Assembly (NCBI GenBank): GCA_003194525.1 | Contig: NBIV01000052.1 | Coordinates: 1 to 64,000, forward strand | Length of the DNA: 64,000 nt | DNA from: Gracilariopsis chorda | Lineage: Eukaryota > Rhodophyta > Florideophyceae > Gracilariales > Gracilariaceae | Direction: 5' to 3' | Shown: positions 1 to 64,000 of the stretch, one piece after another | Position numbering within the stretch: position 1 is the first letter of the stretch | How the letters are laid out: each line of letters opens with the position of its first letter | Program-made: the position numbers and the translations under genes | Notes under the pieces: generated by a model | Database searches by the model: none | Told to the model about the DNA's origin: nothing | What the model saw: the letters and a program-made list of their open reading frames with translations, nothing else

Positions 1-1134
1 CGGTTTTGTGGCAATCCTCGTCGCGGATGCGCATCTGATGGTCTGCGCCGACGAGGTCAATCTGCGAAAAAACGGTTGCGCCTGCGAGTTGATCGAAAGC
101 CTCTTCGATGAGTGGGCAGCGGGTGGCATCTGGAATGGTAATGCGGTTGAGAGCCCTGTAGTCGCAGACAGACGAAACTCGCCGTTCTTTTTCTTGACGA
201 AGAAAACTGGGCGCCGTATGGTGAAGTCGAGGGGCGAAGATAGCCTCTGTCTAGGAGTTTGTGGAGGGTACGCCTTAGCTCTTGAAGCTCCTCTGCCGAA
301 AGACGGATGACCGGTCGCACTGGGGGGAATATTGGACTTGAGGGGAATAGCGAAGTCCATCGCGCGTGTTGGGGGTAGTTCATGTGGAAGTTCGGATCGG
401 AAGATATCGGCGAATTCCTTCACTAGTGGAAGGATGTTAGGATGTGTGGATCCTGTCAGTACTTCCGGGCGGAGCTTGATGGCGAAAAGCTCACAGCCTT
501 TGCGTTTGTGCGTGAGACACCGAGCGGCACGCTTCCAAGAGATCAGTTTGAAGGTATGTTTCGGTGGACGCCTGGATCGAGGTCGCTGTCGGGTGTGAAT
601 CCGCCGTTGTGTCCCTTCAGGGCCCCTTAGCAGTAAATCCCCAGTACTCCAGCAGATCTGTGGTGCGCATGCGCGCAGCCACTGGTGGCCAACGATGATG
701 TAAGGCCGGGCGTCCATATCGTCTGGCATGTCAATTACGAAAGCCGACAAAAGGTGGTCCGAAGTGCCCAGCCGCAGAGGGGCCTGCACGGAACCTTGAA
801 CGGGGATGCGTTGTCCATTTCCCAGCTCAACATATGCGTCGGTCACTGGTGTAACCGAGAGGCCACACGCGGCGGCAGTCACGGGCGACACAAATGCGTG
901 TGACCCGCCCGGATCTATATTTGCCACCACGTTAAAATTATTGAGAAATGCATCATAATGGAACTCCGTATCATCTGATTCGAGTCCTGTGAGGCGCAAT
1001 AGAAAATGGGGATCGGTACCCGGGGGGCTCGCCGCCTTCCAAGGCGGCGGCGTTAGGTTTCTGGCTTTCCGGCGCTGTCCTTGGCGGTAAGGTCGCAGAC
1101 ATGGGTTGGTTTGCTCCAACCTTCGCCTCCGCAT
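1..1134 (-). pseudogene. Element A protease and start of reverse transcriptase (broken)
   Basis: On the minus strand this holds the retroviral-type aspartic protease and the RT N-terminus, matching B at 5115-6253. The protease active-site region reads IDPGGSHAF where DSG or DTG is usual, so a Pro stands in the middle of the triad in both copies. The RT entry block (RPVIRLSAEELQELRR) is clear. A lacks one base near 215-222 that B has, which breaks the frame just after the SPYGAP block. Near 380, A keeps the protease-RT junction in frame where B has an extra T. The two copies therefore carry different single-base lesions. Confidence 0.8.
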
Positions 1135-2324
1135 GCCATGCAGCGATCGCTCGACCGGTAGCGTTGGCGTTCCAGTGCGTTAGACTTGTCGCACGGGCCC
1201 CATGAAGTGGCTGCTGGGTCATGTTGGGGGTAGTTGTGCGAGAGTTGGTGGCGCGGTGTGTCTGGATGATGTGCGGGGGACCCATTGGATGATCGACGGC
1301 GTGGGGGTTGGGCGGATGGTGCCCGCCAGGACTGTGCGACTTCGAGGTTACGCACGAAATTGTAGACGGCCTTCAGGTCCGTAGAGCCCTTGGTAAAACG
1401 CTGAGCGAGCTCTGCCTTGTACTCGTCAGGTAGGCTCATGAAGAAATAGTTGTAGGCGTCGCCAGGATGGGGTCCGCAGAGTTCAATGAGGTCACGAAAC
1501 TCGGAGATGTGGCGCTCCAAGTTGGACTTGAATTGAAGACGCATGAGCTTCGAACTTGCTTGGGCGTCTTCGTTATCGGGGACATACTCCTCGATTAAGG
1601 CCTTTTCCAATGCGTCGAGGTTGGAAAATTCAGTGCTTTGTGCCTCTTCTCGGTTAATCCAGGTACTCGCCGCTCCTTTCAGAAAGCACTTGGCGACATC
1701 CACCATCTCGTGGTGGTGCTCCACACCTGCCACACGCCTTGTACGGCGTATAGATGCGATAAATCTGCGAATACGGATCGAAGAGCGTTCATCTGCTTTG
1801 CCACTGAATGCTTCCGGTGTGGCGGTTTTAACGAGTGATGCCAACGACGGTCGTCCCTTGTTGCCCGTTGGGGGTAGGGTAGAGTTGGGTGGCAGTGGCG
1901 GCATTGAACGCACACTCAGAGCCGGGGCCGACGGAGGGGATATGTTCGCATGTTCGGGGAAGTCACGGGTGAGGGGTGGCGTGTGTGGGCTTCGTGTGGG
2001 AGGATGTATGTCCACGGGTTGTGGGGCGGCCTGTGAGTTCCGGAGAAGTGCCATCAGCGTAGAAAAGTCTTCTTTGAGCTTTTCGAGGTCCTGTGCATGG
2101 GTGCCGAACGCACGTTTGATGTCGTCTGAAGTAGCCATGTGGTCCTTCATGAACGAGTTCAGAAGGGAATGGAGCGCATTTTGAGTGGTCTGCACACCAT
2201 AAATCATGTCCTGGAGCTTGTTGGCCTGGAGTTGGAGGCTCTCAAGCGCGTCAGGAGTTGCGGAGGACTCTCGTTCACTGGCGTACACCGGCGGGTTCGG
2301 TATGTTCGGCGGGTTGGACGACAT
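1053..2324 (-). CDS. gag: Element A Gag
   Basis: The 423-residue open frame starts at an ATG about 80 nt downstream of the primer binding site (MSSNPPNIPNPPVYASERE). It has a predicted helical N-terminal region, a proline-rich stretch at roughly residues 105-160, and the Ty3 Gag core that ends in the block around ISEFRDLIELCG and YKAELAQRFTKG. The C-terminus has one C-x2-C pair (CMAC) followed by a His and a Cys, a degenerate zinc knuckle. Near residue 350 a short patch reads in a different frame from copy B because of compensating indels in G runs. Gag would form the virus-like particle. Its end overlaps the protease frame, as expected for frameshift expression of pol. Confidence 0.85.
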   Translation of the reverse strand: MSSNPPNIPNPPVYASERESSATPDALESLQLQANKLQDMIYGVQTTQNALHSLLNSFMKDHMATSDDIKRAFGTHAQDLEKLKEDFSTLMALLRNSQAAPQPVDIHPPTRSPHTPPLTRDFPEHANISPPSAPALSVRSMPPLPPNSTLPPTGNKGRPSLASLVKTATPEAFSGKADERSSIRIRRFIASIRRTRRVAGVEHHHEMVDVAKCFLKGAASTWINREEAQSTEFSNLDALEKALIEEYVPDNEDAQASSKLMRLQFKSNLERHISEFRDLIELCGPHPGDAYNYFFMSLPDEYKAELAQRFTKGSTDLKAVYNFVRNLEVAQSWRAPSAQPPRRRSSNGSPAHHPDTPRHQLSHNYPQHDPAATSWGPCDKSNALERQRYRSSDRCMACGGEGWSKPTHVCDLTAKDSAGKPET

Positions 2325-2403
2325 GTCGAGAACGGGGATGGAGCGGGGTGCAGGGGATAGAGAGTGGAAGTATGCGTTAATCAGCGGTCAGAGAAAGACC
2401 AAA

Positions 2404-2413
2404 GATGCTACCA
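2404..2413 (-). other. Primer binding site of element A
   Basis: On the minus strand TGGTAGCATC starts two bases after the LTR end (...TTACA). Its start resembles the complement of an initiator-Met tRNA 3' end, the usual primer of gypsy elements. The tRNA identity is inferred, not checked. Confidence 0.6.
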
Positions 2414-2415
2414 GA

Positions 2416-2660
2416 TGTAACAAAGCAGTCGTAGGGTAGATGCTTTCGCACGAAATACGACTAAAGAGTCGGAGACAAGGTCTAACCGCCCCCTCTAAGC
2501 TATCAGCCTGGGGCGGGATTTTATTTATAGAAGTTGTTAGATCAAGCTAGGGCTGCGTACCTGGCTTGATCCAGCATGGAGCTTCCTAGAGAAGCGGCGA
2601 GACACGAAGGATGTGGTTGTGGTATGGGGTGAACTACTATGCTAATGTTGTGTTGTTGCA
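2416..2660 (-). repeat. LTR shared by A (5') and B (3'), 245 bp
   Basis: It runs TG...CA on both strands, with plus-strand edges TGTAACAAAG and GTTGTTGCA. It is about 98% identical by eye to the LTR at 7538-7780. The A primer binding site lies on its left and the B polypurine tract touches its right, so one LTR serves both elements. A TATA-like box (CTATAAATAA on the minus strand, about 2520-2530) is a likely promoter. Confidence 0.92.
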
Positions 2661-2672
2661 CTCACCCGCTTC
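2661..2672 (-). other. Polypurine tract of element B
   Basis: On the minus strand GAAGCGGGTGAG lies between the pol stop (TAG, 2673-2675) and the LTR start (TGCAACAACA). This is the position and composition expected of the plus-strand primer. Confidence 0.75.
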
Positions 2673-2992
2673 CTAGAAGACGTCCTCCGGGACGTCGTCA
2701 GAGACTTCTCGTATTCGTAGACCAGATCCTGGCAGTGTTTTAGATCTGTCCGAGTATGTCAAAGCGCGGCATTTGGTGTTTCTCCCACAAAACTGTACTT
2801 AAAAAATTGGCGACGAGTCTTGGGACCGCGATGGCGGAGAATAGCTTTGACTTCCTGTTCGATGCCTCCTTTCGCGTCCACGACCACATTGACGTAGGCT
2901 GTAGTATCATCCGGGGTTATAGCGGCGTATTCTGTCGACATTGAATACGTTATGCGCCTTCTTCATATCGGGAGGAAGTTCCAGACGGTACG
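2673..2992 (-). pseudogene. Element B integrase tail and chromodomain (frameshifted)
   Basis: This minus-strand stretch continues pol after the integrase. A segment at 2759-2941 contains VKAILRHRGPKTRRQFFKYS, which fits the start and first strands of a chromodomain with one residue lost. The frame then shifts and runs to TAG at 2673-2675 through an acidic tail (EVSDDVPEDVF). Chromodomains of this group steer integration toward chromatin with particular histone marks; here the frame is broken at least twice. Confidence 0.7.
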
Positions 2993-4268
2993 CTACGGGG
3001 CCGAATCTTCCTCGAGGATCCGGAGAGGGCCGACAAATTTAGGCCTCCATTTCTGCGGCAGATCCGTGCGCCTTTCCATAGAGAGGCCAGCAACCTGTAA
3101 AAGAACTAAGTCTCCGGGCGACAAAGACACGGGGGATCTTCGGAGGTCCGCGGTAGAACCTCTGGCGTTCCTGAGCGCAAAGGAGGTTGTCGCGTGTTGC
3201 GAGGCGGAACGCTTCACGCTGTGCGGCGTAGTCGGTAGCTTTTTGGGAAAGAGAGTTTTGGGATATCTCGCGTGCTGCGTGTGAGGGTGGTACGCGTCAA
3301 GATCGATCTCGAAGGGCGAGAACTGCGTGGAGTGATGTTTGGCGGCGTTGTATTCGTACTCAAACACGCTGAGAAGTGTATCCCAGTTCTGCGGAGACGA
3401 TTGGATTGTGGAGCGGAGCATAGATGAGACGGTGCGGAGAGGTTCTCTGTCCTGGCCGTCGGTCTGAGGGTGTCCGGTCGTGGCGATGTTGAGTTTGACG
3501 TTGTAGATGCGCTGTAGTTCTTGCCAGAAGGCGGAGGTGAACTTCCCATCGCGGTCAGAGATGATAGTCTGTGGAAACCCGTGTCTCGCAAAGACCAAAT
3601 CCGTGAAGACCTGAGCAACTTCCACCGCGGTGGCCGTCTTAGATGCCGGAACGAAGATGCCTCGTTTGGAGAGTTTGTCCACGATGACGATGATCATGTC
3701 CTTCCCGTTGACGGAGCGAGGTAGTTCTGATAGAAAATCGACCGCTATAACCTCCCAGCACTCGTTGGGGATCGGTAGCGGTTGAAGGGGGGCTGCTGGG
3801 ATGCGATTGGAGTGTTTGTTTGTCTGGCATTGATGACAAGCAGCCAGGAACCCTACAATGTCTCGGTACATGTTGGGCCAGTAGACGTAGTGGTGTGCGG
3901 CGGAAAACGTCTTGTCGGTACCGAGGTGGCCCAAGCCGTGAAAATGAAACGCGACATCTCGTCGCAGACGGCGGAGCTTGGGGATATATAGCCGGGAGGA
4001 TTGAAATCCAATCCAACGAAGCAAGGAGTTGTCGAAGGAAAACAGAGCGCGTTGGCGTTGTATCCTGGGGGGGGGAGGCATCTTGTGGGTGTTGTAGGGC
4101 GGTGATCATCTCTTTGGCCCACGGATCCTGCTCATATGCACCTCGAATGCGCTGGAGGAAGGGTTGTACACTGATCATCAATCGGGCAAGGGTTCCCACA
4201 AGTGGTCTGGGCGGCGGCTCAACGCATCCGGACCGTGTTCGAAGGGCCAGAGACGTGTTGTACTTCAA
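2993..4268 (-). pseudogene. Element B integrase (frameshifted)
   Basis: The DDE integrase has a zinc-binding HHCC part (FHGLGHLGTDKT ... CHQCQ), catalytic-core Asp residues in VIAVDFL and IISDRDGKF, and then HPQTDGQ. The expected third acidic residue (TER/TEN) lies in a short patch just after HPQTDGQ that is out of frame, between two compensating indels. The N-terminal linker is in another frame (about 4090-4268), and the switch coincides with a run of nine Gs at 4067-4075. The enzyme would join the cDNA ends to target DNA. As written it is probably inactive. Confidence 0.85.
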
Positions 4269-5502
4269 AGGAGTGTTCTTGAAGTAAATCTAGCCACCGG
4301 CATTGCCTGCCGGAGAGAGTGGCCTTGGACTGGAGATACTGCAATGGGCGGTGGTCCGTGCGGAAGATGAAACGTCTTCCCCTGAGGTAGTGGCTCCAAT
4401 TACGCAAGGCGATAATTAACCCGAGTAGCTCCTGGTCCCCGGTGTCCCAGTGTGACTCTGCTGGAGATAGGCGATGGGATAGGTACGCAACTGGGTGTTC
4501 ATCTTGTTCCAGAGTGGCGCCGACGGCGTGTTGTGATGCATCTGTGGACACAACGAACGTCTTGTCGGCGGCAGGTAGTGCGAGGACCGGAGCGGCAGTG
4601 AGGGCTTGTTTGATAGCACGGAATGCTTCGGCTTGTGCCGCTGTCCAGTTGAACGCCTCGCGGCGTAATAAGTCCGTGATTGGGCGCATGATGTCCGCGT
4701 AGGCCTTTACGAAGCGGCGATAGTAGTTGGCTAGTCCGACGAATTGTTGGACTTCTTTGGTTGAGGTGGGAGTGGGCCAGTTCCTTACCGCATCAACTAG
4801 GCGGCTTTGGGTTTGAATACCCGCAGAGGAGACCCTGTGGCCCAAAAAGTCGACTTCGGCTACTCCGAAATGGGACTTTGTAGGGTGAATGTACAGTTTT
4901 TCCCTACGAATGATGGTGAATAGCTCCCGCAAATGAGCTTGGTGCTCCTCCATGTTGCGGCTGTATACCAAGATGTCGTCCAAGTAAAGAATGAGGGATC
5001 GCCCATTGAGATCGCGAAGCAGGGATGCGAGGAGTCGGGAGAAGGCAGCCGGCGCGTTTGTTAAGCCAAAACAAAGAACGGTCCATTCGAATGAACCATA
5101 ACGTGTTCTTATTGCGGTTTTGTGGCAATCCTCGTCGCGGATGCGCATCTGATGGTCTGCGCCGACGAGGTCAATCTGCGAAAAAACGGTTGCGCCTGCG
5201 AGTTGATCGAAAGCCTCTTCGATGAGTGGCAGCGGGGTGGCATCTGGAATGGTAATGCGGTTGAGAGCCCTGTAGTCGCAGACCAGACGAAACTCGCCGT
5301 TCTTTTTCTTGACGAAGAAAACTGGGGCGCCGTATGGTGAAGTCGAGGGGCGAAGATAGCCTCTGTCTAGGAGTTTGTGGAGGGTACGCCTTAGCTCTTG
5401 AAGCTCCTCTGCCGAAAGACGGATGACCGGTCGCACTGGTGGGGGAATATTGGACTTGAGGGGAATAGCGAAGTCCATCGCGCGTGTTGGGGGTAGTTTC
5501 AT
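4219..5502 (-). CDS. Element B reverse transcriptase-RNase H
   Basis: The 427-residue segment has all RT blocks: the entry block (RPVIRLSAEEL), KKKNGEFRLVCDYRALN, motif A with Asp in FSQIDL, FGLTNAPAAF, and the catalytic YLDD in LILYLDDILVY. RNase H follows with STDASQHAVGATL, the Glu in GDQELLGLI, and RTDHRPLQYL. The frame is lost at the C-terminus (HVSGPSNTVRMR), just before the integrase. At the N-terminus an extra T near 5498 separates it from the protease frame, whereas A is in frame there, so the ancestral protein was protease-RT fused. Confidence 0.92.
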   Translation of the reverse strand: MKLPPTRAMDFAIPLKSNIPPPVRPVIRLSAEELQELRRTLHKLLDRGYLRPSTSPYGAPVFFVKKKNGEFRLVCDYRALNRITIPDATPLPLIEEAFDQLAGATVFSQIDLVGADHQMRIRDEDCHKTAIRTRYGSFEWTVLCFGLTNAPAAFSRLLASLLRDLNGRSLILYLDDILVYSRNMEEHQAHLRELFTIIRREKLYIHPTKSHFGVAEVDFLGHRVSSAGIQTQSRLVDAVRNWPTPTSTKEVQQFVGLANYYRRFVKAYADIMRPITDLLRREAFNWTAAQAEAFRAIKQALTAAPVLALPAADKTFVVSTDASQHAVGATLEQDEHPVAYLSHRLSPAESHWDTGDQELLGLIIALRNWSHYLRGRRFIFRTDHRPLQYLQSKATLSGRQCRWLDLLQEHSFEVQHVSGPSNTVRMR

Positions 5503-6253
5503 GTGGAAGTTCGGATCGGAAGATATCGGCGAATTCCTTCACTAGTGGAAGGATGTTAGGATGTGTGGATCCTGTCAGTACTTCCGGGCGGAGCTTGATG
5601 GCGAAAAGCTCACAGCCTTTGCGTTTGTGCGTGAGACACCGAGCGGCACGCTTCCAAGAGATCAGTTTGAAGGTATGTTTCGGTGGACGCCTGGATCGAG
5701 GTCGCTGTCGGGTGTGAATCCGCCGTTGTGTCCCTTCAGGGCCCCTTAGCAGTAAATCCCCAGTACTCCAGCAGATCTGTGGTGCGCATGCGCGCAGCCA
5801 CTGGTGGCCAACGATGATGTAAGGCCGGGCGTCCATATCGTCTGGCATGTCAATTACGAAAGCCGACAAAAGGTGGTCCGAAGTGCCCAGCCGCAGAGGG
5901 GCCTGCACGGAACCTTGAACGGGGATGCGTTGTCCATTTCCCAGCTCAACATATGCGTCGGTCACTGGTGTAACCGAGAGGCCACACGCGGCGGCAGTCA
6001 CGGGCGACACAAATGCGTGTGACCCGCCCGGATCTATATTTGCCACCACGTTAAAATTATTGAGAAATGCATCATAATGGAACTCCGTATCATCTGATTC
6101 GAGTCCTGTGAGGCGCAATAGAAAATGGGGATCGGTACCCGGGGGGCTCGCCGCCTTCCAAGGCGGCGGCGTTAGGTTTCTGGCTTTCCGGCGCTGTCCT
6201 TGGCGGTAAGGTCGCAGACATGGGTTGGTTTGCTCCAACCTTCGCCTCCGCAT
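5500..6253 (-). CDS. Element B protease
   Basis: This is the first part of pol. Its open frame overlaps the end of gag by at least 82 nt in a different frame, which suggests frameshift expression. The aspartic protease region is NIDPGGSHAF followed by VSPVTAAACGLSV and the flap and C-terminal part (YIIVGHQWLRACAP). The usual DSG/DTG is DPG. The open frame runs on to 5171, but beyond about 5500 it is out of frame with the RT that follows. Confidence 0.8.
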
Positions 6254-7446
6254 GCCATGCAGCGATCGCTCGACCGGTAGCGTTGGCGTTCCAGTGCGTT
6301 AGACTTGTCGCACGGGCCCCATGAAGTGGCTGCTGGGTCATGTTGGGGGGTAGTTGTGCGAGAGTTGGTGGCGCCGGTGTGTCTGGATGATGTGCGGGGG
6401 GACCCATTGGATGATCGACGGCGTGGGGGTTGGGCGGATGGTGCCCGCCAGGACTGTGCGACTTCGAGGTTACGCACGAAATTGTAGACGGCCTTCAGGT
6501 CCGTAGAGCCCTTGGTAAAACGCTGAGCGAGCTCTGCCTTGTACTCGTCAGGTAGGCTCATGAAGAAATAGTTGTAGGCGTCGCCAGGATGGGGTCCGCA
6601 GAGTTCAATGAGGTCACGAAACTCGGAGATGTGGCGCTCCAAGTTGGACTTGAATTGAAGACGCATGAGCTTCGAACTTGCTTGGGCGTCTTCGTTATCG
6701 GGGACATACTCCTCGATTAAGGCCTTTTCCAATGCGTCGAGGTTGGAAAATTCAGTGCCTTGTGCCTCTTCTCGGTTAATCCAGGTACTCGCCGCTCCTT
6801 TCAGAAAGCACTTGGCGACATCCACCATCTCGTGGTGGTGCTCCACACCTGCCACACGCCTTGTACGGCGTATAGATGCGATAAATCTGCGAATACGGAT
6901 CGAAGAGCGTTCATCTGCTTTGCCACTGAATGCTTCCGGTGTGGCGGTTTTAACGAGTGATGCCAACGACGGTCGTCCCTTGTTGCCCGTTGGGGGTAGG
7001 GTAGAGTTGGGTGGCAGTGGCGGCATTGAACGCACACTCAGAGCCGGGGCCGACGGAGGGGATATGTTCGCATGTTCGGGGAAGTCACGGGTGAGGGGTG
7101 GCGTGTGTGGGCTTCGTGTGGGAGGATGTATGTCCACGGGTTGTGGGGCGGCCTGTGAGTTCCGGAGAAGTGCCATCAGCGTAGAAAAGTCTTCTTTGAG
7201 CTTTTCGAGGTCCTGTGCATGGGTGCCGAACGCACGTTTGATGTCGTCTGAAGTAGCCATGTGGTCCTTCATGAACGAGTTCAGAAGGGAATGGAGCGCA
7301 TTTTGAGTGGTCTGCACACCATAAATCATGTCCTGGAGCTTGTTGGCCTGGAGTTGGAGGCTCTCAAGCGCGTCAGGAGTTGCGGAGGACTCTCGTTCAC
7401 TGGCGTACACCGGCGGGTTCGGTATGTTCGGCGGGTTGGACGACAT
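6172..7446 (-). CDS. gag: Element B Gag
   Basis: This 424-residue Gag is nearly identical to the A copy and starts at an ATG about 80 nt downstream of the PBS. It has a helical N-terminal part, a proline-rich hinge, a Ty3-type capsid core and a basic C-terminus with a degenerate Cys/His knuckle (CMACGGEG...HVC). It differs from A in a short patch near residue 350 where G- or C-run lengths differ. It is intact and is the best-preserved gag in the window. Confidence 0.9.
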   Translation of the reverse strand: MSSNPPNIPNPPVYASERESSATPDALESLQLQANKLQDMIYGVQTTQNALHSLLNSFMKDHMATSDDIKRAFGTHAQDLEKLKEDFSTLMALLRNSQAAPQPVDIHPPTRSPHTPPLTRDFPEHANISPPSAPALSVRSMPPLPPNSTLPPTGNKGRPSLASLVKTATPEAFSGKADERSSIRIRRFIASIRRTRRVAGVEHHHEMVDVAKCFLKGAASTWINREEAQGTEFSNLDALEKALIEEYVPDNEDAQASSKLMRLQFKSNLERHISEFRDLIELCGPHPGDAYNYFFMSLPDEYKAELAQRFTKGSTDLKAVYNFVRNLEVAQSWRAPSAQPPRRRSSNGSPRTSSRHTGATNSRTTTPQHDPAATSWGPCDKSNALERQRYRSSDRCMACGGEGWSKPTHVCDLTAKDSAGKPET

Positions 7447-7525
7447 GTCGAGAACGGGGATGGAGCGGGGTGCAGGGGATAGAGAGTGGAAGTATGCGTT
7501 AATCAGCGGTCAGAGAAAGACCAAA

Positions 7526-7535
7526 GATGCTACCA
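7526..7535 (-). other. Primer binding site of element B
   Basis: On the minus strand TGGTAGCATC lies two bases after the 5' LTR, identical to the A copy. It resembles an initiator-Met type primer site. Confidence 0.6.
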
Positions 7536-7537
7536 GA

Positions 7538-7780
7538 TGTAACAAAGCAGTCGTAGGGTAGATGCTTCGCACGAAATACGACTAAAGAGTCGGAGACAAG
7601 GTCTAACCGCCCCCTCTAAGCTATCAGCCTGGGGCGGGATTTATTTATAGAAGTTGTTAGGTCAAGCTAGGGCTGCGTACCTGGCTTGATCCAGCATGGA
7701 GCTTCCTAGAGAAGCGGCGAGACACGAAGGATGTGGTTGTGGTATGGGGTGAACTACTATGCTAATGTTGTGTTGTTGCA
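7538..7780 (-). repeat. 5' LTR of element B, 243 bp
   Basis: It is the TG...CA partner of 2416-2660, two bases shorter. A TATA-like box (CTATAAATAA on the minus strand) lies around 7641-7650. The right edge abuts element I sequence. Confidence 0.92.
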
Positions 7781-7785
7781 CTATC

Positions 7786-8680
7786 ACTATTCCGCGTCCA
7801 CTGGGTCACACTTTGCATGCACAGCAGCCCAACGAGTTGATTCATTTTGACTTTTGCTACATGTGCCCAGGAGAAAACGGCTTTCTGTATGTATTGGTAG
7901 TCAAGGATGACCGTAGCGGATATGTATGGCTCGTACCTGCAACAGAGACTACCTCTGATATGGTGGCCGACACAATCATCAAATGGTTTGCATCGTTTGG
8001 TACCGTCAAGCAGTGGATCTGGGACTGCGGATCACATTTCAAGAATGACGTCGTTAGGTTATTGAAGGAAATTACGAAGTCAGCTCATCATTTCACGCTG
8101 GCATACTGCCCTTGGTCTAACGGTACATTAGAAGTCGTGAATCGAGAATTGTTAAGAACTATGCGCGCTCCTCTGTCCGAATATCAACTACCAATCGCTT
8201 GCCGGCCCAACATCCTACCCATCGTTCAGTCCGCGCTTAATAACGCCTAGTTGTCACGCTTGGCTAACCACTGCCCTCTCACCGTGTTTACAGGGCACAA
8301 CCAGGGCACTCCTCTTGCAGCAGTAGTGCATAAAGTACCTGGCAAAAAGGTGGTGATGAAGGTAGGCGACGTACGACGGCGGCAACTACAGAACTTTGAG
8401 AACATTATGAGAGCACTGGAAGGCATGCAAAAGGATGAAGTGGACGACGAAGAAACGTCAGCAGGCAATCGATACACACAATCGCAAAACCAATTTGCGA
8501 GCAATCAATTTCACTGACGGCGATTTTGTACTACGAGGAGTTATCAAGCGATCAAATAGTCGCAAGCCAGCGCTGAAGTGGACAGGCCCCTACCGTGTGA
8601 TTGAATGCAAAAGTGAATACGTATTCCTGGTGGAATCTCTGTTAGACCACACTCGCATGGAAGTGCATGGACGTTGACTC
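7786..8680 (+). pseudogene. Element I integrase (broken)
   Basis: The frame enters with PRPLGHTLHAQQPNELIHFD, where the last Asp is the first catalytic residue. It continues with WIWDCGSHFKNDVV, in which the second Asp is kept although the usual SDNG reads WDCG, and then CPWSNGTLEVVNREL with the Glu. A stop ends this frame at 8248-8250. The C-terminal part continues in two further frames (8251-8517 and 8435-8677), including FTDGDFVLRG and KWTGPYRVIE, the SH3-like end of such integrases. The style resembles the gypsy integrases common in oomycetes. Confidence 0.8.
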
Positions 8681-8727
8681 AAACTTTTCAGGAACTGTGA
8701 TTTCGAGATAACTGAAGAAATTGTTGA

Positions 8728-8913
8728 TTGGCCTATCTGGAAGGTGTGATGCTACTCGTAGAAGATGTTTTCGACATCAGGCGGCGCAAAGGGGCTGTAG
8801 AACCGCTGGTAGAATGGAGAGGATTTGCCGAGGACGAAACGGACTGGGTCACTCTCGGTTCTTTGCAGAATGATGTACCTGTGCTTTTCAACGAATATCT
8901 GCCCGAGATGTAG
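8728..8913 (+). pseudogene. Element I chromodomain
   Basis: The 62-residue frame contains VEPLVEWRGFAEDETDWVTL, with the aromatic and W-x-G-F pattern of chromodomains, followed by VPVLFNEYL and a stop at 8911-8913. It lies between the integrase tail and the candidate LTR. It has lost its in-frame link to the integrase. Confidence 0.75.
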
Positions 8914-9025
8914 TACAGCGGAACACGCAGGCAGAAGCAAGTTGCTGCCTCTGTGTAGTCCTCTGCAGTTTTCACTTACAGAATTACGGAGCGCTGTTGT
9001 AGCCAAATGAGGCATCAACTCACCT

Positions 9026-9510
9026 TGTACAGTAGATATTACTCTCAGCTAGGTAGCAAGTGCGTAGCTAACAACTGCGTCGCTAGCTAATGCACGGCTG
9101 ACAATTGCGTGGGTAACAAATGCGTGGCTGGCAACTGCGTGGGTTGCACTTTCTCGTATGCTACGCTTGGTAGTGAAGCTATCGTTCTTGCCGAGGTCAG
9201 CTGACAATCGTCTCGGCAGGGGGCGCTCATAAAAGGCCTTCTACGTTCTTGGAAGGCAATTCACAACGCGGGACACGGCGAGTGAGGTGCCCGTTTGACT
9301 TGCAGCGCTCTTGTCTCTTAGTCCAGCTTTATTCTCTCTACACTACATCCGTGTTTCGGCTGTACTAGAGGCCTGGCCTCCGTCTTTCTGTCAACACGCA
9401 GATAGCTTTCGTAGACTGTCGTCTCTGTTACTTTCGCGGACGACCAACACTGGACAACAGTACACTCCATCTTTCAGAGGACGGACTGAAAAAACAAGAT
9501 AAGAACCACA
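9026..9510 (+). repeat. Candidate 3' LTR of element I (about 485 bp)
   Basis: The stretch runs from TGTACAGTAG to AAGAACCACA (TG...CA) and ends exactly where element F sequence resumes. It contains a 15-bp tandem array and a TATA-like CATAAAAGG near 9228-9236. The left edge is a guess, since the partner LTR is not in the window and no clear polypurine tract precedes it. Confidence 0.5.
9052..9148 (+). repeat. 15-bp tandem repeat, about 6.5 units
   Basis: Units follow the loose pattern GCTAACAACTGCGTG, for example GCTAACAACTGCGTC, GCTGACAATTGCGTG, GGTAACAAATGCGTG and GCTGGCAACTGCGTG. It lies upstream of the TATA-like box in the candidate LTR, where U3 enhancer repeats would be. Confidence 0.75.
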
Positions 9511-10596
9511 ATGGCTCGTGTATTTGGTCTTCAATGTCTTTGTGCTTATCATTGTTCGGGGACTTGGTCAAAATTCTGGCCCAGTGTGTGTCTGAGGCCT
9601 CGGTGCACAGGCAGGTTCTGTAACCTTCCTTAGGAGGCGCGAGGGTAGCTGCTGTGGCAAGTTGCTTCTTTACCAGATCTAATGCTTCGGAGTGTCGGCA
9701 GCCCAGTCAAGGCGCTCTCTTGGTTCGTTCACCAACTATCGGGCATGATTCCTCCAAAAGGCTTTGCAGTGGTTGCATCACGCGCGCATAGTCCCGGATG
9801 GATTTCTTCATTGAATTTGTTGCGCATAACAATTGCTGCTGCTGGTCTGCAGTTTGCGGTGCTTTCATCTTCAATAAGACCTCAAAGTTCCTTCGATCAA
9901 ATCGCACTCCTTCGGATGAAATACTTTTGAAATATAACTTGAATTCTGTTGTAAAGAAACAGGACTTATTTGGATTCACTTTGAATCCTACTTCATGACA
10001 CACATCTAGAAATGCTGCAATATCTGCTAGCAGTTTTTCTTCATTTTGGAGGTGGATGAGAAAATTATGTAGCCATTGCAGCATTTTTTCACTCTGTTCT
10101 CGAACTTTTCTAGTGTCACATCTTGGAAATGATTCCCAGAGGTCGTATCTCCTCAGGGATTTCTGGTTGGGGAGTAGATTTCCAATGGTGTCGGAATAGA
10201 CATTACTTCCTGTGATAAATTGTCCAAAGGTAGCTGCCAGTACCCGTACGTAAGCCCAATGTTGGCAAAGTACTTACGTCCTGCACAATTTTGCATCAAT
10301 GATTCCAGGTGAGGCGTTGCAGACTGAAGAGGTATGGTTCTGAAAATGGTTCCGCGCAGGTCGATGGTAAATCGTAGAGTGTCGATGCCTGGTTTCGGAA
10401 CTGCCAGTGCGGCGCACCCCCACTTTGCTTGATCATTCTTGTACACGGCCCCATTTTTTTCTAGTTCCTTGATAGCATGTTTGATGAACATTCTTTGTGC
10501 TGTTGAGTACTGCCGTTGTGAATTGCGATACTGCTTGGCGTTTGGTGTAAGTTTGATGGAAAGCGAGCGTAAGTCTCCAGGTGGGTATGATCCCAG
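9511..10596 (-). pseudogene. Element F reverse transcriptase-RNase H (dead)
   Basis: Fragments on the minus strand include AIKELEKNGAVYKNDQAKWG, LRFTIDLRGTIFRTIP, FANIGLTYGYWQLP, FLIHLQNEEKL, GFKVNPNKSCFF and an RNase H block with CTEASDTHWARIL. In motif A the Asp of the usual D-L-x-x-G-Y-W is Gly (NIGLTYGYW). At the YxDD position the sequence reads LHNF, so both catalytic Asp residues are gone. The frame shifts several times. The RNase H is cut by element I after HEPL. Confidence 0.8.
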
Positions 10597-11420
10597 TGAA
10601 GTGCGACGCCCTCAAGGAGGGATTCTTGGTACTTGAATGCTTTCCCGATATTATCGGTTGTGTAGTGTGTATATGAACTACGCCCCATTATGGTGGGTAT
10701 GGACACGTAGGACACGTTTTTGGGTCATTTGGCGGTTGGTTACAGTAGTGGATGTTGCCACGGAATGTGGAGTATTTTAGTTAGTTTTATTTCTTATTTT
10801 CACGCCCATTTCTGGGAAGCTAGTACTTAGTGCGACGGCGCACTGCCGTCGCAGCAGTAAACCTTCCCCAACAAGGGATCCCAACCTGGGAAATTGGCTC
10901 TAGTTTTTACTGCTTGCGCGCGTGCTCTACTTCTCCTTGGAGGGAAACGCCAAGAACCACGGGACCTCTAAACCCCTTGCACATCTAAAGGGACCCATCA
11001 CTGGGAGTCATATTATTCCAATTGCATTGTGGTTTCTCCTTGTATAGGGATATTGTTACCGGCATTGCCGTTCGCTTCCGTCGCTCTTGCGACTCGCTTC
11101 GTCCTCTCTTCCTCCTCTTCACCCTTCCTTTTTCCCCTTTTTTTGGGTAGAACCTCCCGCTATCAGCGGCTTTCGTGTGCACAACCGCTTACAAACCCCC
11201 ACTTACGTGGAAACCTACCTCTAACGAGGACGCATTCCCGCAGTCGCGGATACCGATTCTTGTCTTAAACCCTCTTGCGCTAGTCGCTAAGGGCCTCGGT
11301 CTTACAAACCGGCTCCGCCGTGCCACCTCTAGAGGGGCTCTACTCAACTGGGTTCACCTCCACGGAGGAAAGATCCCGAAAGTCTTTCGGTGTTTCTCCC
11401 CTTTGGGGCATTGCACCACA
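10597..11420 (+). repeat. Solo LTR of the D family, 824 bp
   Basis: The LTR runs from TGAAGTGCGACGCCCTC to GCATTGCACCACA. It is flanked by a perfect 5-bp target duplication, CCCAG at 10592-10596 and 11421-11425. The same LTR occurs at 25630-26454 and, on the other strand, at 48332-49032 and 58571-59395. No internal D sequence is attached, so the internal part was lost by LTR-LTR recombination. It interrupts the RT of element F. Confidence 0.95.
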
Positions 11421-11431
11421 CCCAGCTTAAT

Positions 11432-11671
11432 TTAAAAAAAGTGGCTGTTTTTTCGCAGAAGGACTTGCAACCTCTCCTTGTTTGCAGCAGACAGTCCGTT
11501 CTTCTTCGCATCATCTACTGCAGACGTAATTGCTTTGTCGATCTCCGCAACCGTATCGGATCCAAACTCCGCCTTTAGGCATTCCGGGAGTTTGATGGAG
11601 TCTTCATCGATATTAGTATAATTGACGCCACGGTAGCTTGCTGGTGCATGTGTAAACTTCTCTTCCTGCAA
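11432..11671 (-). pseudogene. Element F pol segment before RT
   Basis: An 80-residue minus-strand frame beyond the solo LTR, ending in LQVLLRKNSHFF. This resembles the linker before gypsy RT (typically a run like LLxKYxDVF). It joins the RT fragments on the other side of the LTR. Confidence 0.6.
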
Positions 11672-11703
11672 TTACTTTTCCGATTTTCCATCGACCAATG
11701 GTG

Positions 11704-12048
11704 CTATGTGGTGTAAATGCTCGTTAAAATAAAAACCCATGGCCTTCCAAGCAAGATCTCAGGCATTTTTGTTTGTGCGATCAGTAACTCTACCCCCCAA
11801 ATACGCACTGATAGCCCTGTTTGGGCAGGTATTATCGTAAGATCGATGCGTACTCTTTTCGACGCGGTTACAGACTTCCTTGATTCGTCTGTGTTCAATG
11901 CGGCATTGAGTGTCATCGGGACATTGAAGCGCTGCGCCAATATGCTAGGATACTTCACCGAGATAGATTCGAAAACATCGGGCGGAATTGTGGAGTAGTC
12001 CGCGCCAGAGTGTCCCAAGAAAACCGCCTCGATGTCGTTCAGCAGTAT
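11704..12048 (-). pseudogene. Element F protease (active site lost)
   Basis: The frame contains GHSGADYSTIPP followed by VFESI, clearly the aspartic protease block DSGADYSxIP with the catalytic Asp replaced by His. The flap and C-terminal block (ILLGRPW) is present. It is preceded by a likely gag tail, consistent with gag-protease order. Confidence 0.75.
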
Positions 12049-12049
12049 C

Positions 12050-12480
12050 TTGTACCTTCCTTTCTCTCTTTTCGGGGGCAGCTCAGATGCTGAGTGCAGT
12101 ACAGCGGTTCACGCACTATTCTTTTTTCTCTTCTTTGTGCCGAAAAGCTTGTCCAGGAGCTCGTGTCTTTTCTTCTTCGTAGTAACAGGGCACTTGCTGC
12201 TTGGGTGTACTCCTGATCATTCTTCCACGTTCTAACATGGCTTATCTCACTCCTTGCTTCGAACTTCTCGTTTGGCCTTTTCCCGTCAGTCTTGTCGCCA
12301 TCAATGGCCTGCTTCTTCTGCGTTCTCGGGCGTGTTTGCTATTTCTTCCTCTTTGGCTCTTCGATGTTTCCGACTGGTACTCTGAATCCGCACATATGCG
12401 TGTGTTTGCGCTTATATTTCAGTGTTGCGCACTGTACCACATGTACTTGTGCTGCAACTGCTCATTTCCATGAAAGACCG
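12050..12480 (-). other. Probable gag tail of element F
   Basis: The minus strand has a basic, Lys/Arg-rich reading with scattered Cys and His but no intact CCHC knuckle. The assignment rests mainly on its position before the protease. Beyond about 12480 to 12965 I see no gene. Confidence 0.3.
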
Positions 12481-12965
12481 ATAACCAAATATTTTTGTAA
12501 GATTCCGTAATTAAAAAACTGCGTATTTCTTTTGGTGACAGTCCTGAAAGCTTATGCTTGATCAAAATAGTGAAAAGTCAACTTATGACGGCCACAGTTA
12601 TTTATCAAACCAAGTCGTTTCAAAAGAAAATGATACTCTACTACATGTGCTTTGCTAGAGAAACGGAACTAAGTAGAAAAGAAAATCCAATGATGGAAGG
12701 AAGGTATTAAAACTCTGGCAGTACTCAAAACATAGATAGATTTATCTCCAATCGTAATAGCAGTAGTTGCATTTTGCCAACTAAACAGATGCAGCAGTCA
12801 ATGCAGAACTTCACTGATCTTAAGTTCACATAAGGCGTTGCACTAGTATACACCTTTGCACATTTTTGCGTCAGAAACTCGCTTTTGTTACCAATAACTC
12901 ACATATTTTACAAATGAGCTCCTTAGACCACATGTGTTTTTTTCTCTCAAGGCACACGAATAACT

Positions 12966-13440
12966 TCAATGACCATGACTGGTAACATCAATTAGTGGGC
13001 TTCCTGTCCGAATGACAATTTGAGTGATGTTCATAACAGAGAAGAAACATTCTGAATGTAGTAGTAAATTGTGCTGAAATGTTTCACCAAGCACTAAGAA
13101 GTGCCTCATTCTTCGAAACAAAGTCTCGTATCGAGCTCGGACTTTTGTGCACAACTGCTTGTTAGAAACCAATTTAACATCTTTGGTGGCCATGCATTTT
13201 ATGTTTTGGTACGCTCCATCTGCAAAGACTCTTTCTTTGGGTTTCACATATTTTGCCATATCAAGTTTTAATAATTTTAAATCTGAATACTGGCCGCAAG
13301 GAAACGGTCCGAATGCCTATACAATCTATCCGGTTCGAATTGAAAGTGATACTTCGGAACGGGCCATTAAACTTATGACTGTAACAATGTGTAGGCTCCA
13401 TTTTTCTGAAATCGACTCTGTCTACTGAGCAGTGATTTTG
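12966..13440 (-). pseudogene. Harbinger/ISL2EU-like DDE transposase fragment
   Basis: On the minus strand the order is VDRVDFRKMEPTHCYSHKFN, then after a frameshift FGPFPCGQYSDLKLL, ERVFADGAYQNIKC, RVRARYET-type basic block (CTKVRARYETLFRRM) and ITQIVIRTGSPL. This matches the DDE_4 family: an SHK block, a GPxPxGxxSDL block, an Asp in ADGAY, and the R/E-rich C-terminus. The N-terminal half is missing and the reading frame is shifted near 13300. No terminal repeats were found. Confidence 0.65.
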
Positions 13441-14944
13441 ATCTTTGCCGTTTTTCAGGGGTTTACACCACTGAACCTGTGAAAATAATGTTAGTCTACA
13501 TCGCTGAAAAAATCTTTAGAACCCCATTTCTCTGCATCCTATCAGGACTTACCAATTGCATTTCAGATATTGCGTTAGTAAACATTAGAGTCCATGTTCG
13601 GAACTTTTTGGGGTCCGCTTTCGAAATAACACAATGAATACGCTCAGTAGCATAGACCTGCAGAAACAAAAGTGTCCATAAGAGATGAATAGCTTTCCTT
13701 TGGCGGGAATGTCAGAAGTTAATTTGGCCCAAATAACACAACAAATAGTAGGAGAAACTCCAAATAAGGATTTGAATTTTCGATTGTCAGAGCAATAATA
13801 AAGCCCAGAGTGTTTGACATGATAGGCTGTTCTTCGAGATAGAGTTGTTGCGGTGAAACTTCATTCACTATACAGCCGATGCACTTGGATGAAGCCAAGA
13901 GCAGAGTGACTTGGAATATGATTTTGAGTCTAAGATCCTGATATATACACCTTGCAACTAACATGGGTGGTTTTGAAGTTCCAAATTCACTTTCAAGCAC
14001 ATATCACAATCATAAGTGGGCTTTCATGAGTGAGACAAAATGTTATAGCGCTTTTAGGCACTTTTTTTCAAGTTACAAAGTAGATACTTCGGTTCCACTT
14101 TGGTCCTGTCTTTATACCTGGATTGCGATATACATTATTGTTTAACTGGTCTCACATTTGACACGAACAGTTTTACACAAACTGAACAAAGTTGAGTTAT
14201 CGTGGACTTCTCTGTCTATAAGAATATGACAAGAACGAGTATTTGGAAGGCGAAGAGTACAAGAAAGCAAGTAACAAATGATGGCACACAAGCTTTCAGA
14301 AACGAAGTTTGTTTGCATAAGAAGAAAATAAAGTAACACCAATTTCAAGTGTTTAAAAACTCTTCATATCGATGTTTTCCGGTATATTACATGCTTTTGT
14401 ACACATAAACGGTTCCTAAATGTTTGTATGGTGATGGTGGTAGACAAGAAAGTATGCATTTCAAAGGATTGAACAGACATTCTCTTCTTAGAAGCCGTTT
14501 ATTCCGAACCAAGCTTGAAGTGTTCAAGAGCTTGGTATATATTTTGTTTCTGCCCTCAAACTGTGTCTGGGTTCTGTAGTAAACCATGTTATGGACCTGG
14601 GGTGTCAATTCTCCGTTACTAAAGCTCTTTACTTTTCACGGTAGTCTCCAGCCATATATGTCAGTCCAAACCCAAGAAATGTTCGATACTAAACACTACT
14701 AGGACTTACCCTGCACTTTCATTGGTTTTAGGATTCACCGTAGCCGCGTGGAAAATATGCAGATCAAGCAGTGACAATACGTTGCAAAGATCACATCGGT
14801 TCCTGCTGATAGTACATATGCAAGCTTTACGTGCGTTCGGATGAAGCTCGCATAGAATGCTCACTGGAGGTTTGATATCTTTTATCAGTTATCTCAATTC
14901 AATCAGGTGACAAAGGAACGCTTCGAAAAGACCGCATTCAGATA
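13441..14944. other. No gene seen
   Basis: AT-rich sequence with only short, composition-like frames on both strands. I recognise no domain, repeat family or RNA here. Confidence 0.5.
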
Positions 14945-15552
14945 ATGAAACAAGTCAACAAGACGATCGAATACGTGAAGTCCCATGATATTTTTATCCC
15001 GTTTTGGTCTTTGGAGATCAAGTCTATCTGTATTCTTGGTGTTTCAGACGCTTCGTTTATCAACCATTCGGACTTGACTTTCCAGCCTGGATATATTGTG
15101 CTCATCTCTGACCGTTTCGGAACAGCTGTCCGGCTTTGCTTCAAGTCCTATAAGGCTCTTCGCGTCACCCGCTCGTTCTTGGCCGCTGAACTGATCGCGT
15201 TCGCAGATTTGTTCGATGTCGCATACACGCTGTCGGCCAGACTCGGAATTTTGCGCCACAGAAATCCTTTAACTGATGTCTGCTTACAGAATCGAAGTCC
15301 CAGCTTGACATTATCCATAAAGCATCCCTGACTTCGGAGAAAAGGTTGATTATTGACGTCGCCATTGCTCACGAGGAATACCGCTCGAGACCTTCCGACA
15401 TCGGTTTTATCAGAAGTGGTCAGAACTTGGTTGATCATTTGACCAAGATGACTCTGCCCCTGCCTCGATTCGACATTTTATCGTTATACCACAGTGGTAT
15501 ATCACCCCCCGCGCAATATATTTTGCGCTCGAACAATTTCCTTTTGGCATAA
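14945..15552 (+). pseudogene. Ty1/copia RNase H remnant (element J)
   Basis: The frame reads ILGVSDASFINHSDL, QPGYIVLISDRFG, a K-S-x-K-A-like basic block, RVTRSFLAAELIAFADL, and, after a frameshift near 15330, RLIIDVAIAHEEYRSRPSDI, GFIRSGQNLVDHLTK. These are the copia RNase H blocks in order: DASFA, SQxGY, VTRSxxAAE and ADxLTK. Upstream copia domains and LTRs were not found. Confidence 0.75.
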
Positions 15553-18550
15553 CCACATTCTGTCTACTTTTGTGGTTCTACCACAATTGGTTTGGTTTGC
15601 ATTGAATACCTTGGTACACCTGTCGTTCTACCATACTACATATTCTCTCGTCGCTAATTTTCTTCTTGAAGATGCTCTAACGCATTAGAGATCCTCCGCA
15701 AGCAGAAGGAGTGTGCATTTGTGGGTGTAAACCATACTTGTGTCGGCGCTCCCGTTCGAACAGAAGCTTTTAGTCTGTTTCTGTGGTTAGAATGTTACTT
15801 AAGCTAGCTACTGAACCGTATCGGACTCTACGTCGCACCACGATATAGACGAAGTAGAAGTTTAGGAGTGAAGGGAAGTACAATTTTTTCGTGTCCGGTT
15901 GCGTACAGAGGCTGTTGTCACCTCTTCTGTTCTAAGTCCATTCTACTGTTTAGCGTTTTAGTATCCCACTACCGCTCGGAAATTACTACTTATGTATTGC
16001 GCTTAGTGACTTGTTAGCGCAAAAGAGCACGTCATTAGAGAGACCGTCAGTTTGAGCGCTTCTGGGAGCAATTCCTGAGTTGCGGTAGGAACATAGCAAA
16101 CAACAAACTGCGTATTCTTTAACCAACTTCTGCAATGGGATTGCTCACGTCAGATACTGTCTAAAATACCAGAACTCATGCAAAAGATGGTTTGGGCGGC
16201 GAACTATCTTTCAAGGCATTGGACAACCCAACGACCAGCGATACGCAATACAAATCGGAATGGAAACAAAATTTTGAAATTTCTTCTTTTCGTTCCTAAA
16301 AAGAGAAACTCCATGGTTCATATGGTTCTAAAAAGCACCGTTTTGCATGATAGTAAAAATTTGAATAATGAAGGCCCTCTTGCGGCATGTTGCAGCCACC
16401 AACGTATCTGGCACGAGCTGAGATACAAAGCCCCTCACCGGCGAGACTGTCTTGGGTGGCGTAGGCCAGACGCCCATCGAATTCCATTTTACCATTCATC
16501 GCTCCCGGAGCACTGCACCTAATATGGTAGCAATTGGCTGAAATTGCACTCGCCACAGCTGCTACATGCAGCTACGCGCTTTACTTCTAACTCAAGTAAA
16601 CTGTAGACGCGACGCTCGAAGTGCCTCCTCTTGTCATCTAGCGACAGTGTGACTGGGCCTCTCTCAGGTTTTCTGTGATTGCTGCATTGCCACTGTCATC
16701 TAGCATCTTCTTGAACAATAGGAAATCTTTGAACTGTAATGATGAAATCAGTATTAGATTTCATTTATTGTATGAAGTACCCGTTAGATGTAGTGCAATG
16801 CAACAAGTGAAACTTGTGCAACTACAGTGACAATTCTTAGAGCATCTCCACCCATCTACCAAATTCCAAATCAAGGAGTGCCAGCAGGCAACGCGTGATT
16901 GGCTGACTCTAATACACAAATAGTTTGAGTCATGTTATGCGCACAGTGCTCCCACCCGAAAACTCCAACTCCAAATCAGCCTGCGGAACATCATTTTTTA
17001 CTTGAAGACCTTCGCCAGCTCACTACGTTCGTTCAGGACTTAAGCTACAAGCTATTTTCTAAAGCAACTAAAAGCACGGTTTCCACATGATAATTTTTGA
17101 CAACGACATTTGACTTTAGTACGAAGCTAAGATATTCAGAAAACTGCGCGAAGCATCAGCAAGCGCCTCCATCTATCAATGAACTTGAACCATTTTCCCT
17201 GCCCCTCCTTAAACCCATGCACCTCCTTCACATATCCATACCCCTGGCCCTATCCATGGCAAAACTTATACACATGAATAGGCATCGACCGCCGGTCTAT
17301 TACTACTACTACTTCCAGACTCCCCTAAGCATGACTTCTTCGAAATTCCAGTTCCATGGTGGAACCATGATGAGACTTGAAGATCCTCTTGCTTTTTCAA
17401 AATTTTTCAAGCAGAGTAAGAGATTGAGGACTTCTGAATCTGGGGAGGGGAGTGAGACGTCAGCAGTAGTCAAAGCGTCACAGAATATTCCACTCAGAAA
17501 TAGTATTACCTACGTTTTCACTATTTAAGACAAACATTATATGCAGAATCTGCATTAAAATGAACAAGTGCATGTTTTGCAGTTTTAGAAGTAATATAAG
17601 TGCGGTTTAATCTCCATCTTGGTACATTAGAATATATTGTATGTATTCCCAGTATAAGGCAAGTAGTACGCTGTGTGAGCGATTTGTATTACAAACTTTG
17701 TATTATGCTTTCAAATGCGAGCTGTCTTTATGGTCCTCGCATAAAGTGCTTTTAACAAGAACAAAGACCAGGATCCAAATCGTTGTCAATTTTTTATTAA
17801 TTTATTGATACAACAAAATGAGTGTGCAGGACTTCACCAGTAACACAGCTACTCGTACTGCTGTGAAAACACGTACAAGTCCGACCCTGACAAAGAAGGA
17901 ATGGCGTACAACATAGAAATGACACGTCCGCCGCTGACAGACTTTAGTATCCCAAGGGTCGCGTAGTATCTCTATATAAGTAAAGACTCATCCCCCAGGA
18001 GACCGAGAAGGACTGCCGGCAGATTCCTGTCCCGAATACCGTTGCTTGTAAGAGAGGCCCTCTCCACTGCACAAACATGAACTTCTCACATATGTCAGAA
18101 GCCCATGCTACAACTGCACCCCCTGTTTTTGAGGTCTATCGTTACATATGCGCGCTTTTGTGCTAAACTTATTGTCTCTAAAAGAGAAAACTTAAAGACC
18201 GAGTTTTAGCGGCAAAGTAGGTATGCTCTTTGATGCAGTCGGATGTAGCATAGCGGTTTCAGTCTTATTTTCTAACATTCGTTTCAAAATGCGTAGCATT
18301 CCAAGAACGTAACTGCCGTGAAGCTCCTGAGGTCCTAGTTTGAACGAGGTGAAGTAGATGGATTAGAACCCGCACTTGACGTATGGCAATCGGAAGGTAC
18401 ATTTCAGCAGAACAAAATACCCAACTTTAGTAATGAGTATAACCTATTGAAGAAAGAGATTGAGCACAAACGAGGTGACGTAAGAAAATAACAAAGCGGT
18501 ACTTACACGATCACGAATTTCATTAACGACTGTATCAGAGCTGCAAAACG
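15553..18550. other. Decayed intergenic sequence, no gene recognised
   Basis: Short open frames at 16178-16522 (+) and 17097-17528 (+, 143 residues with a YYYYYF run) have no recognisable domain and look like chance frames in AT-rich DNA. No RNA gene or known terminal repeat is evident. Confidence 0.5.
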
Positions 18551-18964
18551 TTGAAAAAACGTTTATTAGATCGCAGGTGCACAGCCGTAACTTCCAAAAA
18601 GCGAAGGTTTGAAGCAATGGAAACTCCCGACAGCGATGAAAGGTCTAATATTCCGGACAATTCTGCCGGGGAAGAGCTGATTAGGGGTCAAGATCAGTTC
18701 AAATGGCTCTCTCTTCTCTCTCAGTGGCAGGAGCTCGAAACCATCTTTCAGCGGGTAACAGCTGCCATTTTATTTCCTGCTGGAGTAGGGCAGCGCATGT
18801 TACCTGTTCACATTGTGGACGATGGCGTCTATCTCGAATTGATTGTGAAATGGCCAAAATCATTGGTTGGCATGATTGTGTTACACAGAAGGTTGCTAAC
18901 TACAAATGATCAGTGTTCTTTTAAGGCGTACCATACGAAGATAAGTAGTCTAAAAATGCTTTAA
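18551..18964 (+). CDS. Hypothetical 137-residue protein
   Basis: I do not recognise it. The frame has a basic N-terminus (KKRLLDRRCTAVTSKKRRFE) that could act as a nuclear signal, an acidic patch (METPDSDERSN), and a more regular C-terminal part (WLSLLSQWQELETIFQRV). It may be a fragment of a decayed mobile element or a chance frame. Neighbouring sequence gives no context. Confidence 0.25.
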   Translation: MKKRLLDRRCTAVTSKKRRFEAMETPDSDERSNIPDNSAGEELIRGQDQFKWLSLLSQWQELETIFQRVTAAILFPAGVGQRMLPVHIVDDGVYLELIVKWPKSLVGMIVLHRRLLTTNDQCSFKAYHTKISSLKML

Positions 18965-20688
18965 GAGAATGAAATAAGAGAATTAATGATGATGTAGAAT
19001 CTGTTGCACGCATCTCTTTGCCGTTCAGAGTTGAAGCACATATTGAGAAGGATATTTTGATTTGGAGTGAGTACACTTCGGTCAGAGTCATTTAAGTTGC
19101 CTTAGAGGATGTCGCAACTGATGAATACTTGAAAGTGGCGGACACGTATGCTTTCATCGTACTTTAATAATTATGGAAGTCTATTGTAATGGCGTTTGTC
19201 ATTCATAACCCTGAGTTATCAAGAACTTTGTACCTCATTTACATTTTTCGGTTTACCTTTGAACTCCTCAATGTATTCAGGTATATATTCCTTGAGATGT
19301 TCCAGGGATCGGTTTTTAAAATCAAGATATTTGACACATTCCTTAGCGCAAGACCGAATATGTATCTTACTTTCTAGAATGGTTCTAACTATCTATAAAT
19401 CGGTTTAATACGATTTTCATGTGTAGAAATCGTTTGTTGACTACTTTGATACTTCATAATGTCATTGTAGAGTACTACCATCAATTTTCATTCTTGAAAG
19501 TAAGTGAAAAAGGACTCAATGGAACGGGGGATGTTTGGAATTCATGAAATGTTCGTTACACCTATGCATTGAACGTCTGTATGACGTATATGTTAAAGTA
19601 TTCAGAATGAAACACACGTCATACCCTTATCCTAAAATTTTCCGCTTGGAGAATAGAACAAACTTTCAGCATTTTGTATTCTTTTAGCTCCGATCATATC
19701 CACAACACTCAGAAAAACGAAGAACAAAATGGGTTTATAGTATTCATTATTACTCGAATGGCGCAAACGTAATAAATTTACAATTCCCGCAAGTCCATGG
19801 CAAACTATTCCAAGACAACTACTGAACATCGTGTTTTACACGCATATATTCCCAAAACGTACTATGATGAATATTACGAAAGGTTCATGAATAACAAAGT
19901 GATAAGAAAATGAATTATATAATTGAAAGCAATGGATAATTGTTGTGCATTCTCTACACCTCGCTTTGCTCTGCAGCGTACAAATCATTTTTCACGCTTT
20001 TTTTCTTTCAAAGGTACAGAGCGGACATTCGTGCACAAAAGGCTACCCAAAACGCAAAGAACACTTTTCGCAACTACAAATTGAGAAATGGGGAAAAGAA
20101 TACAGTTCCATATCAATCCCTCATACCTTTCGACTTTTCAACCCCGCAAATGTCCGATTTTGCAAACACCATAACATCCGGATTATACACCTACGAGGGG
20201 CTCCCGTGCGTGGTACACACACAGTGCTGAGAAACAACTCCATAGATCCTCGCAAAGACCGTGAAACGTGGCTCCGTCGCACACGAAACTAGGCGGTAGG
20301 AGCGGTTCTGTCCATCGTGGCACCGGGCGAGGAGAATGGGTTCGGCAGGGTCACCAGCCAGAAAAGTGTACGGTTTTGCAGTGCCAGATGGCTCTCGGAG
20401 CACATGAAGTTACACGTTTCCACTTGGAGGTCTCAATGTTGAGTTTACAGCCTTTTGCTGTCCGTAGAGCAACAGATACACACATACACACTCTTTAATA
20501 TAGTTGGGGGGAAATGTACTCCTGTGCATGCTTTGTACGTGTTAAGGAGTGAAAGAAGCATTTGGTTGCTAGAAATACATGTACAGTGTGTTGTAGGTAA
20601 TGGGTTCGTAGAGCGCAAGTATTCCTGGGAAGTAAGATGGGAGAAAAGGAAAAAGGTGAAAGAAGAAAGAAGACGTTTACTAGACCTA
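18965..20688. other. No gene seen
   Basis: AT-rich sequence with short frames only. A small frame at 19940-20230 (+) shows no known motif. Confidence 0.45.
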
Positions 20689-21482
20689 TCAAATTTTTCT
20701 ACAACAGAAATTCAGGTTAAAATACATTATTTGCAAAAGTGCTACCTGGAGGGAGGCACACAACGATTTTGGATGTGTCGGTCGTCGGAGAAAACGTGAC
20801 GTATAAATAGCCATGCGTGAAGCAGCCATCACGCAATCCAGTCCAATGCGACCACTATATGGCTGACCCTGTGACTTATTGGTAGTGATGGAAATGCAGA
20901 CATGGACCGGGAACTGTATGCGTGTGAAGTTGGGCACTGGGAAACTGTCGTCTCCATGTCCATACGGCACGAGCAGCAAGGGTATTGTACTGCCACGATT
21001 TACTTCAGAGGCGAATCGAAACAACAGTACATTGCTCTGCATGTCCCCCACCGTATAGATGGCACCATTCAAGTGGCCCTTTGAGGGATCTAAGATGCGA
21101 AAAAGCATAAATATAAAGCTCTTTTTGAGTTTTAGGAGGTGGGTCTGCAGCGTTGACCCGAAAGAACAGTGCTGAGCATTTTGAGAGGGTACTGCAGCGT
21201 GGCACTGTCTTGGTCACCTCCCTTGTCGTCAGTGAGGTACATGTGATACGCTTCAGGTATCATGTGGCTTACGAGTTCTTTGAGCTCTGGTAGGCGATAA
21301 ATTTTTGCAGTTATAATCACTATTGCCGTTAGGCTGTCCGCATCAACGTACCTCTGGGCTATACCATCAAAGAACGTATGGACCATGGTGTTCAACGACT
21401 TTTTACATTGTACGGGTTCTGGTAGGGCAAAGGAATGCTTGGGTGGGACAGTCCCTGGCAATCTGCTCTCTCCAATTTGCAT
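20689..21482 (-). pseudogene. Helitron helicase C-terminal part
   Basis: Two frames read FDGIAQRYVDADSLTAIVII...AYHMYLTDDKGG and then QFPVHVCISITTNKSQGQ. The latter is the conserved late helicase block (QFPVxxxFAMTxNKSQGQ) of Helitron and Pif1-type helicases. The frames are separated by a shift near 21120, and the following block that normally reads LYVALSR is degraded. Confidence 0.75.
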
Positions 21483-21896
21483 GAGAGGGTCGGGAAACTG
21501 CAGTCGTTCTATGTCGATTTAGGGTGTTCCACAAAGGGAGGAAAGCACCATTTTATCAGTCAATCTCAAAGTTCGAAAGGAAAAGGAGACAATTGAGCGT
21601 TTGATTCATGCTTTGACCGTCACCGATCGCGGGCCATCACGAATAAAACGGGGAGAATCTGCCGGAAGTCGCCAGAGAACAATACGAACTTGCATCCAAA
21701 CGGGTAGGTGCGAGCGTGTTATGTTTAGGCGAGTTCATTCTACAGCTTCTACGCAGAAGCGATTGCACAGCAAGATCTCCTGCCAGATAAATAGGTCTAC
21801 GATATTCATCCGATTTGACTAGTGCGAGGTAACCTAGATGTTGCATGTGATCTCAGTGATATCTTTAATGGGAATCCTGATCGTCGAGTGAGCCTT

Positions 21897-22844
21897 TTAA
21901 ACGCCCTCAAGCAGTAGTGCTGCTACAGCAGTCGTGGGTACCGTAAGGACGGACTTGCCACGAAGCCATAACGTGGCCTGAATTACCTTGAAAAGAAGAT
22001 TCTTCTCTATTCCACGTAGAGCATCCAGGAAGAAGAAGCGAGTAGTAGCATGCATTTCTGTAGAAGGACCACCGAGCCCCTGCAAGCTCTCTACGGACAC
22101 GCCAGGAAGGATGGCCACAACAACGGTATTGAACAAAAAACAGTGACGCTCATTAAATAGAAGGATGGCTGCTTTCACAGTGTTTCTAATGTCTGACTGG
22201 ATTCGCTGAGATCGACCTGGAGCGCAAAGTTCCGGTAGATGTTCCATTCCCGTCGAAAACCCGTATATCCATAGAAAAGCTATTGTGACACCAATCTCCT
22301 GCAATGACTTTTGCGCTTCTAACAGAACGTAAGTACTGGCTCCTTCATTGACGGCCAGTGCCTGAATCATGCCGCGATGCTGAGCGCGTATATCATGCAG
22401 GAATATCGATTGATGCTGCCCTCACCGAGTACGTAGTTTTGACAGCTCGCAGTAGAGCAAGATCGGGGCAAGAGAATGACAGCGAAGAACAAATGAGGAC
22501 TAAAAAAACTCGCGCATTGCTCATCTCTACTCCCTGTCGTCGGCGAGGAGGCCCTTAACCAGGAATGCCTCCATGAAGCTACTGTATTGCTGACCATCCA
22601 CGGTGTGGATATGCCGAAAGGATATATCACTCTCTTTATGGGTCAAGAACAAGGTGAAAATGTACCACTCACCCTCTCGTCGATGGGCATTATAATTGCA
22701 CCCATTTACATGCGCACCACTGACAGGGAGGTCATATAGATCGGCTGCAGCTGCCGTTGAAGTACCATACGAATTCGGAGACATGCACATGATTTCCAGC
22801 ATTTTGTGAAATGTGAGAAGCATATTATCGCTAGAGCTGGGCAT
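21897..22844 (-). pseudogene. Helitron helicase N-terminal part, Walker A lost
   Basis: The upstream frame (22527-22844) has YIFTLFLTHKESDISFRHI and FMEAFLVKGLLADDRE, the typical helicase lead-in. The next frame has FFLDALRGIEKNLLFKVI followed by GKSVLTVPTTAVAALLLEG. The Walker A motif, normally GGxGKT, reads RGIEKN, so ATP binding is lost. The block after it (AxxGIAALLLxG) is recognisable. Confidence 0.75.
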
Positions 22845-23107
22845 AAGGGATATGCCGTGCCCCTGGATACTTTTAATTGGCCATAAACCACTCGGTCAGC
22901 TTGGGTCCTGCCCAAACTCTGTTAGCAGCAGAATTGCTCGCTAACATCCTCGAAGAACAGCTTATGGTGTTCTTCCAAGTGTAATTAAAGCTTCATGGCG
23001 GGGACATTGCGCTCAACAATGGCAAATCCAAGCATCCACTACAGTGCCTTGAAAGCAGACACATACCTCCCGTTCTGGAAATCCTAGATCTCGTCATGAA
23101 GTCCATT

Positions 23108-23491
23108 CTAATCTACAATCTGCATTGTGACTTTGTCCGAACCCCTGCACACGTACTTGAAGAGGTAGCTGATACCCCCAAGTTGCGATACGCATAGCTC
23201 AACGTTTATGTGGGACGAAAACCGAGAGAGCAGCTCTGGAAAACGTGGAACCACCCACGAATTGTCCAATGTCACTACGCGCTGTGAATACCTGAGCCTG
23301 CAGCTTCGCCTTACAAACAGCTCGCTCTCGGAAGAATAGCGTTTTCGGTAGCTTATGTAGTACTCATTTTCATGCTTTGGTATTTTGGAGCAAAACGACG
23401 AAGGACGGCGGTTCAAGCAGGTCAACTCGCGCATGCACGGCGCTGGCCTATTCCCTGCCCCGTACAGAGTGTGAATCATGTGCTGCAGCAT
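23108..23491 (-). pseudogene. Helitron-like region between Rep and helicase
   Basis: The 127-residue frame has FCSKIPKHENEYYISYRKR, VTLDNSWVVPRFPELLSRF, HINVELCVSQLGGISYLFKY and VCRGSDKV. These match the Helitron signature with CPKxF, YxxYRRR, VDNxWVVPYNP, HINVE and KYLxKYVxKGxD in order. Confidence 0.75.
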
Positions 23492-24205
23492 GAACTCTTG
23501 TATAGCTGCGTCTCAGGAAGGAGAAATCTCAGCTGAGATGAGCTGGTCACTGTATCTGGAGAAGGTCGGGTTATGAAACGGATATCTTCGAAAGTGGTAT
23601 GTGATTCACTACTAGAGGTGTCGGTTCAACAGGGTGTGGCACGTGAAATCATGCCCGAGCACGAGCAGCGGATAGTGAAAAGCTACCCTAGTAAGGAAAG
23701 AGGACGAGGCGTAAAGACGGTGGAGTCACGAAGGTGAGGAGGCCAAATAGCGATGCTGGGAGCAAACCTCAGACCAGGGCGAAACCACAATGGATGGTAA
23801 ATTAGTGTCAGTGAAGGGTCCCTGTAGTTGTGCCAGGAGTTTTAGACAGCCGTGTGTATCGGAACATCTTTCTTTGAAGGAGTACTTAAGTCGCGAAAGC
23901 AAAACATCTAGGGCCAGAAGCACTTGGTTAACAAAGGCCTACTTGTGTGGCAGCGGATGAGCTTTCGCACGAATTATTGACTATTTTAAGAACGATAGTA
24001 AAACAATAGAAGAAAATTAATTACAACTTTTTCGACGATGCGTGGTTTACGTCCTCTACTATGGCCAACCGCTATCTGACTCTGCCGTATTTTGAGTTCA
24101 TAAATCACCACTTCAGTATCCCAACGTTTATATGGGCACTAGACATGATGCACACCAGCAAACCTTTCGGAAAAATACTCAAGTCACCATAAACCACTTT
24201 CAATG
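23492..24205. other. No gene seen
   Basis: No domain or repeat recognised. The upstream Rep part of the Helitron would be expected here but is not readable. Confidence 0.4.
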
Positions 24206-24827
24206 TGTTAGAAGCAGCATAGCTATGGTTAAAGTGAGTGAGAAGTCGATGGTGATGATCCCAGTTGACGACCAGAGCATCCACGTGGGCAGATATAGAG
24301 GTTCTAGCCTAGTTTGCTCAGGGTCGCTAGTTTGATGATAGTCGTCCGTGCTTAACGGTAGTACCAATGGTCTTATTGATGGCATCCATACGTTGATGGT
24401 TTTATCTGGTTCAGTGCAAGATCTAGTCGTTTGATGAGGAGGGGTATTCAAATAGTATTTGGTGGGAAGTTCTTGATCTGGTATGAAGCCAAGTCTTCCC
24501 TGATGGCTTGGAATCGTTCTTCTCAAGAATGTTTCATATACCACATAATTTCTCTCAAATTTGTAAGTAGTACGCAACGCGTAGTGTGGAGCCGCTGATG
24601 TACAAATGGTTAGTCAAGATGTTCCCTGACATGAGTGTGTTTTTATATCATATTGACCGTATATCGCCAAGATGTCAACTCCACTTTGAGGTCAAATAGA
24701 CATAGAAATCTGTTACCCAATTTCTTAGAGAGGTCATTTAAAATTGAACTAGATGATGAAGATGGTCAAAAAAGGCGCTAGAAACACCTATACTCAAAGT
24801 AAGGTAAGTGATAACTAAAACCTAAAA
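24206..24827 (+). repeat. H-family LTR copy 1 (diverged solo LTR)
   Basis: Starts TGTTAGAAGCAG and aligns along its length with 27525-28195 and with the reverse complement of 34150-34800, including the block GTCATATTGACNN...GATGTCAACT and the 3' block ACCTATACTCAAAG...AAGGTAA. The 3' end (normally CTAACA) is degraded to CTAAAA and no target duplication is visible, so it is probably the oldest copy. Confidence 0.65.
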
Positions 24828-25629
24828 TTCTGGTGATTACTCGTTGCAAATCTGTAGGTACTGTAGTCTCCGGTGAATCTTTGAGTTCCTAGTCCATGTT
24901 GAATGTTGTGAGTGCAATTGAGTGTAGTGAGAGACAGTAAAGAGATGGATGTATGGAGTGAATTAGTTTGAAGCTGATGAAGAACTTCATGATCATGTGT
25001 TGCTTTTGAAGTAATATGGTTTTTGGGATAGAACTCATGATACTGTTCTTTTTTGTGCTTTTAAGGATGAAATCAAGAGCGGGGTTTTTCTTTCATGATA
25101 GTTCTGTATCCGGCAGCTATCATATTTGCCGTGTATTTATGTGAGCGTTAAAGTATTCGTCAATATTGATATCTTAGGTGTAGATAATATTCCAATCTTC
25201 TGTTTTGAAAGCATTATGGTCTTCTTGTGTCGCTTGATTGATATTAGCAATGATGTTGGGTACAAAAACTTGGGTTGTTAATCGGATTTTGAGTACGATT
25301 GGTAGGTCGAAAATGTCGGATGAAACGCTACCTATTACGGCTGATAATAGTACCCGAGACATTGCTTGGTTCTTTGCTTATGGTGGCGTATAGTTCTATT
25401 GCTAGAAAAAGTGAAGCTTCTTTTGAATTTTCAAGATACGGTGTCGTGAGCGGTATGTTTTTTTTTCATTTCGAATTGTTTTCTGGTGTCCTTAGAATGC
25501 GCGTACTGTTATTTCGTAGTACTGAATTTTCATATTGTTTAGTTGTTAGATCGTATTCTTTTGGTAGTGCTGTCTCTGTCGACGGAAGATGCGTGCGACG
25601 TCGGAACTCGTGGTGTGGGTTAAGGAAAG
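24828..25629. other. No gene seen
   Basis: AT-rich sequence between an H-family LTR and a D-family solo LTR. An open frame at 25299-25709 runs into the LTR and looks like chance. Confidence 0.5.
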
Positions 25630-26454
25630 TGAAGTGCAACGCCCTCAGGGAGGGATTCTTGGTACTTGAACGCTTTCCCGATATTATCGGTTGTGTAGTG
25701 TGTATATGAACTACGCCCCACTATGGTGGATATGGACACGTGGGACACGGTTTTGGGTCAATTGGCGGTTGGCCACAGTAGTGGATGTTGCCACGAAATG
25801 TGGAGTATTTTAGTTAATATTATTTATAATTTTCACACCCATTTCTGGGAAGCTAGTACTTAGTGCGACGGCGCACTGCCGTCGCACCAGTAAACCTTCC
25901 CCAACAAGGGACCCCAACCTGGGGAATTGGCTCTAGTTGTTGCCGCTTGCGCGCGTACTCTACTCCTCCTTGGAGGGAAACGCCGTAAACCACGGGACAT
26001 CTAACCCCCTTGCACATCTAAAGGGACCCATCACTGGGAGTATAATTGTTCCAATTGCATTGGTGTTTCGCCCTGTATAGGGATATTGTTACCGGCATCG
26101 CCGTTCGTCCCCGTCGCTCTCGCGACTCACTTCGTCCTCTCTTCCTCCTCTTCGCCCTTCCTTTTTCCCCTTTTTAGGGTAGCACCTCCCGCTATCCGCG
26201 GCCCTCGTGTGCGCATCCGCTCACACACCCCCACTTACGTGGAAACATACCTCTAGTGAGGACCACACCCCGCTCACGCGGATACCGATTCTTCGCCTTC
26301 ACCTCCCTGCGCGAGTCGCGACAGGTGTCCCTGGTCTTACAAACCGGCTTCGCCGTGACACCCCTGGGAGGGCTCTACCCAACTGGGTTCACCTCGTGAG
26401 AGGAAGATCCCGAACGTCTTTCGGTGTTTTTCCCCTTTGGGGCATTGCACCACA
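25630..26454 (+). repeat. Solo LTR of the D family, 825 bp
   Basis: Runs from TGAAGTGCAACGCCCTC to GCATTGCACCACA and is flanked by a perfect 5-bp target duplication, GAAAG at 25625-25629 and 26455-26459. It is closely similar to the copies at 10597-11420 and 58571-59395 and has no attached internal sequence. Confidence 0.95.
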
Positions 26455-27524
26455 GAAAGAGAGCAAAGCTCCTGGTTTTGTGCTAAAAAGGGGGTAAGTA
26501 GGAGGGTTGTATGCTTTGCCTGTATCCAGGTGGCTTTTTTTGCTGCAAGTTAGTGTGCGACTCGGAGAGAAAGGTTTCAATTGATTGCTTTGCTTTTTAT
26601 ATCTATGATTTCGGGCCCATAATCTATGAGAGGAAGACTTTGGCTGGACTTGACTTTGATCTAATTCTGATTTGTCATAAATGATATATATTTCTCTCTT
26701 CTTAAGCATTTCTATGCCTATAAGGGGGGTACTTTTGACTGATTGGAGGCGTTGCGCCAAAAGAGGGCTTTGAGTGCCCCGTGTGCCTTTGCAAAATGTC
26801 CAGTTGGGTCATCGCCTCCCTGCCACTCCGAAAAAGAAGCAGCGGCAAAGCATAGAATGCACAGGCTGCTACCGCATGTTGATTACTTCCTTGATGCTGA
26901 GTAGCTGCCACTCCAAAAATGACTACAGATCCAGCCACTAACCAGCAGGCAAGCAGCTTTTCCCTTTTGGATCGGCTCACAAAATTTTGGCTCCGGTGCA
27001 GCATGCAAAACGCTGCGCCAAGCCGAAGATGAATCCGAAGGCATATAGTAGTCTCTCCAATACAAATATTTTTTGAGGTATGGGGGGTTAGCTGTTCATT
27101 GAAGTGAGGAGTTGCGCCAATGAAAAGACTCGCACGGCCCGTTCTGCGATTGCAAATACCTCTCTGGTCGTAAGGCCTCCTTTCCATTCAAAATATTCAT
27201 GAGAGGCAAAAGTAGCAGCAGCAAACCTCAAAGCTCATTGGCTGCTGCTGTATGTTGAATGCCATTGCTGGAGAGTTGCTGGCACTACAAGAGTGCCAAA
27301 CGACTAGCAGCACTGTGGCTGACACTGCATGTAATTCTGCAGTGTCACCCAATTGCAATCAGGTTCCCTTGAACCGCCCACGTGCTATCTGTTGCTGAGT
27401 GGTCAGCACTCTCATAACGAGTCCCGTGCAACCTAATTACAGAGAGCAACGGGTTGTGCTTCAGCCTGATTGGCCAGCACTGCAGTCAGTCTACTCAAGT
27501 AGTGCAATGCAGTAATCGCCAATC

Positions 27525-28195
27525 TGTTAGGAACATAGGTGCAATGGTTGAAGTAGTCGGTAGTCGATGGTTATGGTCCGAATTCAAGTTCGGAGCATCC
27601 ATTGGGGTTTATATAGAAGATATAGCCTTGTTCTATCAGTGCCAATAGTCGATGAACATCGCCAATGTTTAAGGACATTATGCTTGGTGCTCTCCTCAGG
27701 CTTCGTATGTGGGTGTTGTATGGGGTGCAGTGCCAGATCTAGTAGTCTGATGACTTTGCGAATGCCACCAAAGCTGATGACTTCTTATATGGCTTGGAAA
27801 GGATCAGCAACATCAGGGTAGTGATGAACTGGCATTAGCCGAGGGTGCCCTTGATGAATTGGCACGAATCTCTCAGGAATCTTTTATGACCGTTTGATCA
27901 TTGCTATACCGGGTGAGTGTCTGTCAACGATGTAAGTGGAAGGCGAAGTGTAGTTCGGATCCAACTTTGTCCCAGTGGTCAACCAGGACTTCTTCCACAC
28001 AACCATGTTGTCATATCATTTTGACAGTATGTCACAAAACATGTCAACTTGGCTTTGAGGCCAGGTAGACATGGCAAATAGGTAACTGATCTCCTCAGGA
28101 GGTCGTATAGAACAAACCTGGGTGATTTGGACAGGTTAGAAGTGATGATGGAGCAACCTATACTCAGAAAAGGTAAATAGCATCTAAATATAACA
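27525..28195 (+). repeat. H-family LTR copy 2 (solo), about 671 bp
   Basis: Starts TGTTAGGAACATAGGTGC and ends CATCTAAATATAACA. The flanks are CAATC (27520-27524) and GAATC (28196-28200), a target duplication with one mismatch. No coding sequence is attached, so it is a solo LTR, inserted into the satellite-like array. The TGTTAG...TAACA ends are typical of copia LTRs. Confidence 0.8.
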
Positions 28196-30087
28196 GAATC
28201 ACAGAAAAATCAACTATGACAACTCTACAACTCAAAATTATTTTAGGCGTCACAGCACCCCTGGTCTTTACAGGCGATATTGCGATACTTAGCAAGCAAA
28301 GTGCCCAGATAGCCTCCGATAGCAACTCCACTAAACGAATCAACTAAAACTACGTGGTGCGCAGCGCCGCCTGCTGCCGAAGGCTGCTTTTACTTGTCTC
28401 AACGCTTCCCTTCCATTCAAAACCTTCAGCAGCAGCAGAAGCAAGGCCCATAGCTTGCTTTGCTGCTGCAGCATTTTGATTGCTCATGCTGCTCATTGGC
28501 TAGCACTACAGTAGTACCAGCCACTCAGCGCCAGAGTGGTTGGCAATGCATCCAGTTCTGCAGTTATAGCCAAAGACAATCAAGTGCACTTGCAACGCCA
28601 CGTGATGGCCAAAAGTAACAAAAATGAAAAGTAGCGCCAGCATTACCAGTTGGAATAAAGCAGCAACAGCAGCAACAGCAGCAGCAACACATACAGTTCA
28701 CACGCTGCTGCTGTAAATTGACCGCCTGCTTGCTTTTAAGTAATGTACACTACAGAAACGACTACCGTGCTAGCAATATAGCAGCAGAGGTGTTGTGCCC
28801 CCCATATGGGGCAAACACTTTCTCTTAAAGTACAGATCATCTTCACAGTGATTTTTTCAATCAAATACCATCTATAGCAACTCAATATCTAAATTCACGC
28901 TCGACGCCGCGGCCCCATTCAATTTATTGGTTGTGAGCTATAGCTTTTAAACAGCCCGAAAACCCCCGAGATCACCCTTATTCAGTGGCATGCAACTCCT
29001 CCCGCGGCCGAGTCCCGCTTTCTTTTTTCTTTCCTATATAGATTTAATCCAGTAGGAGAGGATGCAGGCTGACTGCAGGGAGGCGTTGTGCCAATATAGA
29101 TCCTTGCAGCTCCCGATCAGCGCGGGCAAAAGCTCTCTTGGCGCAACTCCTTCCTGCCATTGAAATATTTCAGCAGCATCAGCAGCAGCAAAACTCATAT
29201 ATCATTGGCTTCTGCTGCATTTTGACTGCTGCTGTTGCTAAATAGCTGGCATTACAGAAGTGTCAGCAACTGAAATGCAGATTGGCTGGCACTGAAATCA
29301 TTTCTGTAAGGCCAGCAAAGCTGAACCAAGGGCACTTGGACTGCCATGTGTTTATGAAAAAAATTAAATGTATAGTTGAACCCTGACTAGCTTTTTGGAT
29401 CCATCAACCAAAAACTTGGCTCTATTGCAGCATGCAGATTCTCTTTTGCTGTGCCAAGCGAGAGATGGATTCGAAAGCATATTCTTCTTAGCACTATGGT
29501 AATGATTAGGGGCAGAACGAGTTACCAAGTCGATGGTTCTGCGCCAAAAACGTTCTGCTACACTACCCGTGCACGCCAGTAGTTGCTGCGCTGTGTTGTT
29601 ACTTGGCGCAAACTATTTAGGTTGTGAGCAGCAGGAGCAGGAGCAGGAGCAGCAAATCTCAAAGCTGATTGGCTTTTGCTGCAACTGGTGCTGCCGCTGC
29701 TCCACCCTAACTGCTGCCATGTTGCACAGTGCACAGAATAACACACTTAGCTAAGTGCCAGCACTACCATTTCAGATCCATCAATCTCATTTATACTGCG
29801 GCGGAGCATACAGAAACTACATTACTACGACAATCAAAAGACGTATCCGAACACATCCAGATGTCTTTCTCTTAAAATGATTCAAATGAACATAAACTGG
29901 GCGTTATTGATTGAATGAGGACCTTACGCCAATAAGACACCTTGCACGTCCCTTTACGTGCATGAATAAAGCCATGTGGCGCAACACTTCCCTTTCATAT
30001 AAAACGTTCAGCAGCAGCAGCAAAGCTTGCTACTGAGCATTCACCACTTTCATAAAGACTGCAGTGCCAGTTTGTTACAAAATATAT

Positions 30088-30324
30088 TTATAGCGCTGTA
30101 GTATCATGGTCTTGCATCGCAGTCAATTTAGGAACGTATTGTCTGAGATCGGCTATTAAATGGTATCCAATCACAGACAAATGAGCTACACAGAATGCTA
30201 GAGCTCTATTAACTTTAAAGGAAGCAGCCCTCTGGGCTGTGGCGGCTTTATTGCGAGCGTTAACAAGCAAAGTGCCGAGATAGCCTCCAAAAGCCATTAG
30301 ACTACACGAAGCAACTAAAAGCAC
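30088..30324 (-). pseudogene. Repeated short coding-like fragment in the array
   Basis: The 78-residue minus-strand frame contains FGGYLGTLLVNARNKAA and later AFCVAHLSVIGYHL. A related segment at about 28262-28352 on the minus strand reads SGVAIGGYLGTLLAKYRNIA in one frame. The match at the protein level with many silent or conservative changes suggests that both derive from one coding sequence. The fragment is hydrophobic with two possible membrane segments. I do not recognise the family. Confidence 0.35.
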
Positions 30325-30390
30325 CTGGCGCGCAACGTCCGTTGCGCCTCAAGCCCCCTTTCACTGGTGTTTTGCTGAAATGTTTGACAG

Positions 30391-32655
30391 AATTACCATT
30401 CTTGAAACTACAATCTATTCTGGTTACAATACTATTGATAGGAGGTGGCCATTAGTGTTGTAAGAATGATATTACAAAAATAGTAATGTTGGTGATATTT
30501 TTTCAAGAGAAACAAGTGTGCAGAAACACATCACTTAAAATCAGAACAAAACGTTTCTATCGATAGTATTGTAGCTATAATGGAAGAAACCACTTCGGAG
30601 CCTGACAAACAATAGAAATGGCTGTCCATCAATGGTAGGCAGACCTTACGGCGACTTCAAAGCGGTAAGATCGTCTCCACCGCAAAACCGTTTCAATGCA
30701 AACACTGAAGCACTTGTGAACTATTTATTGGCTGATTGTATCACGCTGCATGAAGTCCATAATTGACTTTCAATGGAAATTCGATTCAGGTCTTCTGATC
30801 TACAAAATTTTACAAATTAATATCTCCCTGGGACGTTCCCTGTCGAAGGTTCGGTCTTATTTCGAGACCAAAAGGTTTTTTTTGTACGTCTATTAAAGGC
30901 TTGTACCTCTGCGAGCTGTGGGCATCGCCCAGTAGTCGTGCTTCTGTTAGGAGCATAGAACCGAGCTCAGGATTCGAACTATTGTGGGCCTGAAAGGCTC
31001 CTCCTGCCAGGATCTGCATGGTATTGGCTCTGCTGATAGTTGCTGGGCTCTCTAGTAGCGCAGTGCAATACAAATATCTAGGAGGAAGAAATTTGTTCTT
31101 ACTTAGACAGGAGTCCGTCCGGGAGGTAGTGGAAAAGGTTCTCGGTGTACTGTAAATGGGTTTTAGAAGCATATTCGTGAAGAAGCATAAGCTCACCTTG
31201 ACAAAATACGAACTTTGGAAACATCTGCAAGCAAAATGCACAACGTTATGATAGTAGAATGTCGCAGAAACGATTTCATTAGTGATGGTGCTGTATTTGT
31301 CTCACGAGTTTTCAGTACACACGAAGACGGCGCAGATCTAGTTGTAAAACCGCTCAAAGAAGGGGATGTGAAGGTTTTATTCAATCTTCGACACAGTACA
31401 GATGACAGTGAATGTCACTTCAACAGAGTCTCAAGAAGCTACAAAGGACCATATCTTTGATCCTTTGGCCACAGAAATATCATGAAACTGTTCGCCGAAA
31501 GTTGCGATCACGACCACGCCTAGGTTTCTTTCTTCCCCTTCCGGGACATGCAAGCCCTCGTACATTTGGCTCATCCCTCCAGAAAACGGAACTTAATTTT
31601 CTTTTTGGATTGGAAAGGTAAAGAAGCACTCTACTGCACCTTCAGATCCCGGAAATCGTCAAAACCACTACGTAATTAGGTCGGTCACAAAGCAGATGTT
31701 GAGTCCTACGACAAAGCTAGTGCACAGAAAAGCGATCAACAGATCGTTCCGACTCATCGCCTTCAGAAAAGAGAATGCCAGCAGTCAAAAAGGGCCCTTC
31801 GGTGCATCATGCCAGTCAAAAGTGGCTGAGCTCTCACAACTCGGTCGGAAACTCTGCGGTTCCATAAGAGAAGAACTGTTTAGTCCACGAAAAAAAACAA
31901 TTTCGTTCCTGCATTTGCTTCCTACTTCCATTAACACTTCTATTTCGTCAATAAAGCTATGTTTTATTGCATTGAGGTATTCATGTTGCAGAATAGCGTC
32001 AGTTTTCCAAAAATAGAGCAGTGCAGTCAAAACACTTTGTTTGTAAAGAGAGATTAGTTGCTCCATTACTACTTTTCGCTCTTTTGCGGGCTTTTTGAGT
32101 TATTCACTGCCCTCCGCAACCCCCTTCAGCGCCATTCATGGACTTGCTACAGAGTATGATCTTTTTCTTTAAATTATGTTTTTGTTCTTTACCCCATATA
32201 TGTCCCTAAAGGAGTACTTCTTATTGCCCTCTTTATTCTCGTTGTGCTTCGTTAACCATTCTCGTAATCCCTTTGTTAGTTTTGTACTCTTTTCCACAAA
32301 TTTCGTTGACATCTTCTCTTTTTCCGGAGTTTTTAGACTTCCGAACTAAATATCATTGATATGTGCTACGAATGAAAGACAAAACGTCAAGAACCTCGAA
32401 CGTATCGCCGTATTATAAAGTAGTATCTCAGGAGTAACTGTTCATTTTGCTTATGTTTTTTTCACCGTCTAAACCTGATTTACCTGCTCTAATCATAAAT
32501 GTCTCGACGGAGCGTCTGCCAGTATTTTTGCTCATATCGCTATCACAATTTCTTCATTTTTGATATGGTCAGAAAACTTCTTCTTGTATACTTGTGCCAT
32601 TGCACTCTCTGTACGTGAAGTAGCTGCCAGAGTTTTGTTTTGTTTTTGTTTTTTT
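30391..32655. other. Mostly no gene; possible copia RNase H fragment at 31215-31400
   Basis: A plus-strand frame from 31215 reads SKMHNVMIVECRRNDFISDG and later EDGADLVVKPLKEGDV, resembling the end of copia RNase H (SKHIDxRYHFIRE...ADxLTKPL). Support is weak because a longer unknown minus-strand frame overlaps (30810-31241). The rest shows no recognisable feature, and I could not find a copia LTR for element G here. Confidence 0.35.
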
Positions 32656-33700
32656 TTAGTAGAAAGAAAGTATGCATTGTCGATCTGTTTGTGAAACTTC
32701 TACACATTTTTTCCTGCACCAGAAAGAGATTTTCATTTGGGTTGGGTTGTTTGCAAAATCTTGGTGTTTAAGTGGTTTCGCCAATACATCGGCGGGTTGT
32801 TGGTGAGATGGCATGTGCTGAATAGTGATATTGTTCGGTGAGATATGGTGACGTAGATAATGATGTCGTAGATCGATGTATCTCCGTGGTTTGGATGGAA
32901 ATCGGTTTAGCACAGCTCCGATAGCTGTTTGATTCTCAATTTTCATCGTTAATGGTGTAGAGAACAGAATGCCAAGAAACAGTAATACGCGACGGAATTG
33001 AAGGGTATCGCGGGTGGCTGTTGTGGAGGCTATATACTTTGCACCACAGGTGGAGAGCGCTGGCATAGATTGCGTTCTTGATGAACACGAAACAAAGTTA
33101 TCATTGAGATAGTGACCCAGAGAAGTACGTAGACATAGGCTAGTTGGGCGTGCACACATCTGAGTGATTCAACGTACAAGACGTCACGCATACTATCCGA
33201 CGCAATATTATCCGTCTATCAATTGAATATCACATGTTACATCCGTATTGACGCTTGATGTCCGGATGATTTCAAAACTTTAAGAAAATTGACGTGCAAG
33301 GAAGTTTCTCAATGTTTTGGAATCATCCAGGCATCAAGAGTCAATATTGATGTACTTGTGATAATCGAATGGTATACTGTTAGCACTACTTTGGATAGTA
33401 CGCGTGATTCTTACCCGCAGAATCAATCAGATGTGCGAACGCCCATCCAACACGCACCTACGTACTTCTCTGGGTGAGTCGCACCAGATATATATCGTCA
33501 AGGCTCAACATCGCCCACCAATTCGGCATCCAAATATGACTTTGTTTGCAATTCGTGCCCTTTGTATGAGCTGGGGATGAATTGCACGCCGTGTATTGCA
33601 GTGCCTCTGAAGTATCGTGCTACTGATTTCACTTGTCTCCAATGTCGTTGTGTGGTGTCTTTAGAGCGGCTGCCAGCTTGAATGTAACGAACAGAATCTT
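32656..33700 (-). pseudogene. Element G RT end and RNase H
   Basis: From high to low coordinates the minus strand reads SVARYFRGTAIHGVQF, YLDAELVGDVEP, then SCSSRTQSMPALSTCGAKYI, KIENQTAIGAVLNRFPSKPR, RYIDLRHHYLRHHI and MPSHQQPADVLAKPL. These are the copia blocks RYLKGT, DADWAGD, SRKQxxVALSxxEAEYxA, DNQxAI, HIDxRYHFIR and ADxLTKPL. A frameshift separates the first two from the rest. Confidence 0.85.
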
Positions 33701-35400
33701 AAGACGTGCGCAATCTGAAATCCAGCGCAAGAGCTCTACTACTTTCGCGTAAAGAGTCTTTGGTTTTATCGTGGGTCTGTGGTACTAATTGGGGGTGTGA
33801 CATCCAAGAACTGAAGTGTATGTGGTATTCTTCGTGCTCGTGTTTGGCAGGCCAGTGACTGTGAGCAGTTGGAAGATGGTGGTGGGTTGGGTTAGGAGTA
33901 TTGCGCCGTCTAGTTGTGTGCCAAAGTTCTACCCTAAACACTTAGTTGGATTGCCAAGTCTCTTGATGTAGTGTTGCCGATGTAGTTGCGAGAATATTGT
34001 GTCAATGAGTTGGTGATTAGGAGTGGCCACAACACAGTCATTCATGTTGCGGCAGATGATGGTGTATTTTGTCGGCGATTTGCAAGGAATAAATAGGGCT
34101 GCATCATAGGATGATTGTTGGTATCTTAGGGCTTTTAAGTATTTCCATGTGTTAGAATTAGTTATTATTTACCTTTCTTTGAGTATAGTTGGCTCTAGAA
34201 TCAGTTCTAACGTGCAAAAACAGCTAGTTTTATTCTACTTGATCTGCTGAAGAAATCGGTTACCCACTTGCCATACCAAACTGGCCTCAAAGCCGAGTTG
34301 ACATCTTCTTGACACCCTGTCAATATGACATGACAACATGTTCATGTCGGAGAATTCTTGGTTGACCACGTGGACATATTGGCTCTAAAGTACACGTTGC
34401 GTACTACTCACAACGTTGACAAACACTTCACACGATACAGCAGGGATCGAACGGTCATGGAAGATTCCTGAGAGAGTCGTGCAATGTCATCACTTGAACC
34501 CTGGGTTCATGCCAGATCATCAAGACCTTGTCTGATGACAAGTCTTCAGCATTGATGGAATTTGCCAAGTCATCAAACGACTAGATATGGCACTGAACCT
34601 GGTAGACCAGTCGCGTACGGAGCCCAGCACGAACACCAAGCATCATAACGTTTAACTCGGACGACTTCTCATCGACTAGTGGCACGAATAGAACTAGACT
34701 AGAAACTCTATAGAAACCCCGATGGATGTTCCGAGCTCCTAACTAGGATCATCACCATCTACTTCCAACCAATACAACCACTGCACCTCTGTTCCTAACA
34801 CCATGCTTGCTCAAGAAAATTGTGACCAGCTGGTGAAGTGCCGTATAAGATCAGCAATAGTCGACCACATGTCTCTCTGTGTGCGTAGGAACCGTCAAAT
34901 TGCGCGTATTGGTTGAAGTAAATAGGATTATGATGTGGATGCTATTCGTGGCTGAACACAGATGTGATGTGGAACTGTTCGAGCACAAACGTTGGGTTCC
35001 GCAACAACAGCATAAATGAGTCGTACGGAGTCATTGTGAGAGAGATAAGATGTGGTTTCGTTGGGATTGAAGTCTGCTTGAGTTTAATTCTGTCGCCTCG
35101 TACGGATCACCGGGCTTTGTGCCCAGTGACGTTGCTCCTACTGTTCTGCTTATATCTGTATGTCATTGTAATTGGAATGAGGCGAGTGGGGAGTTGAGTT
35201 TTAGAAAGCCATTCAATTATGCGCAATCTATCCAGCTTGTCCAGATCTTCGTTTTCAGATCTCCACCATTTAAGGGAGTCCGAGCATTGCGCGGCTTGTT
35301 TCTTAGAAGACAGGGGTTACATGTGTGGTGTTATCTCGGAAGGGGTTTTATGCGGAATGTGACTTCTGAATGCCCGTAATGGACTGGCGGCAGGGTCTTC
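33699..35400 (-). pseudogene. Element G reverse transcriptase (split by a solo LTR)
   Basis: The N-terminal RT part lies at about 34960-35400 (WWRSENEDLDKLDRL, HKARVIRTRRQN), and the palm at about 33700-34149 (YTIICRNMNDCVVATPNHQ ... NPTKCLG). The copia YVDD catalytic motif reads NMND, so at least one catalytic Asp is lost. The H-family LTR 34150-34800 lies between these parts. Confidence 0.7.
34150..34800 (-). repeat. H-family LTR copy 3 (solo), 651 bp
   Basis: On the minus strand it starts TGTTAGGAACAGAGGTGC and ends ACTAATTCTAACA, giving TGTTAG...CTAACA ends. The flanks carry a perfect 5-bp target duplication, CCATG at 34145-34149 and 34801-34805. It is a solo LTR inserted into the RT of copia element G. 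Confidence 0.92.
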
Positions 35401-35524
35401 GTTGATGTTGTACTAACAGACTTTACGCACGGCTCCTGGATGTGCGTTTTGGTGCTTATGGCTGTTACTGTGATGTTCTAGGGGATGACACCGTACATGT
35501 AGCGGCATGGAAATCCTGTGCTGT

Positions 35525-36372
35525 CTAGTTTGGTATGTTTGGTGTCGTGAACTGGCAGAGATGCATTTCCCAGTCGAGCAATGGCAAAAAAGGTACTAGG
35601 TCACGCATGTGAGCCAACAAAAACCTCATCAGATGTCCGGCGTGTGGTGTTATGAGGGGTGAAGTTGCATTTGCACGCAGTATCCCTGATTGCATTTTCC
35701 TCGTGTTCATCACCAAACCTGCTGTGTATAAAGTTTGCTTGGGCCATGGAGCAAAGGGTTTGATTTATTCGTTTTGCTGTGAAATTATGTGGCGGAGTAT
35801 ATGGGGTTGAGGTGAACTGGAGGGCGCCGTGGTTATGTAAATGTTGTCGGATTAAGTTACTAAGATACTGCTGAGCATTGTCAAATAGAGGCATGGAAGA
35901 ACTGCGCCCAGTTGCATTTTGGAGAGTCCCATTACAAACGGCAGAAATTGCTGTTGGGCTTTTGTATTGGGCAAGAAGTGTAGGTCGAGATATCGAGGGC
36001 AGAGTTCGATGAAGGTTGTGAAGTAGCGATCATTGCTTGTAGATGTACGCGGCATTGGTCCAAATACTTTGGAACTGATTAAGGTCCAGGGTCATACTTG
36101 TGGAATCGTTGCAGGTGTAACACTCGTTTAATACTCCCCTGTAAGTAACCACTGAAGGATAACGTCTTTCGGCCTATGCTGCGTACAGCTGGTGTACAGG
36201 CTTCTTTAGTTGCAGCTAGAGAGACCAATTTTGTGGGGGGGGGTGCATGATTAAAGATAAGATACCATCTGTGAAGAGTCGCAGTGCTGTTTTCATGTGA
36301 TGTGTGAGAGAGAACGCCATTACTTACTGCTAACGGTGAAGGTTCGAAACGAAAGACGGGTCTTTGAGGCAA
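35525..36372 (-). pseudogene. Element G integrase
   Basis: Three frames read, in order, LHRWYLIFNHAPPPTKLVSL (the gag-pre-integrase zinc part), NDRYFTTFIELCPRYLDLHF with K-A-rich continuation, and LFDNAQQYLSNLIRQHLHNH ... TSTPYTPPHNFTAKRINQTL. The last contains the second catalytic Asp (DNAQ). The copia pattern TSPYTPQxNGxAERxNRT is clear, but the Glu position reads Lys (AKRIN), so the core is dead. Confidence 0.8.
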
Positions 36373-37690
36373 TATCCCTAGGGGGCGGGTCCTGTCAAGG
36401 TGTTTGCGGCCTTGTTCTCTTGCGGGGTAGGCTCAGTGACAGGACTTTCCGGCCCACAAGTTGTTCGGGTGTAAAACCTCGGTGGCTTTCGGCTATAACG
36501 ACGGAGTTGTTAACTAGAATCGGGCTACCAGTGGGCTGACGTAGTGCGCAGGTCCTTGTATGCGGTGTTCTGGCCCACGCAGAATCCAAAAGGTGAAAGT
36601 AGGAAAAGAGGGGAAAGAACCAAGGCGAACGGTATAATCCGGCGACTCCTGCGGAAAGCGGAGAGAGACTCGATTGTGAGGGTGTTGCTTATTCAGCCAG
36701 CGCGACAAACCTTAATACAGAGTCGAACGAATTTCGGTTACCACAATACGAAAGTGACCGAAACGGTAATAACAGTTGACATTGGACATGTACACGGAGT
36801 AAGACACGTCAGAGGCTCTAGCTAATGGTGTGCGGTTGAGTTTAAACGAAACCGGACGGGGTTAGACCCCAGGAGGAGTTGGTCATTTTGCGCAGGCGAT
36901 AAATTCAGAGCCAAGACACAGGTTGTGTTCAAATCAGGTTGAGACGGCAGCGCTGTTTTCTCTGCAGTACTACTAAGTCATAATAATATTAAGAACAATA
37001 CTAATGTAGTGTGTTACATTTGTGGTACACACATTTGTGGTACACACATTTGTGTCACTGACAGAGGTACGACTGGCCACGGCGCAACACGACACGTGTG
37101 AATCATGGCAGCAATGAATGGCCCTCGTACGCTTAACACGTGGCCATCTATGCCAGGTATTATAGAAATCACCCATGACGGTTTAAAAAATAGCAAATAC
37201 ACTTCATCTCGGATATCACCCAAAATATCCAAGGGTCAACTCATACCTGATTTGAGCCGATGCCCTGTCGGTACCGAATGATTCATGATCCACCTTGCCT
37301 AGAGGGTATGCGCATTACGCATCGCTCTACAGGGCCTTCGGTGGTGTTGCGCTGAGAGCCTTTGGTTTCGCTTTAGGCGGGAGAAGAGCTGGAAGACGAA
37401 CAGGTTTAGTTTTTTCTATCGGTTTAAACGTGTTTGACGTCTCAGATATGCACTTTTTCGCGGGACTGTCATGCCAATTCATTTTGAGGGTGTAACAGGT
37501 GTTGGTTCATGATGCAGTTCCAATAATTTGTAACGGTAGTGTGCGGTTGAGATTGAATGCATGGTTGCGTATGAAGATGATTGGGCCGAGGTGTTAAGAT
37601 AACGAGTGTACCAATATTGGACTACCACGGATGAACCTAGTGATCAACGTCGGTCTTGTTAGGTGGACGCTAGTGTCCCTGGCGAGCCAG
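36373..37690. other. Element G gag-integrase spacer, no domain readable
   Basis: This should hold the gag end and protease of G, but no DTG/DSG block is readable. A small tandem repeat of a 15-bp unit (TTGTGGTACACACAT, about 2.7 units) lies at 37018-37058. Confidence 0.45.
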
Positions 37691-37695
37691 AGAGT

Positions 37696-38776
37696 TTACT
37701 TCGAAGTGGCATAGATGGTTGAAATAGCCGTATAGGTTGAAATATGGGTGGGAAGTTCAGTTTGGTGTGGATTGCTGTGGTAGATGATTGTTGGGTGCCC
37801 CACAGAATCGAGTGTGTACGTACGCTGCGTTTTGATGCCAGCCTGCTGACGTGGTGGAAGAGCCTCGATTGCTTGCATGGTCTGTAGGAGTTTGGCAGAG
37901 AAAGCATCGGTGTTGGAAGTAGATTGCTTTGCTGCAGAGCCCCATTGTCCACGTCGTGGTCGTGTGGAATATAGCAGATTCATTTTCTTGTTCGATTCGT
38001 CTATGGAGCTCCTGATACTGGGCTTTTTGAAGCTGCCGTATCGACCAGTTCCCCGGCCCCTACCTCTTGGGACAGAAATGTAGAGTGTAGGTCCCATGCT
38101 GGTATGTCTGATGAATTGCCCTGTTTCGTAAGTGTGCTCCTGTTGGATTAAGGTACTTTCGTATTGTTCGAGGCGGTGTTGTGTGTCTTTGAAAGTCGCT
38201 GGTGGAGAGTTGAGCATTAATGAGATCGCACGTTGGGAAAAGTGACTGTACCTGACAAGGCCTTGTAAAAAGTAGTTCACGCAGAATTTTTCCTCAGATA
38301 TATCGGTAGTATTTGCCATCTTGCTGGCTGCAAATTGCGATTTGGGCAGTGGTGAGCTCGGCTATGGCTTCAATACGACACAGATACAGCGATTCGGTTG
38401 TGATGCTGAATTCAGTGGTGGCCGAATGCCTTTCGAGTATTTAATGATTAGAACTGACAATAATATGAGGGGTCGGTGTGAAATTGTTGGGGTCTGGAAG
38501 AAGGTCAGTAACTTCCTGCATTATGCCTTTGCTGAAGATGTGGCGAACAAAAGCTGTAGTTTTGTGGTCTTTCTTTTTTGCTGGCATGAATAAACTTTCA
38601 AGAAGGTTCCTGTAGTCTTGTTTGGTAAGGATGTTTTCCAAATTTTGTTTCCACTGCACCAAGTTGTTTCGTTTAAGTTCTAAAATCTCTTCCGTAAACT
38701 GCCACGGAGGGAACGTGGACCTTTTGTATGCGTAAGAAACGTGAGATTGAGAGGAAATGCTGATGCATGAAGACAT
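37696..38776 (-). pseudogene. gag: Element G Gag
   Basis: The first frame starts at an ATG at 38776 (MSSCISISSQSHVSYAYKRS) and has NNLVQWKQNLENIL, the W-x-x-W-like block of copia gag. After a frameshift near 38430 the second frame has NYFLQGLVRYSHFSQRAISL and a long helical part ending in an Arg/Gly stretch (PRGRGRGTGRYG), which could bind RNA in place of a zinc knuckle. Confidence 0.65.
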
Positions 38777-39120
38777 GTTCCTAAGAAATTGAAGGTTTGC
38801 GTTTTTCCATAGTTTTCTCTAGTTATGGCTAGTAAGTCGATAGTGTAGACGGTTCCGGCGTGCTGGTTGTCTCAATACAGTCTCTGGTCACGGGAGCGAC
38901 GCTCGAACCGTATATTGATGTGGTTTGGAGTTTGGCCTTGCGCTCTGGCGAGATGGTGCCCATAATCTGAGAGGAGAAAGAATCGATGGTCATCAACTTC
39001 GCGGTTCGTACCACCGGGGTTGTGATGTTGCGATGTTTTTTGTGTTCTTGTCAATGTGTACACTAAAGGATAAAAGTATTGATGTTAGAGTTTGCAAAGT
39101 GTGGTGCATATCCAAAAAAC
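38777..39120. other. Spacer between copia G and the pogo-like element
   Basis: No LTR, PBS or gene recognised. Short minus-strand frames are present but have no domain. Confidence 0.4.
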
Positions 39121-39166
39121 GTAACCCTCACAAGGGCTCAATTGGACAAAGGGCTCAATTTGGCAG
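39121..39166 (+). repeat. Left terminal inverted repeat of pogo-like element
   Basis: GTAACCCTCACAA is followed by a tandem duplication of about 16 bp (CAAGGGCTCAATTGGA then CAAAGGGCTCAATTTGG). This accounts for the extra spacing to AATTTGGCAG compared with the right end. Confidence 0.8.
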
Positions 39167-39569
39167 AGCCGTTTTGACAACAAATTAGTCAGTAGAGAAC
39201 AAATTCTTATTACCAATGAGCTCCCGGATCTCCCATTGCACTTTCGTTCTACCTCTTTTGGTCTCACCCAAAGTCCTGAGACTACAAACCGCATCATGCC
39301 CCCGTCCATGCACCAGCAAACTGCCAGACTCAAGGCCGCCCAGAGTAGAAGGGAAGATTTACAACTTCGCCGCTGAAAAGCAGCTGAGCTCATTCGGGCC
39401 CATCACACTATTACTGACGCTGCCACTGCAACGTCAATACGCGAACGAAAACTTTTTCCTATCATGAAAGCTATTAGAAACGATTAAACGCAGACCCTAA
39501 ACCGCCTCCTCACACCCACTGAACACCATGCCGGTCGCACACCAGTTCTATCACGTTCATAAGAGCACA

Positions 39570-41032
39570 TGCTGGTAGATCGCGTTATACTTGCGTCTGA
39601 ACGCGCGTTTACGAAGAGGGAGCGTGAAATGCGGTCAATGATGGGTCAAATTGCCAATGATGGTCACAAGACGTTCAAGAATTCCCTACCCTCCATATAT
39701 GCTTTACGGTCGTTTTGATCTCTCAATCGCCAACTAAAAATGCGCCGCACAGAAAATATTGTGCTCAAGCGAATCAACGCACAAAAAAGAGAACACTTGA
39801 AATCTTTAGAAGAAATAATACAGGGATTCAGAGAAAAGATGCTAGATCTTTTCACAGACCCTCGAAAGGTGTGGAACCTGGATGAAACCGCCGTTTCTGC
39901 TTCATACAGTCGTCGGTATCGTGGCTTCAATGCTGCAAACTAGAGATATGGAGGTCTCAGAATGAAAATGAAAGACTGTGGAAAGCACCTTAAATCCGTC
40001 ATCATAAGTTGTGCTGCAGGCCATATTGCTCCAAGGTTCCTCATCGCGCAAGGGAAAGTTCCTGTTAAAAATGGATGAATGCCACTCCAAAACCCAATAC
40101 CAATAAGCTTCACGACGACTATAAATGGCTTGGTGACCATGAATGAATTCCAACAAGCACGGCGCTCGTATGCAGCACAAAGGGGTCAATCATCAAAGAA
40201 CTTCTGCCGAAGGTTATACCAAAATTCAACATTTTTGCGCGCAGGATTGTCCTGCAAGAAGAAAAGACTCTTCTGTACATCGATGGCCATTGTTCTAGAA
40301 ATGGAACAGAATGGATTGAAGTCACTGTAGCCAAGAACATTGAAGTCATCCGTCTATCTGCGAACACCTCTCACTTTCTTCAACCTTGTGACGATCACAT
40401 AAATAACGTGTACAAAGAGAATATCAGAAACGCTTTGGATTTGTTCTTATACAAGGTAGCCTACCTGAACGCAAACATATCTGTGAAGATGAAACTTGCA
40501 GCGGCTGCATATCGGTCCTTTAATGCAAACCTTGCTGTCAGAAGCTTCTTCAACTGTGGTCTATACCCGCTTGGCCCGGACAAAGTTATGAAGTTTTCCA
40601 AGTCCCCACTGCCTGAAACAGAACCTGGTAGACAAACTAACCTCCCAGCCGCAGGAAGCTCCCAACTGGCCGATGATGCGATTGCGACAGAGTTTCAGAG
40701 AATTGTGGGCGAAGTCACGAGCTCCAGCAACTGCTTGCGTCTGATTGAGAACGTTTTGCAAAAAAACACGTCAGCGAATAGTGTACACTGGCGTCCCGAA
40801 CCAGTAATTAGGCCAAAGAAGGCAAATCTCAACACTAACCCTGGGGACACTCTTGCCCTGTGGCTAACAGAAGGTGTTTTTCCTTTGAATTCGCCAAATG
40901 GTGTCGGCGGCACTCAGAATGGGTCTGGGATCGGTGGTGCAGCGCAGGATAAGGAGCACGATGGTCAGGAAGGTGACATGAACCTTCCCGGTTCGGTGGA
41001 ATCAAACGCTCGTGAGGGATCTGATGACTTAC
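39570..41032 (+). pseudogene. pogo/Tigger-like DDE transposase, main part
   Basis: The N-terminal part (about 39577-39700) reads ASERAFTKREREMRSMMGQI, consistent with a CENP-B type DNA-binding domain. The DDE domain follows with Asp residues in VWNLDETAVS (about 39872-39900), LLYIDGHCSRNG (about 40272-40300) and FLQPCDDH (about 40375-40400), giving the DDD set of pogo elements. In-frame stops occur at about 39716, 39940 and 40076. From 40249 the frame is open and runs into element C at 41032, reading to a chance stop inside the LTR. It would cut and paste the transposon by recognising its ends. Confidence 0.82.
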
Positions 41033-41558
41033 TGTAGGAGAATGTCCATTGGGCAGATGCAGTGGTGAGGTAAACATGGGGCTGGGTTTGCAGAGGTCAG
41101 AACATTGCTGGCCGAAATATTCCATGTTGCCAAGCTGGGTGCGTATGCAGGAGATACGAGGGGACAGTGCGAGTGCCAAGGCACTGTGGCCATAGGTTTT
41201 ATTATGTAGCTAATTTTATTTAATTTGTTAGGATAGTGTCCGGAGGTCAGAGCGCCTCGCCAGCCATATAGGCTGGCTTGAGTGCCGCCTATCTCTGAAG
41301 TGTAGAGACAAGCACCCTCACCGTTTTCTTGCCGCCATATGCAGCCAGTAGGACTCCAATGGCCTCCAAGCCATCGCTACCATTCTCCCGATCTGTAGCG
41401 ACTTGAGATAGCGCCCGCCCATTGCGCCTCGCTGCCAGTTGGTGCCCACGTCAATAGTAGAACCAGTGGATTGTCACCCCAGTGGCTGGCTCTCTGCCGC
41501 TACTACCCTCTAGTAGAATACTACACCAGTTGGCCAAAGGACGTAGTACTCTACTACA
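41033..41558 (+). repeat. 5' LTR of element C, 526 bp
   Basis: Runs TGTAGGAGAATG to TACTCTACTACA. It starts inside the pogo transposase frame and is matched along its length by 61955-62480. Confidence 0.95.
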
Positions 41559-41560
41559 AC

Positions 41561-41577
41561 TGGTCTCCCGACCTAGA
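41561..41577 (+). other. Primer binding site of element C
   Basis: TGGTCTCCCGACCTAGA lies two bases after the 5' LTR. It differs at one base from the D site (TGGTTTCCCGACCTAGA). It does not resemble the initiator-Met type site of A and B, so another tRNA is likely the primer. Confidence 0.75.
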
Positions 41578-41684
41578 TGCCTACAGGAACAGCCGTTTGG
41601 ACCTTAAGGAAAGAAGTTTACGCATATGACTTCTACCATTGGACTATAAGTCAACGCAACTGGCTCGAAAGCAAGACCGACCTT

Positions 41685-43847
41685 ATGGATAACCAACAAC
41701 CCAACCCAAGGAACGAAGACCAACAAGGAACCCCGGGAGCAGCTGCACCTCCCGCAGTCGCCGTAACCCCATTGGCCGCCCAAGCGGACAATAATAGTGA
41801 CCGTAAAAGTACCCGCAGCCGCTCCGGTGGACGTGTTATAGACCCTGTGGACAATCCTGAAAGGATACCCAGAGATTCGCCATTGGTCGCTCGCCTCCGC
41901 GAGAGGATGGATCAGCTTAATCTTCCGCAAGGCCCAAGGAATGATGCATAACAGCCTCAGGACTTAGCTGCTACCGTAACCACCCCCCGTATGGTGGACG
42001 ATGTCGCCGCTCTCTTATGGCCACAACTCCGCTCTTGGTGCCAAAATCAAGTGGAGCAGTTCCTTAGGGACCAACTGGATAGACTATTACGGGAGCGCCT
42101 CTCCTCTATGGCAGACCAACTGGTTCCTCAGGTTGTGCATTCAGATGTCCTCGTGGAGTCCATTGCCACGACCATCCAAGGGGATATCACCCGCCAGGCA
42201 GGCACATTTCACAGCCCCCGGGCTGTTTCTCAAACATTACCATTGGATGTCCATCGGTCAACACACACCGGACCTCAGGGAACAGCTATAGAAGTAGCCC
42301 CTCGCCTGGGTACAGCACAGGAAGGCCCATTGGGTTATATATCGCCTGGAGAAGAGAGACTCCAGAGGCAAAGAGGCCCTGCGGGAGTTAAGAACAATGG
42401 ACAACATGGCGTTCGGTACGCCAACGAATACCTCGAGGACGATGAAGAGATCGCCCAAAAGGACCTCGTAGATACCGAGAAATATAGGAAGAAGAGACGC
42501 AGCCGAAGGCGTAAGTCGAGGACAAACCATCGGAAGAGGCACCACTCGGACTCGTCGGACTCTTCCGATACCGATACGGATGAGGCGGATGTTCGGCGCC
42601 TCAAACCATTGGTCACGACTAATGAGCTTTTCCAGAAGGTCTTAGACGTGAAGACGTACCGTTTGATGGATTGGTCCACGCGGTACATCTCTTCGGTCGC
42701 CAAGAAGACTGCCAGGTCGGCGAAGAGAAGGCAACTGACCGTCCCGGACAAGTTTTCTGCGAAAGATCCCATTACAGTCTTTAGGTTCGTGAGCTCGTTC
42801 CAGGTGGCCTCTGACCAGAATGGAGTCCATGAAGGAGGGGCGCTTTATTGCTTCCAGTTTTTCCTAAGTGGACAAGCAAAGGACCAAGTGGTTGCCAAGA
42901 TCTCTGGCTCGGCCAACCCCATTGATGCCCGAGATCGGGAGCTCCTAAGGACCTATCCAAAGGTTGTTCATTACCTGTTTGAAATGTATGCGACTGATGA
43001 CCACATAATGGACGCCTATCAGGACGTAATTGGATACCACCAGAGTTCCAGCATGTCTGAAACGGATTACGCCGACCAACATTGGACTAGAGCTCGCAGG
43101 TGCGGGAATGTGTTCTCCGAGGGTCGGCTAAAGCGACATTTTATCGTGGGATTGCTCCCTGCGATACGAACTCATGTCCAAAACCACCACACCGCCCATA
43201 CGGACTTGACGCTGCGTCAACTGGTCACGTATGCCGAGGGATACGGAAAGATCTATAGGACTTCCCGTCGAACGGGTAACGCGGATACTAGGGGTCGTGC
43301 AAGACCTCTGACCACAGGAGTGAAGGCCCACATGTTAGAGTCCCCGTCGGAATCGGAATCCGCCTTTGGAAATTCAGACACCGCAGATGCTCTTGCGGTG
43401 AGCTTCTCCTCAGCTCTATCAGGAGCACCATCGGCCTTTTCGTCAGGAACGACCACCCCATCGGCCCCGGCGACACCCCGTTATTATCCGATTGTCCCCA
43501 GGAAGGAAATCATTACGAAGTCCAATCAGGCCATTTATATTTGTCTTTCCACGGCCTGGCCGTGTGACCGCATAAAGTATATGCCTGAAGACATCCGCAA
43601 TGGCATTATGGTGCGAAGGGAGGAGAACTATGAGGTGCGCCAAGCCGAGGGTTACGTCCGTAGGACCTTCCCTCCGACGACCACTGGAACGCCAGGGAGC
43701 TCAAATTATGTGACTTTCCTGACCACACCGGTGAAGCAACCTGAGGTCAACATGGTTGAAGACCCAAGGGATAGCGTCGAATACCTGGACGGACAAGGCG
43801 ATCTTGCGGTGCCCACGCCGCAGGAAAAGGACCAGAGGGACGCATAG
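41685..43847 (+). pseudogene. gag: Element C Gag (one in-frame stop)
   Basis: The frame starts at ATG 41685 (MDNQQPNPRNEDQQ) and runs 720 codons with one TAA at 41949-41951. It has a disordered N-terminus, a helical segment (WPQLRSWCQNQVEQFLRDQL), a Lys/Arg-Ser-Asp region near 42480-42590 and the Ty3 Gag core (ITVFRFVSSFQVASDQNGVH ... CGNVFSEGRLKRHFIVGLLP). The expected CCHC knuckle near 43540 is not intact (YICLSTAWPCDRI), whereas D keeps one. Gag is long for a Ty3 element because of the N-terminal extension, which D shares. Confidence 0.85.
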
Positions 43848-43957
43848 AGGCGTGTCGTCCCTCTTACAACTGCCGCCTCAAACCATAGGAATCGCAGAAC
43901 ACAGGAGCTGAGAAGAGAAAGAAACCAGAGGACGAGAGGACAGGGGTCTCGAGTCGG

Positions 43958-44650
43958 GTGTATGCTGTGGACCAATGGGAAGACCTGGAGGACGCTGTTT
44001 GTGTCCTGAGGAAGGATAACTACAAGGTACATGAAACCTTGGGACTACAGGCCAATAACACAAGGACATTTACGGCCGTATTGGATACTGGAGCAGGCCC
44101 CAATCTGCTGCATCCGAAGGTCTTACCATTGGGCTGGGAAAGGATGATACAGGAAAAGAAGTCACCGAAGGTAGCGGACGCATCACGTCGGCCGATGGAC
44201 ATTCGCAGAATACTTCCGCTTTACGTCCAATTGCATCACCTGAAGGTTAAGACTTGGTTTCTGGTATGTCTGAACCTGGGGGCAGAAGGGATCCTAGGGA
44301 CGAGCTTTATTGATAGATATGTTAAGGCAATCTATCCTGGCCAAAAGAGGGTCGCTTTCCATCGAGGACCACCATTGGCGATTGTCTGTTCGCGTCCTGG
44401 ACCCGAGGCTGCCCCAACCAAAGTCAAGTTTCCCACGAGGACCGTGTCCAACAAGGTCAGATTGGCAAAAGCGATAGTCATACCGCCTATGACCCAGGTA
44501 GCCACTGCAGCGGTATGCGAGTCCTCAGGTCTGTTTTTTTTTGCAAAATCATCCCAAGTTGGTAACGAAACACCTTTCCCTCATGGCCAATGGAGTAATG
44601 AATGTGGTACCGAACCGGCCCTTTGCGGTCCCGATGAGCAAATTCCTTGA
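43958..44650 (+). CDS. Element C protease
   Basis: Aspartic protease with AVLDTGAGPNLLHPKVLP, where DTG is the active site, followed by a flap region and LGAEGILGTSFIDRYVKAIY. It begins in a different frame from gag, which ends at 43847, so expression needs a frameshift or there is an indel. The frame leaves the RT frame at a run of nine Ts near 44532-44542, a likely indel site. Confidence 0.85.
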   Translation: MYAVDQWEDLEDAVCVLRKDNYKVHETLGLQANNTRTFTAVLDTGAGPNLLHPKVLPLGWERMIQEKKSPKVADASRRPMDIRRILPLYVQLHHLKVKTWFLVCLNLGAEGILGTSFIDRYVKAIYPGQKRVAFHRGPPLAIVCSRPGPEAAPTKVKFPTRTVSNKVRLAKAIVIPPMTQVATAAVCESSGLFFFAKSSQVGNETPFPHGQWSNECGTEPALCGPDEQIP

Positions 44651-46308
44651 CAAGCCTACAAGGCTACCCAAGGGTGCAGTGGTGGGGGTATCTATGCCTG
44701 CTCCAGTGGCCATTATGGAGATTGATGCGGAGAATTTGCTTCCTGGGGGTGAACCACCGGCCAATTGGGAAAACGAAGTCAACCTTGGCGATGACTTTGA
44801 ACCATATAGGAAACAAGTCATTGATCTCCTCAAGAACTTTGTTAGCATGTGGAGTGGAAAACTGGGCGAGATCGATGCCACAAGGCATCGAATTGACCTT
44901 AAGGACGGGGCCACACCCCAATATCAGCATCCATATCGGACTGGCCTAAAAGGACGAGAGGTGGTAGCCAAGAAGGTTGAGAAAATGAAGTCCGCTGGGG
45001 TCATTGAGCGTGCACCATCCACTGAGGCCGAATGGGCTAGCCCTTTTGTCCTAGTGGCCAAGAAGGACGGGACCGTACGGTTTTGTATTGATTACCGCAA
45101 ACTAAATGCGGTGACCAAGAGGGATACTTACCCTATCCCTCGTATGGACGACTGCTTAGATTCCCTCGGGGACGCGCAAATGTTTACCACGTTGGATGCC
45201 AATTGTGGGTATTGGAAGGTTCCCAGGGACGACAAGGCGAAGTCGCTGACTACCTTCACGACCCACGAGGGATTATTTCGATTTACACGGATGCCCTTTG
45301 GTCTTATGAACGCGCCAGCTACTTTCCAGCGGGCCATGGACATCATTTTGTCCAGCGTCAAATGGAAATTCGCCTTGGTCTACCTAGATGATGTGATCAT
45401 CTTTTCCAGGTCCATTAGGGAACACTTCGCACACGTGAAGGCAGTCCTTAGGTTACTCCGGCAGGCTGATGTCACACTGAAATTGAAAAAGTGTTTCTTC
45501 TTCCAGCCCTCTGTGGACTATCTTGACCATGTGGTCCTGCCGGGTAAACTCCAAATGGCACAAGTTACAACAAAGACCATACAGGAAGCACGAACCCCTA
45601 GGACCCATACAGAATTGTGCTCCTTCCTTGGCCTTTTTAATGTTTACCGTAGGTTTGTCCCAGGATTCGCGAAAATTGCAGCACCTCTCAATGAGATGCT
45701 GAAGAAAGGGACCCCTTCGGAATTTGACGACCTCACGGACGAGCAGTATGAGGCCTACCAGAAGGTCAAGGACCATGTGGTTAATCCGCTGGTCTTGGCG
45801 CTACCGGCCAATAGGCCAATAAACCGTATATCATAGATACGGATGCATCTGCGACCCAAGTGGGCTGTGCCCTCCTAGAAGAGCAGGAGTCACCTAAGCA
45901 TTATCGCCCAATTGGCTACTGGAGTAGGTCCCTGACCAAGGCCGAAAGGAAATATAGAACCACGGAAAAGGAATGTTTGGCCATCGTGTGGTCAGTGCTC
46001 CATCTTCGGCCTTATCTGGAAGGAAATCGCTTTACCATTAGGACAGATCACCACTCCCTCCGCTGTTTACTAAACATGACGGACGCATCCTACAGTCTGG
46101 CCCGATGCGCCTGGCCGAATTCGATTACGAAGTGACCTATAGGCCAGGGCTGAAAAATCAGGCCGCAGATGCACTGTCACGCATCTTGACCGATGGTACG
46201 GACCAAACTCCCCTGGACGATGAGATTCCCACCATCTGGGACGGACCACAGTACACTGATGGCGAGGGAGAGGAACCACCGGTGGCTAAGGTGAGAATGG
46301 TTGAATGA
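44541..46308 (+). pseudogene. Element C reverse transcriptase-RNase H (two frameshifts)
   Basis: RT blocks: PYRTGLKGREVVAKKVEKM, SPFVLVAKKDGTVRFCIDYR, motif A MFTTLDANCGYW with its Asp, MPFGLMNAPATFQRAMD and catalytic YLDD in FALVYLDDVIIFS. RNase H continues after a one-base shift near 45825 (IDTDASATQVGCALLEEQ, EKECLAIVW, RTDHHSLRCLL) and after another near 46100 (MRLAEFDYEVTYRPG ... AADALSR). All catalytic residues of RT and RNase H are present; only the frame is broken. Confidence 0.92.
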
Positions 46309-46326
46309 ACGGACGGACACGGCGCA

Positions 46327-48177
46327 GTGATCTTATGCGCCGTGGACTGGGAAGATCCACCGTTGGATATCCATTCGGCCCGGTCAGAAAGCGCGGATTT
46401 TACGCCAAGACCCCTCGAGGAATTGCTTCAGGCCCAGAAAATGGACGAATACTGCGCCCAGATAGGAGAGAAAGTAGGGAGCCCTGGGTCGCTGTTTTAT
46501 TATGACCGCCGAGGCATATTATGTCGCAGGTCACCATGGGACGGAGCGATACAGCGGGTAGTGCCTAAGGCCTTACGGGCACGCATTATTTACCTCGCGC
46601 ACTACCCGAGGTTGGCTGGCCATCATGGAGGGACTAAGATGTATCAGAAGCTGAGGAGATATTTTTACTGGCCCCTGATGGCCAATGAAATAATGGAGAC
46701 TGCAAGGACGTGTGCAGCATGCGCAAAGATCCGAGGGACAATAGGGGTACATCAAGGTAAATTGAGGTTATTCCCAGCGGCTGGGCCTTTGGAGTTCATT
46801 GCCATGGATGTCCTAGGGCCATTTCCGAAGTCGACCCACGGCAACCGATTTATATTGGTGACTACCGATCGGTTTACCAAGTTGACCCGAGCAATTCCGC
46901 TCAAATCAACAACCGCCACGGACGTCGCCATGGCTTACCTTGTCCATGGGATTTATCCCTATAGACTGCCACTCTATCTCCTTACGGACAATGGCTCCCA
47001 GTTTATCTCCAAATTCTTTGAGCATGTTTGCTCGGCCTTAGGTCTAAAACATCTCCTCACCACCGCGTACCATCCTCAGACCAATGGACAAGCCGAAAGG
47101 TTTAACCAAACCCTGGCCAAGAGGCTAATTCACTACGTTTCCGAGCACCAATTGGACTGGGATGACTATGTCCAGCCTCTGGTCTATGCATATAATAATC
47201 AAGTGGATAAGTCCACTGGTACAGCTCCTTTTGATCTCATCCTCGTACAGGCCCCTGCGCCGTACATGGTTGACCTACAGGACTTAGGCGCACCTCAGGA
47301 CATAATGGAGGAAATGACTCCCGCCCAGGCCAAACGGTATTCGCGGAAGCGAATTGATTCTATCTCGAGAGCCGCACAGACCACGTTGGACAAAGTGCAA
47401 GAGCGCTATAAGGCCGATTCCGATCGGCCCGTTTGGTTTACACCGCAGGTGGCCGTGGGAGATTACGTCCATTTAGACCGACCACCGAAGGAAAAGCCCG
47501 AGGACGAGGACATCACCAACAAGCTGTTGCCAAAGTCCACTGGGCCCTTCAAGGTACTTATATTTCTTGGTCACACGGTTACTATCGACCGAGATGGGCT
47601 CCAGGACACAGTCACAATAGACCGAGTCTCTCTGGCGCCACGCCCACCTTCAACTGGACCATTGGACTCGTGCGCTTTCCCTTTGTCCCAAACCCCACCC
47701 TCCATCCCTACGCCACAACGGTTCAATGACCCTACAGGCCCTCAGGAACCGCAGGTCTCCGCGGATCCAGAAGGCCCTTACCCCGATAGCTACGGTCCCC
47801 TGGACGAAATGGCACTTCCTGAAGAAGTACCCAACCCTATAGAAACCCCCGACGCTGTTCCTTCGGACGCTGACGGGTATGGTCCCCTCGACCACATGGA
47901 CCTACCGGAGGACGCCGGAATGAACGATCAACGGGAGCATTTCGTTGACTGCATCGCCTCCGCTGGGCTCACCGACGATGGCAAAGTGCGCTACAAAGTC
48001 CGTTGGTATGGCTATGAGCCCAAGGACGATACTTGGCTTCCGAGGTCAGATATCCCGGATAATTTTGTGGCCCGCTACTGGTCAAAAACAGGCCACTCGG
48101 AGCTGGACCTTAAGGAGGGGGGTATCCTTGGCCACAAAATGGCACCAGCACAGGCCCAATCCGCCTCCACCCAATAA
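46327..48177 (+). CDS. Element C integrase with C-terminal chromodomain
   Basis: The 616-residue open frame has the zinc part (HYPRLAGHHGGTKMYQKL ... CAACAK), the DDE core with Asp in IAMDVLGPF and YLLTDNGSQF and Glu in QTNGQAERFNQTL, an SH3-like tail (VAVGDYVHLDRPP), a proline/aspartate-rich linker with repeated YGPLD motifs, and a chromodomain near residues 535-595 (VRYKVRWYGYEPKDDTWLP). It is one of the few intact frames here. It would insert the cDNA and direct it to chromatin. It ends about 150 bp before element D. Confidence 0.93.
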   Translation: MILCAVDWEDPPLDIHSARSESADFTPRPLEELLQAQKMDEYCAQIGEKVGSPGSLFYYDRRGILCRRSPWDGAIQRVVPKALRARIIYLAHYPRLAGHHGGTKMYQKLRRYFYWPLMANEIMETARTCAACAKIRGTIGVHQGKLRLFPAAGPLEFIAMDVLGPFPKSTHGNRFILVTTDRFTKLTRAIPLKSTTATDVAMAYLVHGIYPYRLPLYLLTDNGSQFISKFFEHVCSALGLKHLLTTAYHPQTNGQAERFNQTLAKRLIHYVSEHQLDWDDYVQPLVYAYNNQVDKSTGTAPFDLILVQAPAPYMVDLQDLGAPQDIMEEMTPAQAKRYSRKRIDSISRAAQTTLDKVQERYKADSDRPVWFTPQVAVGDYVHLDRPPKEKPEDEDITNKLLPKSTGPFKVLIFLGHTVTIDRDGLQDTVTIDRVSLAPRPPSTGPLDSCAFPLSQTPPSIPTPQRFNDPTGPQEPQVSADPEGPYPDSYGPLDEMALPEEVPNPIETPDAVPSDADGYGPLDHMDLPEDAGMNDQREHFVDCIASAGLTDDGKVRYKVRWYGYEPKDDTWLPRSDIPDNFVARYWSKTGHSELDLKEGGILGHKMAPAQAQSASTQ

Positions 48178-48331
48178 GAACACTGCTTTTTGCCACGGCG
48201 CCCACGGAACCGCCTCCCACGCCGCCCCACTCGCTGGCCGCGCGCCAGTTCTTCCGAAGATTTACCACGATGATGACCAACTTGGACGCCACATAACTGT
48301 GAAGTCCCTGGGTCATCCAGGCGTAAGACCG
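48178..48331 (+). other. Element C sequence left of element D
   Basis: About 150 bp after the chromodomain stop that does not match the D LTR. It is probably C sequence from between the chromodomain and the antisense frame. The junction with D is not a clean LTR end. Confidence 0.5.
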
Positions 48332-49032
48332 AGGCGACCCTTCGCGACTAGCCCAAGAGGGTTTAAGACAAGAATCGGTATCCGCGAGAGCGGGAATGCG
48401 TCCTCGCCAGAGGTAAGTTTCCACGTAAGTGGGGGTGTGTGAGCGGATGCACACACAAGAGCTGCGGATAGCGGGAGATGCTACCCTTAAAAGGGGAAAA
48501 GGGAAGGGCGAAGAGGAGGAAGAGAGGACGAAGTGAGTCGCGAGAGCGACGGGGGCGAACGGCGATGCCGGTAACAATATCCCTATACAGGGCGAACCAC
48601 CAATGCAATTGGAATAATATGACTCCCAGTGATGGGTCCCTTTAGATGTGCAAGGGCGTTAGATGTACCGTGGTTCACGGCGTTTCCCTCCAAGGAGGAA
48701 TAGAGCACGCGCGCAAGCGATAACAACTAGAGCCCATTGCCCAGGTTGGGGTCCCTTGTTGGGGAAGATTTACTGGTGCGACGGCAGTGCGCCGTCGCAC
48801 TAAGTACTAGCTTCCCAGAAATGGGTGTGGAAACAATAATAAAACTAACTAAAATACTCCACATTCCGTGGCAACATCCACTACTGTGGCCAACCGCCAA
48901 GTGACCCAAAACCGTGTCCCACGTGTCTGTATCCACCATTGTGGGGCGTAGTTCATATACACACTAAACAACCGATAATATCGGGAAAGCATTCAAGTAC
49001 CAAGAATCCCTCCTTGAGGGCGTTGCACTTCA
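48332..49032 (-). repeat. 3' LTR of element D (truncated, about 701 bp)
   Basis: It matches the 5' LTR from its TGAAGTGC start at 49032 to about 48332 and then diverges abruptly. The last 120-125 bp (through TTGCACCACA) is replaced by unrelated sequence. Identity to the 5' LTR is in the low-to-mid 90s percent by eye. Confidence 0.9.
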
Positions 49033-49043
49033 TATCCCCCCTA
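49033..49043 (-). other. Polypurine tract of element D
   Basis: On the minus strand TTAGGGGGGATA directly precedes the 3' LTR start (TGAAGTGC). Confidence 0.8.
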
Positions 49044-49086
49044 AGACGGGAAAACAACCGCGGACGCGGAGGGTTCCCAGACGAAA

Positions 49087-50925
49087 ATGGGTGATAAAAG
49101 CGCGTGCGCCGTCTCCGGTTCTCCGGTAACTTCCTCTGCATCAGAGTCAATAGCCCCTGATATCGCAGCTGTTATTTCCTCGCCTCACCTTTGCACTTCC
49201 TCGTCACCGAGCGCACTCCGACAAACAACAACAACCACCCTCGAAGGGGGAGAAATAAACCACGACAACAACATCAACAACAACAGCCAGCCTCCGAGGT
49301 CTCTTGGGCGATACACCACCGTTTTCCGGTCAGTTCCTCTGCCTCAGAGCGATCAACAACCGGGAAATGTGGCTGCTGTAGCCGACCATCCCTTCGCACT
49401 ACCACCTTCTGTGGGATCCTCCGGAACCGCTCCGGTGTCCAACTGGCCAACCTACAACACCCTGGTGCGGCTCAACCCGATGAATCGGAATCACGCGCCG
49501 CGATTGCGCCTTGCCACGTGGCTTCACCCGGTTGCTGTCCTCAATGAGGGATTGGTCACCGCTTATGCGGATGGCTCAGACACCCTTCCGGGGAATCTTC
49601 CCAGAGCAGTCACCACATCGTGGGGTTGGCGTCACCGGATTGCGATTCCGCGTCACTACCTCCGAGGGAATTTGGGCGAGACCGTCGCTGCGGCGCAGAC
49701 CACGTTGACGCACATGGCCTACCAACGGCAGAGCCGGGCTCCATTCGATGTACCGGTCCCACCGGAGTTTGGCTTCGACGTTAGCCACTTCCGCACTCGC
49801 GGGGATATTGGGTACGGCGAGAACCTGCTACGTCTCAAGACCTCCGCTTGGAGGGATTTCCCCGCAGCGCGGCAAGAAGCCCTTTGTTGGGAGCGACCGA
49901 TTATTCGGGCGGAGTTCAGGTATCCTCCCCGGCAATAGCGGTCCAACTTTCTCCAAAGCTTCTTCCGCTATGAGTGGCATCGGCGATCCCGATTCGGGTA
50001 TTTCATCCCGTATCAGAACGTGGAGATAGAGCGGATTGCGCCGCCTCAGCGACTAGGTCAGTATGTAGCACTCCCCGAGTGGTGTCGCTTCCATGAAGCC
50101 TGCTGGGGTTGCTACATAGAACTCCCGCCAGTACTTACGTACCTCGGTTCGCTGCTCATGCAGGATCCCCGGTCGGGGTTGTGGTCTGTAGTGGTTACGG
50201 AGTGGGCGGCCCGCACTGCGGTTTATATCCTCAACGAGCCGTACGACCAGTATCGTCCCTGGTTCTTTCCACCGCGTATGCAGGCAGCGATCCACAATTT
50301 GGATCTTTGCATCCTCCTTGGGGGCCATGCCAACAAAGAAGAGGTCCTCCAATTACTTGGGTACATCGACAGCGTTAGCTGGAGTGAGGTCCCGCTGGAG
50401 CAAAGCGGTCGTCTGGATGGCGGTAGCGGTAACACCGGTGGTCCGGGACTGGGTAGAAACACCGCCCTTGCGGGGGATTTTATCTACTTCGACCCCTGGG
50501 AGTTGCGGGAAATTTCCTCCTAGGAGGCGCGCGAGCTTCACGATGCGCCCGGGCATGTGCCGGAAGATCACCCGGTGGAGTACGTCGATTCCGACGCTTA
50601 CTACCGCGCATACGGCGGGGATGACCCAATGGTCGATAACGAACTGGAAGAACCCGGGGAGATGGACGTAGAAGAAACCGGCGCTAGCGCGGAAGCTTTC
50701 CCAGAAAGGGTACCTCCGGCCGAGCCGGCTGCTGACCCTTCGGCGGCGAGTGCCGGACCTTCTATCCCCAGCGGGGTGACGGCGAATGAAAAGGAGATCA
50801 TCGCACGTTTTCTCCGGGGTGCCGGTCTAAGCGCTGTCGAGGTATCGGGGGATGTCACCGCCATGGCGGACGCTTTGGCTTACCGCCTTGCGGGTGGTTA
50901 CGCCCCAGACGATGGGGGTGAGTGA
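49087..50925 (+). pseudogene. Antisense open frame of element D (two in-frame TAG)
   Basis: This frame lies opposite to gag-pol and starts at an ATG 55 bp inside the 3' LTR (MGDKSACAVSG). One frame runs 613 codons to TGA at 50923-50925, broken only by TAG at 49936-49938 and 50521-50523. It has a Ser/Thr/Asn-rich N-terminus, a middle part rich in Arg, Trp, Tyr and Pro, a block YFIPYQNVEIERIAPP, a helical stretch (LLMQDPRSGLWSVVVTEWAA), a leucine-rich run (LDLCILLGGHANKEEVLQLL) and an acidic C-terminus. A similar frame lies at the same place in element C. It meets the chromodomain gene tail to tail, 190 bp apart. Its function is unknown; antisense frames of this kind are known in some plant gypsy elements. 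Confidence 0.7.
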
Positions 50926-51115
50926 AAGCACTTGTCCAGTTCCCTAGTTCTTCTTTCCTGGCATCGCCAGCTAGTGTAGTATAGTGTTGTGGGGAGCTAG
51001 CTGCTCCCTTGGATAAACTTTCCCGTTTAGAACGGTGATTCTCGTTTGAGTTCCCCGTCTTCGACAGACTTTACCTTGTTATTCTTTCCTATCGCCCTCC
51101 GCTCGCGCGGCAACG

Positions 51116-51865
51116 TTACCCAACTTGGGAATTTACAAGCGTGGCTGGAGCTGCACTTCCCGTTTGACGGTGGTATCGCACGACCTGCGACCGTGGGAGG
51201 TGTTCGATTGGCTGCCACGTATCCCCACTGGGGTCATACCCGTACCAGCGGACGCGGTATTGTAGAATACCATCCTGGTCCCAGGTGTGTCCGACAAGTC
51301 GGTCTACTACGAACTCTCGTTCGTAGACCTGCCGGCCGTGCCGGGTGGTGGTTGTACTCCCTTGTGAGCGTTGCCCGCAGTGCGGTATAATGTCCCTTAG
51401 CAGGGTGTTTGTCGATAACTCCGGCGTTGCCGTGCGCTGTGGGAGCGGCCACTGCTCGTGCTGGAGGATATCCCTCAAGAGGGTTTTTGGCGTCATGGTT
51501 TTCACCGCCAAGTCATTCCCCATTGGGGCGGGGTCGTTTCCGCTTTCGCAGTATTGCGGGCGATCTGCCAGTTGGCGGGGGACTTGGGCTCCGCCTTCGC
51601 GGTTGAGCTCACGAACCGCGAGTTTGCGGGAAGACGACCGCTTCTGCGGAATCGGCGTTTCCACGATCTCCGGGGGGGTCCCGTGCGACACCGTGATTGG
51701 ATGGCAAACCGCCTCCCTGCCAGGCGCACGAGCGCTCTGCACCATACGTTCCGGCGATGCCGTGGTGTCCCCGGCTACTGACGGGTGGCCTGGGGATAAC
51801 TCCGGTACACAGGTATTTTGGTCAAAATTCCCCTTTGGGGGGTGCCGGGCAGGTGCCGATGACAC
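51116..51865 (-). pseudogene. Element D pol tail with chromodomain
   Basis: A 249-residue frame. The C-terminal 60 residues form a chromodomain (YEREFVVDRLVGHTWDQDGI, LQYRVRWYGYDPSGDTWQPI) very like that of element C. The region before it is a disordered linker with a repeated motif (KTLLRDILQH and NTLLRDIIPH). The link to the integrase is frameshifted near 51880. Confidence 0.85.
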
Positions 51866-51885
51866 CCTTTTCAGGGGCTTGGCCG

Positions 51886-52803
51886 CTAAGTGCGTTGCAC
51901 CGTCTCCACGCGGGGGAGCGGCATCCAGTATGACCGGTTTCGAGAGTGCGATGGCGCGGTTTTTTCCGAGTTCCTCGGTTCTTCCCCGCAGCGTTGCGGA
52001 AGTTGGGGTAAATTATTCCCCGGAATGGGGGCTTTGATTCCGTCGACGACGGGATGCGTTTCCAGTGCTTGCGCACCAGTGTTCCGTATGTTACCTGTTT
52101 CCCGTTGTGACGGCGATATCGTTCCTCGAATACGAGTGTTCTCCTCCCCCTCCTTAGACGGAGCGGCGGGATAAGGGATAACATTCCCAGCCTTGCGGGT
52201 GTAAATTCGTGCCAGGGGGGTGGGCGTGTTAGGGGCGCACGCTGAGAGGCCCGAATAACCCGGCTGAGCCGGTGAGTCCAACAGGGTCGGTAGGTCTGAT
52301 ATTCCCCGGCTGGGGTGTGGTAGTACCGTAGGCGTAGTACTCCCGGAGCATTCCGGTGTTGCAGAGTCCGTAGAAACGGGATGTCCTGAATCCAGGATTA
52401 CCTCTGAGGAGGGAGGGGGGGCGAGTACGACACGATCGCGGGAGATTCGCTCGTGTGCTCCGCCTATCTGTACAACGACATTGTCGGCATTAATAGAGAT
52501 GACCTTGAAGGGCCCGTCCGCCACAGGCGAGAGTTTATGACGCTTCTCCCGTTCCGGGTTGTAGTAATCCTTCCTGATGAAGACGTAGTTATTTGCCCGA
52601 ATCGGGGGGGTCTTTCCTGGCAAGCGAGCATCAAAATCACGCTTGTAAGCGGCTTGGGCCCGTGCCATAGACTTCCGCGCAGCACGGACCACCTTGGGAA
52701 GCCATTGCTTCCATTGCTGCCCGTAGATACCCATTGATGGGAAATTGTCCAAGGTAGCTTGGGGTTCCAGCGCCACAGGCGGGGGTGTTCTAGATAGAAC
52801 CAA
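51886..52803 (-). pseudogene. Element D integrase C-terminal part
   Basis: Continues the integrase after the catalytic core: RAQAAYKRDFDARLPG, IRANNYVFIRKDYYNPE and DGPFKVISINADNVVV, the SH3-like tail. A proline/threonine-rich linker follows. It runs out of frame into the chromodomain segment. Confidence 0.8.
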
Positions 52804-53765
52804 CTCGAATTGCGAAACTCCGGTAGTCCGGTGTACCTGCGTATTGTACGCGTAGGTTACCGCATCAGCGTAGAGATCCCAATTCTTTTGGTGGTCAGCA
52901 ACGTAGGAACGTAGCGCCGCGAGTAACGTCCGGTTAAACCGTTCAACTTTCCCATTACATTTGGGGGTGGTAGGTAGTTGTGAACAAGTTCTTTACATCC
53001 AGGATGCCACAAAAATCCTGCAAGAACTTGCTGGGGAATTGGTTCCCGTTATCGGAGAGCACCTCCACAGGAGGACCGTAGACAAAAATTACAGTGGCTC
53101 ACCAGAGCCTGGGCCACCGTGAAAGTGGTTATCCTCTGAAGAGGGACAGTCCGCACCAGCTTGGAAAAGCGGTCGGTAATGACAAGTAGAAACTTGTTTC
53201 CACGTTTTGCGGTAAGTAGTGGTCCGAGAATATCAATTGCGATAAACTCGAGCGGCGCCCTGGCGGGGAATAGTTTCATCTTCTTCGCATTTTTGGGGAG
53301 CTTGACGCGATTCTTCGCGCATTCGCTACAGCACCGCACAGTTGCGTAGCAATCTACCGCCATGGCGGGCCAATAGAAATCCCTTCGTAGGGTTAGGTAG
53401 AGTTTTCTCCCACCTGGGTGACGTCCCATGGGGGCGTAGTGTGATAGATGAAACACCTGCGATTGCAGGGAATGTGGTACCAGAATCTGTGAGCGGGCTT
53501 CGACCTTCTGGACGAGGTAGCCCTTGTCGTCCACCCCTAAAGGGAGATCTTTACCACCGTTAAGACGGGCACGAATCCTCGTGCAGAAGGGGTCACCGAA
53601 CTGTTCTCGGATCATCTCTTCCGGTGAAACCGGTACAAAATTTCCCGGTAACCGGTTCTCAGATTCATTTCGCGATGCGAGTAGGTCGTCAAAGTCAGCA
53701 TCCTCGTCCCAGTTTTCTGGCCCAGCCTCGACGGCACATTCCTGATCATCCGGGTCTATGGCCAT
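52804..53765 (-). pseudogene. Element D integrase zinc part and catalytic core (frameshifted)
   Basis: The zinc part reads HYAPMGRHPGGRKLYLTLRR ... CSECAK; the first Asp is in FIAIDILGPL. After a shift near 53090 the frame gives VEVLSDNGNQFPSKF with the second Asp, and after an extra A near 52970 it gives CNGKVERFNRTLL with the Glu. All DDE residues are therefore present across three frames. The zinc part follows RNase H with only an in-frame TAA between them (53862-53864). Confidence 0.87.
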
Positions 53766-55385
53766 GAAACATGGGACTTCATCATCCTCCGTTGGGAGTG
53801 CTTCCCCACTTTTGGGTAAACGCGACAGGGCGTCAGCTTGGGTGTTCTGCGCGCCCTTCTTTTAAATGACTTGGAAGTCATATTCCGCGAGGCGGAGTCT
53901 CCAGCGCAATTGGCGTCCCGACAGGTCGGAGATATTCATTAACCACCTCAGTGAGGAATGATCCGTGTACACGGTGAAGTGAACTCCCATAAGGTAGGGG
54001 TGCAGAGTGGTCATCGCCCATACGACGGCGAGGCACTCTTTCTCCGATACGGAGTAGTTCCGCTCATGAACATTGAGCGCGCGCGACCAATAACCAATTG
54101 GGTGTCGTTCCCCCTCGGGGGTGGTTTGAAAAAGAGCACACCCGACTTGGTAGTCGCTCGAGTCCGTATCTACGGAGTATGGCAACCCAAGGTTTGGCAG
54201 ATGTAGGATTGGTGCTGATGTGACAGCCTCCTTCAAGGATTTAAAGGCTTCCGATTGCTCGGGCGTAAATGTTCCCAGTTTTGAGGGGTTCCCCTTTCCC
54301 AACAACGCGTTCAGGGGCGCCGCGGTGTCCGAAAAGCTCGGGGTAAAGCGTCGATAGAAATTGACCAGCCCCAAAAAGGAGCGCAGTTCCGTTTGAGTAC
54401 GGGGCTCTTTCGCCTCAACGAGGGATCTGACTCGAGCTTTCTCGATCGCTATCCGTCCAGGACGGATAATGTGACCCAGATACTTCACAGTATTTGTGAC
54501 GCATTTCCCCAACTTGAGGGTAATTGCCGCATCGCGGAGTACGGTCAGCACGTCTCGGACGTGAGTGAGATGGTCGTCCAACGAGTTGGAGAAGATGATA
54601 ATATCATCAAGGTAGACCAGACAACTCCGCCACTTAAAGCGGTTGAGTAGAATATCTACTGCACGCTGAAAGGTGGCGGAGGCGTTGGTTAACCCAAATG
54701 GCATCCGCTTGAAGCGGTACGTTCCTGCGTGGCAGGTGAATGCGGTTTTGTCGCGATCCTCCTGTCTCACAGGTACTTGCCAGTATCCCCAATTGGCATT
54801 GAGGGCCGTGAACACGGTGGCGTCTCCAAGGGAGTCAATGCACTCGTACATACGAGGGATAGGGTACGTGTCCCTAACAGTCACGGAATTGAGCCGGCGG
54901 TAGTCGACACAGAACCTCCAGGTTCCGTCGGCCTTTAAAGCCAGTACAACTGGGGATGCCCAGGGTGATTGAGCGGGCTCAATCACACCTGCGCGGAGCA
55001 TCTTGTCCACTTGGGACTGCTCCTCTTCCCGAGCTTTCGGACCTGCCCTGTAAGGGGGTTGTGCAACCGGTCGCGCACCGGGGATTACATCGATCCGGTG
55101 GTCCAAGCGAGCCATTCCACATTGTGGTGAATTCCCGTAACATGGTACGGAGTTTGTCGCCGTGCGACTCTGGCACGTGGCTGAAGTCCAACGCTTCAAG
55201 TGCCTTTTCCGGATCACTCCGGTCGTTGCTCGATGGAGCATTGTCCTGTGGAACAGGTGTGGTTCCCAATTCCGAGTTACTCGGTGTGTTCGACGCTGAC
55301 GTAGCGGTTTCCTCCCCCTCCTTAGACTTGACGTCTTCGGACGGCGGGGCGAATTCCTCAGAAGAGGTGGTAGCTCCGAGTACAT
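53766..55385 (-). pseudogene. Element D reverse transcriptase-RNase H (motif A Asp lost)
   Basis: From about 55110 the frame reads YRAGPKAREEEQSQVDKML, SPWASPVVLALKADGTWRF, then motif A VFTALNANWGYW, where the catalytic Asp is Asn, then MPFGLTNASATFQRAVD and intact YLDD (CLVYLDDIIIFS). RNase H is complete (VDTDSSDYQVGCAL, EKECLAVVW, YTDHSSLRWL) and runs in frame through one TAA (53862-53864) to NTQADALSRLP. The motif A change is a G-to-A on the coding strand and would abolish polymerisation. A frameshift near 55110-55130 separates this from the linker. Confidence 0.92.
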
Positions 55386-55425
55386 CGGCGGCTGTCATCT
55401 TCGTTCGCAGCATTCCCATGGGATG
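54979..55425 (-). pseudogene. Element D protease-RT linker
   Basis: The frame starting near 55419 gives an acidic linker (TSSEEFAPPSEDVKSKEGEE) and then HGDKLRTMLREFTTMWNGSL, which matches the C element (RKQVIDLLKNFVSMWSGKLG). It is out of frame with both the protease before it and the RT after it. Confidence 0.7.
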
Positions 55426-56312
55426 GGGGTTATACTCCCAATTACTTGGTGTTTTAACAGATACTGGGGGTGTTTACCAAGGGTGGCCACCAATATCCGG
55501 AAAGGAACATCCGGGGAAATGGAGACAATTCCAGTAGCCAGCGCCAGCTGGGATTTCTCGTACAACGAGGCGAGGGGTTTTATAACCCGAAGAGCGTGCT
55601 GACGGGAATTTACCTGCACCCAGACTTGGGACTCAGGCGGTATAAAAACCGAGGCAGCGACGCGGAGCTTGGTGTACTCGCGGGACGCGGGCGGTAGTTC
55701 CTGCGCAGCAGGGAGCGGAACTTGTTTCCGAGAGGACCGCTTTAGCGGGCGGCGAACAATCGGAACTGACGATCCGTCGTCAAGTTCTGCACGCCTGAGG
55801 CGGGGCCTGATTGCATCTACAAATCTGTCGCAGTAATCACATCCCAGTATCACTGGTGCTGCCAATGAACGGCAAACGATGAAGTCCAACTTCACCACAG
55901 AGGTACCAAGTCTCACGACGAGGTCCACTATGCCAACCGTTTGTAACGGATTGTTGTTCGCATCCGAAATGTCGGGGACCGCGTCAGAGCGGATACGAGA
56001 CCGCACAAGCGGGGGTAACAATGATTCCACAACAAAGTTGGGGCCTGCACCTGTATCCAGGACGGTGAGAAACCTCACCATAAACTGGGGATCAAGGCCA
56101 AGGTCGGCATAGACCTTATAATTGCGCTTGGCCAAGACCAAGACTCTACCGGGAATCCGGGGATTTTTACTCCGTATCCACGGGCGACGCAACACACCGA
56201 GGTGCGCAGAGTCTGCGTCAGCGGTGTCTTTCCTCGAGAGGACTTTCACCGGGGAGCGAGGCGAACACGCCTTGGGCGCCAACAGCCTCTTGTTTGAGGA
56301 CGCCTCTCCCAA
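55395..56312 (-). CDS. Element D protease
   Basis: A 305-residue frame with the aspartic protease block FLTVLDTGAGPNFVVESLLP, intact DTG, then APVILGCDYCDRFVDAI, the C-terminal protease block. The same DTGAGPN motif occurs in element C. It is preceded by a basic linker after gag. Confidence 0.87.
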   Translation of the reverse strand: MGEASSNKRLLAPKACSPRSPVKVLSRKDTADADSAHLGVLRRPWIRSKNPRIPGRVLVLAKRNYKVYADLGLDPQFMVRFLTVLDTGAGPNFVVESLLPPLVRSRIRSDAVPDISDANNNPLQTVGIVDLVVRLGTSVVKLDFIVCRSLAAPVILGCDYCDRFVDAIRPRLRRAELDDGSSVPIVRRPLKRSSRKQVPLPAAQELPPASREYTKLRVAASVFIPPESQVWVQVNSRQHALRVIKPLASLYEKSQLALATGIVSISPDVPFRILVATLGKHPQYLLKHQVIGSITPIPWECCERR

Positions 56313-56407
56313 AGGGGAGACTCCCTCAGTTAGTTTTCCGCCTTCGGCGGTGGGTTGGTTTCCTCAACAACGAGTGATTCATCCCGTTGACGGGGGTTTC
56401 TATCCGC

Positions 56408-58465
56408 CTAAGCGGGGGTTGCAACGGATGGTTGCGCGATCTCCCGAATCGGGGTGTATGAAGCTTGCCGCGCACGCGGGGTCTGTGGTAGGGCATGGGA
56501 AAAGTCCGTTTTAGCACGGAGGTAGGAAGCTGTCGGGACGGAACGTTTCTCCTCTGGAGTGAGGGCCTCATAATTTGCCATTACCTTGGCCATATCCTTC
56601 AGTGAGCAGATACACTGAGGGGAGGTATGGCCATGGGCATAACATAGGTGGCAAATGAAAGCCAAAACCGCGACACGCGGATTATTATTCCGAGTATCGG
56701 AGAAGCGAACCGCAGGGCGGGTGTCAGTCCATCCAGGCCGTTGATAACGGGATTAACCGTTTGAAAACGGGAGTCGTTGGGGTTGGACCCGACCGTTACC
56801 ACCGTATAGAACGGGATCTTCTGTTCCCGTATCACGGGTCATCTCCGTCGTTGACGGCAAATCACTAGTGGGTATCGACACACCATCCCCGTGCGCTAAA
56901 TGCACGGTATCAAATCCCTGTCTAGGGTTCCCATCCGCAGTGAGTGGGAGCGATGAGGAGTCGCTCTCCATCATCAACGCCTTGGCGGATTTAGACCGAT
57001 TGTTCGCGGTTCTTGCACGAAGTGCATCCCCTTCCGCTCGAGCGTGTTGGACCAGCTCGAGATAGGTGATCCTCCGCTTTTCCTCCCGATAACGCGTAAC
57101 TAAACTACGGATTGCCGGGTCAAGACCATCGATGAACATGGGACAGCGCTCCCCAGCGGGTTATACGTTACCACATCTGTGGAAAGCCTTGTTAAGGCGC
57201 ACCGAGTAATCGGTCTCGGTCTCTCCAGCACGCTGGCGTGTATCTCGCAAAGCGAGGATAGCCTGCTGAATAGCAGTGTTTGTGGCGTAGGAACGCAGTA
57301 GATACTGCACCGCTTCCGGCCAGCAAGTAACTCCTCCCTCGGAGGCGCGAGAAGATCCTCTGACAGAGTTGTATTGATCCTCCGCCAATCCCCGTAGGAA
57401 ATACGGTAAAGCCAAATAGGCTTGTCCCTCAGTCATACCGAGGATATTGGCCTCCGCTACAAAGCGGGATAAGAAATCCAGTACCAGGACTGGGTCCTCT
57501 CCAGTAAAATGCTGGTTGCGGAGCGAGAGCTACACTCGCTTAATGCATTCTCGCACCTTTCCTGTACCACGGGGCGTACGTCCAAGTGAAGAATCTTCGA
57601 GCCGGTATTACCGGTATGATAATAACTTCCGGTAATCTGGGTTTGTTGGTTTCAACTCCCGGAGACCGGGGTGTCTTCTCCCCTTCTGGCGGGTTCGGAC
57701 CACACCTTGAGTGGCCGATGACCGCTTCGAGCGGGAGGAGTAGCCTCGCTTCTCGTCCTCCGAGTCGGAGTCCGAGGAGCTCGAGCTAACCGAATGGTTT
57801 CGGGATGAGTCCGACGATGTCGAAGAATCAGAGTCCGAATATTTTCGGTGAGGTTTCCGTCGAGGACGGCGTTTCTTCTTCCCAGCAAGCTGGTCGTTGT
57901 GCGATGCCTCGTTTACTGGATCATCCGGGGATGGTTTGTCCATGAGGACTAACTGCTCCAGCGTCTCCAGGCGGGCACCAATCTGATCAAATCGGGCTTC
58001 AACTCCTTCGATGAAGGTGCCGGTTTGTCCCAAACTCTCCAACACGGAGTTGACATCAGACCGTAAAATACGGAGGTCCTTGGCAACCCCTTTCACAAGG
58101 GTTGCCATGACCACCTCTTGGAGGAATTTCAATTCCCCTACAAGGGTGTCGTGGGCGGTCCACAGGGCGCGGGCCTTGGAATCCAGGGATGTCCCCTGGG
58201 GTGTGTTTTCGACCGTTCCACGGGAGTTTGATACCGCGACAGCGGGAGTCCATGCATCATTTCCCTGCGGGAGTGACAACGAGGGCAAAAGAGTGTTCCG
58301 GGGTTCCCGGGATTGGTTTGAATTCCTCGAAGAGGGTCCACCAGCGAAGCTGGAGCCGATCCGCTTCGGAATGCGGGATACGAACCGAGCTTCGGGGACT
58401 TCTCCACCATCGTGGGAACGACTGCGGGTGACCGCACGCTCCGCATCAGAGGATTGCCTCGACAT
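56408..58465 (-). pseudogene. gag: Element D Gag (four in-frame stops)
   Basis: One continuous frame from ATG 58465 (MSRQSSDAERAVTRSRSHDG) to TAG 56408-56410, about 685 codons, with stops at 57608 (TAA), 57530 (TAG), 57161 (TAA) and 56753 (TAA) and no frameshift. It has a disordered N-terminus, a Ser/Asp/Arg region (KYSDSDSSTSSDSSRNHS), the Ty3 Gag core (EDPVLVLDFLSRFVAEANIL, RLNKAFHRCGNV) and an intact CCHC knuckle (CHLCYAHGHTSPQC). The 57530 stop aligns with a Gln in element C. Confidence 0.87.
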
Positions 58466-58550
58466 GAGGAGCTACCGTCACGACGGAAACGATTCCGGAA
58501 CTTCCGGGAAGTGGAAGACGAACCTCGAAAGAGGGAAAACAAACACCGAT

Positions 58551-58567
58551 TCTAGGTCGGGAAACCA
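58551..58567 (-). other. Primer binding site of element D
   Basis: On the minus strand TGGTTTCCCGACCTAGA lies three bases after the 5' LTR. It matches the C site at 16 of 17 positions. Confidence 0.75.
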
Positions 58568-58570
58568 CTT

Positions 58571-59395
58571 TGTGGTGCAACGCCCCAAAGGGGAAAAACA
58601 CCGAAAGGCGTTCGAGATCTTTCCTCCGTGGAGGTGAACCCAGTTCGGTAAAGCCCCTCTAGGGGTGGCATGGCGGAGCCAGTTTGTAAGACCGAGGCCG
58701 CCCTTCGCGACTAGCGCAAGAGGGTTTTGGAAAAGAATCGGTATCCACGAGAGCGGGAATGCGTCCTCGCCAGAGGTAGGTTTCCACGTAAGTGGGGGTG
58801 TGTGAGTGGATGCGCACACGAGAGCAGCGGATAGCGAGAGATGCTACCCTAAAAAGGGGAAAAGAAAAGGGCGAAGAGGAGGAAGAGAGGACGAAGTGAG
58901 TCGCCAGAGTGACGGGGGCGAACGGCGATGCCGGTAACAATATCCCTATACAGGGCGAAACACCAATGCAATTGGAATAATATGACTCCCAGTGATGGGC
59001 CCCTTTAGATGTGCAAGGACGTTAGATGTCCCGTGGTTCACGGCGTTTCCCTCCAAGGAGGAGTAGAGCACGCGCGCAAGCGGTAACAACTAGAGCCAAC
59101 TCCCCAGGTTGGGGTCCCTTGTTCGGGAAGGTTTATTGGTGCGACGGCAGTGCGCCGTCGCACTAAGTACTAGCTTCCCAGAAATGGGTGTGGAAACAAT
59201 AATAAAACTAACTAAAATACTCCACATTCCGTGGCAACATCCACTACTGTGGCCAACCGCCAAGTGACCCAAAACCGTGTCCCACGTTTCCGTATCCACC
59301 ATTGTGGGGCGTAGTTCATATACACACTACACAACCGATAATATCGGGAAAGCATTCAAGTACCAAGAATCCCTCCCTGAGGGCGTTGCACTTCA
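58571..59395 (-). repeat. 5' LTR of element D, 825 bp
   Basis: Full LTR. On the minus strand it starts TGAAGTGCAACGCCC and ends GGGCGTTGCACCACA, so its ends are inverted repeats of about 15 bp with two mismatches. A 10-bp-arm hairpin (GTGCGACGGC-AGTGC-GCCGTCGCAC) lies at 59139-59163. Confidence 0.95.
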
Positions 59396-59592
59396 AACGA
59401 AGCGCCGATGGCTCACCTATAAGGAGAGTGTGCCAAAACCCCAGGGACTTGTTTTAAAACCGACGTAGTAGTATTTAAGGGTAGAGATGAAGACCAATTG
59501 AGCGCGACAGAGAAGGCGCACACCTTGACGCTTGAAGGGCCAAATAGGGAACCATAGTGTTTACTGAGGACTACTGGCCATAAGGACGACCA

Positions 59593-61907
59593 CTAGGACG
59601 ACGCAGCCGGTTGAGAAGGGGATCCCGTGCGGGCACGCTTGCGAGCCGGACTCCGGAGGGAAAAGGACGAGGCACCACCAGCGGACTCCGTGTCCGAGAG
59701 GTTAAGACCAAGGCGGTTACCAAGGTCTGTCGCGACACGCTCGGACAACACCTTAGAGTTATCCTCCAGGATGGTCGCTAAAGCGTCTTTGACCTCTTGG
59801 TTACACTGAACCAGCGAGTGGTACCGCGAAGCCCGGCGAGCCCAGGATTGGGCGGAACGAAGAGCCTCTACGATACTAGTGGGCTCAAGGATACCGACGG
59901 ACGTGCATACCTTCTTCAGGTCATCGAAGGCCATCGTAATGACCTCTGGAATAACCGGCACTGGAGGTGGAGGAGAGAAAACAGGGGCGGAAACCTTCAT
60001 GGACGTAGGACGTGGGGAAGCCAAGGGACTGATGGACGCCTCTGGGGGCTCTTCCACGGCAACCTCATGCGCTGGCACGAAAGACGGCGCTACCGATGGG
60101 GCCAGTACATGAACTACCGCCTGCTACTGGACTGGAGGACGAAGACAATCTTCGTGAAACCCGATGGCCTGAAGATAGTAATCCGGCACGGACTGACGCG
60201 GCTCGTTCAAGGGGACAGCCAGCAATGGTTTGGCCTGGTAGACGTTCCCGTTGTCATTGCCTAAAGGATGTCGCGGGATCGGAAAGAAGGTGTCGGTGTC
60301 ATAATCGTACCAAAGGAACCCGGGGGTCTGCGCCCAGTAGACCTGAAGGACATAATCCAATAGGGCCTCGGCCTCTTCACTCTCGTACTCCGTACCCCGG
60401 ACAACGTTTTGCACTCCCAACTCACGGATGAGCCGGATCAAGGGCCGCGGAAGGGGCACGAGTCGGCCTTCAGGACTGGGAAGAACTCGTTCGTTCCAGA
60501 TACGGCAGTCGGCCTCCCGGACGTTAGCTTGGACCCCATAGCGGGCGGTATCCAGAAAGTCCATCAAACAGAACACGGCCCGTTCGGCAAAAAGAACCTG
60601 CCAGATCAGCCAGGGGAGACGTTTAGTGAAGTCCCCCTGGAGCTGATATGTGTGGTAGGCCACCATGGGCGGAGTAGGGACCATAAGGAGATTGAAAACG
60701 TGCCAGATGGCAGCCTCAGGTCCGGCGCTAAGTGACGGTAGCATGAGATATAGAGAAGGCCTGCGGGACGGAGGCATATAGTGAAATTCCACTTGGTGCC
60801 AACAGAAGAAGTACTTGAGGTTGGTTCGAATACGACCATCGGGTTCGATCATATCGTTCCAATAGGTCCGGTTCGATAACCAGTACAAGCGGTTGTATGG
60901 AGGCCTGAACCAGACTAACCCCAGGAAGCTATGACCAGGGGGAGGAAAGAGGGCCATAGGGTCACTATGCATCGAATACAAGTCCTCCAGGAGCTTGTTT
61001 ATCTCCATTAGTAATCAGACTCCCTGCCGCAGCGGACGAAGGGCATATCCGGTGGGACCAGAGCGCGGCAACGCGCGACCGAACTGGCATCAGCAGGAAG
61101 GTGGAGCCAACGGTTGTACCAGGAGTCCTCTTGGGAGTTCTACTTCGCACGGGCATAGTTGGGGATCACAGCGAACTGCCGGGCGTCCAAGTATTGATCA
61201 GCATACCGCACAAACTCGGCGACCAAACTGGGTAGATGGGTACTCCTCACGGCCATAGGATTCCGACCCAAAGTATGGTCGTACTTGTCCCCGGGGGGGC
61301 CATATGCGCTGCTGGGGACCAGAGCCATGTTGGTCGAGTCTACAGTTATTACCACCCAAGGGATACGCTCGAAGCCGTCATAGTCCAAGAGGAAGCCATT
61401 GGAGCCCTTATATGCCCCGGAGGACATGGCGTAGACGCGATCGACAAGCCGGCACAGCGGACACGGCGCCAGAGGAGACCAACGGTCAGGAATCTGAAAG
61501 GCCAAGGGAATGCACCGCGATCTACCGAAAGAGCGGGTATGGTGGATGCACCAAGGCGGTATGCGAAGAAAAGAGCGACCAGAAGGACGAGGTAATCCAG
61601 AGGGAAGTATGGGCGCCCGCGCCAGGGGCCGGTGAAATGCAGGAGCACGAGGAGTGCCTCGCCGTTGAGACTCACTAGTTAATGAGGCCCACTCGTAGGC
61701 GACCAATGGCATGGTAGCGGCCATGTGCCACTTGCCAAAAAAGCAGCCAAATGGACGCAAACCGGTACCGCCGCCGTACTTGCTGTGGAAGGGCCTACCA
61801 GCCATGTCAACCAGGAGGCGAGAGACCTTGTCGGGAGAGAGGACGCGAGGACAACAACCCCATTGGGAGGGAGGAAAGAACGCCAGCGGAAGAAAAGGAT
61901 AGCTCAC
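59593..61907 (-). pseudogene. Antisense open frame of element C (broken)
   Basis: Opposite to C gag-pol and next to the 3' LTR. A first segment (61907-61140) has a likely start at ATG 61805 (MAGRPFHSKYGGG) and ends in TAG. The same frame stays open after that TAG to about 61010. After a frameshift, 61008-60124 reads MEINKLLEDLYSMHSD ... YFFCWHQVEFHYMPP ... PLIRLIRELGVQNVV, ends in TAG, and continues in frame (60078-59593) through SVGILEPTSIVEALRSAQSW to a basic tail (SPARKRARTGSPSQ), possibly a nuclear signal. The order and the YF-x5-VE block match the D antisense frame. The function is unknown. Confidence 0.68.
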
Positions 61908-61940
61908 CGACGTGGAAGTTTCCGACGGGACGTCGGATCT

Positions 61941-61954
61941 TAAGGGGGAAGGTC
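61941..61954 (+). other. Polypurine tract of element C
   Basis: TAAGGGGGAAGGTC directly precedes the 3' LTR start (TGTAGGAG). Confidence 0.8.
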
Positions 61955-62480
61955 TGTAGGAGAATGAAAATTGGGCAGATGCAGTGGTGAGGTAACCATG
62001 GGGCTGGGTTGGCAGAGGTCAGAACATTGCTGGCCGACATATTTTACGTGGCCAAGCTGGGTGCCTATGCAGGAGATAAGAGGGGACAGTGCGAGTGCCA
62101 AGGCACTGTGGCCGTAGGTTTTATTATGTAGCTAATTTTATTTATTTTGGTAGGATAGCGTGCTGAGGTCAGAGCGTCTCGCCAGCTATATAGGCTGGCT
62201 CGAGTGCCGCCTATCTCCGAAGTGTAAAGAAAAGGACCCTCGCCGTCTTCTTGCCGCCATATGCAGCCAGTAGGACTTTAAAGGCCTCCAAGCCTTCGCT
62301 ACCATTCTCCCGACCTGTAGGGACTTGAGATAGCGCCCGCCCATTGGGCCTCGCTACCAATTGGTGCCCGCGTGACTAGTAGACCCGGTGGATTGTCACC
62401 CCAGTGGCTGGCTCTCTGCCACTACTACCCCCTAGTAGACTACTACCCCAGTTGGCCAAAGGACGTAGTATTCTACTATA
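61955..62480 (+). repeat. 3' LTR of element C, 526 bp
   Basis: Runs TGTAGGAGAATG to TTCTACTATA; the terminal CA of the 5' copy is TA here, probably a C-to-T change. It is followed by ATTAC and the continuation of the pogo transposase. Confidence 0.95.
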
Positions 62481-62485
62481 ATTAC

Positions 62486-62595
62486 CGATCGCAATGTGGC
62501 CAAGAAGATCCAAAATCACTGTGGATGGTAACCCTGGGTTGTCCGCACAGCATGAAGCCGCTTTCACTTTGATGGAGATTTGCCACTACCGTTGA
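62486..62595 (+). pseudogene. pogo-like transposase, 3' piece after element C
   Basis: With one copy of the 5-bp duplication counted, the transposase frame entering at 41032 continues here without a shift (PIAMWPRRSKITVDG ...) and ends at TGA 62593-62595. The site was therefore an open coding frame when C inserted. Confidence 0.78.
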
Positions 62596-62730
62596 GAGGT
62601 AGAAGCGGAGCGCGTGGTCTGCCTGCCAAATTGAGCCCTTGGTGACAACCATTGCTGTTGAAAAGCAAAAAATGAAGCAGAATCAACCTCTGTGCGTCTG
62701 TTTTGGCCTGTTTCTCAGACACACGAAAGT

Positions 62731-62760
62731 CTGCCAAATTAATCATTTGTGAGGGTTACT
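62731..62760 (-). repeat. Right terminal inverted repeat of pogo-like element
   Basis: The complement reads GTAACCCTCACAA, seven bases, then AATTTGGCAG, matching the left end without its 16-bp duplication. Confidence 0.8.
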
Positions 62761-64000
62761 GTCAACTTTCTGTATGCTGTTTGCCTTTTTGATGGCCGAA
62801 ACGGTTCCCGCCATTGTTTCAGGCTTAAGCATGGAAACGACTGGATTGGAACCAGCTCTTCTTTTTTATTCAAATTGGTCTGATTTGGATTTGCAGTGTC
62901 CAATCCGTGGATTTGGAAGATTTTTGTCAAACATTACGGTAGAAATATCCAATACTTAAGACAAGCGAGAGTCCAAATTGAAGTAAAGTGGAGTCAGACC
63001 TTCACTCTCGTAGGTTATGGGCCTGATGAGCAGCCACAAGACCATCATCAAACCCATTCTTTCCATGTACTCCACTCGTATACATCTCGACACAGTCCAA
63101 GACAGATTCCCGCACAGCCCGTGGTAACAGATGGCAGAATATGAGAGACCTCGACCAACTTATAACGGAACTTCTCCACAACGCACTTTTCAACAAGAAC
63201 ATAAGCAAAACCACTCAACACAACATCCACACCAGCGGCACCTATCTACAACACGGATACTGAGAAACAGACAGGTCTACCTGAACGCCATGCCCGCAAT
63301 TTTGCCCCATGGTACCTAAGGCACAATTTCCTTCCTCTCAGTGCATGATCTAGCCACAACTTGCGGCATAGTAGCATTCACACCAAAATCTGGCTATCTA
63401 ATCATAACTCACAACAAAACACCACACATACTAGCCCAGGCGCCATGAACAGGAAACCAATAAGCATTTCTAGGGAGTACCCTGTAACTAAATGAGCCCT
63501 CACAGCAAGAACCATACCGTATAAAACGCGTAAGCAACACCAAGCTCTCTCCTATTGCACACCCAAAACCAGCCACTTCCCTAAACATCACAGCCTTGTA
63601 GAAACGAGACAGAAGATGAGTGCAGCCAAATACAACGGAATAGCAGACGAAGACACCCCTGTCGACTTCATTATCACGGAAATACGGCCTGTATCAACCC
63701 TCAACCTTATCCTAGACTCACTCCTTGTCTCAAACCCCGATTCCATCAAAGATTTCACGAGAGCGTTTACAGAACTCCATCCTCCGCACCAACCAGGACA
63801 TGGCCCCACACCACTACCCAACACACCCTCAAGTTTTACCGAGGACTAAGGCTTCAAGGGAAGGAGACACAACCAAATTATCGACCGTTCCGCCGGCACA
63901 GCTACACCAACCGATTAACCCCTGCACAAATCCCTTGTCGCCTTCACACATCACTTGGAATACCAGCCATTCATACCGATGAAGAATGCCAAGATTGACT
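62761..64000. other. No firm gene; possible non-LTR element tail near the end
   Basis: Beyond the pogo end the sequence is CA-rich on the plus strand. A frame at 63616-63849 (MSAAKYNGIADEDTPVDFII) is followed, in another frame, by RLTPAQIPCRLHTSLGIPAI and EECQDC near the window end. This resembles the arginine-leucine and C-x2-C tail seen after the RT of some LINE-type elements. Support is thin and the window ends too soon. Confidence 0.25.

What the first reader, a model, noticed from the sequence alone, without database searches (positions are those of the whole stretch)
49087..61907. Two related Ty3/gypsy elements each carry an antisense gene at the same place
In both C and D an extra long open frame lies between the chromodomain and the 3' LTR, on the strand opposite to gag-pol, starting close inside the LTR (55 bp in D; within about 50-150 bp in C). 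D keeps 613 codons in one frame broken only by two TAGs; C keeps most of its frame with one shift and two TAGs. The two proteins share an ungapped 26-residue block (YF-x5-VE ... P ... R ... LP, 9 identities) followed by similar helical and leucine-rich parts in the same order. Antisense frames are described in some plant gypsy groups (Retand, Ogre-like and others); I know of none described for a non-plant lineage like this. This looks like a conserved third gene of unknown role.
Basis: partly seen in the sequence, partly recalled or inferred. Interest (0 to 1): 0.88.

Follow-up and report, generated by a model that had tools for sequence, protein, structure and literature searches.

The report
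Antisense third gene in algal retrotransposons
Jumping genes of the gypsy type in a red seaweed carry, besides their usual gag and pol genes, a third gene written on the opposite DNA strand; natural selection has kept it in several distantly related element families, and its protein is predicted to fold into a compact shape for which no match was found, but its job is not yet known.

Summary
Two nested chromovirus-type Ty3/gypsy elements (inner about 48.3-59.4 kb, outer 41.0-62.5 kb) each carry an antisense frame between the chromodomain and the 3' LTR. Both window copies are decayed, but the host genome, inferred to be the red alga Gracilariopsis chorda, holds many relatives: 8 of 20 inner-family copies read have a complete ATG-to-stop frame of 595 or 615 codons. 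In six element families the gene is convergent with a chromodomain; of 34 listed chromodomain/aORF pairs within 3 kb, 33 are convergent. Inner- and outer-type proteins are homologous (hhalign E 2e-10; best of 30 shuffled controls 0.16). Between-family dN/dS, where not saturated, is 0.12-0.25, and lowest in this frame. Variants shared between inner-family copies contain no stops and show under half the neutral N/S; singletons look neutral. A 373-residue core is predicted at pLDDT 90 and has no significant Foldseek match in PDB or viral models. Antisense genes at this place are known in plants and in fungal Boty, so this is a new variant of a known kind with its own protein family. A nuclear, nucleic-acid-binding regulator expressed from the 3' LTR is the likeliest role, by inference only; expression was not tested.

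The parts
49087..50925 (+). inner element: antisense third gene (aORF), broken by TAG at 49936 and 50521, closed by TGA
   Evidence: intact sister copies
59596..61805 (-). outer element: antisense third gene (aORF), with TAG at 61140 and 60124 and a frame change near 61.0 kb
48321..49032 (-). inner element 3' LTR; its inner edge is 54 bp from the aORF ATG
58684..59395 (-). inner element 5' LTR, 95.2% identical to the 3' LTR over 710 bp
49033..49045 (-). inner element polypurine-tract-like stretch next to the 3' LTR
   Evidence: read; assignment inferred
51116..51865 (-). inner element: end of pol with chromodomain (Pfam PF00385, E 1.6e-9)
53049..53861 (-). inner element: integrase zinc-binding region (PF17921)
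53862..55385 (-). inner element: reverse transcriptase and RNase H
57608..58465 (-). inner element: first frame after the 5' LTR, gag by position (no Pfam match)
   Evidence: name inferred
41032..41559 (+). outer element 5' LTR
61954..62482 (+). outer element 3' LTR, 91.1% identical to the 5' LTR
61942..61952 (+). outer element polypurine-tract-like stretch next to the 3' LTR
   Evidence: read; assignment inferred
41991..43847 (+). outer element: first frame after the 5' LTR, gag by position (no Pfam match)
   Evidence: name inferred
44541..45836 (+). outer element: reverse transcriptase
46327..48177 (+). outer element: integrase and chromodomain (PF00385, E 6.7e-7)

Best explanation
Chromoviruses of this red alga have three genes. 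The third, the aORF, is a protein-coding gene lying antisense and convergent between pol and the 3' LTR. Shown: its place, intact frames in sister copies, purifying selection on the protein in the lineages that transposed, homology across families, and a confidently predicted globular core of 373 residues. Inferred: it is transcribed from an antisense promoter in or near the 3' LTR and makes an accessory protein that acts in the nucleus, binding nucleic acid or chromatin through its conserved Arg-rich segment and, in outer-type proteins, a basic C-terminal tail, so as to regulate expression or integration of the element. This is the logic of retroviral antisense genes and of maize Grande gene23.
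For: Complete frames in 8 of 20 inner-family copies, two more open over at least 591 codons; 738-codon frame in an outer-type relative; 52 of 68 scored matches to P0004 without a stop in the aligned part (my count). Chromodomain on the opposite strand and convergent in six families; 33 of 34 listed pairs within 3 kb convergent. Homology: hhalign E 2.1e-10, 30 shuffles at best 0.16, reversed 0.11. Selection. Fold: pLDDT 89.7, pTM 0.89. Basic tails in L012, L061, P0004, P0005, P0006 (read). Analogues.
Against: No transcript, protein, localisation or binding data; the regulatory step is analogy. The fold matches nothing with a known function. Inner-type proteins lack the basic C-terminal tail. 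In family E shared variants are no more constrained than singletons (0.80 against 0.81; 8 loci). For D' no chromodomain was seen in the 677 bp held beyond the gene, and one of 34 chromodomain/aORF pairs is not convergent.
Confidence: 0.5

Rival explanations
1. The gene is real and selected, but its product acts elsewhere: a particle, envelope-like or cell-to-cell factor, a counter-defence protein, or an enzyme.
For: The fold is unmatched, so no function is excluded by structure; several residues are nearly invariant (D56, R90, D107, R112, E116, Y119, R176, W242 of the core), which an active site or a binding site could explain.
Against: No clear membrane segment pattern was looked for beyond a hydropathy maximum, which was 0.95-1.85 in 7 proteins, the highest lying in a predicted internal helix; no enzyme family matched. 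Neither excludes it.
Confidence: 0.35
2. What matters is the antisense RNA, which silences or times the element through double-stranded RNA; the open frame is a by-product.
For: A review proposes this for antisense regions of plant elements (PMC7264820). The gene is convergent with pol, so overlapping transcripts are plausible.
Against: Constraint is on the amino acids: dN/dS 0.16 in this frame for F/E against 0.35-2.05 in the other five frames of the same alignment; no stops among shared variants of the inner family. An RNA role in addition is not excluded.
Confidence: 0.07
3. A host gene captured by the elements, or a chance open frame.
For: Two relatives are annotated in G. chorda as hypothetical proteins (BWQ96_03215, BWQ96_10156).
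Against: Both belong to families with several near copies in this genome. Inner and outer proteins are too diverged for a recent capture. 500 simulations reached 455 codons at most. An old capture as the first origin cannot be excluded.
Confidence: 0.05

Closest known systems
Plant Retand and Ogre elements with antisense ORFs (Transposase_28, PF04195; plant mobile domain, PF10536)
   Same: Antisense ORFs between pol and 3' LTR, shared by many elements, function unknown (PMC11963269 abstract and passages; PMC6317226 passages)
   Different: Those are non-chromoviruses of plants; no PF04195 match in this genome at E 10; neither family appears in Pfam scans of 11 aORF proteins at E 10
Maize Grande gene23 and rice RIRE2 antisense ORF
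   Same: Antisense gene between pol and 3' LTR; gene23 product is nuclear and has its own upstream promoter (PMC7264820 parts 1 and 2 of 3)
   Different: Plant elements; their proteins were not compared here; nuclear site and promoter not shown for the alga
Boty of Botrytis, antisense gene brtn
   Same: Non-plant gypsy element with an antisense ORF at the same place (PMC7264820; reference-list entry in PMC8365987)
   Different: Fungal; brtn sequence not at hand, homology not tested
HTLV-1 HBZ and other retroviral antisense genes
   Same: Antisense gene under 3' LTR control with a nuclear regulatory product (PMC11963269 passages; start of abstract of PMC10186651 in listing)
   Different: Vertebrate retroviruses; likeness of logic only, no homology tested

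Membership tests
Chromoviruses (Ty3/gypsy with chromodomain) | RT, integrase and a chromodomain at the end of pol | tested here: met
   Inner and outer: RVT_1, Integrase_H2C2 and Chromo. Chromo also in E, F and H above the cut-off and in G below it (E 0.003)
LTR elements with an antisense ORF between pol and 3' LTR (aORF-3R) | Long antisense frame between pol and 3' LTR, present in many copies | tested here: met
LTR elements with an antisense ORF between pol and 3' LTR (aORF-3R) | Frame under selection as a protein | tested here: met
   weak or absent signal within family E
Retand-type antisense proteins | Transposase_28 domain (PF04195) | tested here: not met
   0 matches in the genome at E 10; none in scans of 11 proteins
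Ogre-type antisense proteins | Plant mobile domain (PF10536) | tested here: not met
   not among Pfam matches at E 10 in 11 aORF proteins; the genome was not searched with it
Antisense accessory regulators (HBZ, gene23) | Antisense promoter in or near the 3' LTR and a nuclear product | not testable with these tools
   no transcript or localisation data at hand
Fungal Boty brtn | Homology to brtn | not tested
   sequence not at hand

The most novel reading that the evidence does not exclude
Red-algal chromoviruses share an old three-gene plan in which an antisense gene encodes a protein of a new fold that the elements need in order to spread. It was there before the inner and outer families split and has been kept since, independently of the antisense genes of plants and fungi.
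Probability: 0.5. Interest if true: 0.75.

Novelty: new variant of a known kind. Interest (0 to 1): 0.62.

Why it matters
Antisense third genes of LTR elements have no settled function, and a survey of plant elements found their extra-ORF proteins highly divergent, without a conserved domain common to most elements of a lineage (PMC6317226, passages). Here one protein family spans element families that have diverged to about 20-25% identity, with intact copies in number, a measurable selection signal and a confident structure model, in a genome of only 91 Mb. The function question becomes testable by strand-specific RNA, localisation and binding tests, and red algae join plants and a fungus as places where this arrangement occurs.

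Full report
What is there. The window holds two nested LTR elements. The outer one runs on the + strand from 41032 to about 62482 (LTRs 91.1% identical); the inner one runs on the - strand from about 59395 to 48321 (LTRs 95.2% identical over 710 bp). The sequences left and right of the inner element were placed separately in the 20 outer-family copies read: in 18 of 20 they end within about 20 bp of each other (in 5 of these the left flank matches at only 67-70%), and in 2 they match in part. So the inner element sits in the outer one, between its chromodomain and its antisense gene. Both have reverse transcriptase, an integrase region and a Pfam chromodomain, hence chromoviruses.

The antisense frames. 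Inner: 49087-50922 on the + strand, 612 codons, two TAGs, TGA at 50923. Outer: 61805 down to 59596 on the - strand, two TAGs and one frame change. Both begin next to a polypurine-like stretch and the 3' LTR and run towards the chromodomain. Both window copies are broken; intact relatives exist elsewhere in the genome.

Host. G000 has 91.3 Mb in 1081 contigs. Its contig C30 matches residues 1-491 of the G. chorda protein BWQ96_03215 at 100% and is at least 445,053 bp long; the protein's record lies on a contig of 445,473 bp. A second G. chorda protein, BWQ96_10156, matches at up to 99%. I infer Gracilariopsis chorda (Rhodophyta, Florideophyceae, Gracilariales). The rRNA search that would have tested this did not complete.

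Copies. A search with the inner aORF DNA had 779 first-look candidates, 40 scored; with part of the outer, 121 and 40. Twenty other places of each were fetched. Inner family: 8 of 20 have a complete frame of 595 or 615 codons with the same ATG and TGA, and two more are open over at least 591 codons. Outer family: 0 of 20 complete, longest open stretch 652 codons. Protein searches of the genome with P0004, P0005, P0006, P0008 and P0002 found further families; with P0004, 52 of 68 scored matches have no stop in the aligned part (my count). All these lists are capped. Open frames of 600 codons (F: L052), 645 (E: L053) and 738 (D': L061) were read; for G (L062) and H (L063) the table gives 643 and 664, but the pieces fetched lack their 5' ends (573 and 566 codons read).

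Orientation. On the strand opposite to the aORF and convergent with it lies a chromodomain in six families: inner and outer, E and F (E-values 6e-9 and 1e-8), H (3.5e-8) and, below Pfam's cut-off, G (0.003) (in G and H the pol frame is itself broken). For D' none was seen in the 677 bp held beyond the gene. Independently, 150 scored Pfam chromodomain matches (of 1784 candidates) were compared with 105 listed aORF places: 34 chromodomains have a listed aORF within 3 kb, and 33 of these 34 pairs are convergent, 29 of them with 245-290 bp between the matches. The one exception involves a D' place on contig C18. By my reading most of the close pairs are inner-family copies. What share of chromoviruses carries the gene is therefore not known.

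Homology. A profile of 13 inner-type proteins against 4 outer-type proteins gives hhalign probability 96.8 and E 2.1e-10 over 201 columns. Thirty column-shuffled controls gave E 0.16 at best and the reversed control 0.11. With 8 and 10 near-identical sequences alone the first comparison had given E 4e-5, probability 70. P0005 links to both groups (E 7e-15 and 5e-10). Relatives outside the window's genome: G. domingensis, and records without an organism name.

Selection. Of 12 between-family pairs, 6 give a finite dN/dS, 0.155 to 0.245, and 6 are saturated. F/E: 0.156-0.163, bootstrap 0.09-0.24. D'/D: 0.22-0.25, bootstrap 0.17-0.29. G/H: 0.12-0.20, unstable. The five other frames of the same three alignments give 0.35 to 2.05 and hold 11 to 27 stops each in the first sequence, so the aORF is the coding frame. 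Between F and E the aORF keeps 63% amino-acid identity over 537 codons, the chromodomain end of pol 41% over 99. Within families, near copies give 0.38 to 0.63 (3 pairs). Among inner-family copies, singletons sit at 1.03 of the neutral N/S with 20 stops; variants shared by 2-3 or by 4 and more copies sit at 0.48 and 0.42 with 0 stops. The outer family shows a weaker trend (0.83, 0.66, 0.62; 6 stops among variants shared by 2-3). The 8 E loci show none (0.81, 0.80). Selection in the transposing lineage with neutral decay after insertion explains the inner and outer patterns.

Mechanism. Shown: a selected protein gene on the antisense strand. Inferred: transcription from the 3' LTR, nuclear action, binding to nucleic acid or chromatin. 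The inference rests on analogues: Grande's nuclear gene23 product with its own promoter, Retand, and retroviral antisense genes (PMC7264820, parts 1 and 2 of 3; PMC11963269, abstract and passages). Nothing here measures it.

Known or new. [quoted passage not shown] Searches of the held library listed no paper whose title or abstract start describes one in a red alga; I saw listings only, each cut to its best rows, and subscription journals are mostly missing, so this is weak evidence of absence. I rate it a new variant of a known kind.

Noticed in passing
window 1-7800: Minus-strand Ty3/gypsy gag, protease-like, RT/RNase H and integrase frames followed by a second gag about 5.12 kb further on: a head-to-tail arrangement with repeats spaced 5114-5122 bp. 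No chromodomain match in its integrase frame and no aORF in the window there.
   Followed up: partly
window 10597-11307 and 25630-26342: Two more inner-type LTRs in the opposite orientation, each followed by a similar short stretch; no aORF match between them. Truncated copies or one rearranged element.
   Followed up: partly
window 21900-22370: Fragment with a weak PIF1-like helicase match (E 1.6e-4, below the cut-off), perhaps a Helitron remnant.
   Followed up: no
G. chorda proteins P0002 (BWQ96_03215) and P0008 (BWQ96_10156): Annotated as hypothetical proteins, yet each matches several near copies in the genome: probably retrotransposon genes entered as host genes.
   Followed up: partly
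inner-family copies L043, L045, L046, L049: A 595-codon form of the gene, shortened in the variable N-terminal tail relative to the 615-codon form.
   Followed up: no
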